64,000 bases of DNA from Zhihengliuella salsuginis. GTDB lineage: Bacteria; Actinomycetota; Actinomycetes; Actinomycetales; Micrococcaceae. The stretch is from contig NZ_BMXK01000005.1 of assembly GCF_014651715.1 (NCBI RefSeq), positions 1-64,000 of the forward strand, given 5' to 3'. The position numbers and the translations under genes were made by a program. The notes beneath the pieces are model-generated. The model did not search any database, was not told the DNA's origin, and saw nothing but the letters and a program-made list of their open reading frames with translations. Below are positions 1-64,000 of the stretch, piece by piece (position 1 is the stretch's first letter; every line of letters starts with the position of its first letter).

Positions 1-99
1 CCGCCTCGCACGCCACAACGCGCGAAACGGACGCCCCGATACCCAATAGTTCAGCAGTCTCCTAGGGCGGCACGCTGCCCCGGCGGCTATCCGGCCTGG

Positions 100-519
100 T
101 CAGCCCTGCATGGCCTCCGGGTCCATCCAGGCGACCTCCCAGACGTGCCCGTCCGGGTCGGCGAACGCGCCCTGGTACATGCCGGGGAACGGCGCGTCGG
201 CCTCGCGGTAGGCGGAACCGCCGCCGGCGACCGCCTTGGACATCAGCTGGTCGACCTCGTCGGACGACTCGCAGGACAGGGCGTTGAGGACCTCGTGGGC
301 TCCCCGGGCGCCGGGCAGGTGCGGGGCGTCCGACTCGACGAGGAACGTCGCGAAGTACTCCCGCTTGAGGACCATGATGGTGATGACGTCGGAGATGACC
401 CAGCTGGAGGCGTTCTCGTCGGAGAACTGCTCGTTCTTGGTGAACCCGAGCGCGCCGTAGAAGGCATCCGCCGCGGCCAGATCATCGGTGGGCAGGTTGA
501 CGAAGATCATTCGACTCAT
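100..519 (-). CDS. VOC (glyoxalase/bleomycin-resistance-like) protein
   Basis: A 139-residue single-module protein of the vicinal oxygen chelate fold. It opens with the typical first strand (MIFVNLPTDDLAAADAFYGA, residues 4-23) and ends with a strand containing FADPDGHVWEVAW, the usual DPDGH-xWE signature. Soluble and cytoplasmic. The substrate cannot be told from sequence; such small VOC proteins are often annotated as glyoxalase-related or PhnB-like. It is divergent from the GAF regulator downstream, with about 150 bases between the two starts. Bases 1-99 beyond its stop codon hold nothing I can recognise. Confidence 0.85.
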   Translation of the reverse strand: MSRMIFVNLPTDDLAAADAFYGALGFTKNEQFSDENASSWVISDVITIMVLKREYFATFLVESDAPHLPGARGAHEVLNALSCESSDEVDQLMSKAVAGGGSAYREADAPFPGMYQGAFADPDGHVWEVAWMDPEAMQG

Positions 520-594
520 GAGGCCAACTATGGCACCGTGCGACGCGCTTGCCTAGACCCCGGAGACGCTCTGGCCGGGCGGAGTCGGCGGGCA

Positions 595-600
595 TAGACT
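595..600 (+). promoter_or_regulatory. Probable -10 element of the GAF regulator gene
   Basis: TAGACT matches the actinobacterial -10 pattern TANNNT. It would start a transcript near 607, giving a 60-base leader before the ATG at 670, which has its own GAGAGGA-type ribosome site. No convincing -35 is visible. Confidence 0.35.
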
Positions 601-669
601 GCAGTGCGGGCGTGTGACGCGCGCCACGTGTCGAGCCGGCCCGTGGCACCCGAGGTCGAGAGGAACGCG

Positions 670-1995
670 ATGAGGATGACGACGCCGGCGCAGCCTGCGC
701 TCCAGCGCTCGGCCCGCGCCGCGCACGGCGTCCTGGGCGACGTCGGCGCCGGCAGCGCCTTGGATCTCCTCCGCCCCGTGGTCGGCGACTCGTGGCGTCG
801 GTCGCTCGGATTTCTGACTCCGGGCCGGATCGAACCGCCCGTCGCCCTCGCCTCCGGCGACCTCGCGGCCTACCTTCGAGACCATCCGCTCTCCGCGGTG
901 CTCCCCGTCATCACGCGCCTGCTCGTCGAGCCGGCACGCGACACCGGACTACTCGTGGCGGTCGGGGACGCGGACGGCCGACTGCTGTGGGTCGAGGGCG
1001 ACGACGACGCCGTCCGCCGTGCCGAGGCCATGGCCTTCGTCCCCGGGGCCGACTGGTCCGAGCGCGCCGTCGGCACGTCGGCACCCGGCACCGCCCTGGC
1101 CACGGGCCGCGGCGTCCAGGTCAGCGGGGCGGAGCATTTCAGCGAGATCGCGCACCGGTTCAGCTGCACGGCCTCGCCGATCCACGGCCCGGACGGGCGC
1201 CTGCTCGGCGTCGTCGACATCACGGGTGGTCCGGAGGCCGTCGCCGTCCACTCGCTGAGCCTCGTGAGCGCCGCCGTCGCCGCCGCCGAGGCCGAACTCC
1301 GCCTGGCGGCGTTCCGCGGGGACGCGCCGCGCTCGGCTCCCGCGTCGCGCAGCCGCACGGCACCGGCGAAGACGCCGACCCTGAGCGCGCTCGGGCGCGA
1401 CGACGTCGAACTCGCGTGCGCCGGCGGCACGCTGACGTTGACGGGGCGGCACGCGGAGATCGCCACCCTGCTCGCGTGGCACCAGTCGTCGAAACACCAC
1501 AGCAGGCATCCGGGAGGCGGGCTCAGCGCGGACGCCCTGGCGGTCGAGCTCCTGGGCGAGGACGCGCGGACCGTGACCCTGCGCGCCGAGATCGCCCGGC
1601 TGCGCCACGTGCTCCGAGGATCCGGCCTCGACCTCGAACTCGCGTCCCGGCCCTACCGGCTCGAACCGGCACCCGGGTGCGACGCCCGGAACGTGCTCGA
1701 ACTCGTCGGACAAGGACGGTATCGGCAGGCCCTCGCGCTATACCACGGGCTCCTCCTGCCCCGTTCGGACGCGCCCGGGATCCGGGCGATCAGGGGCGAG
1801 GTCTCCGGCGCGCTGCGCGAGGCGATGCTCGCCGACGCCGGGCCCGAGGTCCTCACCGACTACCTGGAGCTGCCCGAGGCCGCCGAGGACGTCGACGCGC
1901 TGGCCACGGCGCTGCGGATCCTGCCGCCGCGATCGCCGCGCCGCGCCGTCGTGCTCTCCCGCCTGGACCGGCTCGACGCGCAGCGCCGCTCCTGA
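670..1995 (+). CDS. GAF-domain transcriptional regulator of the acetaldehyde/alcohol dehydrogenase locus
   Basis: A 441-residue protein. The N-terminal half is a GAF-type sensor like that of AcoR-type regulators, with the segments [17 protein letters not shown], then [10 protein letters not shown] and LLGVVDITG. The C-terminal part (from about residue 235) has a winged-helix-like region ([26 protein letters not shown]) rather than a sigma-54 AAA domain. This architecture is commonly found next to aldehyde dehydrogenase genes in Micrococcaceae. The ATG at 670 was chosen over the in-frame GTG at 604 because GAGAGGA lies just upstream and the GTG sits on a probable promoter. It lies 118 bases before the aldehyde dehydrogenase on the same strand and probably activates it; the inducer is unknown. 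Confidence 0.8.
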
Positions 1996-2014
1996 CGCGC
2001 CGGGATCGGGCCGG

Positions 2015-2031
2015 TGCAACCCGGCTGCAAC
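2015..2031 (+). promoter_or_regulatory. Direct repeats TGCAAC before the aldehyde dehydrogenase gene
   Basis: Two TGCAAC hexamers begin at 2015 and 2026, 11 bases apart (one helical turn). The second runs into CAACGTTG, a perfect 8-base palindrome. The position, between the GAF regulator gene and its presumed target, fits an activator site. This is inference only. Confidence 0.3.
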
Positions 2032-2113
2032 GTTGGCCGGCGTAACTTCGGCAGGGCAAGCACGCGAGGCCGGTCGAAGCAGACCGGCGGGCACGCCGAC
2101 GAAGGAGTCAGCC

Positions 2114-3637
2114 ATGACCGTCTACGCCAATCCGGGAACCGAAGGTTCGCTCATCACCTTCAAGACCCGCTACGACCACTACATCGGTGGCGAGTGGAAA
2201 GCGCCAGTGAAGGGCCAGTACTTCGAGAACGTCACGCCGGTGACCGGCAAGGTGTTCTGCGAGGTGGGCCGCGGCACCGCGGAGGATATTGAGGCCGCGC
2301 TGGATGCCGCTCACGCCGCCGCACCCGCCTGGGGCAAAACCAGCCCGGCCGAGCGCGCCCTGATCCTGCACCGCATCGCGGACCGCATCGAGGAGAACCT
2401 CGAAATGATGGCCGTGGCCGAAACCTGGGACAACGGCAAGGCCATCCGCGAGTGCCTGAACGCCGACCTGCCGCTGGCAGTTGACCACTTCCGCTACTTC
2501 GCCGGTGCAATCCGCGCCCAGGAAGGCAGCCTCTCCCAGCTCGACGACGACACCACCGCATACCACTACCACGAGCCGCTGGGCGTGGTCGGGCAGATCA
2601 TCCCGTGGAACTTCCCGATCCTCATGGCCGTCTGGAAGCTCGCCCCGGCGCTGGCAGCGGGCAACGCCGTCGTGCTGAAACCGGCCGAGCAGACCCCGGT
2701 CTCGATCCTGGTACTCATGGAGCTGATCGGCGACCTGTTGCCAGCCGGCGTGCTGAACGTGGTCAACGGCTTCGGCGTGGAAGCGGGCAAGCCGCTGGCA
2801 TCGAACAAGCGCATCCGCAAGATCGCCTTCACCGGCGAGACCACCACCGGCCGTCTGATCATGCAGTACGCCTCCGAGAACCTGATTCCGGTCACCCTGG
2901 AGCTGGGCGGCAAGTCCCCTAACATCTTCTTCGAGGACATTGCCTCCAAGGACGATGCCTTCTACGACAAGGCCCAGGAAGGTTTCACCCTGTTCGCGCT
3001 GAACCAAGGCGAGGTCTGCACCTGCCCATCGCGTGCACTGATCCAGGAAAGCATCTACGAGAAGTTCATGGGAGATGTCGTGGCCCGTACCAAGGCCATC
3101 AAGCAGGGCCACCCGCTGGATACCGAGACCATGATGGGTGCCCAGGCCTCTAATGACCAGCTGGAGAAGATCCTGTCCTACATGGACATCGGCAAAGCCG
3201 AGGGTGCCAAGGTGCTGCTTGGCGGCGGCCGCGCGGATCTGGGCGGGGAACTGTCCGGCGGCTTCTACGTGCAGCCGACCATCTTCGAGGGCACTAATGA
3301 CATGCGCATCTTCCAGGAGGAGATCTTCGGTCCGGTGGTCGCGGTGACCAAGTTCAAGGACTACGACGACGCGATCTCCATCGCCAACGACACCCTGTAC
3401 GGACTGGGTTCGGGCGTGTGGAGCCGCAATGGCAACGTGGCCTACCGTGCCGGCCGCGCCATCCAGGCCGGACGCGTGTGGGTCAACCAGTACCACGCCT
3501 ACCCGGCGCACTCGGCCTTCGGCGGATACAAGTCCTCGGGTATCGGTCGCGAGAACCACCTGATGATGCTGGACCACTACCAGCAGACCAAGAACCTGCT
3601 GGTCTCCTACTCGGAGGACAAGCTCGGCTTCTTCTAA
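2114..3637 (+). CDS. NAD-dependent acetaldehyde (aldehyde) dehydrogenase
   Basis: A 507-residue aldehyde dehydrogenase of the ExaC/AldB acetaldehyde type, oxidising aldehydes to acids with NAD(P). The oxyanion Asn is in IPWNFP (N166), the general base E263 in LELGGK and the nucleophile C302 in GEVCTC. The CTC pair at the active site is typical of this bacterial acetaldehyde group. The start at 2114 has GAAGGAG 7-8 bases upstream; the longer frame to 2033 has none. It is followed by adhP and a DUF779 gene, forming an ethanol/acetaldehyde oxidation set. Third codon positions look less extreme in GC than in the neighbouring carotenoid genes. Confidence 0.95.
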
Positions 3638-3658
3638 GCCGGGGAAGCACCATCCCAC

Positions 3659-3676
3659 CCGAACCGCCCGGTTCGG
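3659..3676 (+). terminator. Short intercistronic hairpin between aldehyde and alcohol dehydrogenase genes
   Basis: Perfect 8-base inverted repeat CCGAACCG / CGGTTCGG with a 2-base loop and no T run. It is more likely a weak attenuator or mRNA-stabilising hairpin than a full terminator. Confidence 0.35.
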
Positions 3677-3710
3677 AGATCCATCCCACGAACTTCAAAG
3701 GACAACGAAC

Positions 3711-4736
3711 ATGAGTACCATGAAAGCCGCAATAGTCGAGAACTTCAGCGATGACCTGAAGGTAGGGGAGATCCCGATCCCGCAGCCCGGACCGGGCCAG
3801 GCCCTGGTCAAGCTCATCGCCTCCGGCGTCTGCCACACCGACCTGCACGCCGCAGAGGGCGACTGGCCGGTCAAGCCGAAGCTTCCGCTGGTCCCCGGGC
3901 ACGAGGGCGTGGGCACCGTAGTCGCCGTCGGCGAAGGCGTCACCGAGGTCGAAGAGGGCGATGTGGTCGGCAACGCCTGGCTGGCCAGCGCCTGCGGCAG
4001 CTGCGAATACTGCCGTACCGGCTGGGAGACGCTGTGCGAATCCCAGTCCAACGGCGGCTACTCGATGGACGGCTCCTTCGGCCAGTACATGCTGGTGGAC
4101 GCGAAATTCGCCGCCCGCATTCCCGAGGGCTCCGACCCGCACGAGATCGCCCCGGTGCTCTGCGCGGGGGTGACCGTCTACAAGGGGTTGAAGATGACCG
4201 GGGTGCGCCCGGGCCAGTGGGTCGCGATCTCCGGCATCGGCGGGCTGGGGCACATCGCGGTGCAGTATGCGGTGGCCATGGGCATGCGCGTGGTCGCCAT
4301 CGACGTGGCCGACGACAAGCTCGCGCTGGCCACCAAGCATGGGGCCGAGCTGACGGTGAACGCGTTCGCGCAGGACCCGGCCGAGATCATCCAGGAGAAG
4401 GTCGGCGGGACCCACGGGGTGCTGGTCACCGCCGTGCACCCGGCAGCGTTCGGGCAGGCCATTGGCATGACCCGGCGCGGGGGAACGATCGTGTTCAACG
4501 GCCTTCCCGCCGGCGACTTCCCTGCCCCGATCTTCAATATCGTCCTCAAGGGCCTGACCATCCGCGGCTCGATCGTCGGCACACGCCAGGACATGATCGA
4601 GGCGGTGGACTTCTATGCGGCCGGCAAGATCAAGCCGACCTTCCACACCCGTCCACTGGAAGACATCAACGCGGTCTTCGACGAGATGCGCCACGCCAAG
4701 ATCGACGGGCGCGTCGTCATCGACTACGCTGCATAG
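3711..4736 (+). CDS. adhP: Zinc-dependent alcohol dehydrogenase (AdhP type)
   Basis: A 341-residue medium-chain dehydrogenase, oxidising ethanol and similar alcohols with NAD. Catalytic zinc ligands are C41 (GVCHTDLH), H64 with E65 (PGHEGVG) and C151. Structural zinc cysteines are C95, C98, C101 and C109. The dinucleotide motif GIGGLG spans residues 175-180. Length and motifs match AdhP/AdhA of Gram-positive bacteria. The ATG follows CAAAGGACAACGAAC. It sits in the aldehyde dehydrogenase / adhP / DUF779 set, so ethanol use or detoxification is the likely role. Confidence 0.95.
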   Translation: MSTMKAAIVENFSDDLKVGEIPIPQPGPGQALVKLIASGVCHTDLHAAEGDWPVKPKLPLVPGHEGVGTVVAVGEGVTEVEEGDVVGNAWLASACGSCEYCRTGWETLCESQSNGGYSMDGSFGQYMLVDAKFAARIPEGSDPHEIAPVLCAGVTVYKGLKMTGVRPGQWVAISGIGGLGHIAVQYAVAMGMRVVAIDVADDKLALATKHGAELTVNAFAQDPAEIIQEKVGGTHGVLVTAVHPAAFGQAIGMTRRGGTIVFNGLPAGDFPAPIFNIVLKGLTIRGSIVGTRQDMIEAVDFYAAGKIKPTFHTRPLEDINAVFDEMRHAKIDGRVVIDYAA

Positions 4737-4742
4737 CCCGGT

Positions 4743-4777
4743 GCGCGGCCCGGCGGGAGCTTCCTGCCGGGCCGCGC
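4743..4777 (+). terminator. Hairpin after adhP
   Basis: GCGCGGCCCGGC (4743-4754) pairs perfectly with GCCGGGCCGCGC (4766-4777), and the inner bases GGGA/TCCT extend the stem. There is no T run. It lies 7 bases after the adhP stop codon and 30 bases before the DUF779 gene, so it may lower expression of the last gene or be a partial terminator. Confidence 0.5.
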
Positions 4778-4807
4778 GCAGCGGCCCACCATGAACAGGA
4801 GCAGGCC

Positions 4808-5209
4808 ATGAGCACCGTCACCGAAACGCGCGCCGCCATCGAGGGAGAGGATTTCTCCCGGGTGGCTTTCACCTCCGACGCCCTTCAGCTGCTGCGCAAG
4901 CTGTGGGGGATCCATGGCCCGCTGATGTTCCACCAGTCCGGAGGCTGCTGCGACGGGTCCTCGCCGATGTGCTATCCGGCCGGTGAATTCCGCACAGGCG
5001 GATCGGACATCCTGCTCGGCGTGCTCGCCCTGGACGATGCCGAGGGTGCCGCTTTGGGCGAGATCGAGTTCTGGATGTCCGCCGAGCAGTTCGCCTACTG
5101 GAAGCACACGCACCTGACGGTGGACGTCGTCGACGGCCGCGGGTCCGGATTCTCGGTGGAGGCCCCGGAGGGCAAGCGCTTCCTCATCCGCAGCGAGCTC
5201 ATGGGCTGA
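4808..5209 (+). CDS. DUF779 protein associated with acetaldehyde dehydrogenase
   Basis: A 133-residue soluble protein. The DUF779 core is recognisable from HQSGGCCDGSSPMC (about residues 43-56) with its paired cysteines, then EIEFWMSAEQFAYWKH. DUF779 genes regularly sit beside ExaC-type acetaldehyde dehydrogenases; a role in that pathway, perhaps with a metal bound by the Cys-rich segment, is plausible but not established. AACAGGAGCAGGCC gives a ribosome site before the ATG. The next gene is convergent and ends only 9 bases away. Confidence 0.85.
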   Translation: MSTVTETRAAIEGEDFSRVAFTSDALQLLRKLWGIHGPLMFHQSGGCCDGSSPMCYPAGEFRTGGSDILLGVLALDDAEGAALGEIEFWMSAEQFAYWKHTHLTVDVVDGRGSGFSVEAPEGKRFLIRSELMG

Positions 5210-5218
5210 CCCGGCCGG

Positions 5219-5980
5219 CTACCGAGCCGGCGGCATGATGATCTGGAAGGCGTTCCCGTGCGGGTCCGCGACCGTGGCCAGCCGGCCGAACGGGGAGTCG
5301 TCCGCGCCGTCGAGCACCGTTCCGCCCAACGTCGTGACCTGTTCCATGGCGGCGTCGACGTCAGCCACCTGGAAGTAGATCCGCCAGTACGGGTCGGTGC
5401 CCGACGGGAAGATCTCGGAGGCGTCGCACAAACCGGCGGTCGCGGCGTCCTGCGGCCAGTTCGTCGCGTAGGCGAGCCCGCCGTCCATCATCTGGTTCTC
5501 CCAGCCGAAGACGGAGGCGTAGAAGTCGCGGTCGGCGTCGAAGGACGTGGACATCTCCTCGAACCAGACGGGCGTGCCGTCCGTGAGCGGCTGCTCGAAG
5601 CCGTCGAACGATTCCGCCTGCCAGATGCCCAGCGACGCCCCGGAGGGTGCGGCCACGATGGCGACCCTGCCGAGCTCGCCGATCTGCATCGGGTCGAACA
5701 GGACCCGGCCGCCGGCCGCGGTGGTCCGCTTCACGGCCTTGGCCAGATCGTCGGTGCCGAGGTGCACGGTCCAGTCGGTGGGCACGTTCTCGTCGTCCGG
5801 GATTCCGGGGGAGGCCCCGCCGATGATGCGGCCGTCCGCCGAGCGGATCATCCGGTAGTTGCCCAGCTCGGGGCCCTGGTCCTCGAAGGTCCAGCCGAAC
5901 AGCGTCCCGTAGAACGCTTCGCAGGGCTCGGGGTCGGGGAAGTAGATGTCGATCCAGACGGGGTTTCCGGTGCTGGCCAT
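5219..5980 (-). CDS. Two-module VOC family protein
   Basis: A 253-residue protein made of two glyoxalase-like modules, residues 1-120 (opening NPVWIDIYFPDPEPCEAFYG) and about 130-253 (opening PVWFEEMSTSFDADRDFYA and ending VADPHGNAFQII). Tandem VOC proteins of this size resemble the CFP32-like group of actinobacteria. The substrate is unknown. GAAAGGACC precedes the ATG. The reading frame stays open far upstream, but the sequence before 5980 does not look like protein. It is 53 bases from the stop of the MFS gene on the same strand. Confidence 0.85.
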   Translation of the reverse strand: MASTGNPVWIDIYFPDPEPCEAFYGTLFGWTFEDQGPELGNYRMIRSADGRIIGGASPGIPDDENVPTDWTVHLGTDDLAKAVKRTTAAGGRVLFDPMQIGELGRVAIVAAPSGASLGIWQAESFDGFEQPLTDGTPVWFEEMSTSFDADRDFYASVFGWENQMMDGGLAYATNWPQDAATAGLCDASEIFPSGTDPYWRIYFQVADVDAAMEQVTTLGGTVLDGADDSPFGRLATVADPHGNAFQIIMPPAR

Positions 5981-6033
5981 GGTGCGGTCCTTTCGGGGCG
6001 GTCCGGGTGCTGGTCTCCTCATCTTCGCGCGGA

Positions 6034-7227
6034 TCAGTCCGCGGGGCCAGAGGGGCGGACCTGCCGTCTCGCGGCCAGCGGCAGCGTGAGCAGGGAGAAG
6101 ACCGCGCAGGCGATGAGCGCGGCCGAGAACGACCAGCCCGCCGCGAGTGCGCCGACGAGCACCGAACCGAGGCCCGTGCCGGTGTCGAACCCGACGTTCC
6201 AGGCGGCGCTGGCGATCCCGTAGTCGCGCCGGTGCACGGCCGTGAACGCCTCGACGAGGGTGAGGTTCTGCAGCCCGCCGTAGCTGACGCCCACGATCGC
6301 CATGGAGACCAGCAGCAGCACGACGGCGGTGCTCTCCTCGTCGGCCACCGCCCACGCGCCGAGGCCCAGGCCGATGACCGTCAGCACCACGAGCGGGAGG
6401 ATGAAGGCGTGCGCCCCGAACCGGTCCGCCAGATGGCCGAAGCGCCACCGGGCCAGCGCGGCCGTGGCGGTCAGCAGGAGGAGACCGGCCGTCGTCGCGC
6501 CCGCGTCGGAGCTCATCTGCGGGGTGAACGTGATGAACGCTCCGCCGGCGAGCGTCACGGCGAGCAGCAGGGCCATGGGCCGGGCCAGCGGCAGGAAGCG
6601 CCGCCGGGTCACCGGCACGTCCGTGGCAGGGGCGGGGGCCTCGGGCAGCGCGTGCAGGTGCTTGGCCAGCCGCAGCGCGGGCGGCACGCTCAGCAGCGGC
6701 AGCGCCCCGAGGATGAAGACCGGCCAGAAGCCGATGTTGAGGGCCACCCACGGCGCGAGCGGCAGCAGGGCGAGCTGCGGGACGGCGATCGCCAGGCCGT
6801 ACGCGCCGATCGCCTTGCCGCGGCGGCCCGGCTCCACGAGCTCGGCGACGGCGGTGCTTCCGGCGACCGTCAGGACGCCGAAGCCGAGCCCGCGCACCGC
6901 GGACAGCGCCAGCACGGGGGCCAGCTCGGGGGAGAGGGCGAACAGCAGCGGCGGCAGCCCGAGCAGGACCATGCCGGTCGCCAGCACCGGCGCCCACCCG
7001 AAGCGGCGCAGGGCCCAGGGGACGAACGGCTGCGCGAGCACCGTGAACAGCATCAGCACGCCGTTGACGAGGCCGGACCCGCCGGCCCCGGCGCCGCCCT
7101 CCAGGGTCCAGAGCGGCGCGGTGGGCATGAGGGCGGAGAATCCGGAGAAGCCGAAGCCGGTCATCAGCAGCAGGGCGGGCATTCCGGGCATGCGCCAGAC
7201 GGGCGGCGGCGACACGTTGTTGCTCAT
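6034..7227 (-). CDS. Major facilitator superfamily transporter
   Basis: A 397-residue integral membrane protein with about twelve hydrophobic segments in two halves separated near residues 190-210 by a charged loop (VPVTRRRFLPLARP). Conserved features are RGLGFG in the first half, the GRRGKAIGAYG loop, and RFGHLADRFG, an MFS loop motif, in the second. It resembles drug or metabolite efflux MFS proteins; the substrate cannot be assigned. The start has a CACAAT -10 exactly 6 bases upstream and no ribosome site, so the gene is probably leaderless. It may continue into the VOC gene downstream. Confidence 0.85.
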   Translation of the reverse strand: MSNNVSPPPVWRMPGMPALLLMTGFGFSGFSALMPTAPLWTLEGGAGAGGSGLVNGVLMLFTVLAQPFVPWALRRFGWAPVLATGMVLLGLPPLLFALSPELAPVLALSAVRGLGFGVLTVAGSTAVAELVEPGRRGKAIGAYGLAIAVPQLALLPLAPWVALNIGFWPVFILGALPLLSVPPALRLAKHLHALPEAPAPATDVPVTRRRFLPLARPMALLLAVTLAGGAFITFTPQMSSDAGATTAGLLLLTATAALARWRFGHLADRFGAHAFILPLVVLTVIGLGLGAWAVADEESTAVVLLLVSMAIVGVSYGGLQNLTLVEAFTAVHRRDYGIASAAWNVGFDTGTGLGSVLVGALAAGWSFSAALIACAVFSLLTLPLAARRQVRPSGPAD

Positions 7228-7416
7228 GCTCTGATTGTGTCAGTTCAGGAGGGGAGCGGGAGACGGGCGCCGGCCGTGGTCGGAGCGGCTCGACGCGCTC
7301 CCTGTGATCGAATGGGGGTGTACTGGGTCGGAATCGAGCCGGGCTGCTCCGGCCGCCAAGCCGATCAACGTGCCACCCCTTGTCGAAAACCGGGCCCGGG
7401 CCCACTGGAAGGAACT

Positions 7417-7908
7417 GTGCGACAACTGGCGAATCGCATCACGGGTCTCGTCGAGCTCCTCTGGAGGGAAGTGGCGAAGTTCGGGCTCGTGGGCGGCCTG
7501 GGCTGGATCATCGACAACGGAATCTACGCTCTGCTCTGGCACGGCCCCATGGCGGACAGCACGATCAAGGCCCGGGTCGTGTCCACGGGACTGGCCGTCC
7601 TGTTCTCCTGGTTCGCGAACCGGTACTGGACGTTCCGCCACCGGCGCTCGGAGCGTGTGTGGAAGGAATTCTTCCTGTTCCTGACGATGAACGGGATCGG
7701 CCTGCTGATCGTCCTCGTCTGCCAGGTGGTCTCCAGGTATGTCCTGGGGTTCCAGTCGTTCACGGCGGACTTCGTGGCGGGCGGGGTCGTCGGCCTCATC
7801 CTGGGAACGATCTTCCGCTTCCTGGCCTACCGGTTCTTCGTCTTCAACGAGGAGCTCGATGAGGACCCCGGGTTCTCGCACGACCACGAGGGGCTCGGCG
7901 CCCATTGA
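7417..7908 (+). CDS. GtrA family membrane protein
   Basis: A 163-residue protein with four membrane segments and the GtrA hallmarks: KFGLVGGLGWIIDNGIYALL (around residues 20-39), FANRYWTFRHR after the second segment, and FRFLAYRFFVF near the C-terminus. GtrA proteins help flip or transfer polyprenyl-phosphate sugars for surface glycan building. The GTG at 7417 lies just after GGAAGGA, a rather short spacing; an in-frame GTG at 7471 with GGAGGGA, or an ATG at 7312, remain possible. No glycosyltransferase neighbour is present. Confidence 0.85.
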   Translation: MRQLANRITGLVELLWREVAKFGLVGGLGWIIDNGIYALLWHGPMADSTIKARVVSTGLAVLFSWFANRYWTFRHRRSERVWKEFFLFLTMNGIGLLIVLVCQVVSRYVLGFQSFTADFVAGGVVGLILGTIFRFLAYRFFVFNEELDEDPGFSHDHEGLGAH

Positions 7909-7986
7909 CCGGACCCCAGCGATGAGGTCTCGACAACCGCCGAGCCGAGCGGCGTCTAGTCCGCCGCCCGGGGCCGCCGCGCGCCG

Positions 7987-9252
7987 TCAGACATGCGCCC
8001 CCGGCTCGGGCCGGTACGGCGGGCGGCGGGCGGCCGCCGGGGCGTGCTCGGGACGAAGCCCCACCGCCGCCGCGTACGCCGGGACCGCCGTCAGCGCGGG
8101 GAAGCGCTCGACGAGCCGGGCCAGCGCTTTCGGCGCCGCGAACTCGACGCCGTCGCGCATGATGCGGGAGAGCCCGCGGTGCAGCAGCCGCTGCATGGTC
8201 TGGGTGGCGACGGTCGGGGGAGTACGACGGCGCTGCACGGCCGCGACGTCGCGGTTGCCGATGGTCCCCGCGAGCAGCGGTCGCGCCAGCATCCGGGCCG
8301 CGGCGACGCCGTCCTGGATCGCCAGGTTGATGCCGACGCCGGCGATCGGGGACATCGCGTGGGCGGCGTCCCCGATGCACAGCAGCCCCTTCGCGTGCCA
8401 CCGCTCCAGCCGGGTGAGGCGGACGTCCAGCAGCTTCACGTCGCCGAAGTCCAGGGCCGCGGCCGCGTCCGGCAGCTCCGGGTAGGCGGCCGCGACGTCC
8501 CGTCGCAGTGCGTCGATGCCCTCGGCGCGCAGACGTCCGTCCGCGCCCTTCGGGATGATCCGGGCCACCTGCAGGTAGCCGCGCCGCGGGATGCCCACGT
8601 AGAGCTGGCCGGCGATGCCGCGCGGCAGCAGCGACTCGGCGATCAGCCGGTCCCCGCCCTCCGCGGTGGGCAGCCGGAACCACCAGACGTCGGCGTCGAC
8701 GGGGAAGTCGCGGACCGGCAGCGACGCCTGATGCGCCGCAGTGGACCACCGGCCGTCGGCCGCCAGGGTGAGGTGCGCGCGGACCTCGCCGGCGCCGTCG
8801 TCGTCCTGGAACCGGGCGCCGACCACCTGGTCGCCCTCGAAGACCAGGCCGGTGACCTCGGTGCGCAGGCGCAGGGTGAAGTTCGGCTCGCGCTCGCCGG
8901 CCGCGGCGACGAGGTTGAGGAAGTCCCACTGCGGGATCATCGCGATGTAGGGGTGCTTGAGGCGGATCCGGCGCAGGTCGCCCACGCGGACCGTGCCGCC
9001 GCCGGCGAGGGGGAGGTTGACCTCCTGGATGCGGCTGTGCGGCAGCTCGTCGAACGCGTCGAAGAGACCCAGCTCGTCGAGCAGTTCGAGCGTGGTGGGG
9101 TGGACGGTGTCGCCGCGGAAGTCGCGCAGGAAGTCTCCGTGCTTCTCCAGCACGGTCACCGGGACCCCGGAGCGCGCGAGGAGCAGGCCGGCGATCATGC
9201 CCGCCGGGCCGCCGCCGATGATGAGGCACGTGGTGCGCTGTCGAGTCGTCAT
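7987..9252 (-). CDS. FAD-dependent aromatic-ring-hydroxylase-like oxidoreductase
   Basis: A 421-residue flavoprotein of the PHBH/UbiH class. The N-terminal Rossmann motif is LIIGGGPAGMIAG with the ribose-binding acidic residue in TVLEKH; a later GDAAHAMSPIAGVGINLAIQD segment (around residues 290-310) is the second FAD motif GD-AH-P-G-G. The substrate is unknown: candidates are aromatic compounds or tetracycline/rifampicin-like drugs. The ATG is preceded by CCGGAGGTCC. It is monocistronic and divergent from the PfkB kinase gene. Confidence 0.85.
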   Translation of the reverse strand: MTTRQRTTCLIIGGGPAGMIAGLLLARSGVPVTVLEKHGDFLRDFRGDTVHPTTLELLDELGLFDAFDELPHSRIQEVNLPLAGGGTVRVGDLRRIRLKHPYIAMIPQWDFLNLVAAAGEREPNFTLRLRTEVTGLVFEGDQVVGARFQDDDGAGEVRAHLTLAADGRWSTAAHQASLPVRDFPVDADVWWFRLPTAEGGDRLIAESLLPRGIAGQLYVGIPRRGYLQVARIIPKGADGRLRAEGIDALRRDVAAAYPELPDAAAALDFGDVKLLDVRLTRLERWHAKGLLCIGDAAHAMSPIAGVGINLAIQDGVAAARMLARPLLAGTIGNRDVAAVQRRRTPPTVATQTMQRLLHRGLSRIMRDGVEFAAPKALARLVERFPALTAVPAYAAAVGLRPEHAPAAARRPPYRPEPGAHV

Positions 9253-9419
9253 GGTGGACCTCCGGACCCGACGCTAGCCGCGCGCGCCGGGCGCGGCAAG
9301 GCCCGATTGTGACAGGGCGTCGTGACGGCCCCCACCCGCGCTGGGTACCCTTGGGCGGAACTCTCCATCCGACAGCGAGGTCGCTCGGAGGACCCGCTAC
9401 CTACAAGAGGAGGCCCGGC

Positions 9420-10325
9420 ATGCCCAAGTTTCTCGTCGTCGGCGAAGCCCTGATAGACGTCGTCCACGCCCCGGACGGCACCGTCGAAGAACACCCCGGC
9501 GGCAGCCCCGCCAACGTCGCGCTGGGTCTCGGCCGCCTCGGACAGGACGTCGAGCTGGCGACCTGGATCTCCGACGACGACCGCGGCCAGGTCATCTCGG
9601 AGCACCTCGCCGACTCGCACGTGGCCGTCACCGACGCCTCGCGCGGCGCGGACGCCACGAGCGTCGCGATCGCCCGCCTGGACGACGACGGCGGCGCCTC
9701 CTACGAGTTCGACGTCAACTACCGTCTGCCCGACCTCGGCTCCGTCGAGGCGTACGCGTACGTGCACACCGGGTCCATCGCGGCCGTGGACGACGACGCC
9801 TACGAGGTGACCGTCGCGGCCCTCGCGGCCGCCAAGGCCGCCGGCGCCGTCGTCTCCTACGACCCGAACCTGCGCCCGTCGCTCATGGGCGACGTCTCCG
9901 TGGTGCGCCCGCGCGTCGAGCGGCTCGTCGAGCTCGCCGACATCGCGAAGGTCAGCGAAGAGGACCTGGCCTGGCTGCGGCCGGGCGAGGACATCGCCAC
10001 GGTGGCCGCCGAGTGGGCCAAGACGTGCCAGTTCGTGGTGGTGACCCGCGGCGGCGACGGCGTGATCGCCCTGCACCACGACGGGACCGAGATCGACGTT
10101 CCCGCCCAGCCGTCCGACGTCGTCGACACCGTCGGCGCGGGCGACTCCTACATGTCTGGGCTGCTCGACGGGATCGCGCGCATGACGGGCCGCGAGACCG
10201 CACGCGACCGGCTGGCGGGCCTCGGCCCGGCCACGCTGCGCGGCATCCTGGACCGGGCCGCGCACATCGCGGCCATCACGGTCTCCCGCGCGGGCGCGAA
10301 CCCGCCGTGGGAGGACGAGGTCTAA
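9420..10325 (+). CDS. PfkB family carbohydrate kinase (fructokinase-like)
   Basis: A 301-residue ribokinase-fold sugar kinase. The N-terminal substrate motif GGSPANVALGLGRLG (residues 26-40) and the C-terminal catalytic signature DTVGAGDSYMSGLLDGI, whose GAGD Asp is the catalytic base, are intact. It probably phosphorylates fructose or a related free sugar in the cytoplasm. AGAGGAGG precedes the ATG at 9420; the upstream extension to 9309 is not protein-like. The MarR gene ends convergently 9 bases downstream. Confidence 0.9.
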   Translation: MPKFLVVGEALIDVVHAPDGTVEEHPGGSPANVALGLGRLGQDVELATWISDDDRGQVISEHLADSHVAVTDASRGADATSVAIARLDDDGGASYEFDVNYRLPDLGSVEAYAYVHTGSIAAVDDDAYEVTVAALAAAKAAGAVVSYDPNLRPSLMGDVSVVRPRVERLVELADIAKVSEEDLAWLRPGEDIATVAAEWAKTCQFVVVTRGGDGVIALHHDGTEIDVPAQPSDVVDTVGAGDSYMSGLLDGIARMTGRETARDRLAGLGPATLRGILDRAAHIAAITVSRAGANPPWEDEV

Positions 10326-10334
10326 AGCCCGGCG

Positions 10335-10898
10335 TCACCCGTCGGCGGCACCCGGCCCGGCCGCGTCCAGGCTCTCGGCCATGGCGCGGGCCGTCTCCTC
10401 GAGGAAGCGGATGACCGTCTCGCGTTCGCCGGCGGACAGCCGGGCCGCCGGGCCGAACCGCGCCGCGTGGTGCTTGCCGACCGAGACCCGGGCAGCCTGC
10501 CGGGTCTCGTCGCTGACGTGCAGGCTGACGGCTCGCCGGTCCGTGGGGTGGCTCGAGCGGGAGATGTGGTCTCCGGCCTCCAGCCGGTCGAGCAGCTTGG
10601 TGGTCGACGCCGTGCTGACGCCCAGGTGGCGCGCCAGCATCCCGGGCGTGCAGACCGTGCCCGTGTTGGCGCTGGTGATCAGGAAGTGCAGCGCGCGCAT
10701 GTCCGTCTCCTTGAGCTGCATGTAGCGCTGCGAGGCCGCGGAGATCCTGCGCTCGACCGCGCGGAGCCCGCCCATGGCCTTCATCAGCCGGTCGATCTGC
10801 TGCAGATCCCCGGGAGCCAGGTCGCCGCGGTCGATCAGCAGATGCTGGGGGTCGCTGCCGTCGAGGCTGTACATCGCGTCGGACGGATCGGTCGGCAT
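10335..10898 (-). CDS. MarR family regulator, probable carotenoid regulator (CrtR-like)
   Basis: A 187-residue MarR/SlyA-type repressor. The winged helix-turn-helix is LARHLGVSTASTTKLLDRLE with the wing SSHPTDRRAVSLHV; dimer helices flank it. The ATG at 10898 has AGGAG 9 bases upstream; the frame reaches 10931 without a better site. It lies 48 bases after crtEb on the same strand, at the 3' end of the carotenoid operon. In Corynebacterium a MarR protein, CrtR, represses crt genes and responds to GGPP. Here that role is inferred from position only. Confidence 0.8.
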   Translation of the reverse strand: MPTDPSDAMYSLDGSDPQHLLIDRGDLAPGDLQQIDRLMKAMGGLRAVERRISAASQRYMQLKETDMRALHFLITSANTGTVCTPGMLARHLGVSTASTTKLLDRLEAGDHISRSSHPTDRRAVSLHVSDETRQAARVSVGKHHAARFGPAARLSAGERETVIRFLEETARAMAESLDAAGPGAADG

Positions 10899-10946
10899 GG
10901 GATTCGTGCTCCTGTCGGTTCTGCTGTCCACCGATGGTAGTCCCGC

Positions 10947-11807
10947 TCAGAATCCGCTGCGAACGTGCGTCCACAGCAGCAGGAGCGTGAAGAGGAACCC
11001 GGTGGCGTAGTTCAGCCAGAGGAAGACCCGCCAACCGGACCGGGCCGCAGCCGAGGTCTCGTCGGTGAGGCGGGCGAAACGCAGCGCGTTGACGGCGTAC
11101 GGCACGCAGAGCAGGCCAGCGAGCGGCCCCGGGGCGGGGACCGCCAAACAGAGTATGCCGGCCGCGGCATAGAGCGCGCCCGACGCGATCACGGTCACGC
11201 GGGCGCCGGCGATCGTCGCCACTGATCCCAGGTGCGCGGCCCGGTCGGGGAGGATGTCCTGCACGGCGCCGAAGGCGTGGCTGGCCATGCCCCAGCAGAA
11301 GAACGCGGCGAACGCGGCCACCGGCCCCTGCTCGAGGCGGCCGTCGGCGAGCAGCCACCCGTACACGGCCGGGGAGACGAAGTGGGTGCTCGAGGTGATC
11401 GAATCGACCACCGGCCGCTCTTTGAAGCGGAGCCCGGGCGCGCTGTAGGCGACGACGGCGGCCAGCGAGACGACCAGCGCCGCCGCGGCCGCGGGCCCGC
11501 CGGAGGCGAGCAGCACGGCGGCGATCGGGACGGTGGCGATCCCCGAGGCCCAGAGGATCCGCCGGTGGCGCGCCCGCGGGACCACGGCGCCCTCGACGCC
11601 GCCCTTGCGCGGGTTGAGCAGGTCGGATTCGTAGTCGAACACGTCGTTGATGCCGTACATCGCCAGGTTGTACGGGACGAGGAAGAAGGCCGTGCCGAGG
11701 AGCAGCAGCCAGTCGATGCCGCCGCCGGCCAGCAGGTAGGCCGCGGCGAACGGGTAGGCGGTGTTGACCCAGGACACCGGGCGGGAGGTCGCGATCAGGT
11801 CCTTCAC
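10947..11807 (-). CDS. crtEb: Lycopene elongase (UbiA prenyltransferase), C50 carotenoid synthesis
   Basis: A 286-residue polytopic UbiA-family prenyltransferase. The first Asp-rich motif NDVFDYESD (N54, D55, D58, D62) and a second site QDILPDRA bind Mg-diphosphate. It adds two DMAPP-derived C5 units to lycopene, giving a C50 acyclic carotenoid such as flavuxanthin. Its ATG overlaps the stop of crtYf by 4 bases. The gene order E-B-I-Ye-Yf-Eb is that of the Corynebacterium decaprenoxanthin operon rather than Micrococcus luteus sarcinaxanthin, where the elongase precedes the cyclases; the product cannot be settled from sequence. Confidence 0.92.
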   Translation of the reverse strand: MKDLIATSRPVSWVNTAYPFAAAYLLAGGGIDWLLLLGTAFFLVPYNLAMYGINDVFDYESDLLNPRKGGVEGAVVPRARHRRILWASGIATVPIAAVLLASGGPAAAAALVVSLAAVVAYSAPGLRFKERPVVDSITSSTHFVSPAVYGWLLADGRLEQGPVAAFAAFFCWGMASHAFGAVQDILPDRAAHLGSVATIAGARVTVIASGALYAAAGILCLAVPAPGPLAGLLCVPYAVNALRFARLTDETSAAARSGWRVFLWLNYATGFLFTLLLLWTHVRSGF

Positions 11808-12121
11808 GGCCGGTCCCGCTTCCCGGCGAGCAGGACCCAGAGGGCGGGCAGCAGGATCGCCGCGGCCACCGGGTAGGCGAAGTCCTCCAGCGGCGCGAGC
11901 CCGATGCCGTGCCCGCTCAGCGTCTCGGGCGTGTAGCCGAACAGCCCCGCTGCCAGCATGACGTTGTCGAACACGGCCGTCAGGATCACCAGCACGACGA
12001 CGGCGGCACCCGCCGCCGCGAGCGCGCGCCCGCGCTGCCCGGCCCGGCAGCGGATGATTGCGAGCACGCCGAGAAGCGCGGCAGCCGTCAGGAAGATGAT
12101 GTTGAGCTCCCAGTAGTTCAC
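11804..12121 (-). CDS. crtYf: C50 carotenoid cyclase subunit (second lycopene-cyclase-domain protein)
   Basis: A 105-residue membrane protein with three hydrophobic helices, one half of the heterodimeric CrtY-type cyclase that closes the ends of the C50 chain. The conserved FDN and PLEDFAYP segments of this family are present (FDNVMLAAGL and LAPLEDFAYPVAA). It starts with GTG overlapping the crtYe stop as GTGA, so both subunits are probably made by coupled translation in equal amounts. Whether the ring is epsilon (decaprenoxanthin) or gamma (sarcinaxanthin) cannot be read off. Confidence 0.9.
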   Translation of the reverse strand: MNYWELNIIFLTAAALLGVLAIIRCRAGQRGRALAAAGAAVVVLVILTAVFDNVMLAAGLFGYTPETLSGHGIGLAPLEDFAYPVAAAILLPALWVLLAGKRDRP

Positions 12122-12438
12122 GCCTGCTCCTTCCTGCGCTTGATGAGTTGCTCCGCCCCCGTGAACAGGATCAGGGTCTGGTAGCAGAGGAAGACCAGGA
12201 AGAAGAGCTCCTCGAGCGGCAACTGGTCGCCCAGCATGATCCCGGTCATCAGCGGGGAGGCGCGGTGCAGGAAGATGCCCTCGTGGATCGCCCAGACGTC
12301 CCACGCGAGGAAGAACGCGGTGCCGAGCGCCAGGGTCAGCGCGCCGGCGAGCGGCCGGTTCCAGAGCAGGAGCCGGAAGCGGAAGTCGAGCAGGGCCATG
12401 CAGCCGATCAGCGCCACCAGGATGAGGAGGTAGGTCAC
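12118..12438 (-). CDS. crtYe: C50 carotenoid cyclase subunit (first lycopene-cyclase-domain protein)
   Basis: A 106-residue membrane protein with three helices, partner of CrtYf. Family residues are in FLAWDVWAIHEGIF (the Asp and His-Glu positions) and LPLEELFFLVFLCYQT, the PxE-E motif seen in CrtYc/CrtYe subunits. It overlaps crtI by 4 bases upstream and crtYf by 4 bases downstream. Both subunits are needed for activity in characterised relatives. Confidence 0.9.
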   Translation of the reverse strand: MTYLLILVALIGCMALLDFRFRLLLWNRPLAGALTLALGTAFFLAWDVWAIHEGIFLHRASPLMTGIMLGDQLPLEELFFLVFLCYQTLILFTGAEQLIKRRKEQA

Positions 12439-14024
12439 GGGCGCACCCCCACGACCGGCTCCAGGCCCACCGGGTCGCCGGAGGTGTCCCCGCGGACGGC
12501 CTTAAGGACGATCTCCGCACTGATCATGCACATGGGCACACCAATCCCGGGGCGCACCGACGCGCCGGCGAAGAACAGCCCGCCCACGCGGCGGCTCTGG
12601 TTCCCGGGGCGGAAGAACGCGCTCTGGGCGAGCGTATGCGCCGGGCCGAGCGCGCTGCCGCGGAATGCGTTGAACTGGTGGGCGAAATCGCCCGGCCCCC
12701 ACGTCTTGCGGACGACGACGCGGCTGGCCAGGTCCAGCACTCCGCTCCAGCGCCCCACCTGATCCAGTGCGCGGTCGGCCACGGCTTCGACGGCGGGGTC
12801 CCCGCCGCGGTCGCCCGCTCCGTGACCGCGTTTCGGCTGGGCCGGCGAGGGGACGAGGATGAACAGGTTCTCCTGCCCCGCCGGCGCCGCGGTCGGATCC
12901 GTGGCGCTGGTCCGGCTCGCGTAGATCGACGTCTCCGGTTGCAGCGCCCGCCCACCGGAAATACGTGCGAAGTTGTCCCGCCAGTCCGGCGTGAACAGCA
13001 GGTTGTGGTGGGCCAGCTCGGGCAGCTCGCCGTCGATTCCGGCGCAAAGCAACACGGCGCCGGGGCCGGGGTCGGTGCGCTTGAGCCGCGCCTCGGACCG
13101 GTCGCGGTCCGCCGGCCGCAGCAGGTTCCGCTGCACGTGGTGCAGGTCCGCGGCGGCCACGACGGTCTCGGCCGCGAGTCGCCGGTTGGCGCCGTCGTGC
13201 CCGCGGAAGGCCACCGCCTCGACGCGCGAGCGCTGACGTCCGCGCGTGGCGGCGGCGCGGGTCTCGATCCCGGTGACCGTGGCCCCGGTGCGGATCTCGA
13301 CCCCGGCGTCGCGGACCACGCGCTCCATCGCGTCCACGAGGGCGGCGAAACCTCCGCGGGGGTAGAGGACGCCGTCGTTGAGATCGAGGTGGCTCATCAG
13401 CTGGTAGAGGCCGGGCGCGCGGTAGGGGGTGGTGCCGAGGAAGACGGCCGGGTAGCCGAGCAGCTGGTGGATGCGCTCGTCGCGGAACGCGCGCGAGGCG
13501 CCGCCGTGCAGCGACGTGGTGAGGAGTCGGAGGAGCTGGGGCAGCTTCGCCAGGACCTCCGGCCGGAGCAGCCCGCGCGGGGACGCGAAGCCGTCGTAGA
13601 GGAACCGCCGCGTCGCGAGGTCGTAGGTGTCGGCGGCGGAGTCCAGGTAGCGGGCGGCGCGCGCGGACGAGCCCGGCTCCAGCTGCTCGAAGAGCGCCAG
13701 GGCGTGCTCGCGCCCGGAGCGGACGTCCACGGGGTCGGAATCTGCGCCGAACCAGACGCGATACGCGGGATCCAGGCGGGTCAGCTCCAGCTCGTGCGCC
13801 GCGCTGGTGCCCATGAGCCGGAACCAGCGGTCGATCACCTCCGGCATGAGGTACCAGGACGGGCCGGTGTCGAAGTGGAAGCCCCCCGCCGACCAGCGCC
13901 CGGAGCGTCCGCCCAGGTCCTCGCGCTGTTCGAGCAGCGTCACGGGGTGGCCGTCGCGGGCGAGGAGACCAGCGGTGGCCAGCCCGGAGAATCCGCCGCC
14001 GATCACCACGGCGCGGCCGCTCAC
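12435..14024 (-). CDS. crtI: Phytoene desaturase
   Basis: A 529-residue FAD-dependent desaturase converting phytoene to lycopene in four steps at the membrane. The N-terminal dinucleotide fold AVVIGGGFSGLATAGLLAR (G-G-G-F-S-G at residues 9-14) is followed by LGGRSG and FDTGPSWYLMPEV, typical of CrtI. The C-terminal bacterial CrtI signature region includes LFFAGASVRPGIGVPMCMISAE. The GTG at 14024 overlaps the crtB stop as GTGA; the frame stays open further upstream inside crtB but that part is a shadow. Confidence 0.95.
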   Translation of the reverse strand: MSGRAVVIGGGFSGLATAGLLARDGHPVTLLEQREDLGGRSGRWSAGGFHFDTGPSWYLMPEVIDRWFRLMGTSAAHELELTRLDPAYRVWFGADSDPVDVRSGREHALALFEQLEPGSSARAARYLDSAADTYDLATRRFLYDGFASPRGLLRPEVLAKLPQLLRLLTTSLHGGASRAFRDERIHQLLGYPAVFLGTTPYRAPGLYQLMSHLDLNDGVLYPRGGFAALVDAMERVVRDAGVEIRTGATVTGIETRAAATRGRQRSRVEAVAFRGHDGANRRLAAETVVAAADLHHVQRNLLRPADRDRSEARLKRTDPGPGAVLLCAGIDGELPELAHHNLLFTPDWRDNFARISGGRALQPETSIYASRTSATDPTAAPAGQENLFILVPSPAQPKRGHGAGDRGGDPAVEAVADRALDQVGRWSGVLDLASRVVVRKTWGPGDFAHQFNAFRGSALGPAHTLAQSAFFRPGNQSRRVGGLFFAGASVRPGIGVPMCMISAEIVLKAVRGDTSGDPVGLEPVVGVRP

Positions 14025-14896
14025 GCCGCGCTCCGGGCGCCCGGAGCGCGGGAGAGGACCCGGGCGGCGATCCAGATCTTGCGTCCGGTGCCGACGCGGA
14101 TCCGCTTCCGCGCGATGGCCGCCGCGGGTGCAGCGTCCAGCCGGTCGACCAGCGCCGAGAACAGCGCGTGGGCCAGCCCGACGGCGCGGCGAGCCCCCGG
14201 GTCGAGCAGGGGCAGGGTGGCCGCGGCCGCGGCCAGGTCCGAGCGGATGTCGGCCAGCGCGGCTCGCTTGGTCTCCTCGTTGAACTCCCCGGCGGCGGTG
14301 CCCGGGAGGTAGACGCGGCCGAGTTCCTGCTGGTCGGCGGCCAGATCCCGGAGGAAGTTGACCTTCTGGAATGCGGCCCCGAGCCGGCGGGCCCCGGCCT
14401 CCAGCTCCCCGGTGCGGTCCCGCGCGGTGCCGGGCAGGTCGAGGAAGACGCGCAGGCACATCAGGCCGACCACCTCGGCCGAACCGTGGATGTACTCGTC
14501 GAGGTCGGAGGCGGCGTCGGGTGCGCCGGCGATGTCGGCGCGCATGGAGGCGAAGAACGGGCGCGTGAGGTCCGCCCCGATCGCGTGCCGGCGGGCGGTC
14601 TGCGCGAAGGCGTGGACCACGAGGTTGGTGCTGTATCCGGTTTTCAGGGCCCTCTCGGTCTCGCGTTCCAGGTGGTCGAGCTCGGCGCGGACCCCGGACG
14701 GGTCCAGGCCCGCCGCGGCCCCGGCGCCGTCGACCGTCTCGTCGGCGACGCGGACCAGGGCGTAGATGGAGGCGATCGCCCGCCGCGTCCCGGCCGGCAG
14801 GGCGCGGCAGGCCCAGCCGAACGACGTCGAGTAGATGGTGATGATCTTCCCCGAGCTCCGCTCGGCTGCGCGCGAGTACACGTTCAGGGCGTCCAT
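14021..14896 (-). CDS. crtB: Phytoene synthase
   Basis: A 291-residue squalene/phytoene synthase joining two GGPP molecules into 15-cis-phytoene. The first Asp-rich site is RVADETVDG (D52, E53, D56) and the second FLRDLAADQQELGR (D184, D188); both are intact. The opening YSTSFGWACRALP is the usual substrate-binding start. It begins one base after the crtE stop codon, so the two are tightly coupled. Confidence 0.95.
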   Translation of the reverse strand: MDALNVYSRAAERSSGKIITIYSTSFGWACRALPAGTRRAIASIYALVRVADETVDGAGAAAGLDPSGVRAELDHLERETERALKTGYSTNLVVHAFAQTARRHAIGADLTRPFFASMRADIAGAPDAASDLDEYIHGSAEVVGLMCLRVFLDLPGTARDRTGELEAGARRLGAAFQKVNFLRDLAADQQELGRVYLPGTAAGEFNEETKRAALADIRSDLAAAAATLPLLDPGARRAVGLAHALFSALVDRLDAAPAAAIARKRIRVGTGRKIWIAARVLSRAPGARSAA

Positions 14897-14897
14897 G

Positions 14898-16007
14898 TCA
14901 GGCCTCCCGGTCCAGGACGCGTCGCCCGATCGACACGACCGCGTCGGCCAGCGGGCCAGCGGGCAGCAGGGAGCCGGCGAGCGAGGCGCCCTCCTCGACG
15001 AGGTCCGCCGCGAGGCCGTAGGCGTGGCGATCGGCCCCGGCGTGCCGCAGGGCGGCCCTGGCCGTGGCAGGTGGGAGGCGGCCGTCGCGGACGCCCTCGA
15101 GGACGGAGGCCAGGTCCGGATCGCGGGCGAGCCCGAACGCCGTGACGACGGTGACCTTGCCCTCGAGCAGGTCGGAGTCGGAGGGCTTGCCCGTCCGGGT
15201 GCTGTCGCCGAACGTCCCGAGCAGGTCGTCGACGATCTGGTAGGCGAGGCCGAACCGGCGCCCGATCGCCCCGAGGTCCGCGGCGTCCCCGGGGGAGGCC
15301 CCGGCGAGGAGGGCGCCGGCCCGGAGGGGCGCGTCGAACGAGTAGGCCGCGGTCTTCAACGACTCCATGTCCAGCACGCGTTCGGGCGCGGGGGCCGGGA
15401 CGGTCGGCAGGCAGGAGAGCAGGACGTCCTCCAGCTCGCCGGCCGCGGAGGCGACGACGGCGTCCTCGAAGCACTCGCCGACGAGGTCCGGGTGCGCGCC
15501 CCGTGCCGCGGCCCGTGCGGCCAGGCGGACCGACCCCGCCAGCAGGACGTCGCCCGCGACGATGGCCACGGCATCTCCCGCGTGGGCCGCCGCCGCGGAG
15601 TCCACGCCGTCGCGGGCCAGCCGGTCGCGGTAGACGGACCGGATGTTCGGGCGTCCCCGCCGGACGGAATCCCGGTCGATGACGTCGTCGTGGATCAGCA
15701 GGGCGCTGTGCAGCATCTCGAATGCGGCGCCCAGCAGAACCGGGGCCTCGGCGTCGGTTCCCCCGAACCCGCGGTAGGCCGCCTCGACGAGGACCGGGCG
15801 GAGGCGCTTGCCGCCGTCGCACGCGCGGCCGAGTTGCCGGGCGAACTCCACCGAGGACTCCAGCGCCGGCGCGCAGCGGTGGCCGGCGCGTTCGGCGAAG
15901 GCCGCGATCTCGCTCTCGACGCGGGACAGGTAGCCGGGGTCCGGGGTCGCGAGGTCGAACAGCCCGGCGGCCGGAGCGCGCAGGCGGCGCCTGGTGGCGG
16001 GGCTCAT
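14898..16007 (-). CDS. crtE: Geranylgeranyl diphosphate synthase of the carotenoid operon
   Basis: A 369-residue class I polyprenyl diphosphate synthase. GKRLRP (residues 66-71), the first Asp-rich motif HDDVID with D107, D108 and D111, and the second YQIVDDLLGTFGD are visible. It makes GGPP for CrtB. I chose the ATG at 16007: the in-frame extension to 16115 uses rare AT-rich codons (CTA, TTG, TTA) and covers the intergenic region. The ATG lacks a ribosome site but overlaps, as ATGA, the stop of a 23-codon upstream frame (16004-16075). It is the first gene of the crt operon. Confidence 0.9.
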   Translation of the reverse strand: MSPATRRRLRAPAAGLFDLATPDPGYLSRVESEIAAFAERAGHRCAPALESSVEFARQLGRACDGGKRLRPVLVEAAYRGFGGTDAEAPVLLGAAFEMLHSALLIHDDVIDRDSVRRGRPNIRSVYRDRLARDGVDSAAAAHAGDAVAIVAGDVLLAGSVRLAARAAARGAHPDLVGECFEDAVVASAAGELEDVLLSCLPTVPAPAPERVLDMESLKTAAYSFDAPLRAGALLAGASPGDAADLGAIGRRFGLAYQIVDDLLGTFGDSTRTGKPSDSDLLEGKVTVVTAFGLARDPDLASVLEGVRDGRLPPATARAALRHAGADRHAYGLAADLVEEGASLAGSLLPAGPLADAVVSIGRRVLDREA

Positions 16008-16075
16008 CGAGCGGTCTCGCAGCGGGCTCCGGTCGCGGACGAACCGTCCGGGCCTCTGGGCGATGGGCGTGTCAT
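16004..16075 (-). CDS. Possible 23-codon upstream ORF coupled to crtE
   Basis: Reads MTRPSPRGPDGSSATGARCE plus TAR and a TGA stop that overlaps the crtE ATG as ATGA, the same overlap used between later genes of the operon. GGAAG lies about 5 bases before its ATG, whereas crtE itself has no ribosome site. It could be a leader peptide that loads ribosomes onto crtE. The peptide has no recognisable fold and chance occurrence cannot be excluded. Confidence 0.35.
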   Translation of the reverse strand: MTRPSPRGPDGSSATGARCETAR

Positions 16076-16089
16076 TTCGCTTCCAATGG

Positions 16090-16103
16090 TTGATTGCTAA
16101 CAA
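16090..16103. promoter_or_regulatory. Candidate MarR-type operator between crtE and the tspO-like gene
   Basis: TTGATTGCTAACAA is an imperfect 14-base palindrome with TTG/CAA outer arms, the kind of site MarR proteins often bind. It lies in the unusually AT-rich patch of the divergent intergenic region, about 85 bases from the crtE start and 75 from the plus-strand start. The link to the MarR gene at 10335-10898 is inference. Confidence 0.35.
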
Positions 16104-16178
16104 AGCTAGAGACATACTTGCCCATGTGACCGACGTTGTCCAGACGTCGCGCAGTCATCAACAGGCGGAGGATGCACG

Positions 16179-16994
16179 ATGTCCATTGATCATCAGCAGG
16201 CCGGGAGCTCGACCCGTCCGCCAGCGCTCCTGGCCGCCGTCGGGGTCGTGTGCGCCGCCGTCGTCACCACGGTGGTGGCGGCGTTCGGCGCCGGCGCCGG
16301 GGGAGGGACCTCGGTCTCCGAGGCCGCCAGCGGCTGGTTCGCCGCCGACGCCACCCCGCTCGCCCCCGCCACCACCGCCTTCTCCATCTGGAGCGTGATC
16401 TACATCGGCCTGTTCGGCTACGCGATCCTCCAGCTCCTGCCGTCCCGGCGGTCCGAGCCGCGGCAGCGTGGCGTGCGCCCGTGGGCGGTGGCGTCGATGG
16501 TCCTGAACGCGCTCTGGCTCTGGGCAGCTCAGGCCGGATGGATCGGGGCGAGCCTGCTGGTCATCATCGCCCTGCTCGCGGTCCTCTGCGTGCTCTTCCG
16601 GAGGCTCCGCGCCTCGGCGCCGCGCGACGTGTGGGAGGCCGTGCTGGTGGACGGGACCTTCGGCCTGTACCTGGGGTGGGTGTCCGTGGCCGTGGTCGCG
16701 AACACCGCATCGTGGCTCGGGTCGGTCGGCGCCGCGGACTGGGGCTGGCCCGTCGCCGCGGCCGCCGGTGTGATCCTGGGCGTCGTCGCAGTGGTCGGCG
16801 TCGTGCTCGCTTCGGCCGGCGGCCGCCTGGCTCCGGGTGCCGCGATGGCCTGGGGGCTCGCCTGGATCGCCGTCGGCCGGCTCGAGGGTCCGGACGCGGA
16901 TACCGGAGTCGCCGTCGCCGCGCGGGCCGCTGCCGCGGTGGTCGTGATCGCGACCGTCGCGGCGCGCGTGCGCCACGCGAGGGCGGCAGCATGA
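16179..16994 (+). CDS. Tryptophan-rich sensory protein (TspO/MBR-like)
   Basis: A 271-residue membrane protein with about seven hydrophobic helices, rich in Trp. TspO-like features are TTAFSIWSVIYIGLFGYAIL, VLNALWLWAAQAGW and GLYLGWVSVA. It is longer than the 160-residue classical TspO, matching a longer actinobacterial group often linked to carotenoid genes. TspO proteins bind porphyrins or sterols and control pigment synthesis in Rhodobacter; the role here is unknown. GGCGGAGGATG gives a ribosome site. The stop overlaps the next start as ATGA. Confidence 0.8.
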   Translation: MSIDHQQAGSSTRPPALLAAVGVVCAAVVTTVVAAFGAGAGGGTSVSEAASGWFAADATPLAPATTAFSIWSVIYIGLFGYAILQLLPSRRSEPRQRGVRPWAVASMVLNALWLWAAQAGWIGASLLVIIALLAVLCVLFRRLRASAPRDVWEAVLVDGTFGLYLGWVSVAVVANTASWLGSVGAADWGWPVAAAAGVILGVVAVVGVVLASAGGRLAPGAAMAWGLAWIAVGRLEGPDADTGVAVAARAAAAVVVIATVAARVRHARAAA

Positions 16995-18451
16995 AGATCG
17001 CCGTCGCCGGGGCCTCCGGATACATCGGCGGGCGCATCGTGCCCAGACTGCTCGACGCCGGACACGACGTCGCCGTCCTGACCCGCGACGCGGGCCGGCT
17101 CCGGGGACACCCCTGGGCGGAGCAGGTCCGCATCGTCGAGGGCGGGCTCGAGGACCCGTCCGCGGCAGCCGACCTGTGCGCCGAGGCCGACACCCTCTAC
17201 TACCTCGTCCATTCCATGGGCGGCCCGGGCGACTTCGAACGGACCGAACGCGCGTGCGCACTCACTGCCGCCGTGGCCGCGCGGGACGCCGGGGTCTCCA
17301 GGATCGTCTACCTCTCCGGCCTGCATCCGGAAGGGCCGCTGAGCCGGCACCTCGCGTCGCGGCAGGAGGCCGGGCGGATCCTGAAGAGCTCGGGCGTGGC
17401 CCTCTTCGAGCTGCAGGCCGGGCTGGTGATCGGCTCGGGCTCGGCGAGCTTCGAGATGATCCGCCACCTGACCGACGTCCTGCCCGTCATGCCCGCGCCG
17501 CGCTGGGTGCGCAACCGGATCCAGCCGATCGCGGTCCGGGACGCGCTGCACTACCTGCTGGCCGTGGGGGTGGCGGACCCGGAACGGGCGGGCACCTACG
17601 ACATCGGCGGCCCCGACGTGCTGACCTACCGCGAGATGATGCGGACCTATGCGGACGCCGCCGGGCTGCGGCGCCCGCGAATCGTGGCGCTGCCCGTGCT
17701 CACCCCTTGGCTCGCCGCCCAGTGGGTCAACCTGGTCACCCCCATCCCGCGGGCCCTGGCGATCCCGCTGGTCGAGTCGCTCCAGCACGACTGCGTGGCC
17801 GGCGACCGGAGAATCGATCGGATCATCGACCCGCCCGCGGGCGGCCTCACCGGCTACCGCCGTTCCGTCGACCTGGCGCTCGAGCGCCTCGATCTGGACT
17901 CCGTGGAGACCACGTGGGCGACCGCGCACGCCGTCGACCAGCCCGCCGAACCGCTCCCGTCCGACCCGGAGTGGGCGGGGCGGACTGCCTTCGTGGACCG
18001 CCGGGAGATGCGCTCGTCGGCGTCGCCCGAGGACCTGTGGCGCGTGGTCGTGGCGATCGGCGGCGAGGCGGGCTGGTACTCGCTGCCGCCCGCGTGGCGC
18101 CTGCGCGGCCTGCTGGACAAGATCGTCGGCGGCGCCGGGTTGACCCGCGGCCGCCGCAGCCGCAGCGGCCTGCGCGCGGGCGACGTCGTCGACTTCTGGA
18201 GGGTCGAGGAGATCGAGGAGGGCCGGCTGCTCCGGCTCCGCGCCGACATGCGGGTCCCGGGGCAGGCGTGGCTCGAGTTCGCGGTGGAGCCCGACGGCAC
18301 GGGCAGCCGGTGCCGCCAGCGGGCGGTCTTCTTCCCGCACGGGCTCTCCGGGCGGCTGTACTGGTGGGCTATGGCGCCGTTCCATGGGACGATTTTCTCG
18401 GGGATGGCTCGGCGCATGGTCGAGCGGGCCGAGCAAGGAGGAGACGCGTGA
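16991..18451 (+). CDS. NAD(P)-binding SDR/NmrA-type protein with C-terminal DUF2867 region
   Basis: A 486-residue protein. Residues 1-300 are an extended or atypical SDR (GASGYIGGRIVPRL dinucleotide motif, YLVHSMGG, LHPEGPLSRHLASRQEAG). Residues about 325-486 resemble the SRPBCC-like DUF2867 module (GWYSLPPAWRLRGLLDKIVGG; DVVDFWRVEE). The usual SDR Tyr-xxx-Lys catalytic pair is not obvious, so it may be a ligand-binding rather than redox protein. It is coupled by 4-base overlaps to the tspO-like gene and idi, so a job near isoprenoid or carotenoid metabolism is likely but undefined. Confidence 0.75.
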   Translation: MKIAVAGASGYIGGRIVPRLLDAGHDVAVLTRDAGRLRGHPWAEQVRIVEGGLEDPSAAADLCAEADTLYYLVHSMGGPGDFERTERACALTAAVAARDAGVSRIVYLSGLHPEGPLSRHLASRQEAGRILKSSGVALFELQAGLVIGSGSASFEMIRHLTDVLPVMPAPRWVRNRIQPIAVRDALHYLLAVGVADPERAGTYDIGGPDVLTYREMMRTYADAAGLRRPRIVALPVLTPWLAAQWVNLVTPIPRALAIPLVESLQHDCVAGDRRIDRIIDPPAGGLTGYRRSVDLALERLDLDSVETTWATAHAVDQPAEPLPSDPEWAGRTAFVDRREMRSSASPEDLWRVVVAIGGEAGWYSLPPAWRLRGLLDKIVGGAGLTRGRRSRSGLRAGDVVDFWRVEEIEEGRLLRLRADMRVPGQAWLEFAVEPDGTGSRCRQRAVFFPHGLSGRLYWWAMAPFHGTIFSGMARRMVERAEQGGDA

Positions 18452-18972
18452 CGGAGCTGGTGGTCCTGCTGGATGAGGACGGTTCGCCCACGGGCACCTT
18501 CCCCAAAGCCCGCGTGCACACCCGGGACACGCCCCTGCACCTCGCGTTCTCCTGCCACGTCTTCGATGCCGCCGGCCGCGTGCTGATGACGCGCCGCGCC
18601 CTGGGCAAGGTGGCGTGGCCGGGCGTCTGGACCAATTCGTTCTGCGGCCACCCGGCGCCCGGCGAGGCGTCCGCGGCCGCGCTCGAGCGGCGTGCGCAGC
18701 ACGAACTCGGCCTCGAGATCTCCGGCATCGAGCCGCTCCTGCCCGACTTCCGCTACTGGGCGCGCGACGCCGGCGGGATCGTCGAGAACGAGGTGTGCCC
18801 CGTCTTCCGGGCCACCGCGGCAGCGGATCCCGTCCCGCGCGACGACGAGGTGGGCGAGTGGGCGTGGGTCGAGCCCGCCGAAGCCCGGCGGGCCGTGCTC
18901 GCGGCGCCCTTCGCGTTCAGCCCGTGGCTGGTGCTCCAGGTGGAGCAGGGCGTCTGGGGAGACGGCGCCTGA
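18448..18972 (+). CDS. idi: Isopentenyl-diphosphate delta-isomerase type I
   Basis: A 174-residue Nudix-fold isomerase interconverting IPP and DMAPP. Active-site C66 and metal ligand H68 are in WTNSFCGHP, the Nudix-like helix is around residues 79-89, and the metal and acid glutamates E114 and E116 lie in IVENEVCPVF. The GTG start follows AAGGAGGA and overlaps the previous stop. As last gene of the plus-strand operon it supplies DMAPP for CrtEb and IPP for CrtE, the functional partner of the divergent crt genes. Confidence 0.95.
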   Translation: MTELVVLLDEDGSPTGTFPKARVHTRDTPLHLAFSCHVFDAAGRVLMTRRALGKVAWPGVWTNSFCGHPAPGEASAAALERRAQHELGLEISGIEPLLPDFRYWARDAGGIVENEVCPVFRATAAADPVPRDDEVGEWAWVEPAEARRAVLAAPFAFSPWLVLQVEQGVWGDGA

Positions 18973-18979
18973 CTTCGTA

Positions 18980-18999
18980 ACCGGCAGGATTCTGCCGGT
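18980..18999 (+). terminator. Hairpin after idi
   Basis: ACCGGCAG and CTGCCGGT form a perfect 8-base stem with a GATT loop, 7 bases after the idi stop. No T run, as is common for actinobacterial terminators. Confidence 0.55.
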
Positions 19000-19115
19000 G
19001 TGCGCCCTGCGGCACCGCCGCGCGGAGCTGCCCGACGACGTCCGGTGATGTGCTCTGAAAGCGGGACGCCGGTGCCGTTAAAGTGCGCGAAACAGCGGCG
19101 CGTTAGCATCGTGGG

Positions 19116-19979
19116 ATGGGATTCGAACCGCTAACTCTCCTGCCCGGGCCGCTCGTCGGCGTCGAATGGCTGGCCTGCAACGTCAACCACGTGGTGGTGC
19201 TCGACGCGTCGATCGCGCCGCACCTTGCACACGATCGACATATTCCGGGCGCCCGCCGGTTCGACATCGACTCCGAATTCTCCGATCCCGCCTCCGCCCT
19301 CCCGCACACCATGCCCGGTGCCGCGCAGCTGCAGGAGCAACTGCGTGCGATCGGCATCAACGAGGCGAGCACCGTGGTGGTCTACGACGCGGCGGGGATC
19401 TACTCCGCCCCGCGCGCCTGGTGGATGCTCAAGGCCGCGGGCCTCGAGCGGGTCGCCGTGCTCGACGGCGGCCTGCCCGCCTGGGAGGGGGCCGGCCAGG
19501 CCGTCGACCAGGGCCCTGCGGGGTACGACGGCGCCGCCGGTGACGTCGTCGTCCGCCTGGACGCCGACGCGTTCGTCGACGCGGACCACGTGGCCGCGGT
19601 GCTGGGCGGCGAGGGCGACGCCGTCGTGCTGGACGCGCGCAGCCGCGAGCGATTCGCCGGGTCCGCGCCCGAGCCGCGCGAGGGCCTGCGCGCCGGGCAC
19701 ATGGCCGGGTCCGCGAACCTGCCGTTCGCCGAGCTGGTGCGCGACGGGCGGATGGCCTCGGTGCCGGAGCTGCGGCGGGCGTTCGAGGAGTCGGCGCCGG
19801 GCGTCGTGCTCGGGCGGCGCGGCCTGATCACCAGCTGCGGGTCCGGGGTGACCGCGTCCGTGCTGGCGCTGGCCGCCGAGCTGGCGGGCGAGCCGCGCGT
19901 GGCGGTGTACGACGGGTCGTGGGCCGACTGGGGCCGCGAGGATCCGGAGGGTGCGCGGCCGATCCAGACCGGAGCGTAA
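19116..19979 (+). CDS. Sulfurtransferase with two rhodanese domains (3-mercaptopyruvate type)
   Basis: A 287-residue tandem rhodanese. The inactive N-terminal domain spans about residues 10-130 (HIPGARRFDID), the catalytic one about 150-280. The active-site loop has C241 in ITSCGSGVTAS; CGSGVTA is typical of 3-mercaptopyruvate sulfurtransferase rather than thiosulfate rhodanese. It transfers sulfane sulfur to thiols or cyanide in the cytoplasm. TAGCAT lies 6 bases before the ATG and there is no ribosome site, so it is probably leaderless. Confidence 0.9.
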   Translation: MGFEPLTLLPGPLVGVEWLACNVNHVVVLDASIAPHLAHDRHIPGARRFDIDSEFSDPASALPHTMPGAAQLQEQLRAIGINEASTVVVYDAAGIYSAPRAWWMLKAAGLERVAVLDGGLPAWEGAGQAVDQGPAGYDGAAGDVVVRLDADAFVDADHVAAVLGGEGDAVVLDARSRERFAGSAPEPREGLRAGHMAGSANLPFAELVRDGRMASVPELRRAFEESAPGVVLGRRGLITSCGSGVTASVLALAAELAGEPRVAVYDGSWADWGREDPEGARPIQTGA

Positions 19980-19991
19980 GCAGGCGCCGGT

Positions 19992-20043
19992 CACCTTCGA
20001 TTTGGGCGATGGAAGTCGCTTTTCATCGCCCAAATCGAAGGTG
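19992..20043. terminator. Long perfect 20-base inverted repeat
   Basis: The arms 19992-20011 and 20024-20043 are exact reverse complements. Around the 12-base loop the stem can extend through G-T, A-T and A-T pairs to 23 bases, leaving a 6-base loop. It lies 12 bases after the sulfurtransferase stop and ends 20 bases before the next start. A strong hairpin terminator is the simplest reading, with T residues in the 3' part of the loop rather than after the stem; its length is unusual compared with the 8-19 base stems elsewhere here. Confidence 0.6.
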
Positions 20044-20063
20044 GCGGGCGGCAGGAGGGGCGT

Positions 20064-21194
20064 ATGGAGGCTGAAGAACTGCTGACGGGGCCGCGCGGGC
20101 GCCGGTTCGTGGTCGAGGCGGTGTACCGCGCGCGGGTTCGGGCCGAGCCCGCGATGGGTCGCGCCGCGCCACCCTGGCCTTACGCGGGTGCGTCTGCCGC
20201 GGCGGATTTCCTGCGGAGCGTCGATCCGGCGTCGCTGCGCGGGCTGTCCGAGCGGGACGTGATGGCGAGCATCGTCGAGTCCGTGTACTCGGCGATGTAC
20301 TGGCAGCCCCCGCATGCGGAGGACGTGACGGTGGCGGACCCGCAGGTCGTCGAGGCGCTGCGCCCGGCGGCCGGCATCCTGATCGATCACCCGGTGCTCG
20401 CCGCGCTGGACCGCCCGCTGCTCGCGGAGCCGGGACGGCTGGCGCACCCGGCGGCGCACATCGACTGGGTCGACCACGTGTACCCGGGGCGCCGCGTCCC
20501 TCCGCATCTGTCCCGCACCGACGAGCAGGGCCGGGACAAGCTAGAGCGCTGGCGTCGCCGCACGGACGACGACGTGCGCCGGGCGCGCTCCGATCGACCC
20601 GGCGACGTCACGGCCCTGCACGGCGGCGAGTGGTGGGTTCCGCCGACGATGGTCGGCCTGCTCGCGACGACACCGCTGCCCGGCGCCGACGCGCTCGAGC
20701 CGGGGGCCGATCTCGGGATGCCCCTGCTGCTCCAGGGCATCGAGGACTCCTTCGACCTGAAGGCCGGAACGGTCAGGTTCTTCGACCTCGAGCCCGGCGT
20801 CGCGCCGCGCGTGTACGAGGTCGATTCGACGACCGCCTGGGCGCGACTGGTGGCGGCATTCCCGCTCGACGTCACGCCGGCCCGCCGCCACGAGTACTAC
20901 CAGGTCACCGGGCTCGACGTCGCGTGGTTCATGCCGGACTGGCAGCGGGTCGCCGAAGAGTACGACGCCGTCCACGTCACCGTGGGCGGCTACCTCACCA
21001 CGGCGACCCGCGCCATCCGCCTGGACCCGGCGCTGGCCCCGGACGCGCACACGATGCTCGCGGGCTGGAACCCGGACCAGGCGTACTGGTTGGCCGCGCC
21101 GCTGGGCGAGGCGGGGCGATACGACGTCGAGCTCGTCGATTCCGGCTCCGGCGACCGCCTCGACGCCGCAACGTGGCGGCGCGCGGCGACCTGA
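20064..21194 (+). CDS. Protein of unknown function
   Basis: A 376-residue soluble protein that I do not recognise. It has no signal peptide, membrane segment or familiar catalytic motif. Notable segments are YSAMYWQPPHAED (near residue 76), HIDWVDHVYPGRRVP (about 133), GGEWWVPPTMVGLLATTPLPG (about 189) and GYLTTATRAIRL near the end; aromatic and His residues are frequent. GGCAGGAGGGGCGT gives a good ribosome site. It stands alone after the long inverted repeat and is convergent with the DHFR-like gene 13 bases away. Codon use matches its neighbours, so it is a real gene. Confidence 0.7.
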   Translation: MEAEELLTGPRGRRFVVEAVYRARVRAEPAMGRAAPPWPYAGASAAADFLRSVDPASLRGLSERDVMASIVESVYSAMYWQPPHAEDVTVADPQVVEALRPAAGILIDHPVLAALDRPLLAEPGRLAHPAAHIDWVDHVYPGRRVPPHLSRTDEQGRDKLERWRRRTDDDVRRARSDRPGDVTALHGGEWWVPPTMVGLLATTPLPGADALEPGADLGMPLLLQGIEDSFDLKAGTVRFFDLEPGVAPRVYEVDSTTAWARLVAAFPLDVTPARRHEYYQVTGLDVAWFMPDWQRVAEEYDAVHVTVGGYLTTATRAIRLDPALAPDAHTMLAGWNPDQAYWLAAPLGEAGRYDVELVDSGSGDRLDAATWRRAAT

Positions 21195-21207
21195 CGTCGT
21201 CGTGCGC

Positions 21208-21852
21208 TTATTTGCGCCAGAAGAGGTGGTGGACGATCCCGCTGGGGCTCGGCACCACTTCCAGGTGGAAGCGGTCGGTGAGGTCCTCGGGGCTGTGCCA
21301 GAACCGCTCGCCGCGCTGGATCTCGACGGGTGCCATCGCCACGTGCATCGTGTCCACGAGGTCGGCCTCGAGGAACTCCAGCACCGTTGCGACGCCCCCG
21401 CCGATGCGGACGTCCTTCCCGTCCGCGGCCTCGACCGCTTCCTCCAGCACCTCCTGCGGGGACGCGTCCCGGAAGTGGAAGGTGGTGTCCGAGAGCGAGA
21501 ACGACGGCCGGGGGTGGTGCGTGAGCACGAAGACCGGCGTGCGGAACGGCGGGTCGTCGCCCCACCAGCCCTTCCAGTCCTCGTTCTCCCAGGGGCCCCG
21601 CTGCGGGCTGAACTTGTTGCGGCCCATGATCTCCGCGCCGATGTTGTTGGCGAAGTCGCGGGTGAAGTAGTCGTCCAGTCCGTAGGTCCCGCCCGGATCC
21701 GTCCGGTTGGGCCAGTGCGCCGTGGCGCCCGCCCAGGAGGCGAGATCGGCCGGGTTCGCGTGCCCGAACGGCCGCTCGAGGCTCTGGCCCTCGCCCGCAC
21801 CGAATCCGTCGGTAGAGAGCATGAAGTTCTGGACGCGCACCAGCGGTGCCAT
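21208..21852 (-). CDS. Dihydrofolate-reductase-like protein (RibD C-terminal domain family)
   Basis: A 214-residue single-domain reductase of the RibD-C/DHFR-like family. Features are VRVQNFMLSTDGFGAG at the start, IMGRNKFSP, TPVFVLTHHPRPSF and VRIGGGVATVLEFLEADLVD, the usual NADPH-binding GGG segment. The substrate is unknown; in most bacteria these are stand-alone proteins not tied to riboflavin synthesis. GGAAGGAACC lies before the ATG. It is divergent from rlmN, about 150 bases apart. Confidence 0.85.
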   Translation of the reverse strand: MAPLVRVQNFMLSTDGFGAGEGQSLERPFGHANPADLASWAGATAHWPNRTDPGGTYGLDDYFTRDFANNIGAEIMGRNKFSPQRGPWENEDWKGWWGDDPPFRTPVFVLTHHPRPSFSLSDTTFHFRDASPQEVLEEAVEAADGKDVRIGGGVATVLEFLEADLVDTMHVAMAPVEIQRGERFWHSPEDLTDRFHLEVVPSPSGIVHHLFWRK

Positions 21853-22005
21853 TTCGGTTCCTTCCGTAGTGACGCTCGGTGCTTCGGAATCTACTCCCGG
21901 CCACGGCCCGTGTAAACGGATGCGAACGAGCGGTGCGCCGTCGTCGTGCCGGATGTCGGGGAGAACACGTGGTGGCGACTGGACACGCGTGGGACAATCG
22001 AAATA

Positions 22006-23229
22006 ATGACTTCTCAAAATCCCTCCAAGGCCGGACTCAACCGACCCCGCCCACAGGTGCGCCCGACCGCCGAAGGTTGGAAGCAGCCGATGGGCCCGGA
22101 CGGCCGTCCACAGCTGCAGTTCGCCCAGAAGCCGCGCGTCTCCCAGCCGCCCGTGCACCTGGCCGACCTCACGCTCGCCGAGCGGCAGGAGAAGCTCAAG
22201 GAGATGGGCCTGCAGAGCTTCCGCGCCAAGCAGCTCTCCGTGCACTACTTCCAGCATTTCACCACCGACCCGGAGCAGATGACGGACCTGCCGTCGGCGC
22301 AGCGCGAGCAGCTCGTCGAGGCCATGTTCCCGACCCTGCTGACCGAGGTGAAGCGACTGGTCACCGACAACGGCGACACCATCAAGTTCCTGTGGCGGCT
22401 GTTCGACGGCTCCCTGGTCGAGTCCGTGCTGATGCGCTACCCGGGCCGCGTGACGCTGTGCGTGTCCAGCCAGTGCGGCTGCGGCATGAACTGCCCGTTC
22501 TGTGCCACCGGCCAGAACGGCCTGACCCGCAACATGTCGGCCGCGGAGATCCTGGACCAGATCGTCCAGGCGAACCGCGTGATCGCCGAGGGCGGGCTCA
22601 AGGGCAGCAACCGCGAGGGCGTGCACGACGCCGAGCGCGTCACCAACATCGTCTTCATGGGCATGGGCGAGCCCCTGGCCAACTACAAGCGCGTCATGAA
22701 CTCCGTGCACCGCATGATCGACGAGGCCCCCGAGGGCCTGGGCATGAGCGCCCGCGGCATCACCATCTCGACGGTGGGCCTGGTCCCGGCGATCAACAAG
22801 CTGGCGGAGGAGGACATCCCGATCACGTTCGCGCTGTCCCTGCACGCGCCGGACGACGAGTTGCGCGACGACCTGATCCCCGTCAACTCCCGCTGGAACG
22901 CGGACGAGGCCATCGACGCCGCGTTCAACTACTACAAGAAGACCGGGCGCCGCGTCTCGATCGAGTACGCGCTGATCAAGGACATGAACGACCACCCGTG
23001 GCGCGCGGCCCTGCTGGCGAAGAAGCTGAACGCGCGCGGCCGCGGCTGGGTGCACGTGAACCCGATCCCGCTGAACCCGACCCCGGGGTCCATCTGGACG
23101 TCATCGGAGCCCGCAGTCATGCAGGAGTTCCTCGACGTGCTGAACGACGCCGGCGTGCCGACCACCCTGCGCGACACCCGCGGCAAGGAGATCGACGGCG
23201 CCTGCGGCCAGCTCGCCGCGTCCGAATAA
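22006..23229 (+). CDS. rlmN: 23S rRNA (adenine-2503-C2) methyltransferase RlmN
   Basis: A 407-residue radical SAM enzyme methylating A2503 of 23S rRNA and A37 of some tRNAs. The 4Fe-4S ligands C159, C163 and C166 lie in QCGCGMNCPFCATGQ. The accessory N-terminal domain (about residues 50-125) and the ITISTVGLVPAI and VHVNPIPLNPTPGS motifs are present. The start at 22006 is 7 bases after GACAAT with no ribosome site, consistent with a leaderless message. A hairpin follows the stop codon. Confidence 0.95.
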   Translation: MTSQNPSKAGLNRPRPQVRPTAEGWKQPMGPDGRPQLQFAQKPRVSQPPVHLADLTLAERQEKLKEMGLQSFRAKQLSVHYFQHFTTDPEQMTDLPSAQREQLVEAMFPTLLTEVKRLVTDNGDTIKFLWRLFDGSLVESVLMRYPGRVTLCVSSQCGCGMNCPFCATGQNGLTRNMSAAEILDQIVQANRVIAEGGLKGSNREGVHDAERVTNIVFMGMGEPLANYKRVMNSVHRMIDEAPEGLGMSARGITISTVGLVPAINKLAEEDIPITFALSLHAPDDELRDDLIPVNSRWNADEAIDAAFNYYKKTGRRVSIEYALIKDMNDHPWRAALLAKKLNARGRGWVHVNPIPLNPTPGSIWTSSEPAVMQEFLDVLNDAGVPTTLRDTRGKEIDGACGQLAASE

Positions 23230-23242
23230 CCCGCAGAGCAGA

Positions 23243-23277
23243 CCGGGCGTGCGACTCGCGACGAGTCGCACGCCCGG
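23243..23277. terminator. Bidirectional hairpin between rlmN and the exported isomerase gene
   Basis: A perfect 16-base stem (23243-23258 with 23262-23277) and a CGA loop, lying between two convergent genes. It probably ends transcription from both sides. Confidence 0.65.
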
Positions 23278-23299
23278 CGCGCGTTGAGGCCCCTCGAGC

Positions 23300-24241
23300 C
23301 TAGAAGCGCAGGGTGCGGAGGTAGTTGTAGCCCACCTCGGCGGTCTGCAGCGGGGTGACATCGGGCTGGTCGTTCTCCACGATGAACTCCTTTGGCCGGT
23401 GAGCCGCGAAAATGCGCGAGAAGTCGATGGTCCCGGTGCCGAGGTCGGCGAAGCCGCCCGAGGCGTCGCGGTCCTTCACGTGGTACTGCAGGACCTTCTG
23501 CGGCGCCTGGTGGATGGTGTCGATCGCGAACTGGACGGGATCCGCGGCGCCCACGCCGACGCCGCCCGTCACGGCCCAGTAGAGGTCGACCTCGAGGTGG
23601 ACCAGCTTCGGATCGAGGCGGCTGGTGAAGATGTCCCACGGGGTCTCGCCGCCGCCGAGGTCGGTGGTGAACTCGTGCGCGTGGTTGTGGTAGCCGTACT
23701 TCAGGCCCGATTCCTGCGCGACGGCGGCCTCGGCGTTCATCTGGTCGGCCCACCTCCGCCAGTCGTCGCCGTTGCTGGAGGCCAGGTACGGGACGTTCAT
23801 GTGGGTCTGGCCGAGGGTGAGGGCGTTGGAGATCTTGGCCTCGAGCCCGGCGGGGGAGGAGCTGATCCCGTCGTGGCTCGACGACGGCCTGATGCCGAGC
23901 GAATCGAGGGTCGACCGCATCTGCTCCGCCGTCCGGCCGTACAGTCCGGCGAGCTCAACCTTCTTGTACCCGTAGTCGGCGAGGCTGGCCAGCGTCGCGT
24001 CCACGCCCTCGCCGCGCATGATGGACCGGAGCGTGTAGAGCTGGATGCTGATCAGGCCCGGGGGTACGCTCCGGCCCGCGGCGTTGCCGGCGGGCGCTGC
24101 GAAGGCGGCGGTCCCGCCGACGGTGGCGAGGCCGGCGCCCAACCCGAGGGCGGCGGTCCCGCGGAGGAAGCTCCGCCGGTCGACGCCTTTCTGCTCGAGG
24201 GAGGCGCGGAGGGCTGCTGGGGCATTGAATCCGAAGCACAT
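23300..24241 (-). CDS. Tat-exported sugar phosphate isomerase/epimerase-like TIM barrel
   Basis: A 313-residue protein. The N-terminus has a Tat signal (DRRSFLRGTAALGLGAG, then a hydrophobic stretch ending AAFAAPA near residue 50). The rest is an AP-endonuclease-2-like xylose isomerase barrel: ISIQLYTLRS, GYKKVELAGLYGRT, YHNHAHEF with its metal His and Glu, HLEVDLYWAV and QYHVKDRD, ending PKEFIVEND. Such exported barrels often act on oxidised or keto sugars, or are of unknown activity. The ATG at 24241 follows AGAAAGG; the frame extends to 24283 without a site. Confidence 0.88.
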   Translation of the reverse strand: MCFGFNAPAALRASLEQKGVDRRSFLRGTAALGLGAGLATVGGTAAFAAPAGNAAGRSVPPGLISIQLYTLRSIMRGEGVDATLASLADYGYKKVELAGLYGRTAEQMRSTLDSLGIRPSSSHDGISSSPAGLEAKISNALTLGQTHMNVPYLASSNGDDWRRWADQMNAEAAVAQESGLKYGYHNHAHEFTTDLGGGETPWDIFTSRLDPKLVHLEVDLYWAVTGGVGVGAADPVQFAIDTIHQAPQKVLQYHVKDRDASGGFADLGTGTIDFSRIFAAHRPKEFIVENDQPDVTPLQTAEVGYNYLRTLRF

Positions 24242-24316
24242 AGTGTTTGCCTTTCTGGCAATTCTGAAAACGCCTGGCTGCACGAGCCCTGACGTCCGGG
24301 TGATGTGACTCCCGTT

Positions 24317-24346
24317 ACACTATTTCCGGCTTTTGTTGTCTGTCAA
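24317..24346 (-). promoter_or_regulatory. Promoter of the Tat-exported isomerase gene
   Basis: Read on the minus strand: TTGACA (24346-24341), an 18-base spacer and TAGTGT (24322-24317), about 75 bases before the ATG. It is one of the few near-consensus -35 boxes in the window. The region lies between the isomerase gene and the 3' end of the ROK gene, in an AT-rich patch. Confidence 0.55.
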
Positions 24347-24382
24347 GCAAAACTCGACGAGAATCCCCAGAAGACCGCCGAT

Positions 24383-25591
24383 TCAGCTGGCGGCCTGCCC
24401 GGAGAGACCGTTGACCATGGCGTCGATGCGCTGCGGCGACATGGCGTGGTGGATGGCCAGCATGCTCGCGCCGAGGACGCCGGCGTCGAGCCCCGACCCG
24501 GACTGGACGATCTGCAGGTGCTGGGTCGCCAGGGGGATGGTCCGCGAGTAGACCATCTCGCGGATTCCGGCGATGAAGTGCTCCCCGGTCAGCGTCATCG
24601 ATCCGCCGATGACGATCACCGAGGGGTTGATGAGGCTGACGCACGCGGACAGCACCTCGCCGACGTCCCGGCCGGCCTGGCGCACCGCGTGCACCGCCTC
24701 GGTGCTGCCGGCGGCGACCAGGCGCACGACGTCCTCGCTGGAGTGGGCGTCCAGTCCGAGCGCGCGCAGCTTGGCGGCGACCGCCGGGCCCGAGGCGACG
24801 GCCTCGAGGCAGTCCTGGTTGCCGCAGTGGCACGGGACGCCGTTGCCGCTGTGCACCCGGATGTGGCCGATGTCGCCCGCGACGCCGTCGGCCCCGCGCT
24901 GGAGCATTCCGCTGGAGACGATGCCGGAGCCGATGCCCGTCGCCACCTTCACGAAGATGAGGTTGTCGACGCCGGGCCAGGCGACGTTGCGCTCGCCGAG
25001 CGCCATGATGTTGACGTCGTTGTCCACCAGCACGGGGACGTGGAAGTGGTCCTGCAGGTGGCCGGGGACGTCGTAGCCGTTCCAGCCGGGCATGATCGGC
25101 GGGTTGATCGGCCGCCCCGTGCGGTGCTCCACCGGCCCGGGGACGCCGATGCCGATGGCCAGGAGGTCGCCCGCGGCGCGGTCGGATTCGTCGAGCAGCT
25201 CGTTGCCGAGCTCCACGACGCTCTGGAGTACGACGTCGGGCCCCTGGCCGACCTCGATGGTGCGGCCGGCCTCGCGGAGGCGGAGTCCGCTGAGATCCGT
25301 GAGCGCGACGCGCAGGTGCGAGGCCCCGATGTCGACGCCGAGGACCACCTTGCTGCCGGCCTTGAGGGCGATGCGGGAGGAGGGGCGCCCGCCCGTCGAG
25401 ACGGCCTCGTCCACGAAGCCCACGAGCCCCAGCTCCATCAGCGATTCGATGCGGAGCGTGACGGTCGACCGCGCGAGCCCCATCTGCTCCGCGAGCTCGG
25501 TCTTGGTGCGGGGCCGCCCGTCGCGGAGGATCTGGAACAGCTCGCTGGCTCCTGAGCCGCCGAGGCCGCTGAAGTTGCTTATGTCACTCAT
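24383..25591 (-). CDS. ROK family transcriptional regulator (first)
   Basis: A 402-residue ROK repressor. The winged helix-turn-helix lies at about residues 28-55 (TELAEQMGLARSTVTLRIES), followed by the sugar-kinase-like fold with the phosphate loop VDIGASHLRVAL and the zinc signature CHCGNQDCLEAVA. It senses a sugar or sugar phosphate. A TATGCT -10 box lies 11 bases before the ATG. It sits between two exported isomerase genes and is divergent from the ebo-type operon, which it may control together with the downstream isomerase gene. Confidence 0.88.
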   Translation of the reverse strand: MSDISNFSGLGGSGASELFQILRDGRPRTKTELAEQMGLARSTVTLRIESLMELGLVGFVDEAVSTGGRPSSRIALKAGSKVVLGVDIGASHLRVALTDLSGLRLREAGRTIEVGQGPDVVLQSVVELGNELLDESDRAAGDLLAIGIGVPGPVEHRTGRPINPPIMPGWNGYDVPGHLQDHFHVPVLVDNDVNIMALGERNVAWPGVDNLIFVKVATGIGSGIVSSGMLQRGADGVAGDIGHIRVHSGNGVPCHCGNQDCLEAVASGPAVAAKLRALGLDAHSSEDVVRLVAAGSTEAVHAVRQAGRDVGEVLSACVSLINPSVIVIGGSMTLTGEHFIAGIREMVYSRTIPLATQHLQIVQSGSGLDAGVLGASMLAIHHAMSPQRIDAMVNGLSGQAAS

Positions 25592-25744
25592 CGACTAATT
25601 ACAGCATACGTTTCGACGGAACGCCCGGCGGCCCCGCCGCGCACCGCCCGATGCGTGCCTTCTCGATCGAAGAATGGCCGAAAACGACGCGGATATGTCG
25701 CTGGTCTTCGTAGATTCGTTGTTCGACGTCATTAGGCGTGCTAC

Positions 25745-25753
25745 GTTCTGTGA
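25745..25753 (+). promoter_or_regulatory. Nonamer GTTCTGTGA shared with the sugar dehydrogenase promoter
   Basis: GTTCTGTGA also occurs at 34131-34139, upstream of the exported sugar dehydrogenase. Here it lies about 90 bases before the first gene of the ebo-type operon, followed by TGATCA. Possibly half of a common ROK or LacI operator; weak evidence. Confidence 0.2.
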
Positions 25754-25843
25754 TCAACGTCTCATGTGGCCCGTCAGGGGCCGCCGCGGGGCGGGCCCGC
25801 CCGCTGCGTCGGAACGCAGAACGACTTCGAGGAGGAAGTTTTG

Positions 25844-26800
25844 ATGAGAAGGATCCACCCGCACCCGGAACGCTCCGGACGGAAGGCGGCCCGCGGCCTG
25901 GTGGCCGCGGCAACACTCGCCGTCGCGGCCGGCGCCCTGCTCGGCGGTCCCGCGGCAGCGGCACCGGCCACCGCCGCGGCCGCCGGAGATGCCGCCAGCC
26001 AGTGCTCCGGCCGTGGCATCCCTGCCAACAAGATCTCCATCCAGATGTTCAGCTACTTCGGCTGGGGCCGGGAGGCCGGCACCGAGGCAGTGCTCGCCGA
26101 GCTGGAGGAGATCGGCTACCAGAACATCGAACCGTTCGGCGGCACCTACGAGGGCCGGACGGCCGACGAGTTCCGCGCGCTGCTGGACCAGTACGGGCTG
26201 AAGGCGCCGACGTCGCACGGCAGCACCGGCGAGGCGCAGTTCGACGAGACGATCGCCTACGCGAAGACCCTCGGCCAGAAGTACATGGGCTCGGGCGGCT
26301 CGGCGTCGCCCGGCATCGGCAGCCTGGAGGACACCCTCGCCACCGCCGAGGCCCTGGACCGGCTCGGCGAGCGGTCGAAGAAGTCGGGAACCGGCAAGAT
26401 CTTCGTCCACAACCACCAGAGCGAGTTCACCACCCGGTACGCCGACCCGGAGACCGGCGAGTCGAAGAGCGCGTGGGAGCTGCTCGCCGAGAACACGGAC
26501 CCCCGGTACGTGACTTTCCAGCTGGACGTCCTGTGGGCGGCCGACGCCGGCGTCGACGTCGCGCAGCTCATCGAAGAACACGGCGACCGGATCGAGCTCC
26601 TCCACGTGAAGGACGGCCTCCTCAACGGGGCCGAGCGCGCCATCCCGACCGACGTCGGGGAGGGCGAGATCGAGTGGGCGCCGATCCTGGACGCGGCGCA
26701 CGGGAAGGTCAAGTACTACGTCGTCGAGCGCGACGGGGCGCCGGCCACCGCCGAATTCGCCGAGGACAGCTTCGACTTCCTCACCTGCTACTCCTACTGA
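25844..26800 (+). CDS. Exported sugar phosphate isomerase/epimerase-like TIM barrel, first gene of the ebo-type operon
   Basis: A 318-residue protein with an N-terminal export signal: basic start (MRRIHPHPERSGRKAAR), hydrophobic core VAAATLAVAAGALLGG and an AAA-rich cleavage region near residue 45. The mature part is a xylose-isomerase-like barrel (KISIQMFSYFG; GYQNIEPFGG; VHNHQSEF with metal-ligand His and Glu; FQLDVLWAADAG; ELLHVKDGLL; YYVVERDG). GAGGAGGAAG precedes the ATG at 25844. The next gene starts 49 bases after its stop, so it is probably transcribed with the ebo-type genes. A barrel outside the membrane suggests work on an exported or environmental sugar. Confidence 0.88.
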   Translation: MRRIHPHPERSGRKAARGLVAAATLAVAAGALLGGPAAAAPATAAAAGDAASQCSGRGIPANKISIQMFSYFGWGREAGTEAVLAELEEIGYQNIEPFGGTYEGRTADEFRALLDQYGLKAPTSHGSTGEAQFDETIAYAKTLGQKYMGSGGSASPGIGSLEDTLATAEALDRLGERSKKSGTGKIFVHNHQSEFTTRYADPETGESKSAWELLAENTDPRYVTFQLDVLWAADAGVDVAQLIEEHGDRIELLHVKDGLLNGAERAIPTDVGEGEIEWAPILDAAHGKVKYYVVERDGAPATAEFAEDSFDFLTCYSY

Positions 26801-26849
26801 CCAACGGTCGGGGAGCCCAGATCCACCACACTGCGAAAGGAAGAACGAC

Positions 26850-28100
26850 GTGGGCATTTCAGCCGAACAGACGCTCGGCGGCAACGCGGGCGCAACCGGA
26901 GGTCCCGAGGGGACCGGCCGGACCGGCATCTGGCTCATCGGGGCCCGCGGATCCGTCGCGACGACGGCGGCAGCGGGCCTGGCCGCCATCTCCGGCGGCC
27001 TGGCCCCCGCCACCGGGTGCGTGACGGTGCAGGAGCCGTTCGGCTCCGTGCGGCTGCCCGCCTTCGCCGACCTCGTCGTGGGCGGGCACGACATCAGCGA
27101 CGTCTCCATGGCCAAGCGCGCGGAGCTCCTCGTCGAGGCGGGCATGCTCCCGCTGCACCTGATGGAGTCCGTCCGCACGCAGCTCGACGAGGCGGACGCG
27201 CGGGTCCGGCCCGGGTACGATCCGGCGGCGGCGTCGGGATCCCAGGCGGACGCCGCGCGCCGGATGGCCCGGGACATCGCGGACTTCAAGGACGCCAACG
27301 GGCTCGAGCGCGTCGTCGTCATCGATGTCGCCTCCACCGAGGCGCCCGTCGAGCCGCTGCCCGAATTCACCGACGCCGCCCTCCTGCTCGAGGCGCTGGA
27401 GGACCCGGCGCGCGCGGTGCTGCCGCCGAGCTCGCTCGGCGCCTACGCCGCCGTGCTGGCCGGCTCGCCGTACGTCTGCTTCACGCCGTCGGCGGCCCTG
27501 GGCGTCCCGGCCCTGGGCGAACTCGCCGCCGGGCACGGCGTGCCGACGGCCGGGCAGGACGGCAAGACCGGGCAGACCTGGCTGCGCTCCGTCATCGCGC
27601 CGGCCTTCGCCGCCCGGGGGCTGCGCGTCCTGTCCTGGGCCGGGGCCAACCTGCTCGGCGGCGGCGACGGCGCCACCCTCTCCGACCCGGAGGCGGTCGC
27701 CGGGAAGCTGCAGTCCAAGAACCGCGGACTGCAGGAGCTGACCGGCGGCGCGGCGACGCCCCTGCACATCGACAACGTCCAGGACCTCGGGGAGACGAAG
27801 GTGGCGTGGGACCACATCAACGTCGAGGGCTTCCTGGGCTCCCGCCTCTCCCTCCAGACCACGTGGACCGCCTTCGACTCCATGCTGGCGGCCCCCATGG
27901 TGCTCGATCTCGCGCGCCTCATGGCGCTGGCCCAGGCCGCGGGGGAGACGGGGCACATCGGCGCCCTCGGCTTCTTCTTCAAGGATCCGTGGGGCAGCGA
28001 CGAGCACTCCTTCGCGGAGCAGACCCGGGTCCTGGCCGAGTGGGCGCAGTCCGCCAGCTCCCGCCTCCCGGCCGACGCGGGGAGCGGGGCCCGCCGGTGA
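26850..28100 (+). CDS. Inositol-3-phosphate-synthase-like sugar phosphate cyclase
   Basis: A 416-residue NAD-binding protein of the myo-inositol-1-phosphate synthase family. The Rossmann motif is WLIGARGSVATTAAAGLAAI (about residues 28-47). Family segments are AGQDGKTGQTWLRS, LSWAGANLLGGGDG and NRGLQELTGG. The second segment differs from the usual NHLGNNDG, so the substrate may not be glucose 6-phosphate. It probably forms a cyclitol phosphate in the cytoplasm. The GTG follows GAAAGGAAG and the stop overlaps eboC as GTGA. It stands where other ebo clusters carry EboD, a dehydroquinate-synthase-type cyclase. Confidence 0.85.
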   Translation: MGISAEQTLGGNAGATGGPEGTGRTGIWLIGARGSVATTAAAGLAAISGGLAPATGCVTVQEPFGSVRLPAFADLVVGGHDISDVSMAKRAELLVEAGMLPLHLMESVRTQLDEADARVRPGYDPAAASGSQADAARRMARDIADFKDANGLERVVVIDVASTEAPVEPLPEFTDAALLLEALEDPARAVLPPSSLGAYAAVLAGSPYVCFTPSAALGVPALGELAAGHGVPTAGQDGKTGQTWLRSVIAPAFAARGLRVLSWAGANLLGGGDGATLSDPEAVAGKLQSKNRGLQELTGGAATPLHIDNVQDLGETKVAWDHINVEGFLGSRLSLQTTWTAFDSMLAAPMVLDLARLMALAQAAGETGHIGALGFFFKDPWGSDEHSFAEQTRVLAEWAQSASSRLPADAGSGARR

Positions 28101-28987
28101 GCTGTGCACGCGACTACCTGGAACTCGTGCGCGCCCCCGCCGTGCTGACGGTCCTGGGCGACACCCTGGCCGGCGGGTCGGCGGCCGGCCACTCCCTGTC
28201 CGGCCGCCGGATCGTCCTGCCGCTGGCCAGCGCGTGCCTGTACGCCGGCGGGATGGCCCTGAACGACTACGCGGATCGCGGGGTCGACGCCGTCGAGCGG
28301 CCGGAGCGCCCCATCCCGTCCGGGCGCATCAGCGCCGGGCGCGCGCTGGCCGCGGCCTCCGCCCTGACGGCGGCCGGCCTGGGGCTGAGCGCGGTCGGCG
28401 GCGGCCGCCGTTCGCTCGCCGTGGGCGCACCGCTCGCCGCGGCGATCTGGTCCTACGACCTCGCGGCCAAACGGCACGCCGTCCCCGCGGCCCTGACGAT
28501 GGGCGTCTGCCGCGCCCTCGACGTCCTGATGGGTGCCGGCACCGCGCACATCCGCGCCGCCCTGCCCGCGGCCGCGGCCATGGGCGGCCACACGGTGGCG
28601 GTCACGGCCCTGTCCCGCGGCGAGGTCAACGGCACGGATACGACGACGGCGTCCGGTGCCGTGGCCGCGACCGCCCTGGTCTCCGCGTCCGTCCTCGCCG
28701 GGGCGCCCCGCTCGTGGCAGCGGGCGCTCCCGGTCGTCGCGGCCGTGTCGGTCTACGCCGCACGCTGCGCCCCGGCGCAGCTGGAGGCGGCGCGGGAGCC
28801 CGCCGCGCGGCACGCGCTCGAGGCGACGAAGCGCGGCATCCGCGCGATGGTCCCGCTCCAGGCGGCCCTCGCGTTCCGCCACGGGAACGCCGCGGCCGGG
28901 CTGGCGGTCGCCGCCGTCGACGTGCTCGGGAAGGTCCTCCGCGCCCGTTCCGCCCGGGGCGCGAACAGGGAGATGAGCGAGTCGTGA
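28097..28987 (+). CDS. eboC: UbiA-like prenyltransferase EboC
   Basis: A 296-residue polytopic prenyltransferase. The Asp-rich Mg-diphosphate motif is NDYADRGVDA (N56, D57, D60, D64), followed by ERPIPSGRIS, the signature of UbiA, EboC and homogentisate-type enzymes; a later loop has YDLAAKR. It probably transfers a prenyl group, perhaps from GGPP, to a polar acceptor at the membrane. GTG overlaps the cyclase stop, and its own stop overlaps the next GTG, so translation is coupled. Assignment to EboC rests on this family plus the neighbouring EboA, EboB, EboE and EboF genes. Confidence 0.85.
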   Translation: MSCARDYLELVRAPAVLTVLGDTLAGGSAAGHSLSGRRIVLPLASACLYAGGMALNDYADRGVDAVERPERPIPSGRISAGRALAAASALTAAGLGLSAVGGGRRSLAVGAPLAAAIWSYDLAAKRHAVPAALTMGVCRALDVLMGAGTAHIRAALPAAAAMGGHTVAVTALSRGEVNGTDTTTASGAVAATALVSASVLAGAPRSWQRALPVVAAVSVYAARCAPAQLEAAREPAARHALEATKRGIRAMVPLQAALAFRHGNAAAGLAVAAVDVLGKVLRARSARGANREMSES

Positions 28988-30498
28988 GCACCGGCGAGAC
29001 AGAGCTCCCCTTCGCCCTCGGGTACGGGACCAACGGCTTCACCGACCACCCGCTCCCGGTGGCGCTCGAGCTGCTGGCCGAGCAGGGGTACGGCGCCGTG
29101 GCGCTGACCCTCGGGCACCCCCACCTGGACCCGTTCGCCGAGGACCTCGACGCCCGGTTGCGCGGGCTGCGGTCCCGGCTCGACGAGCTCGGCCTCCGCG
29201 TGGTCGTCGAGACCGGCACCCGGTTCCTGCTCGACCCCCGGCGCAAGCACCGCCCCGCCCTGGTGGACGAGCACGCCGAGTCGCGGCTCGACTTCCTCCG
29301 CCGGGCCGTCGACATCGCCCGCGCCCTCGACGCCGAGTGCGTCTCCTTCTTCTCCGGCGTCCTGCCGGACGGCGTCTCCGCCGAGACGGGCTGGGAGCGG
29401 CTCACCCGCCGCCTGCCCGGCGTCGTCGAGCACGCCCGCGCCAGCGGAGTGGTCCTCGCCGTCGAGCCCGAGCCGGGCATGCTCGTGGAGACCGTCGCCG
29501 ACGCGCTGCGCCTGCGCGCCGCCCTCGGCGACCCCGACTGCCTGCGCCTGACCGTGGACATCGGCCACTGCGTGGTGGTCGAACCCGGCGGCGTCCGCGG
29601 CGCCCTGCTGGAGGCCGGGCGCCTGCTGGCCAACGTCCAGCTCGACGACATGCGCTCCCACGCCCACGAGCACCTGCCCTTCGGCGAGGGGATCGTCGAC
29701 CTGCCGCTCGCGCTCGCCACCCTCGCGGAGCTCGACTACCGCGGTGTGGCCGCCGTCGAACTGCCCCGCCACTCGTTCGACGCCCCGGGGCTGGCGGAGC
29801 GGAGCCTGGCGGCCCTCCGGACGGGGTGGGCCGAGGCGGAGCCGCTGCGCCGGTCGGCGGCATGGGTGCGCGAGAGCGCCGACTCCGTCGCCGCCGACCC
29901 CGCAGCCCTCGCCCGCGTCTTCGCGGCCGCGGGCCGGCACGTCGGCCGCGCCCCGCTGCACCCCGACGTCGACCCCGCCGGAGTCCTCTTCGGGACCGCG
30001 GACGACCGCGCCCGCGCCGACCTGATCCTCCGGCTCGGCCGCACGCTGGAGCCCGGCGACCTCGCCCCCGCGCTGCAGGAGCTCTACACCCGCGGCGACT
30101 CCGCCGAGCGGCGCGGCGTCCTCCGCGGCCTCGGCGCGCTCGCCGAGGCCGGCCTGCTGGAGGGCGACGCCGGCGCCGGACTGGTCGGCACGGGACTCGC
30201 CGTCACCGCCGACGCCCTCCGGACCAACGAGACGGGCCTCGTCGCCGCTGCCGTCGGGCCCTTCGCCGCCGCCCATCTGGACCAGCACGCCTGGCGCCAC
30301 GCGGTCCTGAAGCTCGTCTTCATGGGCGTCGGGCTGGAGGCGGTCGCCGGCCTGCGCGACCGGGCCGACACGGAGCTCGCCCGGATGGCGGAGGACTTCG
30401 CCGCCGAACGCCGCGCGGCCGGCCGCACCGTCCCCGCCGACCTGGACCTCCTCCTGCGGGCCCACGCCCGCTCCGCCACCCGTACGACGTCGTCATAA
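28984..30498 (+). CDS. eboA: Fusion of a sugar isomerase TIM barrel with an EboA domain
   Basis: A 504-residue two-domain protein. Residues about 10-290 are a xylose-isomerase-like barrel with metal-ligand candidates E161 (AVEPEPGM), D192 and H195 (TVDIGHC), H226-H230 and E259 (AVELPRHS). Residues about 340-495 are an EboA domain, recognised by NETGLVAAAVGPFAAAHLDQ, then WRHAVLKLVFMGVGLEAVAGL and a charged DTELARMAEDFAAERRAAGR tail. EboA alone is usually about 200-250 residues. The fusion implies the barrel works in the same complex or step. GTG start overlaps the eboC stop. Confidence 0.82.
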   Translation: MSTGETELPFALGYGTNGFTDHPLPVALELLAEQGYGAVALTLGHPHLDPFAEDLDARLRGLRSRLDELGLRVVVETGTRFLLDPRRKHRPALVDEHAESRLDFLRRAVDIARALDAECVSFFSGVLPDGVSAETGWERLTRRLPGVVEHARASGVVLAVEPEPGMLVETVADALRLRAALGDPDCLRLTVDIGHCVVVEPGGVRGALLEAGRLLANVQLDDMRSHAHEHLPFGEGIVDLPLALATLAELDYRGVAAVELPRHSFDAPGLAERSLAALRTGWAEAEPLRRSAAWVRESADSVAADPAALARVFAAAGRHVGRAPLHPDVDPAGVLFGTADDRARADLILRLGRTLEPGDLAPALQELYTRGDSAERRGVLRGLGALAEAGLLEGDAGAGLVGTGLAVTADALRTNETGLVAAAVGPFAAAHLDQHAWRHAVLKLVFMGVGLEAVAGLRDRADTELARMAEDFAAERRAAGRTVPADLDLLLRAHARSATRTTSS

Positions 30499-30509
30499 GA
30501 AGGAACCGC

Positions 30510-31388
30510 ATGCGCATCTTCGACCCGCACATCCACATGACCAGCCGCACCACAGGCGACTACGAGGCCCTCTACGCGTCGGGCGTCCGCGCCCTCGTGG
30601 AGCCGGCGTTCTGGCTGGGGCAGCCGCGGACCAGCGTCGGCTCCTTCATCGACTACTTCGACTCGCTCCTGGGGTGGGAGCGGTTCCGCGCCGCGCAGTT
30701 CGGGATCCGGCACCACGCGACGATCGCCCTGAACCCCAAGGAGGCCAACGACCCGCGCTGCGTCCCGGTCCTCGACGAGCTGCCGCGCTACCTGGTGAAG
30801 GAGGGGGTCGTCGCCGTCGGCGAGATCGGCTACGACTCCATGACGCCGGCCGAGGACGCGGCGTTCAGCCGCCAGCTCGAACTCGCCCAGGAGTACTCGC
30901 TGCCCGTGATGGTGCACACCCCGCACCGGGAGAAGCTGGCGGGCACCCACCGGACCCTCGACGTCGTCCGGGAGTCGGGCGCGGCACCGGAGACGGTCCT
31001 GGTGGACCACCTCAACGAGACCAACATCGAGATCGTCAAGGACGCCGGGGCCTGGATGGGCTTCTCCATCTACCCGGACACCAAGATGGACGAGACGCGG
31101 ATGGTCGCCCTCCTGCAGCGCTACGGGACCGAGCGGATCCTGGTCAACTCCGCGGCCGACTGGGGCCGGTCCGACCCGCTGAAGACGCGGCGCACCGCCG
31201 ACGCCATGCTGGCCGCCGGCTTTTCGGACGACGACGTCGAGCAGGTCCTCTGGCGGAACCCCGTCGAGTTCTACGGGCAGAGCGGCCAGCTGATCCTCGA
31301 CCCCATCCCCGGGTTCGACGAGTCGGGGTTCCCGGACCCGGGCGCCGGCTTCGAGGGCAACTCCGTCCTGCGCGGGGCGCGCGCCTGA
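30510..31388 (+). CDS. eboB: TatD-type metal-dependent hydrolase EboB
   Basis: A 292-residue amidohydrolase-fold protein. Metal ligands are H7 and H9 (FDPHIHM), E105 (VGEIGYDS), H136 (VMVHTPH), H167 (VDHLNE) and D217 (SAADWG), all present, so it should be active. In ebo clusters the EboB role is unknown; hydrolysis of a phosphoester or lactone-like intermediate is possible. AAGAAGGAACC precedes the ATG, 11 bases after the EboA fusion. It overlaps the next start by one base. Confidence 0.87.
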   Translation: MRIFDPHIHMTSRTTGDYEALYASGVRALVEPAFWLGQPRTSVGSFIDYFDSLLGWERFRAAQFGIRHHATIALNPKEANDPRCVPVLDELPRYLVKEGVVAVGEIGYDSMTPAEDAAFSRQLELAQEYSLPVMVHTPHREKLAGTHRTLDVVRESGAAPETVLVDHLNETNIEIVKDAGAWMGFSIYPDTKMDETRMVALLQRYGTERILVNSAADWGRSDPLKTRRTADAMLAAGFSDDDVEQVLWRNPVEFYGQSGQLILDPIPGFDESGFPDPGAGFEGNSVLRGARA

Positions 31389-32512
31389 TGCTCCTGTCCT
31401 ACTGCACCAACGTCCACCCCGCCGAGGACCTCGAGGGCGTGGTCCGCCAGCTCCGCGAGTACGCCGGGCCCATCCGGCGCGCCGCGGGACTGGACGCGCT
31501 CGGCGTCGGGCTGTGGATCCCCGCCGGGCTCGCCCGCCGGCTCGCCGCCGGCGCGGAGGACCGGGAGGTCCTGCGCGGGGTTCTCGAGGCGGAGGGCCTG
31601 GTCCTGCACACGGTCAACGCGTTCCCCTACGGGGGCTTCCACGACGACGTCGTCAAGCACGCCGTCTACCGGCCCACCTGGGCCGAGCGGGCGCGGCTCG
31701 ACTACACCCTGGACTGCGCCGAGGTGCTCGCGGCGCTGCTGCCCGAGGGCGCCGACGGTTCCATCTCCACCGTCCCGCTGGCCTGGCGGGAGCCGTGGAC
31801 CGAGGAGGACGACGACGCGGCCACCGCCGCGTTCGCCGAGCTGGGCGCGCGCCTGCGCCAGCTGCGGGAGCGTACCGGGCGGACCGTCCGCGTGGCCGTC
31901 GAGCCGGAGCCGGGGTGCGTGCTGGACACCGTGTCCGACGTCGTCGGCTGGCTGGGCGCCCGCGTGGACCGCGGCATCGACCCCGGGTTCGTGGGGCTGT
32001 GCGTGGACGCCTGCCACCTGGCGGTCTCCTTCGCGGACCCGGCGGACGCCGTCGCGGAGATCGACGCCGCCGGACTGCGAATCGTCAAGGTGCAGGCGTC
32101 GGCCGCGCTGCACGTGGGCGACCCGCGCGACCCGGAGGCCCGTGCCGCGCTCGAGCGCTTCGTGGAACCGCGCTACCTCCACCAGGTGCGCGAGTCCGGC
32201 GAATCCGGCGTGCTCGCCGCCGACGACCTCGACGCCGCGCTCGCCGGGCTGCCCGGGGAGGGGCCGTGGCGGGTGCACTTCCACATCCCGCTGCACCACG
32301 TGCCCGCGCAACCCCTGGAGACCACCGCCGGCGTGCTCCGCCGCACCGTCGCCGAGGTCGCCCGCCTGTCCTACGCCCGCGACGTCCACCTCGACGTCGA
32401 GACCTACACCTGGAGCGTCCTGCCCGGAGCGGCCGTGGGGATCGTCGACGGAGTCGCGGCCGAGCTCGGCTGGGCGCGCTCCCACCTGCTCGCCCCCGCA
32501 CCGGCCGGGTGA
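31388..32512 (+). CDS. eboE: Metabolite traffic protein EboE (xylose-isomerase-like barrel)
   Basis: A 374-residue TIM barrel of the EboE family. The start LLSYCTNVHPAEDLEGVV is characteristic. Then come VNAFPYGGFHDDVVKHAVYRPTW, VAVEPEPGCVLDT (metal Glu), LCVDACHLAVSF (Asp and His) and VHFHIPLHHVP, and an ending YARDVHLDVETYTWSVLP. The conserved metal site suggests a real isomerase or lyase acting on a cyclitol or sugar conjugate. It begins with an ATG overlapping the eboB stop by one base. Confidence 0.88.
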   Translation: MLLSYCTNVHPAEDLEGVVRQLREYAGPIRRAAGLDALGVGLWIPAGLARRLAAGAEDREVLRGVLEAEGLVLHTVNAFPYGGFHDDVVKHAVYRPTWAERARLDYTLDCAEVLAALLPEGADGSISTVPLAWREPWTEEDDDAATAAFAELGARLRQLRERTGRTVRVAVEPEPGCVLDTVSDVVGWLGARVDRGIDPGFVGLCVDACHLAVSFADPADAVAEIDAAGLRIVKVQASAALHVGDPRDPEARAALERFVEPRYLHQVRESGESGVLAADDLDAALAGLPGEGPWRVHFHIPLHHVPAQPLETTAGVLRRTVAEVARLSYARDVHLDVETYTWSVLPGAAVGIVDGVAAELGWARSHLLAPAPAG

Positions 32513-32568
32513 CGGCGGACCCGCCGGCCCCACCCCACGACCGCCCCCACCGAACCGGAGGAAGACCC

Positions 32569-33996
32569 GTGAAACCCGTACTGCTGCTCAACGTCGTCGG
32601 ACTGACCGCCCGCGCCCTGCGCGACATGCCGCGCCTGTCCCGGCTCGCCGGGCAGGGGTGGTCCGCGGAACTGGCGACCGTCCTGCCGGCGGTGACGTGC
32701 TCGGTGCAGTCCACGATGCTCACCGGGCTGTCCCCGGCGCAGCACGGGATCGTCGGCAACGGCTGGTACTTCCGCGACCTGGGCGAGGTCTTCCTCTGGC
32801 GCCAGCACAACCGGCTGGTCGGCGGCGAGAAGCTCTGGGAGGCCGCCCGCGCCCAGGACCCCTCCTACCGCTCCGGCAACATCTGCTGGTGGTACGCGAT
32901 GGGCATGAGCACGGACCTGACCGTCACGCCCCGGCCGGTCTACCACGCCGACGGCCGCAAGTCCCCGGACGCGTACATGCGCCCGCCGGAGCTGCACGAC
33001 GAGCTGGTGGGGCGCTTCGGCGAATTCCCCCTGTTCCAGTACTGGGGGCCCACCGCCGCCATCCGCTCGAGCCGCTGGATCGCGGAGTCCACCCGGCACG
33101 TCATGCGGACCCAGCGGCCGGACCTGCTCATGGCCTACGTGCCGCACCTGGACTACGACCTGCAGCGGTTCGGCCCGTGCTCGCCGCAGGCGACGCAGGC
33201 AGCCGCCGACCTGGACGCCGCGCTGACGCCGCTGCTCGACGAGGCCGAGGAGCGGGGCTACTCCGTGGTCGTCGTCGCCGAGTACGGGATCGAGGACGCG
33301 CGCCGGCCGGTGGACATCAACCGGGTCCTGCGCGCCGAGGGGCTGTTGGAGGTCTACGTGCAGGACGGACGGGAGCAGCTGGATCCGTGGACGTCCCGGG
33401 CGTTCGCCGTCGCCGACCACCAGGCGGCCCACGTGTACGTCTCCGACCCGGCGGACGTGGACCGGGTGGCCGCGCTCCTGCGGTCGGTCGACGGGGTGGA
33501 CGAGGTCCTCGACCGCGAGGCGCAGGCTGCGTACGGGCTCGACCACGAACGCGCGGGGGAGCTCGTCGTGGTGGCCGAGCCCGGGGCGTGGTTCACCTAC
33601 TACTTCTGGCTCGACGACGACGCCGCACCCGAGTACGCCCGCGGCGTCGACATCCACCGCAAGCCGGGCTACGACCCGGCCGAGCTCTTCTTCGACCCCG
33701 CGGACCGGCTCGCCAAAGCCAAGGCCGGGTTGAACCTGGTCAAGAAGAAGGCGGGACTGAGATACGCGATGAGCACCGTCCCGCTCGACCCCTCGCACGT
33801 GCGCGGCACCCACGGCCGGCTGCCCGACTCGTCCGAGGGCACGCCCCTGATCCTCGCCTCCGACCACCGGATCCCCGCCTCGGTCGCGGCGCTCGTCGAC
33901 GGGGGCCGGCAGGTCCCGGCGGCGGCCGTGAAGGGACTCGTCCTCGAGACCCAGGGGCTCCACAGCCAATCCGGCAGCACACGTGCGTACCGCTGA
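32569..33996 (+). CDS. eboF: Alkaline-phosphatase-superfamily phosphodiesterase EboF
   Basis: A 475-residue nucleotide pyrophosphatase/phosphodiesterase-like enzyme without signal peptide. The nucleophile is probably T43 in LPAVTCSVQSTMLTG. Metal sites appear in YVPHLDYDLQR, VVAEYGIEDA (in place of the usual SDHG), AVADHQAAH and GTHGRLP. It probably splits a phosphodiester or diphosphate bond, for example in a prenyl- or nucleotide-linked intermediate. The GTG has GGAGGAAG before it, 56 bases after eboE. It is the last gene of the operon; no clear terminator follows. Confidence 0.87.
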   Translation: MKPVLLLNVVGLTARALRDMPRLSRLAGQGWSAELATVLPAVTCSVQSTMLTGLSPAQHGIVGNGWYFRDLGEVFLWRQHNRLVGGEKLWEAARAQDPSYRSGNICWWYAMGMSTDLTVTPRPVYHADGRKSPDAYMRPPELHDELVGRFGEFPLFQYWGPTAAIRSSRWIAESTRHVMRTQRPDLLMAYVPHLDYDLQRFGPCSPQATQAAADLDAALTPLLDEAEERGYSVVVVAEYGIEDARRPVDINRVLRAEGLLEVYVQDGREQLDPWTSRAFAVADHQAAHVYVSDPADVDRVAALLRSVDGVDEVLDREAQAAYGLDHERAGELVVVAEPGAWFTYYFWLDDDAAPEYARGVDIHRKPGYDPAELFFDPADRLAKAKAGLNLVKKKAGLRYAMSTVPLDPSHVRGTHGRLPDSSEGTPLILASDHRIPASVAALVDGGRQVPAAAVKGLVLETQGLHSQSGSTRAYR

Positions 33997-34123
33997 GAAA
34001 GCCACGACTGACCTATTTTAGAGTTTCAAACAACTTAGAGCGCAGGCTGGCGAGATTCCCTCACTGGCTTTTATTGGCGCGCCCACTGGGGCCGGTAACG
34101 GGTGGGCCATTCTGGCGATTCGC

Positions 34124-34171
34124 CTAGTTTGTTCTGTGAAACCACTAGTAATTTGTGGGCTGTCCCACTAG
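34124..34171 (+). promoter_or_regulatory. Palindrome and CCACTAG repeats before the sugar dehydrogenase gene
   Basis: CTAGT (34124-34128) and ACTAG (34144-34148) frame an AT-rich core that contains GTTCTGTGA. CCACTAG then recurs at 34165-34171, 23 bases after its first copy. The 236-base gap here is markedly AT-rich for this genome. A ROK or LacI operator is plausible; the regulator is not known. Confidence 0.35.
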
Positions 34172-34232
34172 CGTGGCGAGTGACCCCGAATCCGGCTGGC
34201 CCGGGTCCTCGACGACGAGAAGAAAGCGAACA

Positions 34233-36425
34233 ATGACAGTCAATAGACATGGGAAAGCAGAGCTTCCCCGGCACCGCACAGGGGCCGCGGGCTCTACCAA
34301 GCGACGCGCGTTCCGCGCGGGCGCCGGTCTGGCGATGGCGGCCCTGGTCGCCAGCGCGTTCGCCGTCGTACCGGCCCAGGCCCAGCCCGGCGCCGAGACG
34401 GCTCCGCCGGACTCGGCGTTCCAGAAGGTGACCCTCAACGACGGCCCCGGGGAGCCCGTCGATCTGGCGGTACTGCCCAACAACGACGTGCTGCACACCA
34501 CCCGCGACGGCGAGGTCTGGCTGAACGACGCCGAGACCGGCCTGAACACCCTGGCGGCGAGCCTGGACGTCTACGAGCACGACGAGGAGGGACTGCAGAG
34601 CATCGCGCTGGACCCTGAGTTCGGGACCGAGGGCAACAACTGGGTCTACCTGTACTACTCGCCGCCGCTGGACACGCCGGTCGACGACCCGGAGACCACG
34701 GACGTCAACGAGGGCGACGCGCCGACCACGGGCACCGCCGAGGACTTCGCGCCGTTCGCGGGCCACCTGACCCTCTCGCGCTTCCAGTTCGACGGCGCCA
34801 CGCTCGACCTCGCGACCGAGCAGGAGATCATCGACGTCCCCGTGGACCGCGGCCTCTGCTGCCACGTCGGCGGCGACATCGTGTTCGACGCCGAGGGCGA
34901 CCTCTACCTCTCCACCGGCGACGACACGAACCCGTTCGTCTCCGGCGGCTACACCCCGCTCGACGAGCGGCCGGACAGCAACCCCGGGTACGACGCCCAG
35001 CGGACGTCCTCCAACACCAACGACCTGCGCGGCAAGGTCCTGCGCATCACGCCGAAGGACGGCGGCGGCTACACCATCCCGGAGGGCAACCTCTTCGAGC
35101 CGGGCACGGAGAAAGCACGTCCCGAGATCTTCGTGATGGGCCTGCGCAACCCCTTCCGGATCGAGCTGAACCAGAGCAGCGGCGAACTGTACATCGCCGA
35201 CTACTCCCCGGACGCGCGGTCCGCGAACCCCGACCGCGGCCCGGCCGGCACGGGCAAGTGGGCCGTGACCGATCAGCCGGCGAACTACGGCTGGCCGTAC
35301 TGCGCCACCGCCGAGCTGCCGTACAACGACTACGACTTCGCGACCAGCACCTCCGGTGAGCCCTTCGACTGCTCGGCGCCCGTGAACGAGTCGCCGAACA
35401 ACACCGGCCTGACCGAGCTGCCCCCGGTGGACCAGCCCGAGGTCTGGTACTCCTACGGCGAGTCCGCCGAATTCCCGGAGCTGGAGACCGGAGGCATCGG
35501 CCCGATGGCCGGTCCCGCCTACGACTTCGACGAGAAGGCCACCCGGGGCAACGCCTCCGTGGCCTGGCCCGAGTACTTCGATGACAAGCCGCTCTTCTAC
35601 GAGTGGACCCGCGACTACATCAAGGGCTTCAGCCTGGACGGCGGCGAACTCGCCTCCATCGAGAGCGTCGTCGACTCCGTCGTGACGGACAACCCGATCG
35701 ACATGGAGTTCGGCCCGGACGGCGCCCTGTACGTCCTCGAGTACGGCGACGGCTACTTCGGCGAGAACCCGGACGCGCAGCTCTCGCGCATCGACTACAT
35801 CGGCACCGGAGGCAACCACAGCCCCGTGGCCGTCGCCTCCGGCACCCCGACCGTGGGCGCCGCGCCGCTGACCGTGGAGTTCTCCAGCGAGGGGACCGCG
35901 GACGCGGACGGCGACAAGCTGAAGTACGCCTGGGACTTCGATTCCGACGGCGTCGTCGACTCGAAGGAGGCGAACCCGACCTTCACGTACGAGGCGGTCG
36001 GCACCTACACCGCGAGCCTGCAGGTCACGGACATCGGCGGCAAGGACCGCGGCCGCCACGCCTCGGCCGAGGTCGCCATCGAGGTCGGCAACCAGGCGCC
36101 GGTGATCGAGTTCATCAGCCCGGTCGAGGGCCAGGACTTCCAGTTCGGCGACACCGTGAGCTACGAGGTCGTCGTCACGGACGACCAGCCCGTCGACTGC
36201 GCGCGGGTCGAGGTCACCTACATCCTCGGCCACCACACGCACGGCCACCCGCAGACGACGACGTCGGGCTGCACCGGAACGCTGACGACCACCGTCCCGG
36301 AGGGCCACGATCCGGCCGTCGACGACCTCTCGGCCGTCTTCAACGCCAGCTACACGGATCTCGGCGACGACACCTCCGAGCCGCTGACCGGCACCGCCGA
36401 GGTGGTGCTCGAGGCGACGAGCTGA
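34233..36425 (+). CDS. Exported PQQ-type sugar dehydrogenase with PKD domain
   Basis: A 730-residue secreted protein. The signal peptide has a basic N-region (STKRRAFRAGAG), core LAMAALVASAFAVV and cleavage site near AQA/QPG at about residue 50. Residues about 60-520 form a glucose/sorbosone dehydrogenase propeller: DLAVLPNNDVLHT, CCHVGGDIVFDAEGDLYLSTG, NDLRGKVLRI and GLRNPFRIEL. A PKD domain follows at about 528-618 (YAWDFDSDGVVDSKE), then a C-terminal beta domain with HHTHGHP. It probably oxidises sugars outside the membrane; PQQ use is assumed from the fold. AGAAGAAAG precedes the ATG. Confidence 0.85.
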   Translation: MTVNRHGKAELPRHRTGAAGSTKRRAFRAGAGLAMAALVASAFAVVPAQAQPGAETAPPDSAFQKVTLNDGPGEPVDLAVLPNNDVLHTTRDGEVWLNDAETGLNTLAASLDVYEHDEEGLQSIALDPEFGTEGNNWVYLYYSPPLDTPVDDPETTDVNEGDAPTTGTAEDFAPFAGHLTLSRFQFDGATLDLATEQEIIDVPVDRGLCCHVGGDIVFDAEGDLYLSTGDDTNPFVSGGYTPLDERPDSNPGYDAQRTSSNTNDLRGKVLRITPKDGGGYTIPEGNLFEPGTEKARPEIFVMGLRNPFRIELNQSSGELYIADYSPDARSANPDRGPAGTGKWAVTDQPANYGWPYCATAELPYNDYDFATSTSGEPFDCSAPVNESPNNTGLTELPPVDQPEVWYSYGESAEFPELETGGIGPMAGPAYDFDEKATRGNASVAWPEYFDDKPLFYEWTRDYIKGFSLDGGELASIESVVDSVVTDNPIDMEFGPDGALYVLEYGDGYFGENPDAQLSRIDYIGTGGNHSPVAVASGTPTVGAAPLTVEFSSEGTADADGDKLKYAWDFDSDGVVDSKEANPTFTYEAVGTYTASLQVTDIGGKDRGRHASAEVAIEVGNQAPVIEFISPVEGQDFQFGDTVSYEVVVTDDQPVDCARVEVTYILGHHTHGHPQTTTSGCTGTLTTTVPEGHDPAVDDLSAVFNASYTDLGDDTSEPLTGTAEVVLEATS

Positions 36426-36474
36426 TGCCCCGCCGGTCCGTCCCGGGCGCTCCCCGGGGCTGACCACCCGGAAA

Positions 36475-36514
36475 CCGAGGGCCCCGACCAGCTCCAGCTG
36501 GTCGGGGCCCTCGG
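36475..36514. terminator. Strong bidirectional hairpin terminator
   Basis: The arms 36475-36493 and 36496-36514 are a perfect 19-base inverted repeat, with the innermost bases unable to pair sterically. It lies between the convergent sugar dehydrogenase and second ROK genes. Confidence 0.75.
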
Positions 36515-36533
36515 CGCGTCCGCCTGGGGCCGG

Positions 36534-37865
36534 TCAGGCGGGTTGCGCCGGCTCCTCCGCGTGGTCGCGCACGGGCCCGGCCTCGCGGCGCCCGCGCAGG
36601 AAGCCGGCCGGATCCGCGATGAGCGGCTCGAAGGCCAGCTCGGCCGCTCCGATCAGTATGGGGTCGTCCCCGAGCGGGGCGAGCTCGATCGAGACGTCCT
36701 CCCGTGGGCCGCGGGCGCCACCGGCCCGCAGCGTCGCGTCGAGCACGTCGGGAGCAGCCAGGGCGAGGATCCGCAGGAACCCTCCGAGGACGATCATGGA
36801 CGGGTTCAGGTGGTTGACCACGCTCTTCAGCCCGATGCCGAGCTGCTGCGCCTGCCGGGTGACGACGTCCCACAGCTCGCCGGACTCCGGCTCGTCCCGC
36901 AGCTTCGCCAGCACGACCTCCTCCAGGTCATCCGCCTGCCCGGGTGGGAGGGCCGCGGTCCGGATCAGCTCCTCGCGGGTGACCTCGGACTCGAGGCACC
37001 CGGTAGAGCCGCACGCGCACTCGGCCCCGCCGGTCCGGACGAGGGTGTGGCCGAGCTGGCCGGCGAACCCGGCGGCACCGTGGAGGAGGCGGCCCCCGCT
37101 GATCAAGCCGCCGCCGATGCCGCTGGCGCCGCCGTAGACGTAGACGAAGTCGGGCACCCCGCGGCCCGCGCCGAAAGCGGCCTGCGCCCGGGCGCCGACG
37201 ACCGCGTCGTTGGCGGCCGTGACCGGCAGGTCCAGGGCCGCGGCGAGCTGGGCGGTCAGGGGCTGCTCGCGCCACTCGAGCTGCGGGGCCTCGATGACGG
37301 TCCCGTCCGCCGGGTCCACCAGCCCGGGGACGGCGAGCCCGGCGCCGACGATCCGCTGCCCGGCGGGCAGGGACGTGCGCATTCCCGTGTAGACGGCCGA
37401 GACGATGTTGACGACTTCGGCCGCCGAGGGGGCCCGGACGGTGTGGAAGCGGACCGGGTTGACGATCCGGCCGCCGAGGCCGACCAGGGCGACGCTCACG
37501 GCGTCGACGTCCGGGTTGATGGCCAGGGCGAGTGCATCGGGGCTCGGCTGGATCATGATGCTGGGGCGTCCGTGCTGCTGCGTCTGGTCGAGATCGCTCT
37601 CCCTGACGAGGCCGAGCTGCACCAGTTCGCCCACGAGCGCGGCGATGGTCGAGCGGTTCAGGCCCGTCGCGCGGGTGAGCTGCGCGCGCGAGATGCCGGT
37701 CGTCGTATGGACGAGGCCGAGGACCGTGGAGAGGTTGTGCTGCCGGGTGGAGTCCCGGTTGCTCCCGAGCGAGGGCCCCGAGGGGGCGCGCAATCCGGCA
37801 CGCCTCGACGTCTTGCCTTCCACTCCGGATGGGTCCTTCCTGGCAGATCGTCCCGTGCCTGTCAT
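36534..37865 (-). CDS. ROK family transcriptional regulator (second)
   Basis: A 443-residue ROK protein. After a 30-residue basic, probably disordered N-terminus comes a helix-turn-helix (SRAQLTRATGLNRSTIAALVGEL), then the kinase-like fold and the zinc signature CACGSTGCLESEV. It probably represses sugar genes and is released by a sugar. Nearest candidates are the ABC transporter genes upstream on the same strand and the convergent sugar dehydrogenase. The start is uncertain: neither ATG 37865 nor GTG 37883 has a good ribosome site. Confidence 0.87.
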   Translation of the reverse strand: MTGTGRSARKDPSGVEGKTSRRAGLRAPSGPSLGSNRDSTRQHNLSTVLGLVHTTTGISRAQLTRATGLNRSTIAALVGELVQLGLVRESDLDQTQQHGRPSIMIQPSPDALALAINPDVDAVSVALVGLGGRIVNPVRFHTVRAPSAAEVVNIVSAVYTGMRTSLPAGQRIVGAGLAVPGLVDPADGTVIEAPQLEWREQPLTAQLAAALDLPVTAANDAVVGARAQAAFGAGRGVPDFVYVYGGASGIGGGLISGGRLLHGAAGFAGQLGHTLVRTGGAECACGSTGCLESEVTREELIRTAALPPGQADDLEEVVLAKLRDEPESGELWDVVTRQAQQLGIGLKSVVNHLNPSMIVLGGFLRILALAAPDVLDATLRAGGARGPREDVSIELAPLGDDPILIGAAELAFEPLIADPAGFLRGRREAGPVRDHAEEPAQPA

Positions 37866-37916
37866 CCCCCATGGTAACCGCACCAGAGGCGGCGCCAGGG
37901 GTGCGGGCCGGCCGGT

Positions 37917-39011
37917 TCAGGCCGTGCGGACCCCCGCGACGACGGCGAGCAGCAGTCGGCGGAGTCGTCCGCGCAGTGCGGCGGGGACGCCGTCGGACTC
38001 CAGATGGGACAGCGCGCGCTGCGCGTATTCGTCCGCGAGGCCGACCGCGAAATCCTTCGCCCCGCAGGTGACGAGGACCGTGCGGATGTGCTCGGCGTCC
38101 CGGGCTCCGAGGTCCGGCGTCCCGATCAGCGAAGCGATGCTGTTCCACTGGGGCCGGGTCGCCGCGTAGGCGAGCAGTACCGTTCGTTTGCCCTCCCGGA
38201 GGTCGCCCCAGCCGGTCTTGCCCGTGCTGTCCTCTCCGCCGAAGACGCCGAGGATGTCGTCCACGAGCTGGTACGTGATGCCGGCGAACCGGCCGAAGGA
38301 CTTCAGCGCGGCCACGGCGGAATCCGGGGCGCCGGCCAGGACGGCTCCGGCCTGCAGCGGCGCCTCGAAGGAGTAGACGGCGGTCTTCTGGTGCGCCGTC
38401 TTGGTGATGTCCTCCAGCGAGGGCATCCGGGCAGAACGGCTGAACTCCACGTCGAAGACCTCGCCGCCGACCGCGGAGAAGACGGCCTCGTCGAGGATGT
38501 CGTGCAGGCGCCGGTCGATGGACTGGGAGACGTCGAGGGACCTGAGCAGCCGGTAGGCGCCCGAGAGGGCGAGGTCGCCGGCCAGGATCCCGGCGGTGGC
38601 ACCGGCGTGCTCCGCCAGGGCCGGGGCCGCGCCCTCGCGCAGCGCCTTGGTCCGGTAGCTGCCGGAGACGTTCGGGACACCGCGGCGGACGACGTCCCGG
38701 TCGATGACGTCGTCGTGGACGATGAGGGCGCTGTGCAGGAGTTCGTAGGAGGCCGCGAGCCGGGCGGCGGTCCGGGTGTCCGTCCCGCCCAGGTGGCGGT
38801 AGGCGAGCAGGACCAGGCGCGGTCGGGAGCGGCCGCCGCCCGCGGCGGCGCGCTCGAGCGCCTCCCACAGGGCGAGGTAGGGAGCGCCGACGGCGACGGC
38901 CCCCAGCTTGGCGTCCGCGAAGAAGCGTTGGAGCTCGTCCTCGACCAAGCCGGCCTCGGCGTCCGACGCCGGATCGCCAGTCAGCGGCAGGTCCGTTCTC
39001 AGGGTCTCCAT
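37917..39011 (-). CDS. Second polyprenyl (geranylgeranyl) diphosphate synthase
   Basis: A 364-residue class I trans-prenyltransferase, a distant paralogue of the crtE product. Motifs are the first Asp-rich site VHDDVIDRDVVRRG, YQLVDDILGVFGG as second site, and HQKTAVYSFEAPLQAG. The residues before the first motif (LHSALIVHDD) suggest a C20-type product, but chain length is not certain. GGAGGACGGAGCA precedes the ATG. It sits between the sugar ABC permease and the ROK gene, a strange place for an isoprenoid enzyme, unless it feeds the EboC prenyltransferase 10 kb away. Confidence 0.88.
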   Translation of the reverse strand: METLRTDLPLTGDPASDAEAGLVEDELQRFFADAKLGAVAVGAPYLALWEALERAAAGGGRSRPRLVLLAYRHLGGTDTRTAARLAASYELLHSALIVHDDVIDRDVVRRGVPNVSGSYRTKALREGAAPALAEHAGATAGILAGDLALSGAYRLLRSLDVSQSIDRRLHDILDEAVFSAVGGEVFDVEFSRSARMPSLEDITKTAHQKTAVYSFEAPLQAGAVLAGAPDSAVAALKSFGRFAGITYQLVDDILGVFGGEDSTGKTGWGDLREGKRTVLLAYAATRPQWNSIASLIGTPDLGARDAEHIRTVLVTCGAKDFAVGLADEYAQRALSHLESDGVPAALRGRLRRLLLAVVAGVRTA

Positions 39012-39076
39012 TGCTCCGTCCTCCGGTTCCTCCGGCCCCGGGACCGGTCAGCGGCTGCTCACTGCGGGTTCTCCGC

Positions 39077-39102
39077 GCGGGCGCCGGGTGCGCGGTGCCC
39101 GC
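39077..39102 (-). terminator. Hairpin after the ABC permease gene
   Basis: GCGGGC and GCCCGC (39077-39082 and 39097-39102) pair, with a further near-complementary 3 bases inside. It lies 6 bases past the permease stop and before the polyprenyl synthase gene, and may separate the two transcription units. Confidence 0.4.
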
Positions 39103-39107
39103 GGGCG

Positions 39108-40163
39108 TCAGCTCCTGACGGGCTTCGTCTTGGCCTTGCGCTCTTTGCGGACGGCGAACCGCTGCTGGAGCATGACCGCGGTGACGATGATGGCGCCCTT
39201 GATCAGGGACTGGACCGACGTATCCATGTTGTTCTGCGTGAACACGTTGGTCAGCGTGCTGAAAATCAGCACTCCCAGCACGGTTCCCATGATGGTGCCG
39301 CGGCCGCCGGCCAGCAGTGTGCCGCCGACCACGACGGCGGCGATCGCGTCGAGCTCGTAGAGCAGGCCGTGTGTCGAGGTGCCGGACGTGGTGCGGCCCA
39401 TCATCATGACGCCGGCGATGCCGGCGGTGAGGCCGGCCAGCACATAGAGGGACACCAGGTGGCGCTTGACCTTGATGCCCGCCAGGCGGGAGGCCTCGAT
39501 GTTGCCGCCGATGGCGACGGTGCGGCGGCCGAACGTCGTCCGGTTGAGCAGGAACCAGCCGGCGGCGGCCACGACGGCGAAGATCCAGACGAGCACGGGG
39601 ATGCCGAGGATGTCGTCGCGCATGATGCCTGTGAAGTCGGTGTTGGTCACCAGCAGGGTGCGGCGCTCCGAGATGATCTCGGCAAGGCCGCGGGCCGCCA
39701 CGAGCATCGCGACAGTGGCGATGAACGCGACCACGTTGCCGTAGGCGATGATGACCCCGTTGATGAAGCCGGCGAGCATGCCGACGACCAGACCGACGGC
39801 GACCATGAGCAGCCACGTGGACTGCGTCGCCGCCGACTGGATCACGGCGAGGCTGGCCACGACCGAGGTCAGCCCCATGAGGGAGCCGACGGACAGGTCG
39901 ATGCCGCCGGCCGTGATGACGAACGTGACGCCGACGCTGACCACACCGATGATGGAGGCGTAGCGGAGGATGACGAGCATGTTGTCGGCGGACATGAATC
40001 GATCGCCGCTCGTAATGGCGCCGATGAGGAAGAGGACGGCGAGTGCGACCACGAGCCCGAGGCTGCGGGCGGCGGGTCCGTGGAGGAGGTTCTGGACGAC
40101 GGCCTTGCCGCCCGAGGCGGGGCTGGCCGCGGGGGCGGCTGCCTGGGTCTTCTGCTCGCTCAC
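39108..40163 (-). CDS. Ribose-type sugar ABC transporter permease
   Basis: A 351-residue inner membrane permease of the RbsC/XylH family with about ten helices. Family segments are GVTFVITAGGIDLSVGSLMGL, GVFINGVIIAYGNVVAFIATVA-like regions, and the EAA-type loop around AGIKVKRHLVSLYVLAGL. The Lys/Arg-rich tail (RKERKAKTKPVRS) is cytoplasmic. The ATG overlaps the ATPase stop by 4 bases. It works with the ATPase and the divergently encoded binding protein to import a monosaccharide or cyclitol such as inositol. Confidence 0.92.
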   Translation of the reverse strand: MSEQKTQAAAPAASPASGGKAVVQNLLHGPAARSLGLVVALAVLFLIGAITSGDRFMSADNMLVILRYASIIGVVSVGVTFVITAGGIDLSVGSLMGLTSVVASLAVIQSAATQSTWLLMVAVGLVVGMLAGFINGVIIAYGNVVAFIATVAMLVAARGLAEIISERRTLLVTNTDFTGIMRDDILGIPVLVWIFAVVAAAGWFLLNRTTFGRRTVAIGGNIEASRLAGIKVKRHLVSLYVLAGLTAGIAGVMMMGRTTSGTSTHGLLYELDAIAAVVVGGTLLAGGRGTIMGTVLGVLIFSTLTNVFTQNNMDTSVQSLIKGAIIVTAVMLQQRFAVRKERKAKTKPVRS

Positions 40164-41680
40164 GCGGCACTTCCCTTCATGATGAGATCGAGCACGCCGT
40201 GCTCGTCGATGTCGGTTGCTTCGGTCTGGGTGAGGACGTTCCCGTCGTCGACGACGAGGACGTTGTCCGCCAGACCGAGGACTTCTTCGATCTCGCTGGA
40301 GATCACGATGATGGCGGTGCCGGAGTCCGCGAGCCGTCGGATGAGCGCGTAGATCTCGGCGCGGGCGCCGACGTCGACGCCGCGGGTCGGCTCGTCCAGC
40401 AGCAGGACCGACGTCCCGTGGACCAGCCAGCGGGCCAGCAGGATCTTCTGTTGATTGCCGCCGGAAAGGGTCCTGGCCGGGCGGTCAGGGTCCGCCGGGC
40501 GAAGCTCGAGGGCGTCGATCTGCTCCCGCGCGGCCCGGCGCTCGGCAGCCTCGTCGAGCAGGCCCGTGCGCGCGAAGCGCGCGAAGGTGGAGAGCGTGAC
40601 GTTCTTGTAGATCGGCTCTTCGAGGATGAGGCCCTGGCTCTTGCGCTCCTCCGGGGAGAGCCCGATCCCGGCGTCGACGGCCGCGCTGACCGAGCCCGCA
40701 GCAAGTCTCTTGCCGTTCACGGACACCCGGCCGGAGGTTGCTTTCCGCGCGCCGTAGATGGTCTCGATGATCTCCGAACGCTGCGAGCCGACCAGTCCGG
40801 CGAAGCCGAGGATCTCTCCGGCGCGGACCGTGAAGCTGAGCTTCTCGAAGTGCCCCGCCAGCTCCACGCCGTCGACGTCGAGGACCACGGGGGCGTCGGC
40901 CGCGACGGGTGTCCGCTCGGGGAACACGTTGGCGACCTCGCGGCCCGTCATGAGGCGGATCAGCTCCGCCTTGGGGGTGTCGGTGACATGGAGGCCGCTC
41001 GCCGTGCTCTGCCCGTCCTTGATGACGGAGATCCGGTCGCCGATCTGGCGGATCTCCTCGAGGCGGTGGGAGATGTAGACGACGGCGATGCCCTGCGCCG
41101 TGAGCTCCCGGACCACGCGGAAGAGGTTCTCGACCTCGCCGGCATCCAGGATGGCGCTGGGCTCGTCCATGATGATCAGTTTGGTGTCCCGCGACAGGGC
41201 GCGCGCCATGCTGACGATCTGCTTGTTGGCGGCGGAGAGCGAGCCCACCTCGCGCGACGGCGACAGGCCGCCGTGTCCGAGCCGCTGCAGCAGGGCGCGG
41301 GCCGTCGCGTTCGTCTTCTTCACGTGGAGCACGCCCCGGCTCGCCCGTTCGTGCCCCAGGAAGATGTTCTCCGCGACGGTCAGCCCGTCGACGACGTCGA
41401 GCTCCTGGTACATCGTGGCGATCCCGAGGTCCAGCGCCGCGGTGGGGCTGTGCAGCTCGACCTTCCCGCCCTCCCAGAAGATCTCGCCTTCGTCGGGCTG
41501 GTGGACGCCGGAGAGCGTCTTGATGAGGGTGGACTTCCCGGCACCGTTCTGGCCCATCACGCAGTGGACCTCCCCGGCGCGCACGTCGAGGTCGACCCCC
41601 TTGAGGGCCTGGACGGCGGCGAAGCGCTTGGAGAGTCCCCGAACTCGGAGCAACGGCCGTGGCTGATCATCTTCCAACAT
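40160..41680 (-). CDS. Sugar ABC transporter ATPase (RbsA type)
   Basis: A 506-residue protein with two fused ATPase domains, as in RbsA, XylG and MglA. The first has Walker A GQNGAGKS (about residue 43) and Walker B IIMDEPS. The second, as usual for this family, has a degenerate P-loop GLVGSQRS, an intact signature LSGGNQQK and LLLDEPTRG. It energises uptake through the permease downstream. The start lies in a 150-base divergent region shared with the binding-protein gene. The substrate class is sugars or cyclitols. Confidence 0.93.
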   Translation of the reverse strand: MLEDDQPRPLLRVRGLSKRFAAVQALKGVDLDVRAGEVHCVMGQNGAGKSTLIKTLSGVHQPDEGEIFWEGGKVELHSPTAALDLGIATMYQELDVVDGLTVAENIFLGHERASRGVLHVKKTNATARALLQRLGHGGLSPSREVGSLSAANKQIVSMARALSRDTKLIIMDEPSAILDAGEVENLFRVVRELTAQGIAVVYISHRLEEIRQIGDRISVIKDGQSTASGLHVTDTPKAELIRLMTGREVANVFPERTPVAADAPVVLDVDGVELAGHFEKLSFTVRAGEILGFAGLVGSQRSEIIETIYGARKATSGRVSVNGKRLAAGSVSAAVDAGIGLSPEERKSQGLILEEPIYKNVTLSTFARFARTGLLDEAAERRAAREQIDALELRPADPDRPARTLSGGNQQKILLARWLVHGTSVLLLDEPTRGVDVGARAEIYALIRRLADSGTAIIVISSEIEEVLGLADNVLVVDDGNVLTQTEATDIDEHGVLDLIMKGSAA

Positions 41681-41741
41681 GTGGCGAACCTAACACATTA
41701 TGTCGGCGATCAGTAGAAGGGCGTCGATTTTCTTCGCGCTT

Positions 41742-41759
41742 CTGTTATTGTGACAACAG
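41742..41759. promoter_or_regulatory. Palindromic operator candidate between divergent ABC transporter genes
   Basis: CTGTT-N8-AACAG with additional symmetric T/A positions inside (18 bases), in the AT-rich middle of the divergent region between the ATPase and binding-protein genes. It is suited to control both transcripts. A LacI or ROK family regulator is expected; none is encoded immediately adjacent except the ROK gene at 36534. Confidence 0.45.
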
Positions 41760-41832
41760 TCACGCAAACTTCGGTCTTCGGAAACCGGGTTCGAATCTGG
41801 CGTAGACGCACCTACTCACTGAGGAGAGAGAC

Positions 41833-42876
41833 ATGCTCGCAGTTCGCAAGGGACGGAAGTTGCTCGTCACCACCGGTGCCCTCCTGGCCATCGGCGCACT
41901 CGTCACCGGCTGTTCGTCGGAGACGGGCGGCGACAGCTCGCAGCCCACCAACGCCTCGGTCGACGGCAACGCGGCCGAAGGCGAGACCGTGGTCATCGGC
42001 TTCTCGGGGCCGGCGGCCGACCACGGATGGCTGGGTGCCATCAACTCGGCCGCCATCGCGGCTGGCGAGAACCTCGGCGACGTCGACCTCCGAGTGGCGG
42101 AGGGCACCAACGACGCCAACCTGCAGATCAGCCAGGTCGAGCAGTTCATCAACGACGACGTCGATGCGATCGTTCTTCTGCCGACCGACGGAGCAGCTCT
42201 GACGGCCGTCGCCACCAAGGCCATGAACGCCGGCATCCCGGTCGTCAACGTCGACCGCGAGTTCTCCAGCCCGGCCGCGGCCCGCACGACGGTCCTCGGC
42301 GACAACTACGGCATGGGCCAGAGCGCCGGAAACTACATCTGCGAACGGCTCGGGGACACCCCGGACGCCGTCGTCGCGGAGATCGCCGGTGTCGACTCCC
42401 TGCCCCTGACCACGGAGCGCAGCGAAGGATTCGCCGACGCCCTCGAGACGTGCGGACTGGACGTCGACAACCGCGTCGCCGCCGACTTCACGGTCGCCGG
42501 CGGCGAGGCCGCAGCCTCCCAGCTGCTCGCGGCGGCCCCCGAGATCGACGCTATCTGGAACCACGACGACGATCAGGGCCACGGCGTCCTGTCCGCCATC
42601 GACACCGCGGAGCGGGACGAATTCTTCATGGTCGGCGGCGCCGGCTCGGCCAACGCCATGGAACTGATCAAGGCCGGCGAGAGCGTCCTCGAGGCCACGG
42701 TCGTCTACCCGTCGACGCAGGCCGCCGACGGCGTCCGTCTCGCCCGTCTGATCGCCCAGGACAAGGCGATGAGCGACCTGGTGGAGGTCGAGGTCCCCAA
42801 GCGCATCGTCCTGAACGCCCCGGTCGTCACCAGCGACAACGTCGACCAGTACCTGCCGACCGCTTTCGCGTCCTAG
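41833..42876 (+). CDS. Sugar ABC transporter substrate-binding lipoprotein
   Basis: A 347-residue periplasmic-binding-protein-like lipoprotein of the RbsB/ribose class. The lipobox is LVTGC with lipidated C27. The mature part has DANLQISQVEQFINDDVDAIVLLPTD, NAGIPVVNVDREF and WNHDDDQGHGVL, typical of Peripla_BP_4. GAGGAGAGAGAC lies before the ATG. It binds the transported sugar outside the membrane. It is followed by a strong hairpin and then the oxidoreductase gene, so it is likely made in excess over downstream genes. Confidence 0.92.
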   Translation: MLAVRKGRKLLVTTGALLAIGALVTGCSSETGGDSSQPTNASVDGNAAEGETVVIGFSGPAADHGWLGAINSAAIAAGENLGDVDLRVAEGTNDANLQISQVEQFINDDVDAIVLLPTDGAALTAVATKAMNAGIPVVNVDREFSSPAAARTTVLGDNYGMGQSAGNYICERLGDTPDAVVAEIAGVDSLPLTTERSEGFADALETCGLDVDNRVAADFTVAGGEAAASQLLAAAPEIDAIWNHDDDQGHGVLSAIDTAERDEFFMVGGAGSANAMELIKAGESVLEATVVYPSTQAADGVRLARLIAQDKAMSDLVEVEVPKRIVLNAPVVTSDNVDQYLPTAFAS

Positions 42877-42884
42877 GACACCGC

Positions 42885-42917
42885 GAGGCGCGGAGCCCGA
42901 TGCGGGCGCCGCGCCTC
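42885..42917 (+). terminator. Intercistronic hairpin after the binding-protein gene
   Basis: GAGGCGCGG pairs with CCGCGCCTC and, after a single A-G mismatch, GCCCG pairs with CGGGC around an ATG loop: 14 pairs in all. It begins 9 bases after the stop. Such stems after binding-protein genes commonly protect the upstream message and reduce read-through into later genes. Confidence 0.6.
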
Positions 42918-42963
42918 CCGCGACCCACCCCACCAACCAGCCCCGCCGGGTGCAGGAGGAAAC

Positions 42964-44112
42964 ATGCCGAACGATGTACCGCCGTTGAGAGTCGCCCTGG
43001 TCGGGCACGGCTTCATGGGCGCCGCCCATTCGCAGGGATGGAGGGTGGCCCCGCGGTTCTTCGACCTGCCTGCGCGGCCGGAGATGGCACTGCTGGTGGG
43101 GCGCAACGCGGCCGCCGCCGAGTCGGCGGCCGACAAGTGGGGGTGGGCGGAGACCGGGACCGATTGGCGGTCCGCAGTCACCCGCGACGACATCGACGTG
43201 GTGGACATCGTCACCCCCGGCGGCTCGCACGCCGAGATCGCCATCGCCGCACTGGAGGCGGGCAAGCACGTGATGTGCGAGAAGCCGCTCGCGAACACGC
43301 TCGAGGAGGCCGAGGCCATGGCCGCGGCCGCTGAGCGCGCCGGCAAGGACGTCTTCGCGATGATCGGTTTCACCTACCGCCGCGTGCCGGCCGCGACGTT
43401 CGCGCGGGATCTGGTGCGCTCCGGCGCGATCGGTGAAGTCCGGCAGGTGCGTGCGGCCTACCTCCAGGACTGGTTGGTCGACGCCGAGGCGCCCCTCTCC
43501 TGGAGGCTCCAGAAGGAGCACGCCGGCTCCGGCGCCCTCGGCGACCTGGGCGCCCACGCGGTCGATCTGGCGCAGTTCATCACCGGCCAGCGGGTCACCT
43601 CGGTCAGCGGCATCCTGAACACCTTCGTCGACGACCGCCCGCTCCCGGACGCGGCCGCTGGACGCGGGCGCGTCACCGTGGACGACACCGCCCTCTTCAC
43701 GGGCCGGTTCGACGGCGGTGCGATCGGCTCCTTCGAGGCGACCCGCATGGCCACGGGCCGCAAGAACGCGCTGCGCATCGAGGTGTCCGGCTCCACCGGC
43801 GCGGTCTCGTTCGACCTGGAGAAGTACAACTCGCTGGGTTTCTACGACGCGACGGCCCCGAGCACCCGCCAGGGCTTCACCGACATCATGGTCACCGAGC
43901 CCGAGCACCCCTACCTGTCCGCCTGGTGGCCCACCGGGCACGTCCTCGGCTACGAGCACGGCTTCGTGCACCAGGCCAAGGACTTCGTCGAGGCCGTCGC
44001 CGGGAGCCGGCAGCCGGAACCCTCGTTCGCCGACGGCTTCCAGGTCCAGCGGGTCCTCGGCGGCGTCCAGCACAGCGCAGCGCAGGACAGCGCCTGGACC
44101 AGCACCCTCTGA
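42964..44112 (+). CDS. Gfo/Idh/MocA family oxidoreductase
   Basis: A 382-residue NAD(P)-dependent sugar or cyclitol dehydrogenase. The Rossmann motif is VALVGHGFMGAAHSQGW (residues 11-27), and the family Lys is in CEKPLANTLEEAEAMA (about residue 104). The C-terminal half is the alpha/beta substrate domain with GALGDLGAHAVDLAQFITG, including the usual GxHxxD site. It probably oxidises the sugar taken up by the transporter to a keto form. CAGGAGGAAAC precedes the ATG. The isomerase gene follows 64 bases later. Confidence 0.92.
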   Translation: MPNDVPPLRVALVGHGFMGAAHSQGWRVAPRFFDLPARPEMALLVGRNAAAAESAADKWGWAETGTDWRSAVTRDDIDVVDIVTPGGSHAEIAIAALEAGKHVMCEKPLANTLEEAEAMAAAAERAGKDVFAMIGFTYRRVPAATFARDLVRSGAIGEVRQVRAAYLQDWLVDAEAPLSWRLQKEHAGSGALGDLGAHAVDLAQFITGQRVTSVSGILNTFVDDRPLPDAAAGRGRVTVDDTALFTGRFDGGAIGSFEATRMATGRKNALRIEVSGSTGAVSFDLEKYNSLGFYDATAPSTRQGFTDIMVTEPEHPYLSAWWPTGHVLGYEHGFVHQAKDFVEAVAGSRQPEPSFADGFQVQRVLGGVQHSAAQDSAWTSTL

Positions 44113-44176
44113 GCTCTACCGCACCGCCAACGGGGCCGGCGCACCGGCCCGATCCATCGACGCAAGGAGAAACCAC

Positions 44177-45178
44177 GTGGGACGAAACTTCACCCTGTTC
44201 ACCGGCCAGTGGGCCGACCTGCCCCTCGAAGAGGTGGCCCGCCTTGCGGCGGGCTGGGGCTACGACGGCCTGGAGATCGCGGTCGCGGGCGAACACCTGG
44301 ACGCATGGAAGTGGGACGACGACGACTACATCGCCGAGCGCCTGGGCATCCTCGAGCGGCACGGCCTGAAGGTCTGGGCCATCTCCAACCACCTCAAGGG
44401 ACAGGCCGTCTGCGACGATCCGATCGACTTCCGGCACCAGGCGATCGTCGGGGAGCGGGTCTGGGGCGACGGCGACCCGGAGGGTGTCCGCCAGTGCGCG
44501 GCCGAGGAGCTGAAGAACACGGCGCGGCTCGCCAAGCGCCTGGGAGTGGACACCGTCGTCGGATTCACCGGATCGAAGATCTGGCAGTACGTGGCGATGT
44601 TCCCGCCGGTGCCGGGCGAGGTCATCGAGGCCGGCTATCAGGACTTCGCCGACCGCTGGAACCCGATCCTGGACGTCTTCGACGAGTGCGGCGTGCGGTT
44701 CGCGCACGAGGTGCACCCGTCGGAGATCGCCTACGACTACTGGTCTACCGTCAAGACGCTCGAGGCGATCGGGCACCGCGAGGCCTTCGGCCTGAACTGG
44801 GATCCGAGCCACATGATGTGGCAGGGGATCGACACGGTGGCGTTCATCTCCGACTTCGCCGACCGCATCTACCACGTGGACTGCAAGGACACCCGGATGC
44901 GCATGGGCAACGGCCGCAACGGCGGTCTCGGCTCCCACCTGCCCTGGGGCGACCCGCGGCGCGGCTGGGACTTCGTCTCGGCCGGGCGCGGCGACGTGCC
45001 TTGGGAGGACGCATTCCGCGCGCTCGCGGCGATCGGCTACGAGGGCCCCATCTCGATCGAGTGGGAGGACGCGGGGATGGACCGCCTGCATGGCGCTCCT
45101 GAATCGCTTGCGGCACTGAAGAAGCTCGACTTCCCGGCCTCGAAGATGTCCTTCGACGCGGCGTTCTCGCAGGACTGA
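44177..45178 (+). CDS. Cytoplasmic sugar phosphate isomerase/epimerase-like TIM barrel
   Basis: A 333-residue xylose-isomerase-like barrel. It opens NFTLFTGQWADLPLEEVARLAAG and GYDGLEIAV. Metal ligands are likely in FAHEVHPSEIAYD (Glu, His), NWDPSHMMWQG (Asp, His), YHVDCKDTR and ISIEWEDAG. No signal peptide. It is coupled to the Gfo/Idh/MocA gene, a common pair in catabolism of inositol, keto-sugars and unusual glycosides. The GTG at 44177 follows CAAGGAGAAACC. It is the last gene of the binding-protein operon. Confidence 0.9.
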   Translation: MGRNFTLFTGQWADLPLEEVARLAAGWGYDGLEIAVAGEHLDAWKWDDDDYIAERLGILERHGLKVWAISNHLKGQAVCDDPIDFRHQAIVGERVWGDGDPEGVRQCAAEELKNTARLAKRLGVDTVVGFTGSKIWQYVAMFPPVPGEVIEAGYQDFADRWNPILDVFDECGVRFAHEVHPSEIAYDYWSTVKTLEAIGHREAFGLNWDPSHMMWQGIDTVAFISDFADRIYHVDCKDTRMRMGNGRNGGLGSHLPWGDPRRGWDFVSAGRGDVPWEDAFRALAAIGYEGPISIEWEDAGMDRLHGAPESLAALKKLDFPASKMSFDAAFSQD

Positions 45179-45238
45179 GCGGAAGCGCCCGGCTCTTCGG
45201 ACGTCGACGGGACCGGGCGTCGTCGCGCCTTCCGGGTG

Positions 45239-45715
45239 TCAGCCCGTGTAGGGGTTGTCGATCCGGCGGGACACCGCGCGGTCCGCGCCGTATCCGGTGT
45301 CCGCATCGTACTCGACGACGGCCATCTGGACCCAGCGGACCTTCTTGCCGTGGTTGTGGTACTTTTTCTTCCACTCGAACCTGGTCCCGCAGCCATTCGT
45401 GTCCCTGCCGCCCCAGTAGCCGACGGTGCTTCCATCCATGTAGCGGACTCTCACGGTGCTGTAGGCGCCGAACCCGTCGCCCTTGCCGGTGGACGCGCAG
45501 AGGTCGCGCACGCCGACGTTGGCGGTGAACGCCCACTTCCCGTGGAAGTTGATCGTGCCCTTGGCGTGGGCCTTGCCGTCGTTGGCCATGTACTTCGAGA
45601 AGCTGGTGGCGATATTGAACCCGTAGGACGCGCCGGCGTGCGCCGGGACGCTCGCGCCGAACAGGAGGCCGGCGCTCATGGCGCCGACCAGGGTTGCCTT
45701 CAGGATCTTCCTCAT
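45239..45715 (-). CDS. Small secreted protein of unknown function
   Basis: A 158-residue protein with a clear Sec signal (MRKILKATLVGAMSAGLLFG, cleavage near AHA/GAS at residue 27). The mature part of about 130 residues is basic and aromatic, with two cysteines (VRDLCAST and TNGCGTRFEW) that could form a disulfide, and a WKKKYHNHGKKVRW cluster. I do not recognise the family. CTGGAG lies before the ATG. It may be transcribed from a promoter in the 80-base gap to the next gene on the same strand. Confidence 0.75.
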   Translation of the reverse strand: MRKILKATLVGAMSAGLLFGASVPAHAGASYGFNIATSFSKYMANDGKAHAKGTINFHGKWAFTANVGVRDLCASTGKGDGFGAYSTVRVRYMDGSTVGYWGGRDTNGCGTRFEWKKKYHNHGKKVRWVQMAVVEYDADTGYGADRAVSRRIDNPYTG

Positions 45716-45797
45716 GATGATTCTCCAGTGATGAGCCGAATCTTCTTCTGACCTCCCGAAGATATGCAGGGGCGGTGAAGGAAGTCGATGGGCAGAA

Positions 45798-46193
45798 CTA
45801 CCCGTCGGCTCCGTGCGGGACGGCAACCACCTGGACGTCGTCCTCGTAGATGATCCGCCCGGGGTCGCCGGATCGGATGACAGCGCAGTCTTGGCCGTAT
45901 TTGTTGAGCAACACGAGATATCCGCGGGTGTAGCTGATGAGGTGCGCTGCCGACGTCTTGAACCATGCTCTGGCCTCGGGGTTCTCCCGGTAGATGCCCG
46001 GGACAGCGGCCTCCGGGTCCGGGTACGCTCCGTTGCCGAACGTATTGGCGGCTCTCCACCAGACATGGTCAGAGGCTGACAGTCGTCCGTCGTTGCCCAG
46101 CCCGTTGGCCAAAGCGAAAACGCCGACCTTCCGGTTCGGGTCACTGGGATGCGGTCCTTCGAACCGGATATAGCGGGCCGTCGTCAAGGTCAT
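45798..46193 (-). CDS. Small protein of unknown function
   Basis: A 131-residue soluble protein with no signal or membrane helix. It contains VWWRAANTFGNGAYPDPEAAVPGIY and AWFKTSAAHLI, then LVLLNKYGQDCAVIRSGDPG, ending in an acidic strand region. I do not recognise the family. GAGGAGTCCTGC gives a clear ribosome site before the ATG at 46193; the frame extends to 46298. The local base composition is somewhat less GC-rich than its neighbours, which could indicate acquisition, together with the secreted protein gene downstream. Confidence 0.65.
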   Translation of the reverse strand: MTLTTARYIRFEGPHPSDPNRKVGVFALANGLGNDGRLSASDHVWWRAANTFGNGAYPDPEAAVPGIYRENPEARAWFKTSAAHLISYTRGYLVLLNKYGQDCAVIRSGDPGRIIYEDDVQVVAVPHGADG

Positions 46194-46345
46194 GCAGGAC
46201 TCCTCTGTCAGCCAATCAGCTCCTGATTCTATGCTGAAGCCGCTCAAGACACTGAGCCGGAAAGCGATGCGGCCCTCCGCGGGCACGAGGGAATTCATGG
46301 GACGTCGCTTGGCGGTGAAACCGGTTCGTCACTAGGCTCGCCTGC

Positions 46346-46819
46346 ATGAACACAGCGACCCGCACCCACTCGGAATCGATTATGGTCGGAGCCGCCCCGG
46401 AGGCGCTCTATGCGATGCTCTCAGACGTCACGCGCACCGGGGAGTGGTCGCCCGTCTGCAAGGAGTGCTGGTGGGATGAAGGCGACGGCCCCCGCGTCGG
46501 CGCCTGGTTCACGGGCAGAAACGTGCTGCCGGACCGGACGTGGGAGACGCGGTCGCAGGTGGTTGTGGCGGAACCCGGCCGGGAATTCGCCTGGCTGGTC
46601 GGCAAGGGCTACGTGCGCTGGGGGTACACCTTCGATGCTGGCGGCGAACCCGGGACGACGATCCTGACCGAGACGTGGGAGTTCACCGGTGCCGGGCTCG
46701 AGTTCTTCGCCGAGCGTTTCGGCGCCGACGCCCCGTCGCAGATCGAGGAGCGGACGAGGCAGGCCCTCGAGGGCATCCCGAAAACACTCGTCGCGATCAA
46801 GGCGGCGGCGGAAGCCTGA
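46346..46819 (+). CDS. SRPBCC (START-like) family protein
   Basis: A 157-residue polyketide-cyclase/dehydrase-like helix-grip protein. It opens with SESIMVGAAPEALYAMLSDV and TGEWSPVCKECWWDEG, and ends in the long helix with ERTRQALEGIPKTLVAIK. It binds a hydrophobic ligand of unknown nature. TAGGCT lies 7 bases before the ATG with no ribosome site, so the message is probably leaderless. It is convergent with the lipoprotein gene downstream. Confidence 0.85.
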   Translation: MNTATRTHSESIMVGAAPEALYAMLSDVTRTGEWSPVCKECWWDEGDGPRVGAWFTGRNVLPDRTWETRSQVVVAEPGREFAWLVGKGYVRWGYTFDAGGEPGTTILTETWEFTGAGLEFFAERFGADAPSQIEERTRQALEGIPKTLVAIKAAAEA

Positions 46820-46848
46820 CGACGGGTCCGCCGTCGTGGGGATCTTCC

Positions 46849-47346
46849 CTAGCTGGTCGCGAGGTCCTGCGCGCTGCCGACCAGCGGAGTCTCGTCGATG
46901 CTCACGAGCAGGCACTGGTACAGCCGGTCGCCTTGCTCCCACGACTCCTCGGTGGGGAAGAACGACGTCACCTTCAGGGCCGCGGCCGCGCTCGGGTCGT
47001 CGGTTCCCACGTATTCGGTGAACGAGTCGACGCAGTGCTCCTCGAACAGTTCGGTGAGCCGCGCCGCGTCGGGCGGCCCGTCGCCGTCGATCTGCACGTC
47101 GACGTACACCTCCGCGATGTGCGGTTCGGAGCACGGGACCAGCGTGATGTCGGTCAGCTGGAGCTCCGCGGCGTCGACCACCTGCGAGTCGTTGAGGCAG
47201 TCGCCCTTCTGCAGGTCGAAGACATCAGCGGCCGTCTCCCGCAGGACCTGGCCGTCCTCGCCGCGTTCGATCTCCCAGATCGAGCATCCCGATGTCAGAA
47301 ACAGCGCCGCCAGCAGCGCGGCGGGCATCATGCTGCGAAGCCTCAT
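46849..47346 (-). CDS. Lipoprotein with septum-formation-like domain
   Basis: A 165-residue lipoprotein with lipobox LTSGC (Cys at about residue 21). The mature region has QKGDCLNDS, TLVPCSEPHIAEVY and YQCLLVSID, the Cys pattern of actinobacterial septum-formation-related and DUF4190-linked domains. It is anchored outside the membrane. GGAGAAGAAGGCC precedes the ATG at 47346. The function is unknown beyond the family label. Confidence 0.78.
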   Translation of the reverse strand: MRLRSMMPAALLAALFLTSGCSIWEIERGEDGQVLRETAADVFDLQKGDCLNDSQVVDAAELQLTDITLVPCSEPHIAEVYVDVQIDGDGPPDAARLTELFEEHCVDSFTEYVGTDDPSAAAALKVTSFFPTEESWEQGDRLYQCLLVSIDETPLVGSAQDLATS

Positions 47347-47453
47347 GGCCTTCTTCTCCCCAACGTCCGGATCCGCCGGGCGGACCGATCGACCGGGCCC
47401 GCGTCCTCGCGGGCCACTCTGCCGCAATCATAAAGACATTAGGGCCTTTGGGC

Positions 47454-47702
47454 CTAGGTTGTGTCTTCGCGTTCCTTCTGGGTCGCCGCGTGGTCGAAGA
47501 TGAACCAGCAGATCGCGCCGAGGACCGGCAGGCACAGCACGACGACGGCCCACCCCAGCGTGCCTACGGCATCGCGGCGGTGTTTGGTCTTCTCGATCCG
47601 GATCATCGCCCACACGAGGGCGATCAGCCAGGCCAGCAGGGCGGCGGAGGCGACCCATTCCCAGGTCTGCGGGCCGGTGCCGGCGACTGCTGCGGTGATC
47701 AT
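47454..47702 (-). CDS. Small two-helix membrane protein (PLDc_N domain)
   Basis: An 82-residue protein with two transmembrane helices (WVASAALLAWLIALVWAMI and LGWAVVVLCLPVLGAICWFIF) joined by a short basic loop, and an acidic tail. The ending LPVLGAICWFIF matches the phospholipase D N-terminal membrane domain found alone in many actinobacteria. TAGACT lies 6 bases before the ATG, with no ribosome site: leaderless. It follows the SRPBCC-SDR gene, which ends 9 bases beyond its start on the same strand. Confidence 0.8.
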   Translation of the reverse strand: MITAAVAGTGPQTWEWVASAALLAWLIALVWAMIRIEKTKHRRDAVGTLGWAVVVLCLPVLGAICWFIFDHAATQKEREDTT

Positions 47703-47711
47703 GGTTCCAGT

Positions 47712-49091
47712 CTATTCGCCGCGGGCCCCCGCCTTTCCCAGGAGGTGGCGGAGCGCCGGCTCCAGGTCGGGGTGCCGGTACCGGTGTCCGGCCTGGCGCA
47801 GTCTCAGGGGGACGACGTGCTGGCAGGCCAGGGCGAGTTCGTCGGCTCCCTCCTCGCCGAGGAGCAGCGCGGGCCCGAACCGGGGGACCGGGACCAGCGC
47901 CGGCCGTCGCAGGACACGGGCGAGGGACTTCGTGTAGGCGGTATTCCGCACGGGCGCCGGCGCCACGGCGTTGACGGGCCCGGAGAGCTCCTCGTCCCAG
48001 AGCGCCCGGTGGTAGACGTCGACCAGGTCGTCGAGGCCGATCCAGGACATCCACTGCTGCCCGTGCCCGAGCCGGCCGCCGACTCCGGCGGCGAAGAGCG
48101 GCCTCAGCAGTGCCAGCGTGCCGCCGGCGGGCGACTGGACGATCCCCGTGCGGATGTTCACCACGCGCATGCCGTGCGGGCCGGCGGACTCGTCGGCCCC
48201 CGCATGCGCCGCGTCCTCCCAGTCGGCGACGACGCCGGAGAGGAAGTCCGACTCCTCGGGCCCGCCGCTGTCCTCTGTCAGCACCTCCTCGCCGCGGTCC
48301 GCGCCGTAGACGCCGACCGCCGAGGCGCTGACGAACGTCTCAACGCCGCTCGCGGCGGCCGCCTCGGACAGCTTCCGCGTCGGTTCGATCCGGCTGTCCC
48401 GGACGGCCCGCTTGTGCTCTTCGGTGAAGCGCCCGGCGATGGACGCGCCGGCCAGGTGCACGACGGCGTCGCACCCCTGCAGCAGGTCGGGCGCCGGGTG
48501 CGCCGTGTCCCACCGGCGCTCGTCGGGGCCGGTCGGCTCGCCGCGGACGAGCCGGATGACGCGGTGCCCGCCCGTGGTGAGGAAGGCGGTCAGCGCGGAT
48601 CCGACGAGGCCCGAGGCGCCGGAGACGGCCACGGTCAGGCGGCCCAGCCCGGCGTCGGAGGCGCGGCGGTGGGCCGCGAGGTCGCCGGCGAGCTGGCGGT
48701 GGCGGTAGGCCAGCATCGGGTCGAGGAGGGCGGCCGGGACGGGCGTCTCGATCCGGTCGATCACCAGCGTCCGGTCGTCGCCGACCGCCTCGAACTCGTG
48801 GGTGTGCCGCCACGGCACGCGCCCGGCGAGGGCCGACCGGGGTCCGGCGGCCACGGATTCGTCGACGAACCGGCGGCCCTCGGCGAAGCCCGCCGGGTCG
48901 TGCCGCGACACCCACCGCAGGCCGGCGGGCAGGGAGAGCTCCGCCGTCCCGTCGCGCAGGGAGGCGGTCTCGCGGTCGATGGCGACCGGCTGCCACGGGG
49001 GCGCGAGCCGCTGGAAGGCGCCGGGGCGCGAGAACCAGGCGAAGACGTCGTCGACCGGTGCCTCGACGACGAAGGAGCGTTGGATAGCCAT
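47712..49091 (-). CDS. TIGR01777 epimerase fused to a SRPBCC domain
   Basis: A 459-residue fusion. Residues 1-150 are a START-like SRPBCC module (SFVVEAPVDDVFAWFSRPGAF; HTHEFEAVGD). Residues about 150-459 are an SDR of the TIGR01777/SulA-epimerase family, with VSGASGLVGSALTAFL, VVHLAGASIAGRFTEEHKRAV, SASAVGVYGADRGEEVLTED and WMSWIGLDDLVDVYHRAL. The normal family protein is about 300 residues, so the N-terminal module is an addition known from actinobacteria. The substrate is unknown. It is divergent from the photolyase gene, about 95 bases apart. Confidence 0.9.
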   Translation of the reverse strand: MAIQRSFVVEAPVDDVFAWFSRPGAFQRLAPPWQPVAIDRETASLRDGTAELSLPAGLRWVSRHDPAGFAEGRRFVDESVAAGPRSALAGRVPWRHTHEFEAVGDDRTLVIDRIETPVPAALLDPMLAYRHRQLAGDLAAHRRASDAGLGRLTVAVSGASGLVGSALTAFLTTGGHRVIRLVRGEPTGPDERRWDTAHPAPDLLQGCDAVVHLAGASIAGRFTEEHKRAVRDSRIEPTRKLSEAAAASGVETFVSASAVGVYGADRGEEVLTEDSGGPEESDFLSGVVADWEDAAHAGADESAGPHGMRVVNIRTGIVQSPAGGTLALLRPLFAAGVGGRLGHGQQWMSWIGLDDLVDVYHRALWDEELSGPVNAVAPAPVRNTAYTKSLARVLRRPALVPVPRFGPALLLGEEGADELALACQHVVPLRLRQAGHRYRHPDLEPALRHLLGKAGARGE

Positions 49092-49185
49092 GTCTCAGGT
49101 TCCCCCGGTGCGGCTCCCGGCGCAAGCACCGACGTGGCGGGGCGGGTCCGGCGTCGGCTCCGGGGTGCGCCCCTACGATGGGGGC

Positions 49186-50553
49186 ATGAGCACTCTTGTC
49201 TGGTTCCGGGACGACCTGCGCCTCGCCGACCACCCCGCACTGCGTGCGGCCCTCGAACGCGGCGAGCCCGTGGTGTGCCTCTACGTCCTCGACGAGGAAT
49301 CGCCCGGCGTCCGCCCGCTCGGCGGGGCCGCCCGGTGGTGGCTGCACCACTCGCTCGCCTCGCTGGGGCAGCGGCTGCGGGAACGCGGATCGGAGCTGAT
49401 CCTGCGCCGCGGACCGGCGGGGGACGTCGTGCCGGAGGTCGCCGCCGGGGCCGGGGCGTCCGCCGTGCTCTGGAACCGCCGCTACGGCGGCCCGGAACGC
49501 GACGTCGACGCCGCCGTCAAGGACTCGCTGCGCCAGGGCGGGGTCGAGGCGCACTCGTACGCGGGGAGCCTTCTGTTCGAACCGTGGACCGTGACCACCA
49601 AGCAGGGCGGGCACTACAAGGTGTTCACCCCGTTCTGGCGGGCGTGCCTCGAGGAGCCGCCGCCCCGCGCCCCTCTGCCCGAACCGCGCGAGGTGCCGGG
49701 GCCGGCGTCGTACCCGGAGACGGACGACCTGGCGGACTGGGGCCTCACGCCCGCCGCCCCGGACTGGGCCGGCGGGCTGCGCGAGGCGTGGGAGCCCGGC
49801 GAGCCGGCCGCCCGGCGGCGACTGCGCGAGTTCCTGGAGAACGACGTCGACGCCTACGACCGCGCCCGCGACGAACCGGCCGGCGGCTCCACCTCGCTGC
49901 TGGCCCCGCGCCTGCGCTGGGGCGAGCTCAGCCCGCACGCGGTGTGGCAGGAGGCGGTCGCGTCGGGACGGAGCGTGGGCGGGTTCCTGTCGGAGATCGG
50001 CTGGCGCGAGTTCGCCTGGCACACGCTCTTCCACTTCCCAGCGCTGGACGAGGACAACCTCAACGCGCGCTTCGACGCGTTCCCCTGGCCGGAGCTCGAC
50101 CCGGACCACCTGAGGTTCTGGCAGCAGGGGCGCACGGGGGTGCCGCTGGTGGACGCCGGCATGCGCGAGCTGTGGGAGACCGGGACCATGCACAACCGGG
50201 TACGGATGGTGGTCGCGTCCTACCTGGTGAAGAACCTGATGATCGACTGGCGGCACGGGGAGCGCTGGTTCTGGGACACGCTGGTGGACGCCGACGCGGC
50301 GAGCAACCCGTTCAACTGGCAGTGGGTCGCCGGTTCCGGGGCCGACGCCGCCCCGTACTTCCGCATCTTCAACCCGGAGACCCAGGCGAAGAAGTTCGAC
50401 CCGGGGCGCGAGTACGTCGGCCGCTGGGCGCCCGAGTACGTCACGGGCGGCGAGCTCCTGCCGGAGCCGCTGGTGGACCTCCGCGCCTCGCGGCAGGCGG
50501 CGCTCGACGCCTACGACGTCGTCAAGGCCGCTGCCGATCCGGGCCGGGGCTGA
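49186..50553 (+). CDS. phr: Deoxyribodipyrimidine photolyase
   Basis: A 455-residue class I CPD photolyase, repairing UV-made cyclobutane pyrimidine dimers with blue light. The N-terminal antenna domain begins LVWFRDDLRLADHPAL. The FAD domain has SEIGWREFAWHTLFHFPA, GRTGVPLVDAGMRELWETG, MHNRVRMVVASYLVKNLMIDWRHG and AASNPFNWQWVAGSG with the electron-relay Trp residues. TACGAT lies 6 bases before the ATG, so the message is probably leaderless. Carotenoids and photolyase together suit a light-exposed habitat. Confidence 0.95.
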   Translation: MSTLVWFRDDLRLADHPALRAALERGEPVVCLYVLDEESPGVRPLGGAARWWLHHSLASLGQRLRERGSELILRRGPAGDVVPEVAAGAGASAVLWNRRYGGPERDVDAAVKDSLRQGGVEAHSYAGSLLFEPWTVTTKQGGHYKVFTPFWRACLEEPPPRAPLPEPREVPGPASYPETDDLADWGLTPAAPDWAGGLREAWEPGEPAARRRLREFLENDVDAYDRARDEPAGGSTSLLAPRLRWGELSPHAVWQEAVASGRSVGGFLSEIGWREFAWHTLFHFPALDEDNLNARFDAFPWPELDPDHLRFWQQGRTGVPLVDAGMRELWETGTMHNRVRMVVASYLVKNLMIDWRHGERWFWDTLVDADAASNPFNWQWVAGSGADAAPYFRIFNPETQAKKFDPGREYVGRWAPEYVTGGELLPEPLVDLRASRQAALDAYDVVKAAADPGRG

Positions 50554-50589
50554 GTGGGCCGCGCAACGGGGCCTGAAACAGGAGTAGAC

Positions 50590-51408
50590 GTGAAGACGAT
50601 TGTCCTGACTGGTGCCAGTGATGGCGTAGGCGCGGCTGCGGCGAGGCAACTCGCGGAACTGGGGCACCGCGTCGTCGTCGTGGGTCGCTCGCCAGAGCGG
50701 ACCGCGGCGGTGGCGGCGGAGATCGACGCCCCCTGCCATCTCGCCGACTTCGCAGTCCTGGGGCAGGTGCGGCGACTGGCCGCGGAACTGCGTGAGGCGT
50801 ATCCGCGCATCGACGTGCTCGCGAACAATGCCGGCGGGATCATGGCTCGGCGCGAGCTCACCGCAGACGGCCACGAGAAGACGTTCCAGGTCAATCATCT
50901 GGCGCCCTTTCTCCTCACCACGGAGCTCCTGCCGGTGCTGACTGCAAGCGACGCGACGGTCATCCAGACGTCCAGCCGGGCGGCCCGAGTGTTCGCGAAG
51001 TTCGACATCGACGACCTGCAGAATGCGAACAGATACCGGCCGCAGACCGCCTACGGCAACGCCAAGCTCGCCAATATCCTCTTCACGCGGGAGCTGCAGC
51101 GACGCTCCGGAGACGCCGGGATCTCGGCGGTCTCTTTCCATCCGGGCATTGTGGGCACGAGCTTCGCCGCCGACACCACGCACTTCATGCGCTGGGTCTA
51201 CCACGGCCCCCTCAAGCGCCTTCTGACCATCACCCCGGAGAAGGCGGCGGAGGACCTCGTCTGGCTGGCGACGGGCACTCCCGGGGAATCCTTCGAGCCG
51301 GGGGAGTACTACGAGTCGCGGGAACTGCCGGCGAAGATCAACCCGGACAGCGTCAACCCGGTCCTGGCCGACCAGCTGTGGGAGCGTTCGGCGGCACTTG
51401 GCGCTTGA
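50590..51408 (+). CDS. Short-chain dehydrogenase/reductase
   Basis: A 272-residue classical SDR of the retinol-dehydrogenase-like group. The cofactor motif is LTGASDGVGAAAARQLAELG, followed by VLANNAGGIMARRE, the catalytic Ser in IQTSSRAAR and the YGNAKLAN (Y-xxx-K) pair. The substrate is unknown. It starts with GTG at 50590 after CAGGAG, 36 bases after the photolyase stop, so may be co-transcribed with it. A hairpin lies past its end. Confidence 0.9.
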   Translation: MKTIVLTGASDGVGAAAARQLAELGHRVVVVGRSPERTAAVAAEIDAPCHLADFAVLGQVRRLAAELREAYPRIDVLANNAGGIMARRELTADGHEKTFQVNHLAPFLLTTELLPVLTASDATVIQTSSRAARVFAKFDIDDLQNANRYRPQTAYGNAKLANILFTRELQRRSGDAGISAVSFHPGIVGTSFAADTTHFMRWVYHGPLKRLLTITPEKAAEDLVWLATGTPGESFEPGEYYESRELPAKINPDSVNPVLADQLWERSAALGA

Positions 51409-51430
51409 AGAGGGCGCGCCTCTGGCGCGC

Positions 51431-51450
51431 GGCCTCCTGGATCGGAGGCC
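51431..51450. terminator. Hairpin between convergent SDR and aminotransferase genes
   Basis: GGCCTCC and GGAGGCC form a perfect 7-base stem with a 6-base loop, directly followed by a second stem-capable stretch GGGCC TTAT GGCCC. Bidirectional terminator by position. Confidence 0.5.
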
Positions 51451-51474
51451 TGGGCCTTATGGCCCGGACGGGCA

Positions 51475-52692
51475 TCAGGTCCTCGCCACGTTCAGGGCGC
51501 TCCCGTAGGACGCCAGCGCGCGGCCCAGGCGGCGCGCGCCCTCGTCCAGCCGCAGGGGGTTTTCCAGGGAGTACGCGAGGCGGAACTGGCGCTCGCCGTC
51601 GTCGTCCGCGTAGAACGAGGCGCCGGGCACGAAGACCACCTGCTCGTCGACGGCGTGGTCCAGGAGGCCGGCGGAGCTCCACCCCTCGGGCAGCGTCAGC
51701 CAGCTGAAGAAGCCCCCGGCCGGGGTCGTCAGCTCGGCCCCGGCGGGCAGCAGTGGCCGCAGCGTCCCGTTCAGGGCCTCGGCCCGCCGGGCGTACTCGG
51801 CGGCCGCGGCGGAGACGGTGTCGCGCCACCGGCCGCCGGCCACGAAGCTGCGGGCCAGTTCCTGGCTCAGCACGGACGCGCAGATGACGGCCGACTCGCT
51901 GGCCAGCTGCAGGGGGCGGCGCAACCAGGTCGGGGCGCAGGCCCAGCCGACGCGCAGGCCCGGCGCCAGGATCTTGGAGAAGGACCCCAGGTAGATGACG
52001 AGCTCCGGGTCGAGGGAGTGCAGCGAGGGCACGTCGTACTCCCCGAACGAGAGCAGCCCGTAGGGGTTGTCCTCGATGATGGGGATGCCGGCCGCACGGC
52101 AGATGTCCACGATCTCCGCGCGGCGCCCGGCGGCGAGGGACACCCCGGTGGGGTTGTGGAAGTTGGGGATCGTGTAGAGCGCGCGCGGACGGCGCCCCTG
52201 CCCGGCGAGCCGGTCGATCGTCTCGCGGAGCGCGTCGGGCTGCAGGCCGTCGTCGTCCATCTCGACGTGCTCGACCCGCACCCCGGCGCCGCCGAACACG
52301 CCCAGGGCGCCGACATAGGTGGGCCCCTCGGCGAGGATCGTGTCCCCGCGCGCGAAGAGCAGTTTGGTGATCAGGTCGAGGGCCAGCTGCGACCCGGCGG
52401 TGACCTGGATGGAGTCCGTAGATGCGGAGACGCCCTCCGCGGACATGACCTCGACGACGGCCTCGCGCAGGGCCGCGAAGCCCGTCCCGGAGCCGTACTG
52501 CAGGACCTCGTCCCCCTGGTCGGTGATGGCGCGCGCGGCGGCCTCGGCCATCCAGCCGGTGTCGGACAGACGGAGATCGGGATTGCCGCCGGCCAGGGAG
52601 ACCATGCCCGGCTGCATCGAGAGCTCCCAGACGTCGCGGACGGGGGAGGGCAGGAAGCCGACGGCGGCGTCGGAGAGGAACGGATGGGACAC
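51475..52692 (-). CDS. PLP-dependent aminotransferase (class I/II, LysN/MocR-like)
   Basis: A 405-residue fold-type I aminotransferase. The PLP lysine is K240 in LGSFSKILAPGLRVGW. Other conserved parts are QYGSGTGFAALREAV, PNFHNPTGVS and IIEDNPYGLL with its Asp and Tyr. It resembles the 2-aminoadipate / multiple-substrate aminotransferase group without a GntR DNA-binding domain. The amino donor is not certain. It starts with GTG after GAGGAGACCCC. The 250-base gap upstream holds promoters for this gene and the copper protein. Confidence 0.9.
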   Translation of the reverse strand: MSHPFLSDAAVGFLPSPVRDVWELSMQPGMVSLAGGNPDLRLSDTGWMAEAAARAITDQGDEVLQYGSGTGFAALREAVVEVMSAEGVSASTDSIQVTAGSQLALDLITKLLFARGDTILAEGPTYVGALGVFGGAGVRVEHVEMDDDGLQPDALRETIDRLAGQGRRPRALYTIPNFHNPTGVSLAAGRRAEIVDICRAAGIPIIEDNPYGLLSFGEYDVPSLHSLDPELVIYLGSFSKILAPGLRVGWACAPTWLRRPLQLASESAVICASVLSQELARSFVAGGRWRDTVSAAAAEYARRAEALNGTLRPLLPAGAELTTPAGGFFSWLTLPEGWSSAGLLDHAVDEQVVFVPGASFYADDDGERQFRLAYSLENPLRLDEGARRLGRALASYGSALNVART

Positions 52693-52940
52693 CGGGGTCT
52701 CCTCGGGGACGGGGCGGCGCGGCGGCAGCCCGGCGGGTCAAGTCCCCACAGCATAGGTTTCCCGTCTTGGAATTATCTACAGGCGGCAGGCCCGGCGGCG
52801 CCGAGGCACCCGCCAACCTCATGCAAGGGTTCATTCGGAGCCGAACCGGCGCTACCGTGGGCGGTGTGGCGGGCTCGGCTGCCCGCCGGCACCAGATCGA
52901 TGAATCGCAGCAACTGCAGTCAGGGAGAAGGAGCACAACC

Positions 52941-53351
52941 ATGACACACCACGTGACGTCCATGCTCGACACCCATCCCGCGGTCGATGCGGCGGTGGAC
53001 CGGCAGAAGCTGGCCGAGTGCATCGCGGCCTGCTTCGAATGCGCCCAGACCTGCACGGCCTGCGCGGACGCCTGCCTGGCCGAGGACTCGGTCGAGCAGC
53101 TGACCGGGTGCATCAGGAGGTGCACGGACTGCGCCGACATCTGCGCCGCCACCGGCCGCGTCTTGACAGGGCAGACGGGTGAGAACGCCGACGTCGTGCG
53201 CGCCCTTCTCGAGGCCTGCCGCGCTGCCTGCGCCAGCTGTGCCGAGGAGTGCGAACGGCACGCCGACCACCACGAGCACTGCAGGATCTGCGCCGAGGCC
53301 TGCCGCCGGTGCGAGCGCGCGTGCGCCGACCTGCTCGCCGCCCTGAACTGA
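52941..53351 (+). CDS. Cys-rich four-helix-bundle copper-binding protein (DUF326/Csp type)
   Basis: A 136-residue protein with 19 cysteines spaced along helices as CxxxC and CxxC (Cys 27, 31, 34, 38, 41, 45; 57, 61, 64, 68; 93, 97, 100, 104; 114, 117, 121, 124, 128), plus a HADHHEHC cluster. This is the copper storage protein pattern, holding many Cu(I) ions inside a four-helix bundle. There is no signal peptide, so it is a cytosolic Csp3-like store. AGAAGGAGCACAACC precedes the ATG. No copper ATPase or regulator is adjacent. Confidence 0.9.
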   Translation: MTHHVTSMLDTHPAVDAAVDRQKLAECIAACFECAQTCTACADACLAEDSVEQLTGCIRRCTDCADICAATGRVLTGQTGENADVVRALLEACRAACASCAEECERHADHHEHCRICAEACRRCERACADLLAALN

Positions 53352-53380
53352 CCGAGACTTCGCTGCCGCCGAGGAGCCCC

Positions 53381-54076
53381 ATGACCGCCCACTACGACTC
53401 TTTCGCGGAAGCCTACGTCGCCGAAAACGAGACGAGCATTCTCAACGCCTACTACGAGCGGCCCGCCATGCTGGACCTGGCTGGCGACGTGGCCGGGCGG
53501 CGGATCCTGGACGCAGGTTGCGGTGCGGGCCCGCTGTCCGAGGCCCTGCGGGAGCGCGGTGCCGAGGTCGCCGGGTTCGACGCGAGCGCGGCCATGATCG
53601 AGCTGGCCCGCCAGCGCCTGGGGCAGGGCGCTGACCTGCGGGTCGCGGATCTGGGCGATCCGCTGCCGTACGTCGACGGGGAGTTCGACGACGTCGTCGC
53701 TTCGCTCGTCCTGCACTACCTGCGTGACTGGGGCCCGCCGCTGGCGGAGCTGCACCGGGTCCTCGCGCCCGGCGGACGGCTCATCCTGTCGGTCAACCAC
53801 CCCTTCGCGTTCCACCTGAGCACGGGCGGCAGCTACTTCCCGGTCGCGGAGTGGCCGATGGAGGTCGAGCTCGCCGGGCACCAGGCCGTCCTGAACACGT
53901 GGCACCGCCCGCTGCAGGCGATGACCGAGGCGTTCAGCGCGGCCGGCTTCCGGATCGCCTCCGTCAGCGAACCGCCCATCGCGCCCGACACTCCGGAGGC
54001 GCGCGTGGAGTCGGAGCTGGGCGGCCGGCGCCGGTTCGTCTCCTTCATCTTCTTCGTCCTCGAGGCCGCCGCCTGA
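53381..54076 (+). CDS. Class I SAM-dependent methyltransferase
   Basis: A 231-residue Rossmann methyltransferase of the UbiE/Methyltransf_11 type. Motif I is ILDAGCGAGPLSEAL (about residue 40), followed by the acidic loop AGFDASAAMIE and the motif VLAPGGRLILSVNHP. The substrate is unknown; the aromatic loop around STGGSYFPVAEWPM suggests a small molecule. GAGGAGCCCC precedes the ATG, 29 bases after the copper protein stop, so they may share a message. Confidence 0.9.
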   Translation: MTAHYDSFAEAYVAENETSILNAYYERPAMLDLAGDVAGRRILDAGCGAGPLSEALRERGAEVAGFDASAAMIELARQRLGQGADLRVADLGDPLPYVDGEFDDVVASLVLHYLRDWGPPLAELHRVLAPGGRLILSVNHPFAFHLSTGGSYFPVAEWPMEVELAGHQAVLNTWHRPLQAMTEAFSAAGFRIASVSEPPIAPDTPEARVESELGGRRRFVSFIFFVLEAAA

Positions 54077-54203
54077 CGGGCGACCGCGTCGCCCGCGGTG
54101 GGCGGAGCGGGCCGGGTGTGAAATTCTGAGGTGAGCTACGACGGCGGCCCCGGCGCCGGCGTCGTCCGTCCGCCCCGACCAGCCGCCCACCCTTGGAGAT
54201 CCC

Positions 54204-55409
54204 GTGCCGCAGCCCCCGTCCAGCCGTTCGCAGGTCCCCGGATTCAAGGTGATGCAGGTGCTCGCCCGCGTCGCCGAGCTCCGCGCGGCCGGCCGCGACG
54301 TCATCTCGCTGTGCGCGGGCGAGCCCTCCGGCGGCGCCCCCGCGCCGGTCTCCGCGGCGGCGGCCGCCGTGCACGCGTCGGGGACGCCCCTGACCTACAC
54401 GCCCGCCCTGGGCATCGCGTCCCTGCGCGAGGCGATCGCCGGCCACTACCGCCGCTGGTACGGGCTCGACGTCGACCCGCGCAACGTCGCCGTGACCACC
54501 GGCTCCTCGGGCGCGTTCACGCTCCTCTTCCTGACGGCGTTCAACCCGGGGGACCGGGTCGCGCTCGCCAAGCCCGGCTACCCGGCGTACCGGAACATCC
54601 TCAAGGCCCTGGGGATCGAGGTCGTCGAGATCGCCTGCGGGCACGACACCCGCTACCAGCCCACCCCCGAGCTGCTCGACGCCGCGGCCGAGGCGCACGG
54701 GCCGCTCGCCGGCGTCGTGCTGGCCTCGCCCGCGAACCCGACCGGCACCATGGTGGACCGGGCCGAGCTGACCGCGCTCGCCGACTGGTGCCGCACCAAC
54801 GACGCGCGCCTGGTCAGCGACGAGATCTACCACGGCATCACCTATCCCGCACCGGGCGCGGCGGACCCGGCGGGCGTGTGCTCGTGGGAGCTGGACCGGG
54901 AGACGATCGTCATCTCCAGCTTCTCCAAATACTGGGGCATGACGGGGTGGCGGCTCGGCTGGGCGCTGGTGCCGGACAGCCTGATCGGCGCGGTCGACGC
55001 GCTGGCGTCGAACGTGGCGCTGTGCCCGCCGGCGCCGGCGCAGATGGCGGCCGTCGCGGCGTTCTCCGAGGAGTCCTACGCGGCCGGCGAGCGGTTCGTC
55101 GCCGAGTTCGCCGCGACCCGCGAGGCGCTGCTCGCGCGCGTGCCCGAACTCGGCTGGGGCGAGTCGGCACCCGCCGACGGCGCGTTCTACCTCTACGCGG
55201 AGCTGGGGGAGCAGATGGCCGGGTTCGCCGACTCGGGTGAGTACTGCACGGCCCTGCTGGAGGCGGAGGGCGTCGCGCTGACGCCGGGATCGGATTTCGA
55301 CGACGAACGCGGACGGCAGGCGGTCCGCCTGAGCTTCGCCGCGTCGCAGGCGGACGTGCTCGAGGCCGTCGAGCGGATCATCCGGTTCCAGGCGGGCCGC
55401 AACAGCTGA
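54204..55409 (+). CDS. Aspartate-aminotransferase-like PLP enzyme
   Basis: A 401-residue class I aminotransferase. The PLP lysine is K242 in ISSFSKYWGMTGWRLGW, with LASPANPTGTMVDRAEL and VSDEIYHGITYPA. The ending PGSDFDDERGRQAVRLSFA matches the group including AspC-like and kynurenine-type aminotransferases. The start GTG (54204) follows TTGGAGATCC. It is monocistronic. The 127-base gap before it shows no clear terminator. Confidence 0.92.
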   Translation: MPQPPSSRSQVPGFKVMQVLARVAELRAAGRDVISLCAGEPSGGAPAPVSAAAAAVHASGTPLTYTPALGIASLREAIAGHYRRWYGLDVDPRNVAVTTGSSGAFTLLFLTAFNPGDRVALAKPGYPAYRNILKALGIEVVEIACGHDTRYQPTPELLDAAAEAHGPLAGVVLASPANPTGTMVDRAELTALADWCRTNDARLVSDEIYHGITYPAPGAADPAGVCSWELDRETIVISSFSKYWGMTGWRLGWALVPDSLIGAVDALASNVALCPPAPAQMAAVAAFSEESYAAGERFVAEFAATREALLARVPELGWGESAPADGAFYLYAELGEQMAGFADSGEYCTALLEAEGVALTPGSDFDDERGRQAVRLSFAASQADVLEAVERIIRFQAGRNS

Positions 55410-55449
55410 CGCGCCCCGGCGCCGGCCCGCGGCCAGTAGGCTGGACCCC

Positions 55450-55968
55450 ATGCCGCACGACGAATCTTCCGCACCAGCACGCCTCCCGAGCGATGCGGCC
55501 TACGCCGGCCGTCTGATGGCGGTCTTCGGCGCCGGGATCGCCGTCACGTGGGCGTTGATCGCGGCCGCCTTCTCGAATCTCCTGCCGCTGAACTCCCTCG
55601 GCCTCAGCCTGACGATGGTCCAGCTGGCCGTGAACCTGCTGGTCGCGGCCGCCGCGTTCCTGGTGGTGCGCGCCCGCAAGGACCTCTCCGGGATCGCCGT
55701 GCTGCAGGTGATCGTCGCGCTCGTCATCTCCTTCGTCGAGATCAGCGTCGACGCGACCTTCACCTGGTTCTTCGCCGCGGGCCTGCTGATCTGGGCGTTC
55801 AAGCTCAAGGATCTGCTCGTCGCGCTCGCGGCCTCGGCGTCCGTCGCGGTGGCCGCGTTCGTCGTCGCGATGCCCACCCAGGTCATGCTGCTGCCGACCG
55901 TGGTCGCGGTCGCTGCCGCCGTCGTCGTTCTCGCCTCCGCGGTGCGGCTCGCGACCGCGCGCCGATAG
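55450..55968 (+). CDS. Membrane protein of unknown function
   Basis: A 172-residue protein with about five or six hydrophobic helices and little else: a short hydrophilic N-terminus (DESSAPARLPSDAAYAG), then helices at roughly 22-42, 50-72, 80-100, 100-125 and 130-165. No family recognised. TAGGCT lies 7 bases before the ATG without a ribosome site, so it is probably leaderless. A GC-rich hairpin follows. Confidence 0.75.
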   Translation: MPHDESSAPARLPSDAAYAGRLMAVFGAGIAVTWALIAAAFSNLLPLNSLGLSLTMVQLAVNLLVAAAAFLVVRARKDLSGIAVLQVIVALVISFVEISVDATFTWFFAAGLLIWAFKLKDLLVALAASASVAVAAFVVAMPTQVMLLPTVVAVAAAVVVLASAVRLATARR

Positions 55969-55977
55969 CACGACGAC

Positions 55978-56007
55978 GGCGCCGGCCGGCGGGTGCCGGC
56001 CGGCGCC
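55978..56007. terminator. Hairpin between the membrane protein and phosphoesterase genes
   Basis: Perfect 13-base arms (55978-55990 and 55995-56007) with a GGGT loop, between convergent genes; followed by TTG only, no T run. Confidence 0.6.
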
Positions 56008-56022
56008 TTGGTGCCCCGTGCG

Positions 56023-57234
56023 CTACGGGAGCGGGGCCGGCTCGCTGATGCGCTGGTTGCCCGGCGCGGTGTCGATGCCGAGGTCCGCGGCGAACACGGT
56101 GCGGGTGCCGGTGTAGACGCCGTCGGCGTTCTCGTCGAGCTCGAACACGCGCGCCCCGCGCAGGCGGTGCTGCTCGGCACCGGACAGCCCGTACGCGCCG
56201 TAGCCGGTGCCCGGGCCGTAGCCGAGCTCGATCCCGAAGTAGTCGCCCATGTACGTGTTGATGTGGTCGTGGCCCACGTAGGCGCCGCGCACGTCGCCGC
56301 GCTCCTGCATCGCTGCGAACAGGCCCGAGTTCCAGGCGCCGACGTAGACGTCCTCGTGCTTCTCGCCGACGATGCCGTGCAGCTTGGCTGCGGCGGCGTG
56401 GGTGGAGTCGTCGGAGCCGAACTGGCTGCCGAACCACATGTGGTGGTGCTCCCACAGCGGGATGTGGAAGTAGGCGAGCGACGGGATCTTGCGGCCGAAG
56501 CGCTTCTCCGTGGCGATCGAGGTCTCGCGGTACCACTGCACCTGGTCGGCGTGGATCCAGTCGTAGTTCTTCAGGCCGTCGCGGCTCTGGCCGCCGATGG
56601 TGCCCGACGCGTAGCGGTTGGAGTCGAGCAGCCAGACGCCGAACGCCGGCTCGTTGCTCTTCGACGACTTGAAGAGGACCTGGCCGTTCGAGTGCCCGGT
56701 GAGCTTCGGGTCGACCGCCGGGTTCAGGTTGTGCTCGTAGGTGTCGTGCATCCAGTCGACGAGCTTCTGCTCGGTCATGCCGGTGTTCTTGCCGAGCGAG
56801 TCCTCGTCGTGGTTGCCGAACGTGATCGCGAACTTGATCCCGCGCTCCTCCATCGGGGCGAGGACGTTGTTGTAGGCCTGCTTGACCTGCGTCGCGGTGG
56901 ACGGGCCGCCGTTGATCACGTCGCCGTTGATGACCACGAAGCCCGGCTTCTCGGTGTCGAGCGTCTTCTCGATCAGCTCGATGGTGCGCTTGTCGGTGAG
57001 GTGGGTGTCCTGGGTGTCGTTGAACTGGACGATCCGCAGCTTGCCGTCGCTGCCGAACTTCACCGGCATCGCGGTGTTCGGCTTGGCGCCGGGTGCCGCG
57101 GAGGCCGGGGCGGCGGACGCCGCGGCGCCGAAGAGGCCCGCAACGGTCGCGATGCCGGCGCCGGCGAGCACGCCGCGACGCCCGAAGCCGTTCGCGGGGG
57201 AGGAATCCTGATGGTGGGTGTCGTTGTGTTCCAT
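56023..57234 (-). CDS. Tat-exported metallophosphoesterase
   Basis: A 403-residue calcineurin-like phosphoesterase with a Tat signal (GFGRRGVLAGAGIATVAGLF, cleavage near residue 45). Metal-binding motifs are QFNDTQDTHLTD (in place of DxH), VVINGDVINGG, ITFGNHDED and GHDHIN. The Asn-Asp start of the first motif is typical of the PhoD/purple-acid-like extracellular group. It probably frees phosphate from organic compounds outside the membrane. TAACGT lies 7 bases before the ATG, so it is likely leaderless. The frame continues to 57375 but without protein character. Confidence 0.88.
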   Translation of the reverse strand: MEHNDTHHQDSSPANGFGRRGVLAGAGIATVAGLFGAAASAAPASAAPGAKPNTAMPVKFGSDGKLRIVQFNDTQDTHLTDKRTIELIEKTLDTEKPGFVVINGDVINGGPSTATQVKQAYNNVLAPMEERGIKFAITFGNHDEDSLGKNTGMTEQKLVDWMHDTYEHNLNPAVDPKLTGHSNGQVLFKSSKSNEPAFGVWLLDSNRYASGTIGGQSRDGLKNYDWIHADQVQWYRETSIATEKRFGRKIPSLAYFHIPLWEHHHMWFGSQFGSDDSTHAAAAKLHGIVGEKHEDVYVGAWNSGLFAAMQERGDVRGAYVGHDHINTYMGDYFGIELGYGPGTGYGAYGLSGAEQHRLRGARVFELDENADGVYTGTRTVFAADLGIDTAPGNQRISEPAPLP

Positions 57235-57352
57235 GGCGGAGACGTTATGGGCCGAACGTGAATGACGGATGGCCTCCCCGGCACCGGCCGGTAACCCGCC
57301 GTTCGCCGTGCTCGGGCGCCCCCGTGGCACCACGGGGCGGCTGGGCGCGGGC

Positions 57353-57808
57353 CTATCCACCGGCGTCGTTTCCAACCAGGTGGCGGTTCCGCTTCTCGAT
57401 GAGCCGCTCGAGATACCGGCCGAGGACCAGCCTCTCCACCAGGCGGCCCAGGGGGCCGAAAGGCGCGGCGAACTCGATCCGGTCCACCATGGTGGTGCCG
57501 CCGGCGTCCTCGGTGAACTCGTGCACGTGCCGGAAGTGCCGGAACGGGCCCCTGACCTGTTCGTCCACGAAGGAGCGGGGCGCGTCCATGGCCGTGATGC
57601 GGCTCGTCATGCGGATCGGGACGCCGAAGTGCGTCGCGCGCCACGTGACCTCCTCGCCCAGACAGATGAGGCCCGACGTCGTGCCCGCCACTGCCTCCTC
57701 GCGGGAGTCCGCCATCGAGGCCGTGTGGGCGTCGATGCTGCGGGAGAGGTCGAAGAGCTGGCCTCTGGGGATGCTCGTCCGGGTGGTGCACACGAATTCG
57801 ACCGACAT
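57353..57808 (-). CDS. SRPBCC family protein
   Basis: A 151-residue helix-grip ligand-binding protein: SVEFVCTTRTSIPRGQLFDLSRSIDAH at the start, EVTWRATHFGVPIRMTSRITAMD in the middle and DRIEFAAPFGPLGRLVERLVLGRYLERLIEKR as the long C-terminal helix. This pattern matches cell-division-inhibitor-like SRPBCC proteins; the ligand is unknown. CATACT lies 6 bases before the ATG at 57808, with no ribosome site. Divergent from the CPBP gene. Confidence 0.83.
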   Translation of the reverse strand: MSVEFVCTTRTSIPRGQLFDLSRSIDAHTASMADSREEAVAGTTSGLICLGEEVTWRATHFGVPIRMTSRITAMDAPRSFVDEQVRGPFRHFRHVHEFTEDAGGTTMVDRIEFAAPFGPLGRLVERLVLGRYLERLIEKRNRHLVGNDAGG

Positions 57809-57872
57809 GTCCGAAGTATGGCAGTTCCAGCGGGTCATTCCCCAGCGGGGCCGTTCCTGACATTCTGTTCAC

Positions 57873-58691
57873 ATGATGTCGATCTCAGCCGATCCGCACC
57901 GTCCCGTGCTCAGCCGGAAGCTGATCCCGGCGTCCATGGTCTCGCTCTCCGCCGTCCTGCTCTTCGCCGTGGGCAACGACCTCGGCGGCTACGGCCTGCT
58001 CGCGGCCGGGGTGATCGTCGCCGCCGCCGTCGATCGCGCGTTCCTCAAGGACCTGGCGCTCATCGCGGGCGGCATGGTGATCGTCAGCCTGGTTCCGCTG
58101 CACGCCGACCTGAGCATCCAGCACATGGCCCTCATGGGCGGCGTCTTGATCCTGGCGGTGCTGCTGCCGTGGCTCGTCTCGCGGTTCGTCTACCGGGAGG
58201 ACATCATCAAGTTCCCGGTGAACACCGGACGCAAGTGGCCGCTGAGCGCCAAGCTCTATCTGATCGGCATCGTCGGACTCGCCTACCTCATCCTCCCGGT
58301 CTACCTGATCAGCACCGGGGTCTACCAGAACTGGCCGGACGCCTCCGATCCGGTCATCTTCTGGCGGCTCTTCCTCGGCGTGAACGCCGTCGGCATCTGG
58401 GACGAGCTGTTCTTCATCTGCACCGCGTTCGCCCTGCTGCGGCGCCACTTCCCCGACTGGATGGCCAACATCCTGCAAGCGGTCATCTTCTCCTCGTTCC
58501 TCTGGGAGATCGGCTACCAGGCGTGGGGCCCGCTGATGACGTTCCCGTTCGCCCTGCTGCAGGGCTACACGTTCAAGCTGACCAAGTCGCTGACGTACGT
58601 GGTGTCGGTGCACCTGATCTTCGACTTCGTGCTGTTCCTGGCGCTCGTGCACGCGCACAACCGCGACTGGCTGGCGATCTTCCTCTACTGA
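57873..58691 (+). CDS. CPBP-like intramembrane protease family protein
   Basis: A 272-residue membrane protein with seven or eight helices. The segment GVNAVGIWDELFFICTAFALLRRHF resembles motif 1 of CPBP/Abi proteases (normally EExxxR, here DE), and SVHLIFDFVLFL resembles the HxxxN/D site. If so it would be a CAAX-type protease or a relative that lost activity; the first Glu is replaced by Asp. CATTCT lies 6 bases before the ATG. It is divergent from the SRPBCC gene. Confidence 0.65.
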   Translation: MMSISADPHRPVLSRKLIPASMVSLSAVLLFAVGNDLGGYGLLAAGVIVAAAVDRAFLKDLALIAGGMVIVSLVPLHADLSIQHMALMGGVLILAVLLPWLVSRFVYREDIIKFPVNTGRKWPLSAKLYLIGIVGLAYLILPVYLISTGVYQNWPDASDPVIFWRLFLGVNAVGIWDELFFICTAFALLRRHFPDWMANILQAVIFSSFLWEIGYQAWGPLMTFPFALLQGYTFKLTKSLTYVVSVHLIFDFVLFLALVHAHNRDWLAIFLY

Positions 58692-58730
58692 TCCCGCCCA
58701 CAGCGGCGCAGGCCCGGGTAGGTTGGGAAC

Positions 58731-59720
58731 ATGATGAAACGAACTCTTGGACGCACTGGATACGACGTCTCCGTCATCGGCCTCGGCACCTGGCAGCTCG
58801 GTGCCGACTGGGGTGACGTGCGGGAGGAGGCCGCGCTCGCGGTCCTCGACGCCGCGCACGACGCCGGGGTCACCTTCTTCGACACCGCCGACGTCTACGG
58901 CGACGGGCGCAGCGAGGCGCTCATCGGCCGTTGGCTGGAGGCCAACCCGGACGCCGGGGTCACTGTGGCCACCAAGATGGGCCGCCGCGTGGAGCAGCTC
59001 CACGACAACTACACCCTGGACGCCTTCCGCGCCTGGAACGACCGCTCGCGGGCGAACCTCGGCGTCGACACCCTCGACCTGGTCCAGCTGCACTGCCCGC
59101 CGACCTCGGTCTACTCGGACGACGCCGTCTACGACGCCCTGGACACCATGGTCGACGAGGGCCGCATCGCGAACTACGGCGTCTCCGTCGAGACCGTCGA
59201 GGAGGCCCTGACCGCGATCGCACGCCCCAACGTGGCGACCGTGCAGATCATCGTGAACGCCTTCCGCCTCAAGCCGGTCGAGGAGGTGCTCCCGGTCGCC
59301 GCCGAGGCGGGCGTCGGCATCATCGCCCGCGTCCCCCTGGCCTCCGGCCTGCTCACCGGCCGCTACACGCTCGATACCGAATTCGCTGCTGACGACCACC
59401 GAAGCTTCAACCGCGACGGCTCCGCATTCGACGTCGGGGAGACCTTCTCCGGCGTCGACTACGCGTCCGGCGTGCGCGCCGCCGGCGAGTTCACCGAGCT
59501 CGCCCGCGCGGCCGCGCCCGAAGCCGCGGCCTCCCAGGCGGCGCTGGCCTGGCTGGCCTCCCGGCCCGAGGTCTCGTCGGTCATTCCGGGCGCCCGCAAC
59601 GCCGAGCAGGCGCGCGCCAACGCGGCCGCCGGATCGCTCGTGCTGCCGGACGGGTTCGACGCCGAAGTGCGCGACCTCTACGACCGCGAGCTGCGCGAGT
59701 CCATCCATCCGCGCTGGTAG
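58731..59720 (+). CDS. Aldo/keto reductase
   Basis: A 329-residue AKR barrel. Catalytic residues are D51 and Y56 in FFDTADVYGDG, K82 in VATKMG and H121 in VQLHCPP. The C-terminal cofactor part has SSVIPGARNAEQARANAAA. It resembles NADPH-dependent YccK/AKR11-type enzymes reducing aldehydes. TAGGTT lies 6 bases before the first of two ATG codons, so the message is probably leaderless. A 9-base hairpin follows the stop. Confidence 0.93.
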   Translation: MMKRTLGRTGYDVSVIGLGTWQLGADWGDVREEAALAVLDAAHDAGVTFFDTADVYGDGRSEALIGRWLEANPDAGVTVATKMGRRVEQLHDNYTLDAFRAWNDRSRANLGVDTLDLVQLHCPPTSVYSDDAVYDALDTMVDEGRIANYGVSVETVEEALTAIARPNVATVQIIVNAFRLKPVEEVLPVAAEAGVGIIARVPLASGLLTGRYTLDTEFAADDHRSFNRDGSAFDVGETFSGVDYASGVRAAGEFTELARAAAPEAAASQAALAWLASRPEVSSVIPGARNAEQARANAAAGSLVLPDGFDAEVRDLYDRELRESIHPRW

Positions 59721-59726
59721 GTCGTG

Positions 59727-59750
59727 TCTCCGGGGCGAGCACCCCGGAGA
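59727..59750 (+). terminator. Hairpin after the aldo/keto reductase gene
   Basis: TCTCCGGGG and CCCCGGAGA form a perfect 9-base stem with a 6-base loop, 7 bases after the stop codon. Confidence 0.6.
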
Positions 59751-59879
59751 TCTCGGTGTCCGACGCGGCGGCGTGTTGCCTCGGTCACATTTTACGAGTG
59801 TCCTCCTCGTATTAAATGGCGCGTGCGTGAACCGTCCGCGATGACCGCGACCAAGTACGCCTCGGAGGTCTGTTTTCGG

Positions 59880-59885
59880 TAGGCT
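59880..59885 (+). promoter_or_regulatory. -10 element of the mrp operon and its leader ORF
   Basis: TAGGCT matches TANNNT and ends 7 bases before the ATG at 59893, the spacing seen for leaderless genes in this window. No clear -35. It would start the transcript at or next to the leader ORF start codon. Confidence 0.5.
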
Positions 59886-59892
59886 GAACCGC

Positions 59893-59967
59893 ATGAACCG
59901 TGCCCTTCCGTGTTGCCTCCCGCGTGATCTGTGTGGAGCACGCTCAGCCGCAATGATGCTGACGTGA
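59893..59967 (+). CDS. Probable leaderless 24-residue leader peptide coupled to mrpA
   Basis: Reads MNRALPCCLPRDLCGARSAA then MMLT, and its TGA stop overlaps the mrpA ATG as TGATG. The TAGGCT -10 box 7 bases before its ATG fits a leaderless start, while mrpA has no ribosome site. Ribosomes finishing this peptide would restart at mrpA. The paired Cys codons (residues 7, 8, plus 14) recall Cys-rich attenuating upstream ORFs described in mycobacteria. A regulatory role here is inference. Confidence 0.5.
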   Translation: MNRALPCCLPRDLCGARSAAMMLT

Positions 59968-62933
59968 TGCCCGGAATGCCACTGACGCTCCTCATCCTCC
60001 TGGTCGCGGTCGCGGCGACCCCTGTGCTCACGCGCCTCCTCGGCCGAGCCGCAGGCTGGCCGCTGGCGCTCGCCTATCTCGGCGCGGCCGCCGCGTTCAC
60101 TCCGACCGCCACGGCGGTGATGAACGGGGAGCGCCCCACCTGGTCCGTCGAATGGATTCCCAGCTGGGGCGTCGAATTCGCGCTGGCGGCCGACGGGCTC
60201 GGCGTCGTCTTCACGTACATCGCGCTGCTGATCGGCGCCGCGGTCTTCGCCTACTCGACCAGGTACCTCCCCAAGGGCCCGAACCTCAGCTTCTACTGGG
60301 TCATGGCGTTCTTCACGCTCGCCATGACCGGGCTGGTCCTCAGCGATGACCTGCTGCTGCTGTTCATCTGCTGGGAGTTCACCTCGCTGGCCTCCTTCCT
60401 GCTGATCGCCCGGTCCGGGCACGGCGGGCACCCCGCCTCCATGCGCACGCTGTTGATGACGTTCATCGGCGGCCTCTTCCTTCTCGCCGCCGTCGGCGCG
60501 ATCGTCTGGCGCACCGGAACGTTCTCCGTCTCCGAGGCGCTCGGCCACGACGTCTGGGCGAACGACGCCGGATTCACCTCCCTGGTCGCGGTGCTGGTGC
60601 TGCTGGCGGCGTTCTCCAAGAGCGCGCAGTTCCCGTTCCACGTGTGGTTGCCGGACGCGATGGCCGCGGCGACCCCGGTCTCGGCGTACCTGCACGCGGC
60701 CGCAGTCGTGAAAGCCGGCATCTTCCTGCTCATGCGCTTCAGCCCCGCGTTCCACGAGACTCCGGCCTGGAATGCAACGCTGATCATCATCGGCCTGTTC
60801 ACCGCGGCGCTCGGCGGCTGGTTCGCCCTGAAGCAGGACGACCTCAAGAAGCTCATGGCGTACTCCACCGTGAGCCAGCTCGGGTTCATCGTGGCCACCA
60901 TCGGCGTCGGCACCGAAGCCGCGCTCACCGCCGCGGTCCTGCACACCATTGCGCACGCCCTCTTCAAGTCCGGCCTGTTCATGATGGTCGGCGTCGTCGA
61001 CCACGCCGTTCACACGCGCGATCTGCGCCGCATCCCGCAGCTGTACCGGGCGATGCCGGCCTCCTTTGCCGTGATGGTGATCGGCTGCGCCTCCATGGCC
61101 GGCATCCCGCCCATGATCGGCTTCGTCTCCAAGGAGGGCATCTTTGCGGCACTGCTCGAGACTCCGGGCGGACCGGCGCTGGGCTACCTGGCCCTCGCCG
61201 CCGGCGCGGCAGCCGCAGTTCTGACCTTCGCGTACTGCGTCAAGATCACGTTCGGCGGGTTCGTCGACGGCACCAGCGACCGCCCGATCGAGAAGACCGA
61301 TCCGTGGCTGCTGGCCACGGCGGCGCTGCCGATCCTGGTCTCCGTTGCTGCGGTGTTCTCCCTGTCCAGCTTCGACAACCCGCTGGCCGCCGCCACCCGG
61401 GCTGCGCTGCCGGGCAGCGATCCGCACCCGCACATTTCGCTCTGGCACGGCCTGACGCCCGAACTGGTGGCCACCGCGATCGTGCTGGCCATCGGCGTGG
61501 TGGTCATCTTCCGCCGCGCCGCACTCGGCCGCTGGATCGCGGCACGACGGCACGGGGCCTCCGGGGCCGACGTCCTGGAAGCGATCAACAACTGGGTCGG
61601 CCGGGTCGGCGCGGATCTCGCCCGAGCGTTCGTGGTGGCGGACGGCATCAAGCGCCACACCGCGTTCATGGTGAGCCTGTTCTCCGTCGTCGTCCTCGCC
61701 GGGGTGGGCCTGCTGGTCTCCCGCGACGAGCTGGCCCCTGCCACGCGCGGCCTGGACCGTCCCGTGGATCTGATCCTGCTGGTGCTGATCACGCTCTCGG
61801 TGGTCTACGTGTGCCGGGCCAAGTCGCGCATCGGCGCGACGGTCTCCCTCTCCGCGGTCGGCATCCTGGCCACCGTGCAGATCATGGCCCTGGGCGCCCC
61901 CGACGTCGGCCTGACGCAGCTGCTCGTGGAGTCGTTGACCATCATCGTCATCATGCTGGTGCTGCAGAAACTGCCGCTGAGATTCGGTCAGCAGACCCGC
62001 GCCCGGAAGACGGGCGCGATTGTCCTCGCCGGCGTCGTGGGCCTGGCGGCATTCGCCGCGACCTGGGCGCTGACCGGACGCCGCGAGCGCAGCGAGGTGG
62101 CGAACCACTATCTCGAGAACGCCTACGACGTCACCGGCGGCCACAACATCGTCAACGTGATCCTGGTCGAGTTCCGTGCCCTCGATACGCTGGGCGAACT
62201 GGCCGTGCTCGGCATGGCGGGCATCGCGATCATCGCGGTGCTCTCCACGGTCCGCCAGCGCTACCTCGATCCGGAGACGCAGCTCCGCCAGGAGCGGGAC
62301 GAGATGCTGCAGCCCGCGCTCAAGGAAGAGGGGACAGCGGCCTACCGGGCGATCATGAGCGCGTGGGGCAACACCGCCCCGTTGAAACTCATGCTCCGGG
62401 TGATCAATCCCGTGCTCGCGATCGTCTCCGCGCTGCTCTTCTGGCGCGGACACAACGAGCCCGGCGGCGGATTCATCGCCGCTCTGGTGGGCTCGGCCAT
62501 CGTCGGCTTCATCTACCTCTCCGCCTCGCGCGACCGCCAGGTCGGTCCACCGCGGCTGCCCGTCTATCTGATCGGCGGCGGCGTCGCCGTGGCCGTCTCG
62601 ACGGGTCTCTTCGGTTTCTTCAAGTACGGTTCCTTCCTTCAGCCGTCCCACTTCGACATCGGCAGCGTGCACTTCTCGAGTTCGCTGGTCTTCGACGTCG
62701 GCGTGTACATGGCCGTCCTCGGCCTGGTCATGGTGGCGTTCAACTTGTTGGGCGTGAGCCCGCAGGACGTGAGCCGGCCGGGCGTGGAGCAGCTGCGCGA
62801 ACGCACCGATGAGACGGTAGAAGGCGAGCTGACCGGGCCCCTGGAAACCGTCCGGGGCGAGCGGCCCTCGCGCATCGCGGCCCGCACCCAGTTCATTTCA
62901 TCCGGCGAACCGCCACGGGAGGGGGGACGATGA
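59967..62933 (+). CDS. mrpA: Na+/H+ antiporter Mrp subunit A fused to subunit B
   Basis: A 988-residue membrane protein. The N-terminal part is the NuoL-like proton-pumping core (LFICWEFTSLASFLLIA; SKSAQFPFHVWLPDAMAAATPVSAYLHAA split around residue 230; the KLMAYSTVSQLGFI helix). The middle is the MrpA-specific region, and the end (from about residue 810: LKLMLRVINPVLAIVSALLF, HNEPGGGFIAALVGSA) is an MnhB domain, so subunits A and B are fused. It exports Na+ in exchange for protons. Start ATG 59967 is preceded by a coupled leader ORF; mrpC overlaps by 4 bases. Confidence 0.93.
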   Translation: MPGMPLTLLILLVAVAATPVLTRLLGRAAGWPLALAYLGAAAAFTPTATAVMNGERPTWSVEWIPSWGVEFALAADGLGVVFTYIALLIGAAVFAYSTRYLPKGPNLSFYWVMAFFTLAMTGLVLSDDLLLLFICWEFTSLASFLLIARSGHGGHPASMRTLLMTFIGGLFLLAAVGAIVWRTGTFSVSEALGHDVWANDAGFTSLVAVLVLLAAFSKSAQFPFHVWLPDAMAAATPVSAYLHAAAVVKAGIFLLMRFSPAFHETPAWNATLIIIGLFTAALGGWFALKQDDLKKLMAYSTVSQLGFIVATIGVGTEAALTAAVLHTIAHALFKSGLFMMVGVVDHAVHTRDLRRIPQLYRAMPASFAVMVIGCASMAGIPPMIGFVSKEGIFAALLETPGGPALGYLALAAGAAAAVLTFAYCVKITFGGFVDGTSDRPIEKTDPWLLATAALPILVSVAAVFSLSSFDNPLAAATRAALPGSDPHPHISLWHGLTPELVATAIVLAIGVVVIFRRAALGRWIAARRHGASGADVLEAINNWVGRVGADLARAFVVADGIKRHTAFMVSLFSVVVLAGVGLLVSRDELAPATRGLDRPVDLILLVLITLSVVYVCRAKSRIGATVSLSAVGILATVQIMALGAPDVGLTQLLVESLTIIVIMLVLQKLPLRFGQQTRARKTGAIVLAGVVGLAAFAATWALTGRRERSEVANHYLENAYDVTGGHNIVNVILVEFRALDTLGELAVLGMAGIAIIAVLSTVRQRYLDPETQLRQERDEMLQPALKEEGTAAYRAIMSAWGNTAPLKLMLRVINPVLAIVSALLFWRGHNEPGGGFIAALVGSAIVGFIYLSASRDRQVGPPRLPVYLIGGGVAVAVSTGLFGFFKYGSFLQPSHFDIGSVHFSSSLVFDVGVYMAVLGLVMVAFNLLGVSPQDVSRPGVEQLRERTDETVEGELTGPLETVRGERPSRIAARTQFISSGEPPREGGR

Positions 62934-63262
62934 TTCTCGCAATGACCGTAGGAGTGCTCGCCGCCGGCGGCACCTATCTGCTGCTGCAGCGCGAGATGGT
63001 GCGGATGGTCTTCGGCGTGGGCCTCCTCAGCCACGCCGCGAACTTCCTCCTGCTCGCCTCCGGCGTGCCCGCCTGGCGCGATGAGCCGTTGGTCGACCGC
63101 ATGGATCTCGCCCAGGCAGCCGACCCGCTGCCGCAGGCCTTCGTGCTCACGGCGATCGTGATCACCCTGGCCGTGACGATATTCATGCTGGCGCTGGCAG
63201 TACTCGGACACAATGACGACACCCGGCGCGCGCCGGAAACAGGGGAGACGCACGAGAAATGA
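62930..63262 (+). CDS. mrpC: Mrp antiporter subunit C
   Basis: A 110-residue NuoK-like subunit with three helices: AMTVGVLAAGGTYLLLQ, MVRMVFGVGLLSHAANFLLLASG and QAFVLTAIVITLAVTIFMLALAVL, the last with DPLPQAFVLTAIVI typical of MnhC. It forms part of the Mrp complex in the membrane. Its ATG overlaps mrpA by 4 bases and its stop overlaps mrpD by 4 bases. Confidence 0.95.
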   Translation: MILAMTVGVLAAGGTYLLLQREMVRMVFGVGLLSHAANFLLLASGVPAWRDEPLVDRMDLAQAADPLPQAFVLTAIVITLAVTIFMLALAVLGHNDDTRRAPETGETHEK

Positions 63263-64000
63263 CGCTCAGCTCCCTTCTTCCACTCTTCGCCGCCATCCCG
63301 CTGCTCCTGGCGGGGCTCTCCGTGGTCTTCCGGCGCCGCTGGCTCGACCGCACGATGCTCCTGGCGCTGCCGGGCGCCGCGCTCGTCGGCGCAGTCTCCC
63401 TGATCGTCTACCACCAGAGCCACAGCGTCCTTGCGCATTCGGTGGGCGCCTTCTCCGGTGTGGTCGCCATTCCGTTCGTCAGCGACACGTTCACCGCGAT
63501 CATGCTCGCCGTGACCAGTTTCGCGACGCTGGTCACCAGCGTCTTCCTGCTGAAGACGGGCGAGGACCGGTTCCGGTTCGCGACGGCGCTGATCCTGCTC
63601 CTGGCCGGCGGCGTCAACGGCGCCCTGTTGACCGGGGACCTCTTCAACCTCTTCGTGTTCGTCGAGGTCATGCTGATGCCCTCGTACGCGTTGATCGCCA
63701 TCACCGGCACGTGGCGCCGTCTGGGTGTCGGGCGCTCCTTCGTGATCGTCAACCTCGTGACCTCGACGATTCTCCTCATGGGCGTCGGCCTCGTGTACGG
63801 CGCGGCCGGCACGGTGAACCTCGCGGCCCTGGCCGGTCTCGCCACCGAGGATCCCATGGTGGGTCTGGCGATCACCGTGGTGCTCACGGCGCTGGCGATC
63901 AAGGGCGGTCTGGTGCCCGTGCACGGCTGGCTGCCGAGCACCTACCCCATGACGTCGCCCGGCATCATGGCCCTGTTCTCGGCACTGCACACCAAGGTCG
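63259..64000 (+). CDS. mrpD: Mrp antiporter subunit D (partial, runs off the window)
   Basis: At least 247 codons without stop up to the end of the window. It is a NuoM/N-like subunit: FVSDTFTAIMLAVTSFATLVTS, then LTGDLFNLFVFVEVMLMPSYAL with the conserved Glu, and IKGGLVPVHGWLPSTYP with the conserved Lys region. The start ATG overlaps mrpC as ATGA. The full family protein is about 500 residues, so roughly half is missing, and mrpE-F-G should follow outside the window. Confidence 0.95.
   Translation, partial: MTLSSLLPLFAAIPLLLAGLSVVFRRRWLDRTMLLALPGAALVGAVSLIVYHQSHSVLAHSVGAFSGVVAIPFVSDTFTAIMLAVTSFATLVTSVFLLKTGEDRFRFATALILLLAGGVNGALLTGDLFNLFVFVEVMLMPSYALIAITGTWRRLGVGRSFVIVNLVTSTILLMGVGLVYGAAGTVNLAALAGLATEDPMVGLAITVVLTALAIKGGLVPVHGWLPSTYPMTSPGIMALFSALHTKV

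Follow-up and report, generated by a model that had tools for sequence, protein, structure and literature searches.

Does an Ino1-type cyclase take the place of EboD in the ebo-like operon of Zhihengliuella salsuginis? The ebo operon is widespread in bacteria and in some algal plastids, and it is required for the membrane passage of the scytonemin precursor. In other bacteria its ring-forming enzyme is EboD, a cyclase of the dehydroquinate-synthase (DHQ-synthase) type that is unrelated to Ino1. The operon considered here lies on a 64,000-nucleotide stretch of contig NZ_BMXK01000005.1, called the window below. An earlier note on this DNA had described seven ebo genes on the same strand, joined by overlaps or short gaps, and the coordinates together with Pfam and NCBIfam matches bear this out for positions 25844-33996:

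25844 to 26800, + strand: ISO1, a xylose-isomerase-like TIM barrel (PF01261, 50.8 bits)
26850 to 28100, + strand: INO, an Ino1/MIPS-type cyclase and the candidate EboD replacement (PF07994, 172.5 bits; PF01658, 91.5 bits; 1u1i, E 2.4e-55)
28097 to 28987, + strand: EboC-like UbiA prenyltransferase of the SCO3242 family (NF045897, 313 bits, cut-off 260; NDxxDxxxD motif)
28984 to 30498, + strand: TIM::EboA fusion (PF01261, 126.5 bits; NF035938, 145 bits, cut-off 50)
30510 to 31388, + strand: EboB, a TatD-type metal-dependent hydrolase (PF01026, 53 bits; grouped in the tree with EboB of other ebo loci)
31388 to 32512, + strand: EboE, the TIM-barrel "metabolite traffic protein EboE" (NF035939, 420.5 bits, cut-off 250)
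32569 to 33996, + strand: EboF, a type I phosphodiesterase/nucleotide pyrophosphatase (PF01663, 222 bits)

ISO1 is separated from INO by 49 nt. INO and the EboC-like gene overlap by 4 nt and are translationally coupled; the same 4 nt overlap joins the EboC-like gene to TIM::EboA, and a gap of 11 nt, an overlap of 1 nt and a gap of 56 nt follow at the junctions leading to EboB, EboE and EboF. ISO1 has an N-terminus that by eye resembles a signal peptide and is probably exported. In the fusion protein the isomerase/epimerase barrel occupies approximately residues 28-279 and the C-terminal EboA domain approximately residues 340-490. The gene that had been called eboC does encode a UbiA prenyltransferase, but at 171 bits it falls below the cut-off (250) of the EboC model NF035940 and passes the SCO3242 family model instead. 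As NCBIfam returned no Ebo-specific match for EboB or EboF, those two assignments rest on TatD and phosphodiesterase matches together with context; trees of both proteins place the window copies with other ebo copies. The gene set is not a chance assembly, since 16 other INO-bearing actinobacterial loci of our first sample have INO, EboC, TIM, EboA, EboB, EboE and EboF in the identical order, as judged from gene ends. The presence of ISO1 varies: its relatives occur in 11 of the 21 INO-type loci and in 1 of the 81 EboD-type loci.

The operon shares its compact layout, the EboA domain, EboB, an EboC-like protein, EboE and EboF with the ebo operons of cyanobacteria, Bacteroidota and eustigmatophyte plastids (Yurchenko 2016, Klicki 2018). 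It differs from them in having INO and an extra isomerase barrel in place of any EboD, in the fusion of EboA to the barrel, and in its prenyltransferase, which is under the EboC cut-off. We therefore file it as a variant and not as a canonical ebo operon, EboD being absent from the operon and from the genome. Fusions of EboA to a barrel, but not INO, were noted for Actinobacteria in 2016 (Yurchenko 2016). No earlier report of an exchange of INO for EboD was found in the literature searched.

The only Pfam matches of INO are PF07994 and PF01658, with the DHQ-synthase fold not among them. INO belongs to the same sequence family as Archaeoglobus fulgidus Ino1 (1u1i) and has its catalytic residues in common: aligned to 1u1i, it keeps the equivalents of D225, N255, D261, K274, K278, K306 and K367, and these seven positions are kept in 21/21 ebo INO proteins, a count that, like the INO tree, includes one G279 protein twice (as L060 and L074). 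The possibility that INO had lost one active-site lysine was rejected on alignment to 1u1i and its mutants, all four lysines being kept.

The same genome encodes a separate Ino1 of the mycothiol type (G000:C11), which matches TIGR03450 at 696 bits (cut-off 638), a model to which INO gives no match. Both belong to the Ino1 family, yet they are only 27% identical over 237 positions and fall on separate branches of the INO tree. INO is thus not the sole inositol synthase of the genome, as a second Ino1 exists, and a recent duplication of the housekeeping gene was rejected on the low identity and distant branch. A search for EboD elsewhere led only to aroB, the single DHQ-synthase-fold gene of the genome. 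The earlier note had held that the operon contains no EboD-type gene, which was confirmed, and had named two findings that would overturn its reading, an EboD-type gene elsewhere in the genome and an INO that is the only, housekeeping inositol synthase; neither was found.

The earlier note had also proposed tabulating the two cyclases at actinobacterial EboA/EboE loci, where mutual exclusion would support displacement, and such exclusion was seen. Profiles classified 108 EboE loci as 21 with INO, 81 with EboD, six with neither and none with both. Two samples of Actinomycetota contain 101 EboE places, with INO within 6 kb in 87 and EboD in one. In sample 1, INO is that close in 17 of 20 places and a DHQ-synthase fold adjoins one of the 20. 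Sample 2 was drawn from 98 genomes with an EboE match, less 12 already in sample 1 and eight with partial, sub-cut-off matches, so that 78 were used; its counts leave out partial sub-cut-off EboE places in some of these 78. INO lies within 6 kb in 70 of its 81 EboE places, the neighbour check in those 70 being the distance to INO only. A DHQ-synthase fold was found within 30 kb of EboE in 0/81 places of sample 2, where rows of about 21-24 bits were excluded from the scripted count and inspection by eye showed none of them that close to EboE. The converse also holds: across 396 genomes 17/17 INO matches of at least 300 bits lie inside ebo operons, the next match scoring 234 bits, and 70 of the 76 INO places of at least 290 bits in sample 2 are within 6 kb of EboE. 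The INO variant is the usual form of ebo in the Actinomycetota sampled. Because the exclusion largely tracks phylum, the number of independent exchange events is small (at least two, the second on one locus).

Neither cyclase is in place at loci L026, L173, L042, L174 and L110 or at the plasmid loci L166 and L167. L026 and L173 are second ebo loci in genomes that also have an INO-type locus, L042 has its EboE and EboC broken up as well, and the genome with L174 (G419) has its sole INO match in a different, YcaO-containing cluster. INO is found beside GSDH (described below) without ebo genes at L177, and with EboA, B and C, EboE and EboF being absent, at L178.

INO does not travel by itself. 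A TIM isomerase, here fused to EboA, is present in 21/21 INO loci and in 0/81 EboD loci, so that the two are inherited together and the exchanged unit is a pair of genes, INO and the isomerase barrel. The claim of a non-homologous displacement of the cyclase stands as to INO occupying EboD's place, while the idea that the cyclase alone was exchanged does not.

The pattern extends beyond the Actinomycetota. A Gemmatimonadota plasmid (Gemmatirosa) has an INO-type ebo locus carrying the INO and TIM pair, and a DHQ-synthase-fold gene was looked for on this plasmid and not found. Its EboB, EboE and EboF group with EboD-type relatives, outside the actinobacterial INO clade, and this locus apparently represents a separate exchange, judging from the trees. 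Three haloarchaeal plasmids have INO within ebo-like clusters. Besides the sampled Actinomycetota, other lineages have evolved or acquired an INO-type locus. Our whole-genome search covered Actinomycetota, the other INO loci coming from plasmid records only, and one contig scan was ranked by similarity to EboD-type EboE, which favours EboD-type loci. EboE of the INO-type actinobacteria forms a separate clade with support 1.0. The trees, for which 55, 56 and 52 loci out of the 108 were used, were made with FastTree from trimmed alignments and midpoint-rooted, and thus give no settled direction of replacement.

Two further genes downstream of EboF deserve mention:

34155 to 36425, + strand: GSDH, glucose/sorbosone-dehydrogenase-like with a PKD domain (PF07995, 94.7 bits)
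37917 to 39011, - strand: polyprenyl diphosphate synthase (PF00348, 154.7 bits)

GSDH, for which the ATG at 34233 is the more likely start, is probably secreted, and it accompanies 11 of 21 INO-type versus 4 of 81 EboD-type loci. The polyprenyl diphosphate synthase lies 3.9 kb past EboF, from which GSDH and a ROK gene separate it, and is a possible source of the prenyl donor. Such a gene is near 4 of 21 INO loci (the one in the window, L024, L036 and L041) and was found in 0/81 EboD loci. Assignment of this synthase to a carotenoid cluster was rejected, the two flanking genes being sugar ABC transporter genes.

Based on these data, the displacement is well supported as genetics, and we think it probable that in the actinobacterial form of ebo a module of INO and a sugar-isomerase barrel does the job of EboD. 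INO would work as Ino1 does, using NAD to turn a hexose phosphate into a carbocycle; the likeliest substrate is glucose 6-phosphate, which would give an inositol phosphate. The isomerase barrel would either epimerise the substrate or rework the product. The membrane prenyltransferase could then attach a prenyl chain to the cyclitol or cyclitol phosphate, EboF might remove phosphate or pyrophosphate, EboB and EboE may perform tailoring, and EboA may serve to assemble the proteins at the membrane. The resulting lipid-linked cyclitol would aid the membrane crossing of a metabolite or polymer, as for the scytonemin precursor in Nostoc. The substrates, the shared product, the prenylation and the role in export are what we infer for the INO-type operon. 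The cyclitol formed by Ino1 carries a phosphate but no keto group, while the known relatives of EboD form keto-cyclitols that lack phosphate; INO and EboD need not converge on one product, given this difference in chemistry. The literature searched offered no name for the ebo product, and papers of 2016 and 2018 had already put forward a prenylated cyclitol and a lipid carrier as ideas for ebo (PMC5133447; PMC6282210). UbiA-297, which is encoded in an ebo cluster and is the one tested relative of EboC, is reported to farnesylate 8-hydroxyquinoline-2-carboxylic acid in vitro; this aromatic acid acceptor counts against the proposed prenylation of a cyclitol (PMC9235831).

The two types of operon may instead have diverged, with head groups that are not the same (say, a C6 inositol phosphate or C5 cyclitol in one and a C7 valiolone-like cyclitol in the other) and with EboA, B, C, E and F handling related but different lipids. 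The known substrates and products of the two cyclase families do differ: EboD has been placed near the sedoheptulose 7-phosphate cyclases (PMC5133447), and the Ino1 relative Ari2 converts fructose 6-phosphate to a five-membered cyclitol phosphate (PMC11188666). INO, moreover, shares its sequence family with a five-membered-cyclitol-phosphate synthase, 6k96, which it matches weakly (E 1.1e-6). The extra isomerase, the separate subfamily model passed by the window prenyltransferase and the distinct EboE clade also point this way. Yet in Gemmatirosa otherwise EboD-like ebo proteins accompany the INO and TIM pair, so a clade-wide change in the other proteins is seemingly not needed, and the remaining gene content of the two types is much alike; we consider divergence unlikely, though the likeliest of the alternatives.

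It would take oxidation and dehydration of the INO or EboD ring to yield a polyhydroxylated aromatic, prenylated by EboC as by other UbiA proteins, and a prenylated aromatic as the product seems improbable to us. The UbiA-297 reaction favours it, as do the sugar-dehydrogenase and isomerase genes recurrent near INO loci and a weak match of ISO1-like barrels to inosose dehydratase IolE, but that match, at 36 bits, is far under the cut-off of 290, and Pfam found no inositol dehydrogenase among the operon genes. We think it still more improbable that INO is a hitchhiker in the ebo operon that gives the cell a second supply of its usual inositol, destined for phosphatidylinositol, mycothiol or an osmolyte. 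The retained catalytic residues would allow this, and the search of G268 and G318, the latter less complete, showed no Ino1-family gene besides the operon INO; such a gene is present outside ebo, however, in the Z. salsuginis genome and in 16 of 18 other EboE genomes of sample 1, the INO clade is seldom seen away from ebo, and chance hitchhiking leaves the exclusion of EboD unexplained.

Returning to the replacement of EboD by INO and the barrel, the exchange suggests that both forms of the ebo pathway have at their core the making of a carbon ring from a sugar. More tentatively, two non-homologous carbocycle-forming enzymes may have been recruited interchangeably at least twice (in Actinomycetota and in Gemmatimonadota), with ebo-like INO operons reaching the haloarchaea, and what ebo makes may be a cyclitol lipid carrier widely distributed among bacteria, plastids and archaea, in which case the well-known chemistry of Ino1 could reveal the identity of its ring. 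If true, the non-homologous exchange marks the indispensable chemical step of ebo, and an Ino1-type enzyme, with its well-understood chemistry, offers an entry point to the pathway. A role is also suggested for genes annotated merely as "inositol-3-phosphate synthase" and for two consecutively numbered genes of Streptomyces coelicolor, SCO3242 ("putative transferase") and SCO3243 ("myo-inositol phosphate synthase"), which are listed among those of a classical antibiotic cluster, that of the calcium-dependent antibiotic (PMC3610822). The pair resembles the prenyltransferase and INO genes of the window in these listed names, and SCO3242 is the namesake of the NCBIfam prenyltransferase model.

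The operon at 25844-33996 consists of seven plus-strand genes, with overlaps of 1-4 nt or gaps of less than 60 nt between them, and its coordinates agree with those claimed in the earlier note. The genes encode:

+ strand, ISO1, an isomerase-like barrel with a signal-peptide-like start (family search)
+ strand, INO, an Ino1-type cyclase (family search)
+ strand, a UbiA prenyltransferase (family search)
+ strand, an isomerase barrel fused to an EboA domain (family search)
+ strand, EboB, a TatD hydrolase (family search)
+ strand, EboE (curated model, above cut-off)
+ strand, EboF, a type I phosphodiesterase (family search)

Among the window proteins, EboE and the EboA domain passed curated cut-offs, and the prenyltransferase scored above the cut-off of a sister model named for SCO3242 and below that for EboC. 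In the accessible part of PMC3610822, SCO3242 and SCO3243 are given as CDA-cluster genes. Located 3' of the operon is a glucose/sorbosone-dehydrogenase-like gene (GSDH) with a PKD domain (family search), and beyond it the opposite strand carries a ROK regulator gene, one for a polyprenyl diphosphate synthase and then two sugar ABC transporter genes. On the flanks of the operon (23300-25591 and 36534-37883, both minus strand) lie genes for two ROK-type regulators and for another isomerase-like barrel; the INO-type operons L039 and L041 likewise have ROK relatives at their flanks.

The earlier note had proposed that INO takes the place of EboD, the dehydroquinate (DHQ)-synthase-type cyclase of other ebo operons, and had named two findings that would speak against this. 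Both were looked for in the organism's own genome (32 contigs, 99.95% complete), and neither holds. INO as the only inositol synthase is ruled out, as there are two Ino1-family genes: the second, on contig 11, is a mycothiol-type housekeeping Ino1 (696 bits against a cut-off of 638), which shares 27% identity with INO over 237 aligned positions and lies on a far-apart branch of the tree. An EboD elsewhere in the genome is likewise ruled out, the sole DHQ-synthase fold found in the 32 contigs being AroB (358 bits, cut-off 305), whose gene follows aroC at a distance of about 630 nt. The observation made in the earlier note is correct.

Residues 27-400 of the 416 in INO align with 1u1i, the enzyme of A. 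fulgidus (E 2.4e-55), a span that includes the positions mutated in the deposited structures 3qvw, 3qvx and 3qw2, namely K278, K367 and N255, counted via the printed chain numbers. These three, together with D225, D261, K274 and K306, are kept both in all 21 INO proteins linked to ebo and in the 28 further Ino1 rows of the alignment, in which one protein is present twice. We take the seven to be active-site residues.

Tabulated per EboE locus, the two cyclases are mutually exclusive: 21 of 108 profile-classified loci have INO, 81 have EboD, none has both and six have neither. A scan of genomes contributed its best 80 of 575 to this set. The scan loci, from Bacteroidota, Cyanobacteria, Acidobacteriota, Chloroflexota and other phyla, were confirmed against EboD-type EboE and are hence an uneven sample; within 9 kb flanks, 76 of these best 80 of 575 have EboD, none has INO, and four have neither (L093, L107 at a contig end, L110 and L125).

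Two sets of Actinomycetota genomes were searched as well. In sample 1 (396 genomes), EboE occurs in 19 genomes, 18 of them above cut-off, at 20 places, two rows from genome G279 being one split gene. INO lies within 6 kb of EboE at 17 of the 20, a DHQ-synthase fold is beside one (G381, with an EboG-like gene and without EboA or INO), and two have neither. Sample 2 covered 394 genomes of the class, 98 of which gave an EboE match, and the 78 above cut-off and outside sample 1 gave 81 places; INO is 2.6-5.7 kb from EboE at 70 of them, and no DHQ-synthase fold was found within 30 kb at any. The EboE model also matched the control Haloferax volcanii, below cut-off. Pooled, the 101 places comprise 87 with INO, one with EboD and 13 with neither.

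Eleven sample 2 places are without INO. Five are lone EboE genes (L168-L172) with no further ebo gene in about 17 kb, and L173 is a second ebo locus. The sole INO match of G419 sits in a YcaO cluster, away from EboE. In G549 the ebo locus contains only a short INO frame (L176:13925-14581), and the complete INO stands on a different contig (L179:7496-8968), beside relatives of GSDH and of ISO, the separate xylose-isomerase-like barrel. In G667, G458 and G575, INO is found close to the beginning of a different contig, apparently as a result of a contig break. The second ebo loci L026 (G128) and L173 (G659) retain the isomerase and EboA, B, C, E and F, INO being absent, and each genome has INO near another EboE. 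ABC-transporter-like genes lie within about 9 kb of each of L168, L169, L170, L171 and L172.

In the reverse search of the 396 genomes, all 17 INO matches of at least 300 bits lie in ebo operons, the next match having 234 bits; in sample 2, 70 of the 76 INO places of at least 290 bits are near EboE. The other six are the three contig-end cases, that of G549, L178 and L177. L178, a contig of G468, carries INO, EboC, a broken isomerase frame, EboA and EboB without EboE or EboF, an INO-EboE pair being elsewhere in G468; at L177, INO is beside GSDH with no ebo genes. Of the plasmid records, 44 carry INO and 48 carry EboE, 40 of the latter being among the matches listed; at least 29 by eye have both, 25 of them from Streptomyces and closely alike. 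Of three EboE-bearing Streptomyces plasmids outside the INO matches, L165 has EboE alone amid type II polyketide genes (L165:8965-10143), and L166 and L167 have EboB, EboE and EboF and no cyclase.

The isomerase barrel that is fused to EboA in the window is present in 21 of 21 profile-classified INO loci as against 0 of 81 EboD loci; among the 17 sample 1 loci with INO, 15 have it as a separate, unfused frame. INO and barrel also pair outside ebo. In G279 (L074) they directly adjoin, the ebo locus of this genome lacking both and having a broken EboE; in two actinobacterial clusters, and in one of the same type with no annotated methyltransferase on a Hymenobacter plasmid, they are 5-6 kb apart:

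L069:370-8437, L175:1377-9029 and L163:8545-15171 (Hymenobacter), YcaO clusters with INO, HD-domain protein, Gfo/Idh oxidoreductase, YcaO and isomerase; L069 and L175 add a methyltransferase and a lactamase-like domain

The barrel thus follows INO, and the replacement of EboD is best described as a two-gene unit, INO plus barrel. The exchange put forward in the earlier note would then not be one of the cyclase alone.

Outside the Actinomycetota, a plasmid of Gemmatirosa kalamazoonensis (L067) has EboG-like, EboB, EboF, EboC, INO and barrel genes in a row, with EboE opposite, and no DHQ-synthase-fold gene was found on the plasmid record. In midpoint-rooted trees its EboB is nested within the clade of EboG/EboD types (split support 1.0), and its EboE (0.874) and EboF (0.979) group with alphaproteobacterial EboD types, the EboF group being sister (0.968) to the actinobacterial INO clade; none of the three is inside that clade, and the Gemmatirosa INO lies beside, not within, the actinobacterial ebo INO clade. 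From this single locus and these trees, the exchange here appears to have been a separate one. As the exclusion mostly follows phylum, the weak point is how many exchanges were independent (at least two). Ebo-like clusters were also found on haloarchaeal plasmids:

L159:5103-11653, L160:4933-11606 and L162:5229-11530, each with EboB, EboC-like UbiA, two isomerase barrels, INO and EboF

With our own profiles, EboA was not found in these three and EboE reached at most 15 bits; the NCBIfam EboE model gives 20-22 bits on the L159 barrels, against a cut-off of 250. No DHQ-synthase fold was found on the three records. As in the window, genes for a TIM barrel and a PQQ-dependent sugar dehydrogenase come after the L160 cluster. 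A fourth haloarchaeal plasmid, L161, has INO without the other genes of such a cluster, and INO was also matched on a fifth haloarchaeal record.

Genes for a possible prenyl supply and for sugar transport lie near the operon:

37917-41680, minus strand, polyprenyl diphosphate synthase, sugar ABC permease and ATPase

Relatives of the synthase (96-152 bits) are near the INO-type ebo genes of L024, where one immediately precedes INO in the same orientation, L036 and L041, making 4 of 21 INO loci with the window; none was found at the 81 EboD loci (single-sequence search, E 1e-8). Relatives of the ABC ATPase are near some other INO loci and near haloarchaeal L160 and L162. GSDH is near 11 of 21 INO loci as against 4 of 81 EboD loci, and ISO near 11 of 21 as against 1 of 81.

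The accessible text of the 2016 ebo description posits EboD to be a sedoheptulose 7-phosphate cyclase, with an isoprenoid-cyclitol compound as a possible product, and mentions EboD-less genomes and actinobacterial EboA-isomerase fusions (PMC5133447). No mention of "inositol" was found in the accessible main text of that paper, nor in the accessible text of the 2018 Nostoc precursor transport paper (PMC6282210), the 2022 UbiA-297 paper (PMC9235831) or three further ebo papers. No report of a cyclase exchange in ebo was found in the open-licence literature. The single genes are already named by existing annotation, yet we found no account treating them as a cyclase exchange.

As genetics, the displacement of EboD by INO is well supported. 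The choice of sugar phosphate and of cyclitol, prenylation and a role in export would follow from the protein families and by analogy with Nostoc, and the YcaO clusters with INO and isomerase in Actinomycetota and on the Hymenobacter plasmid may represent a cyclitol-derived natural product pathway.
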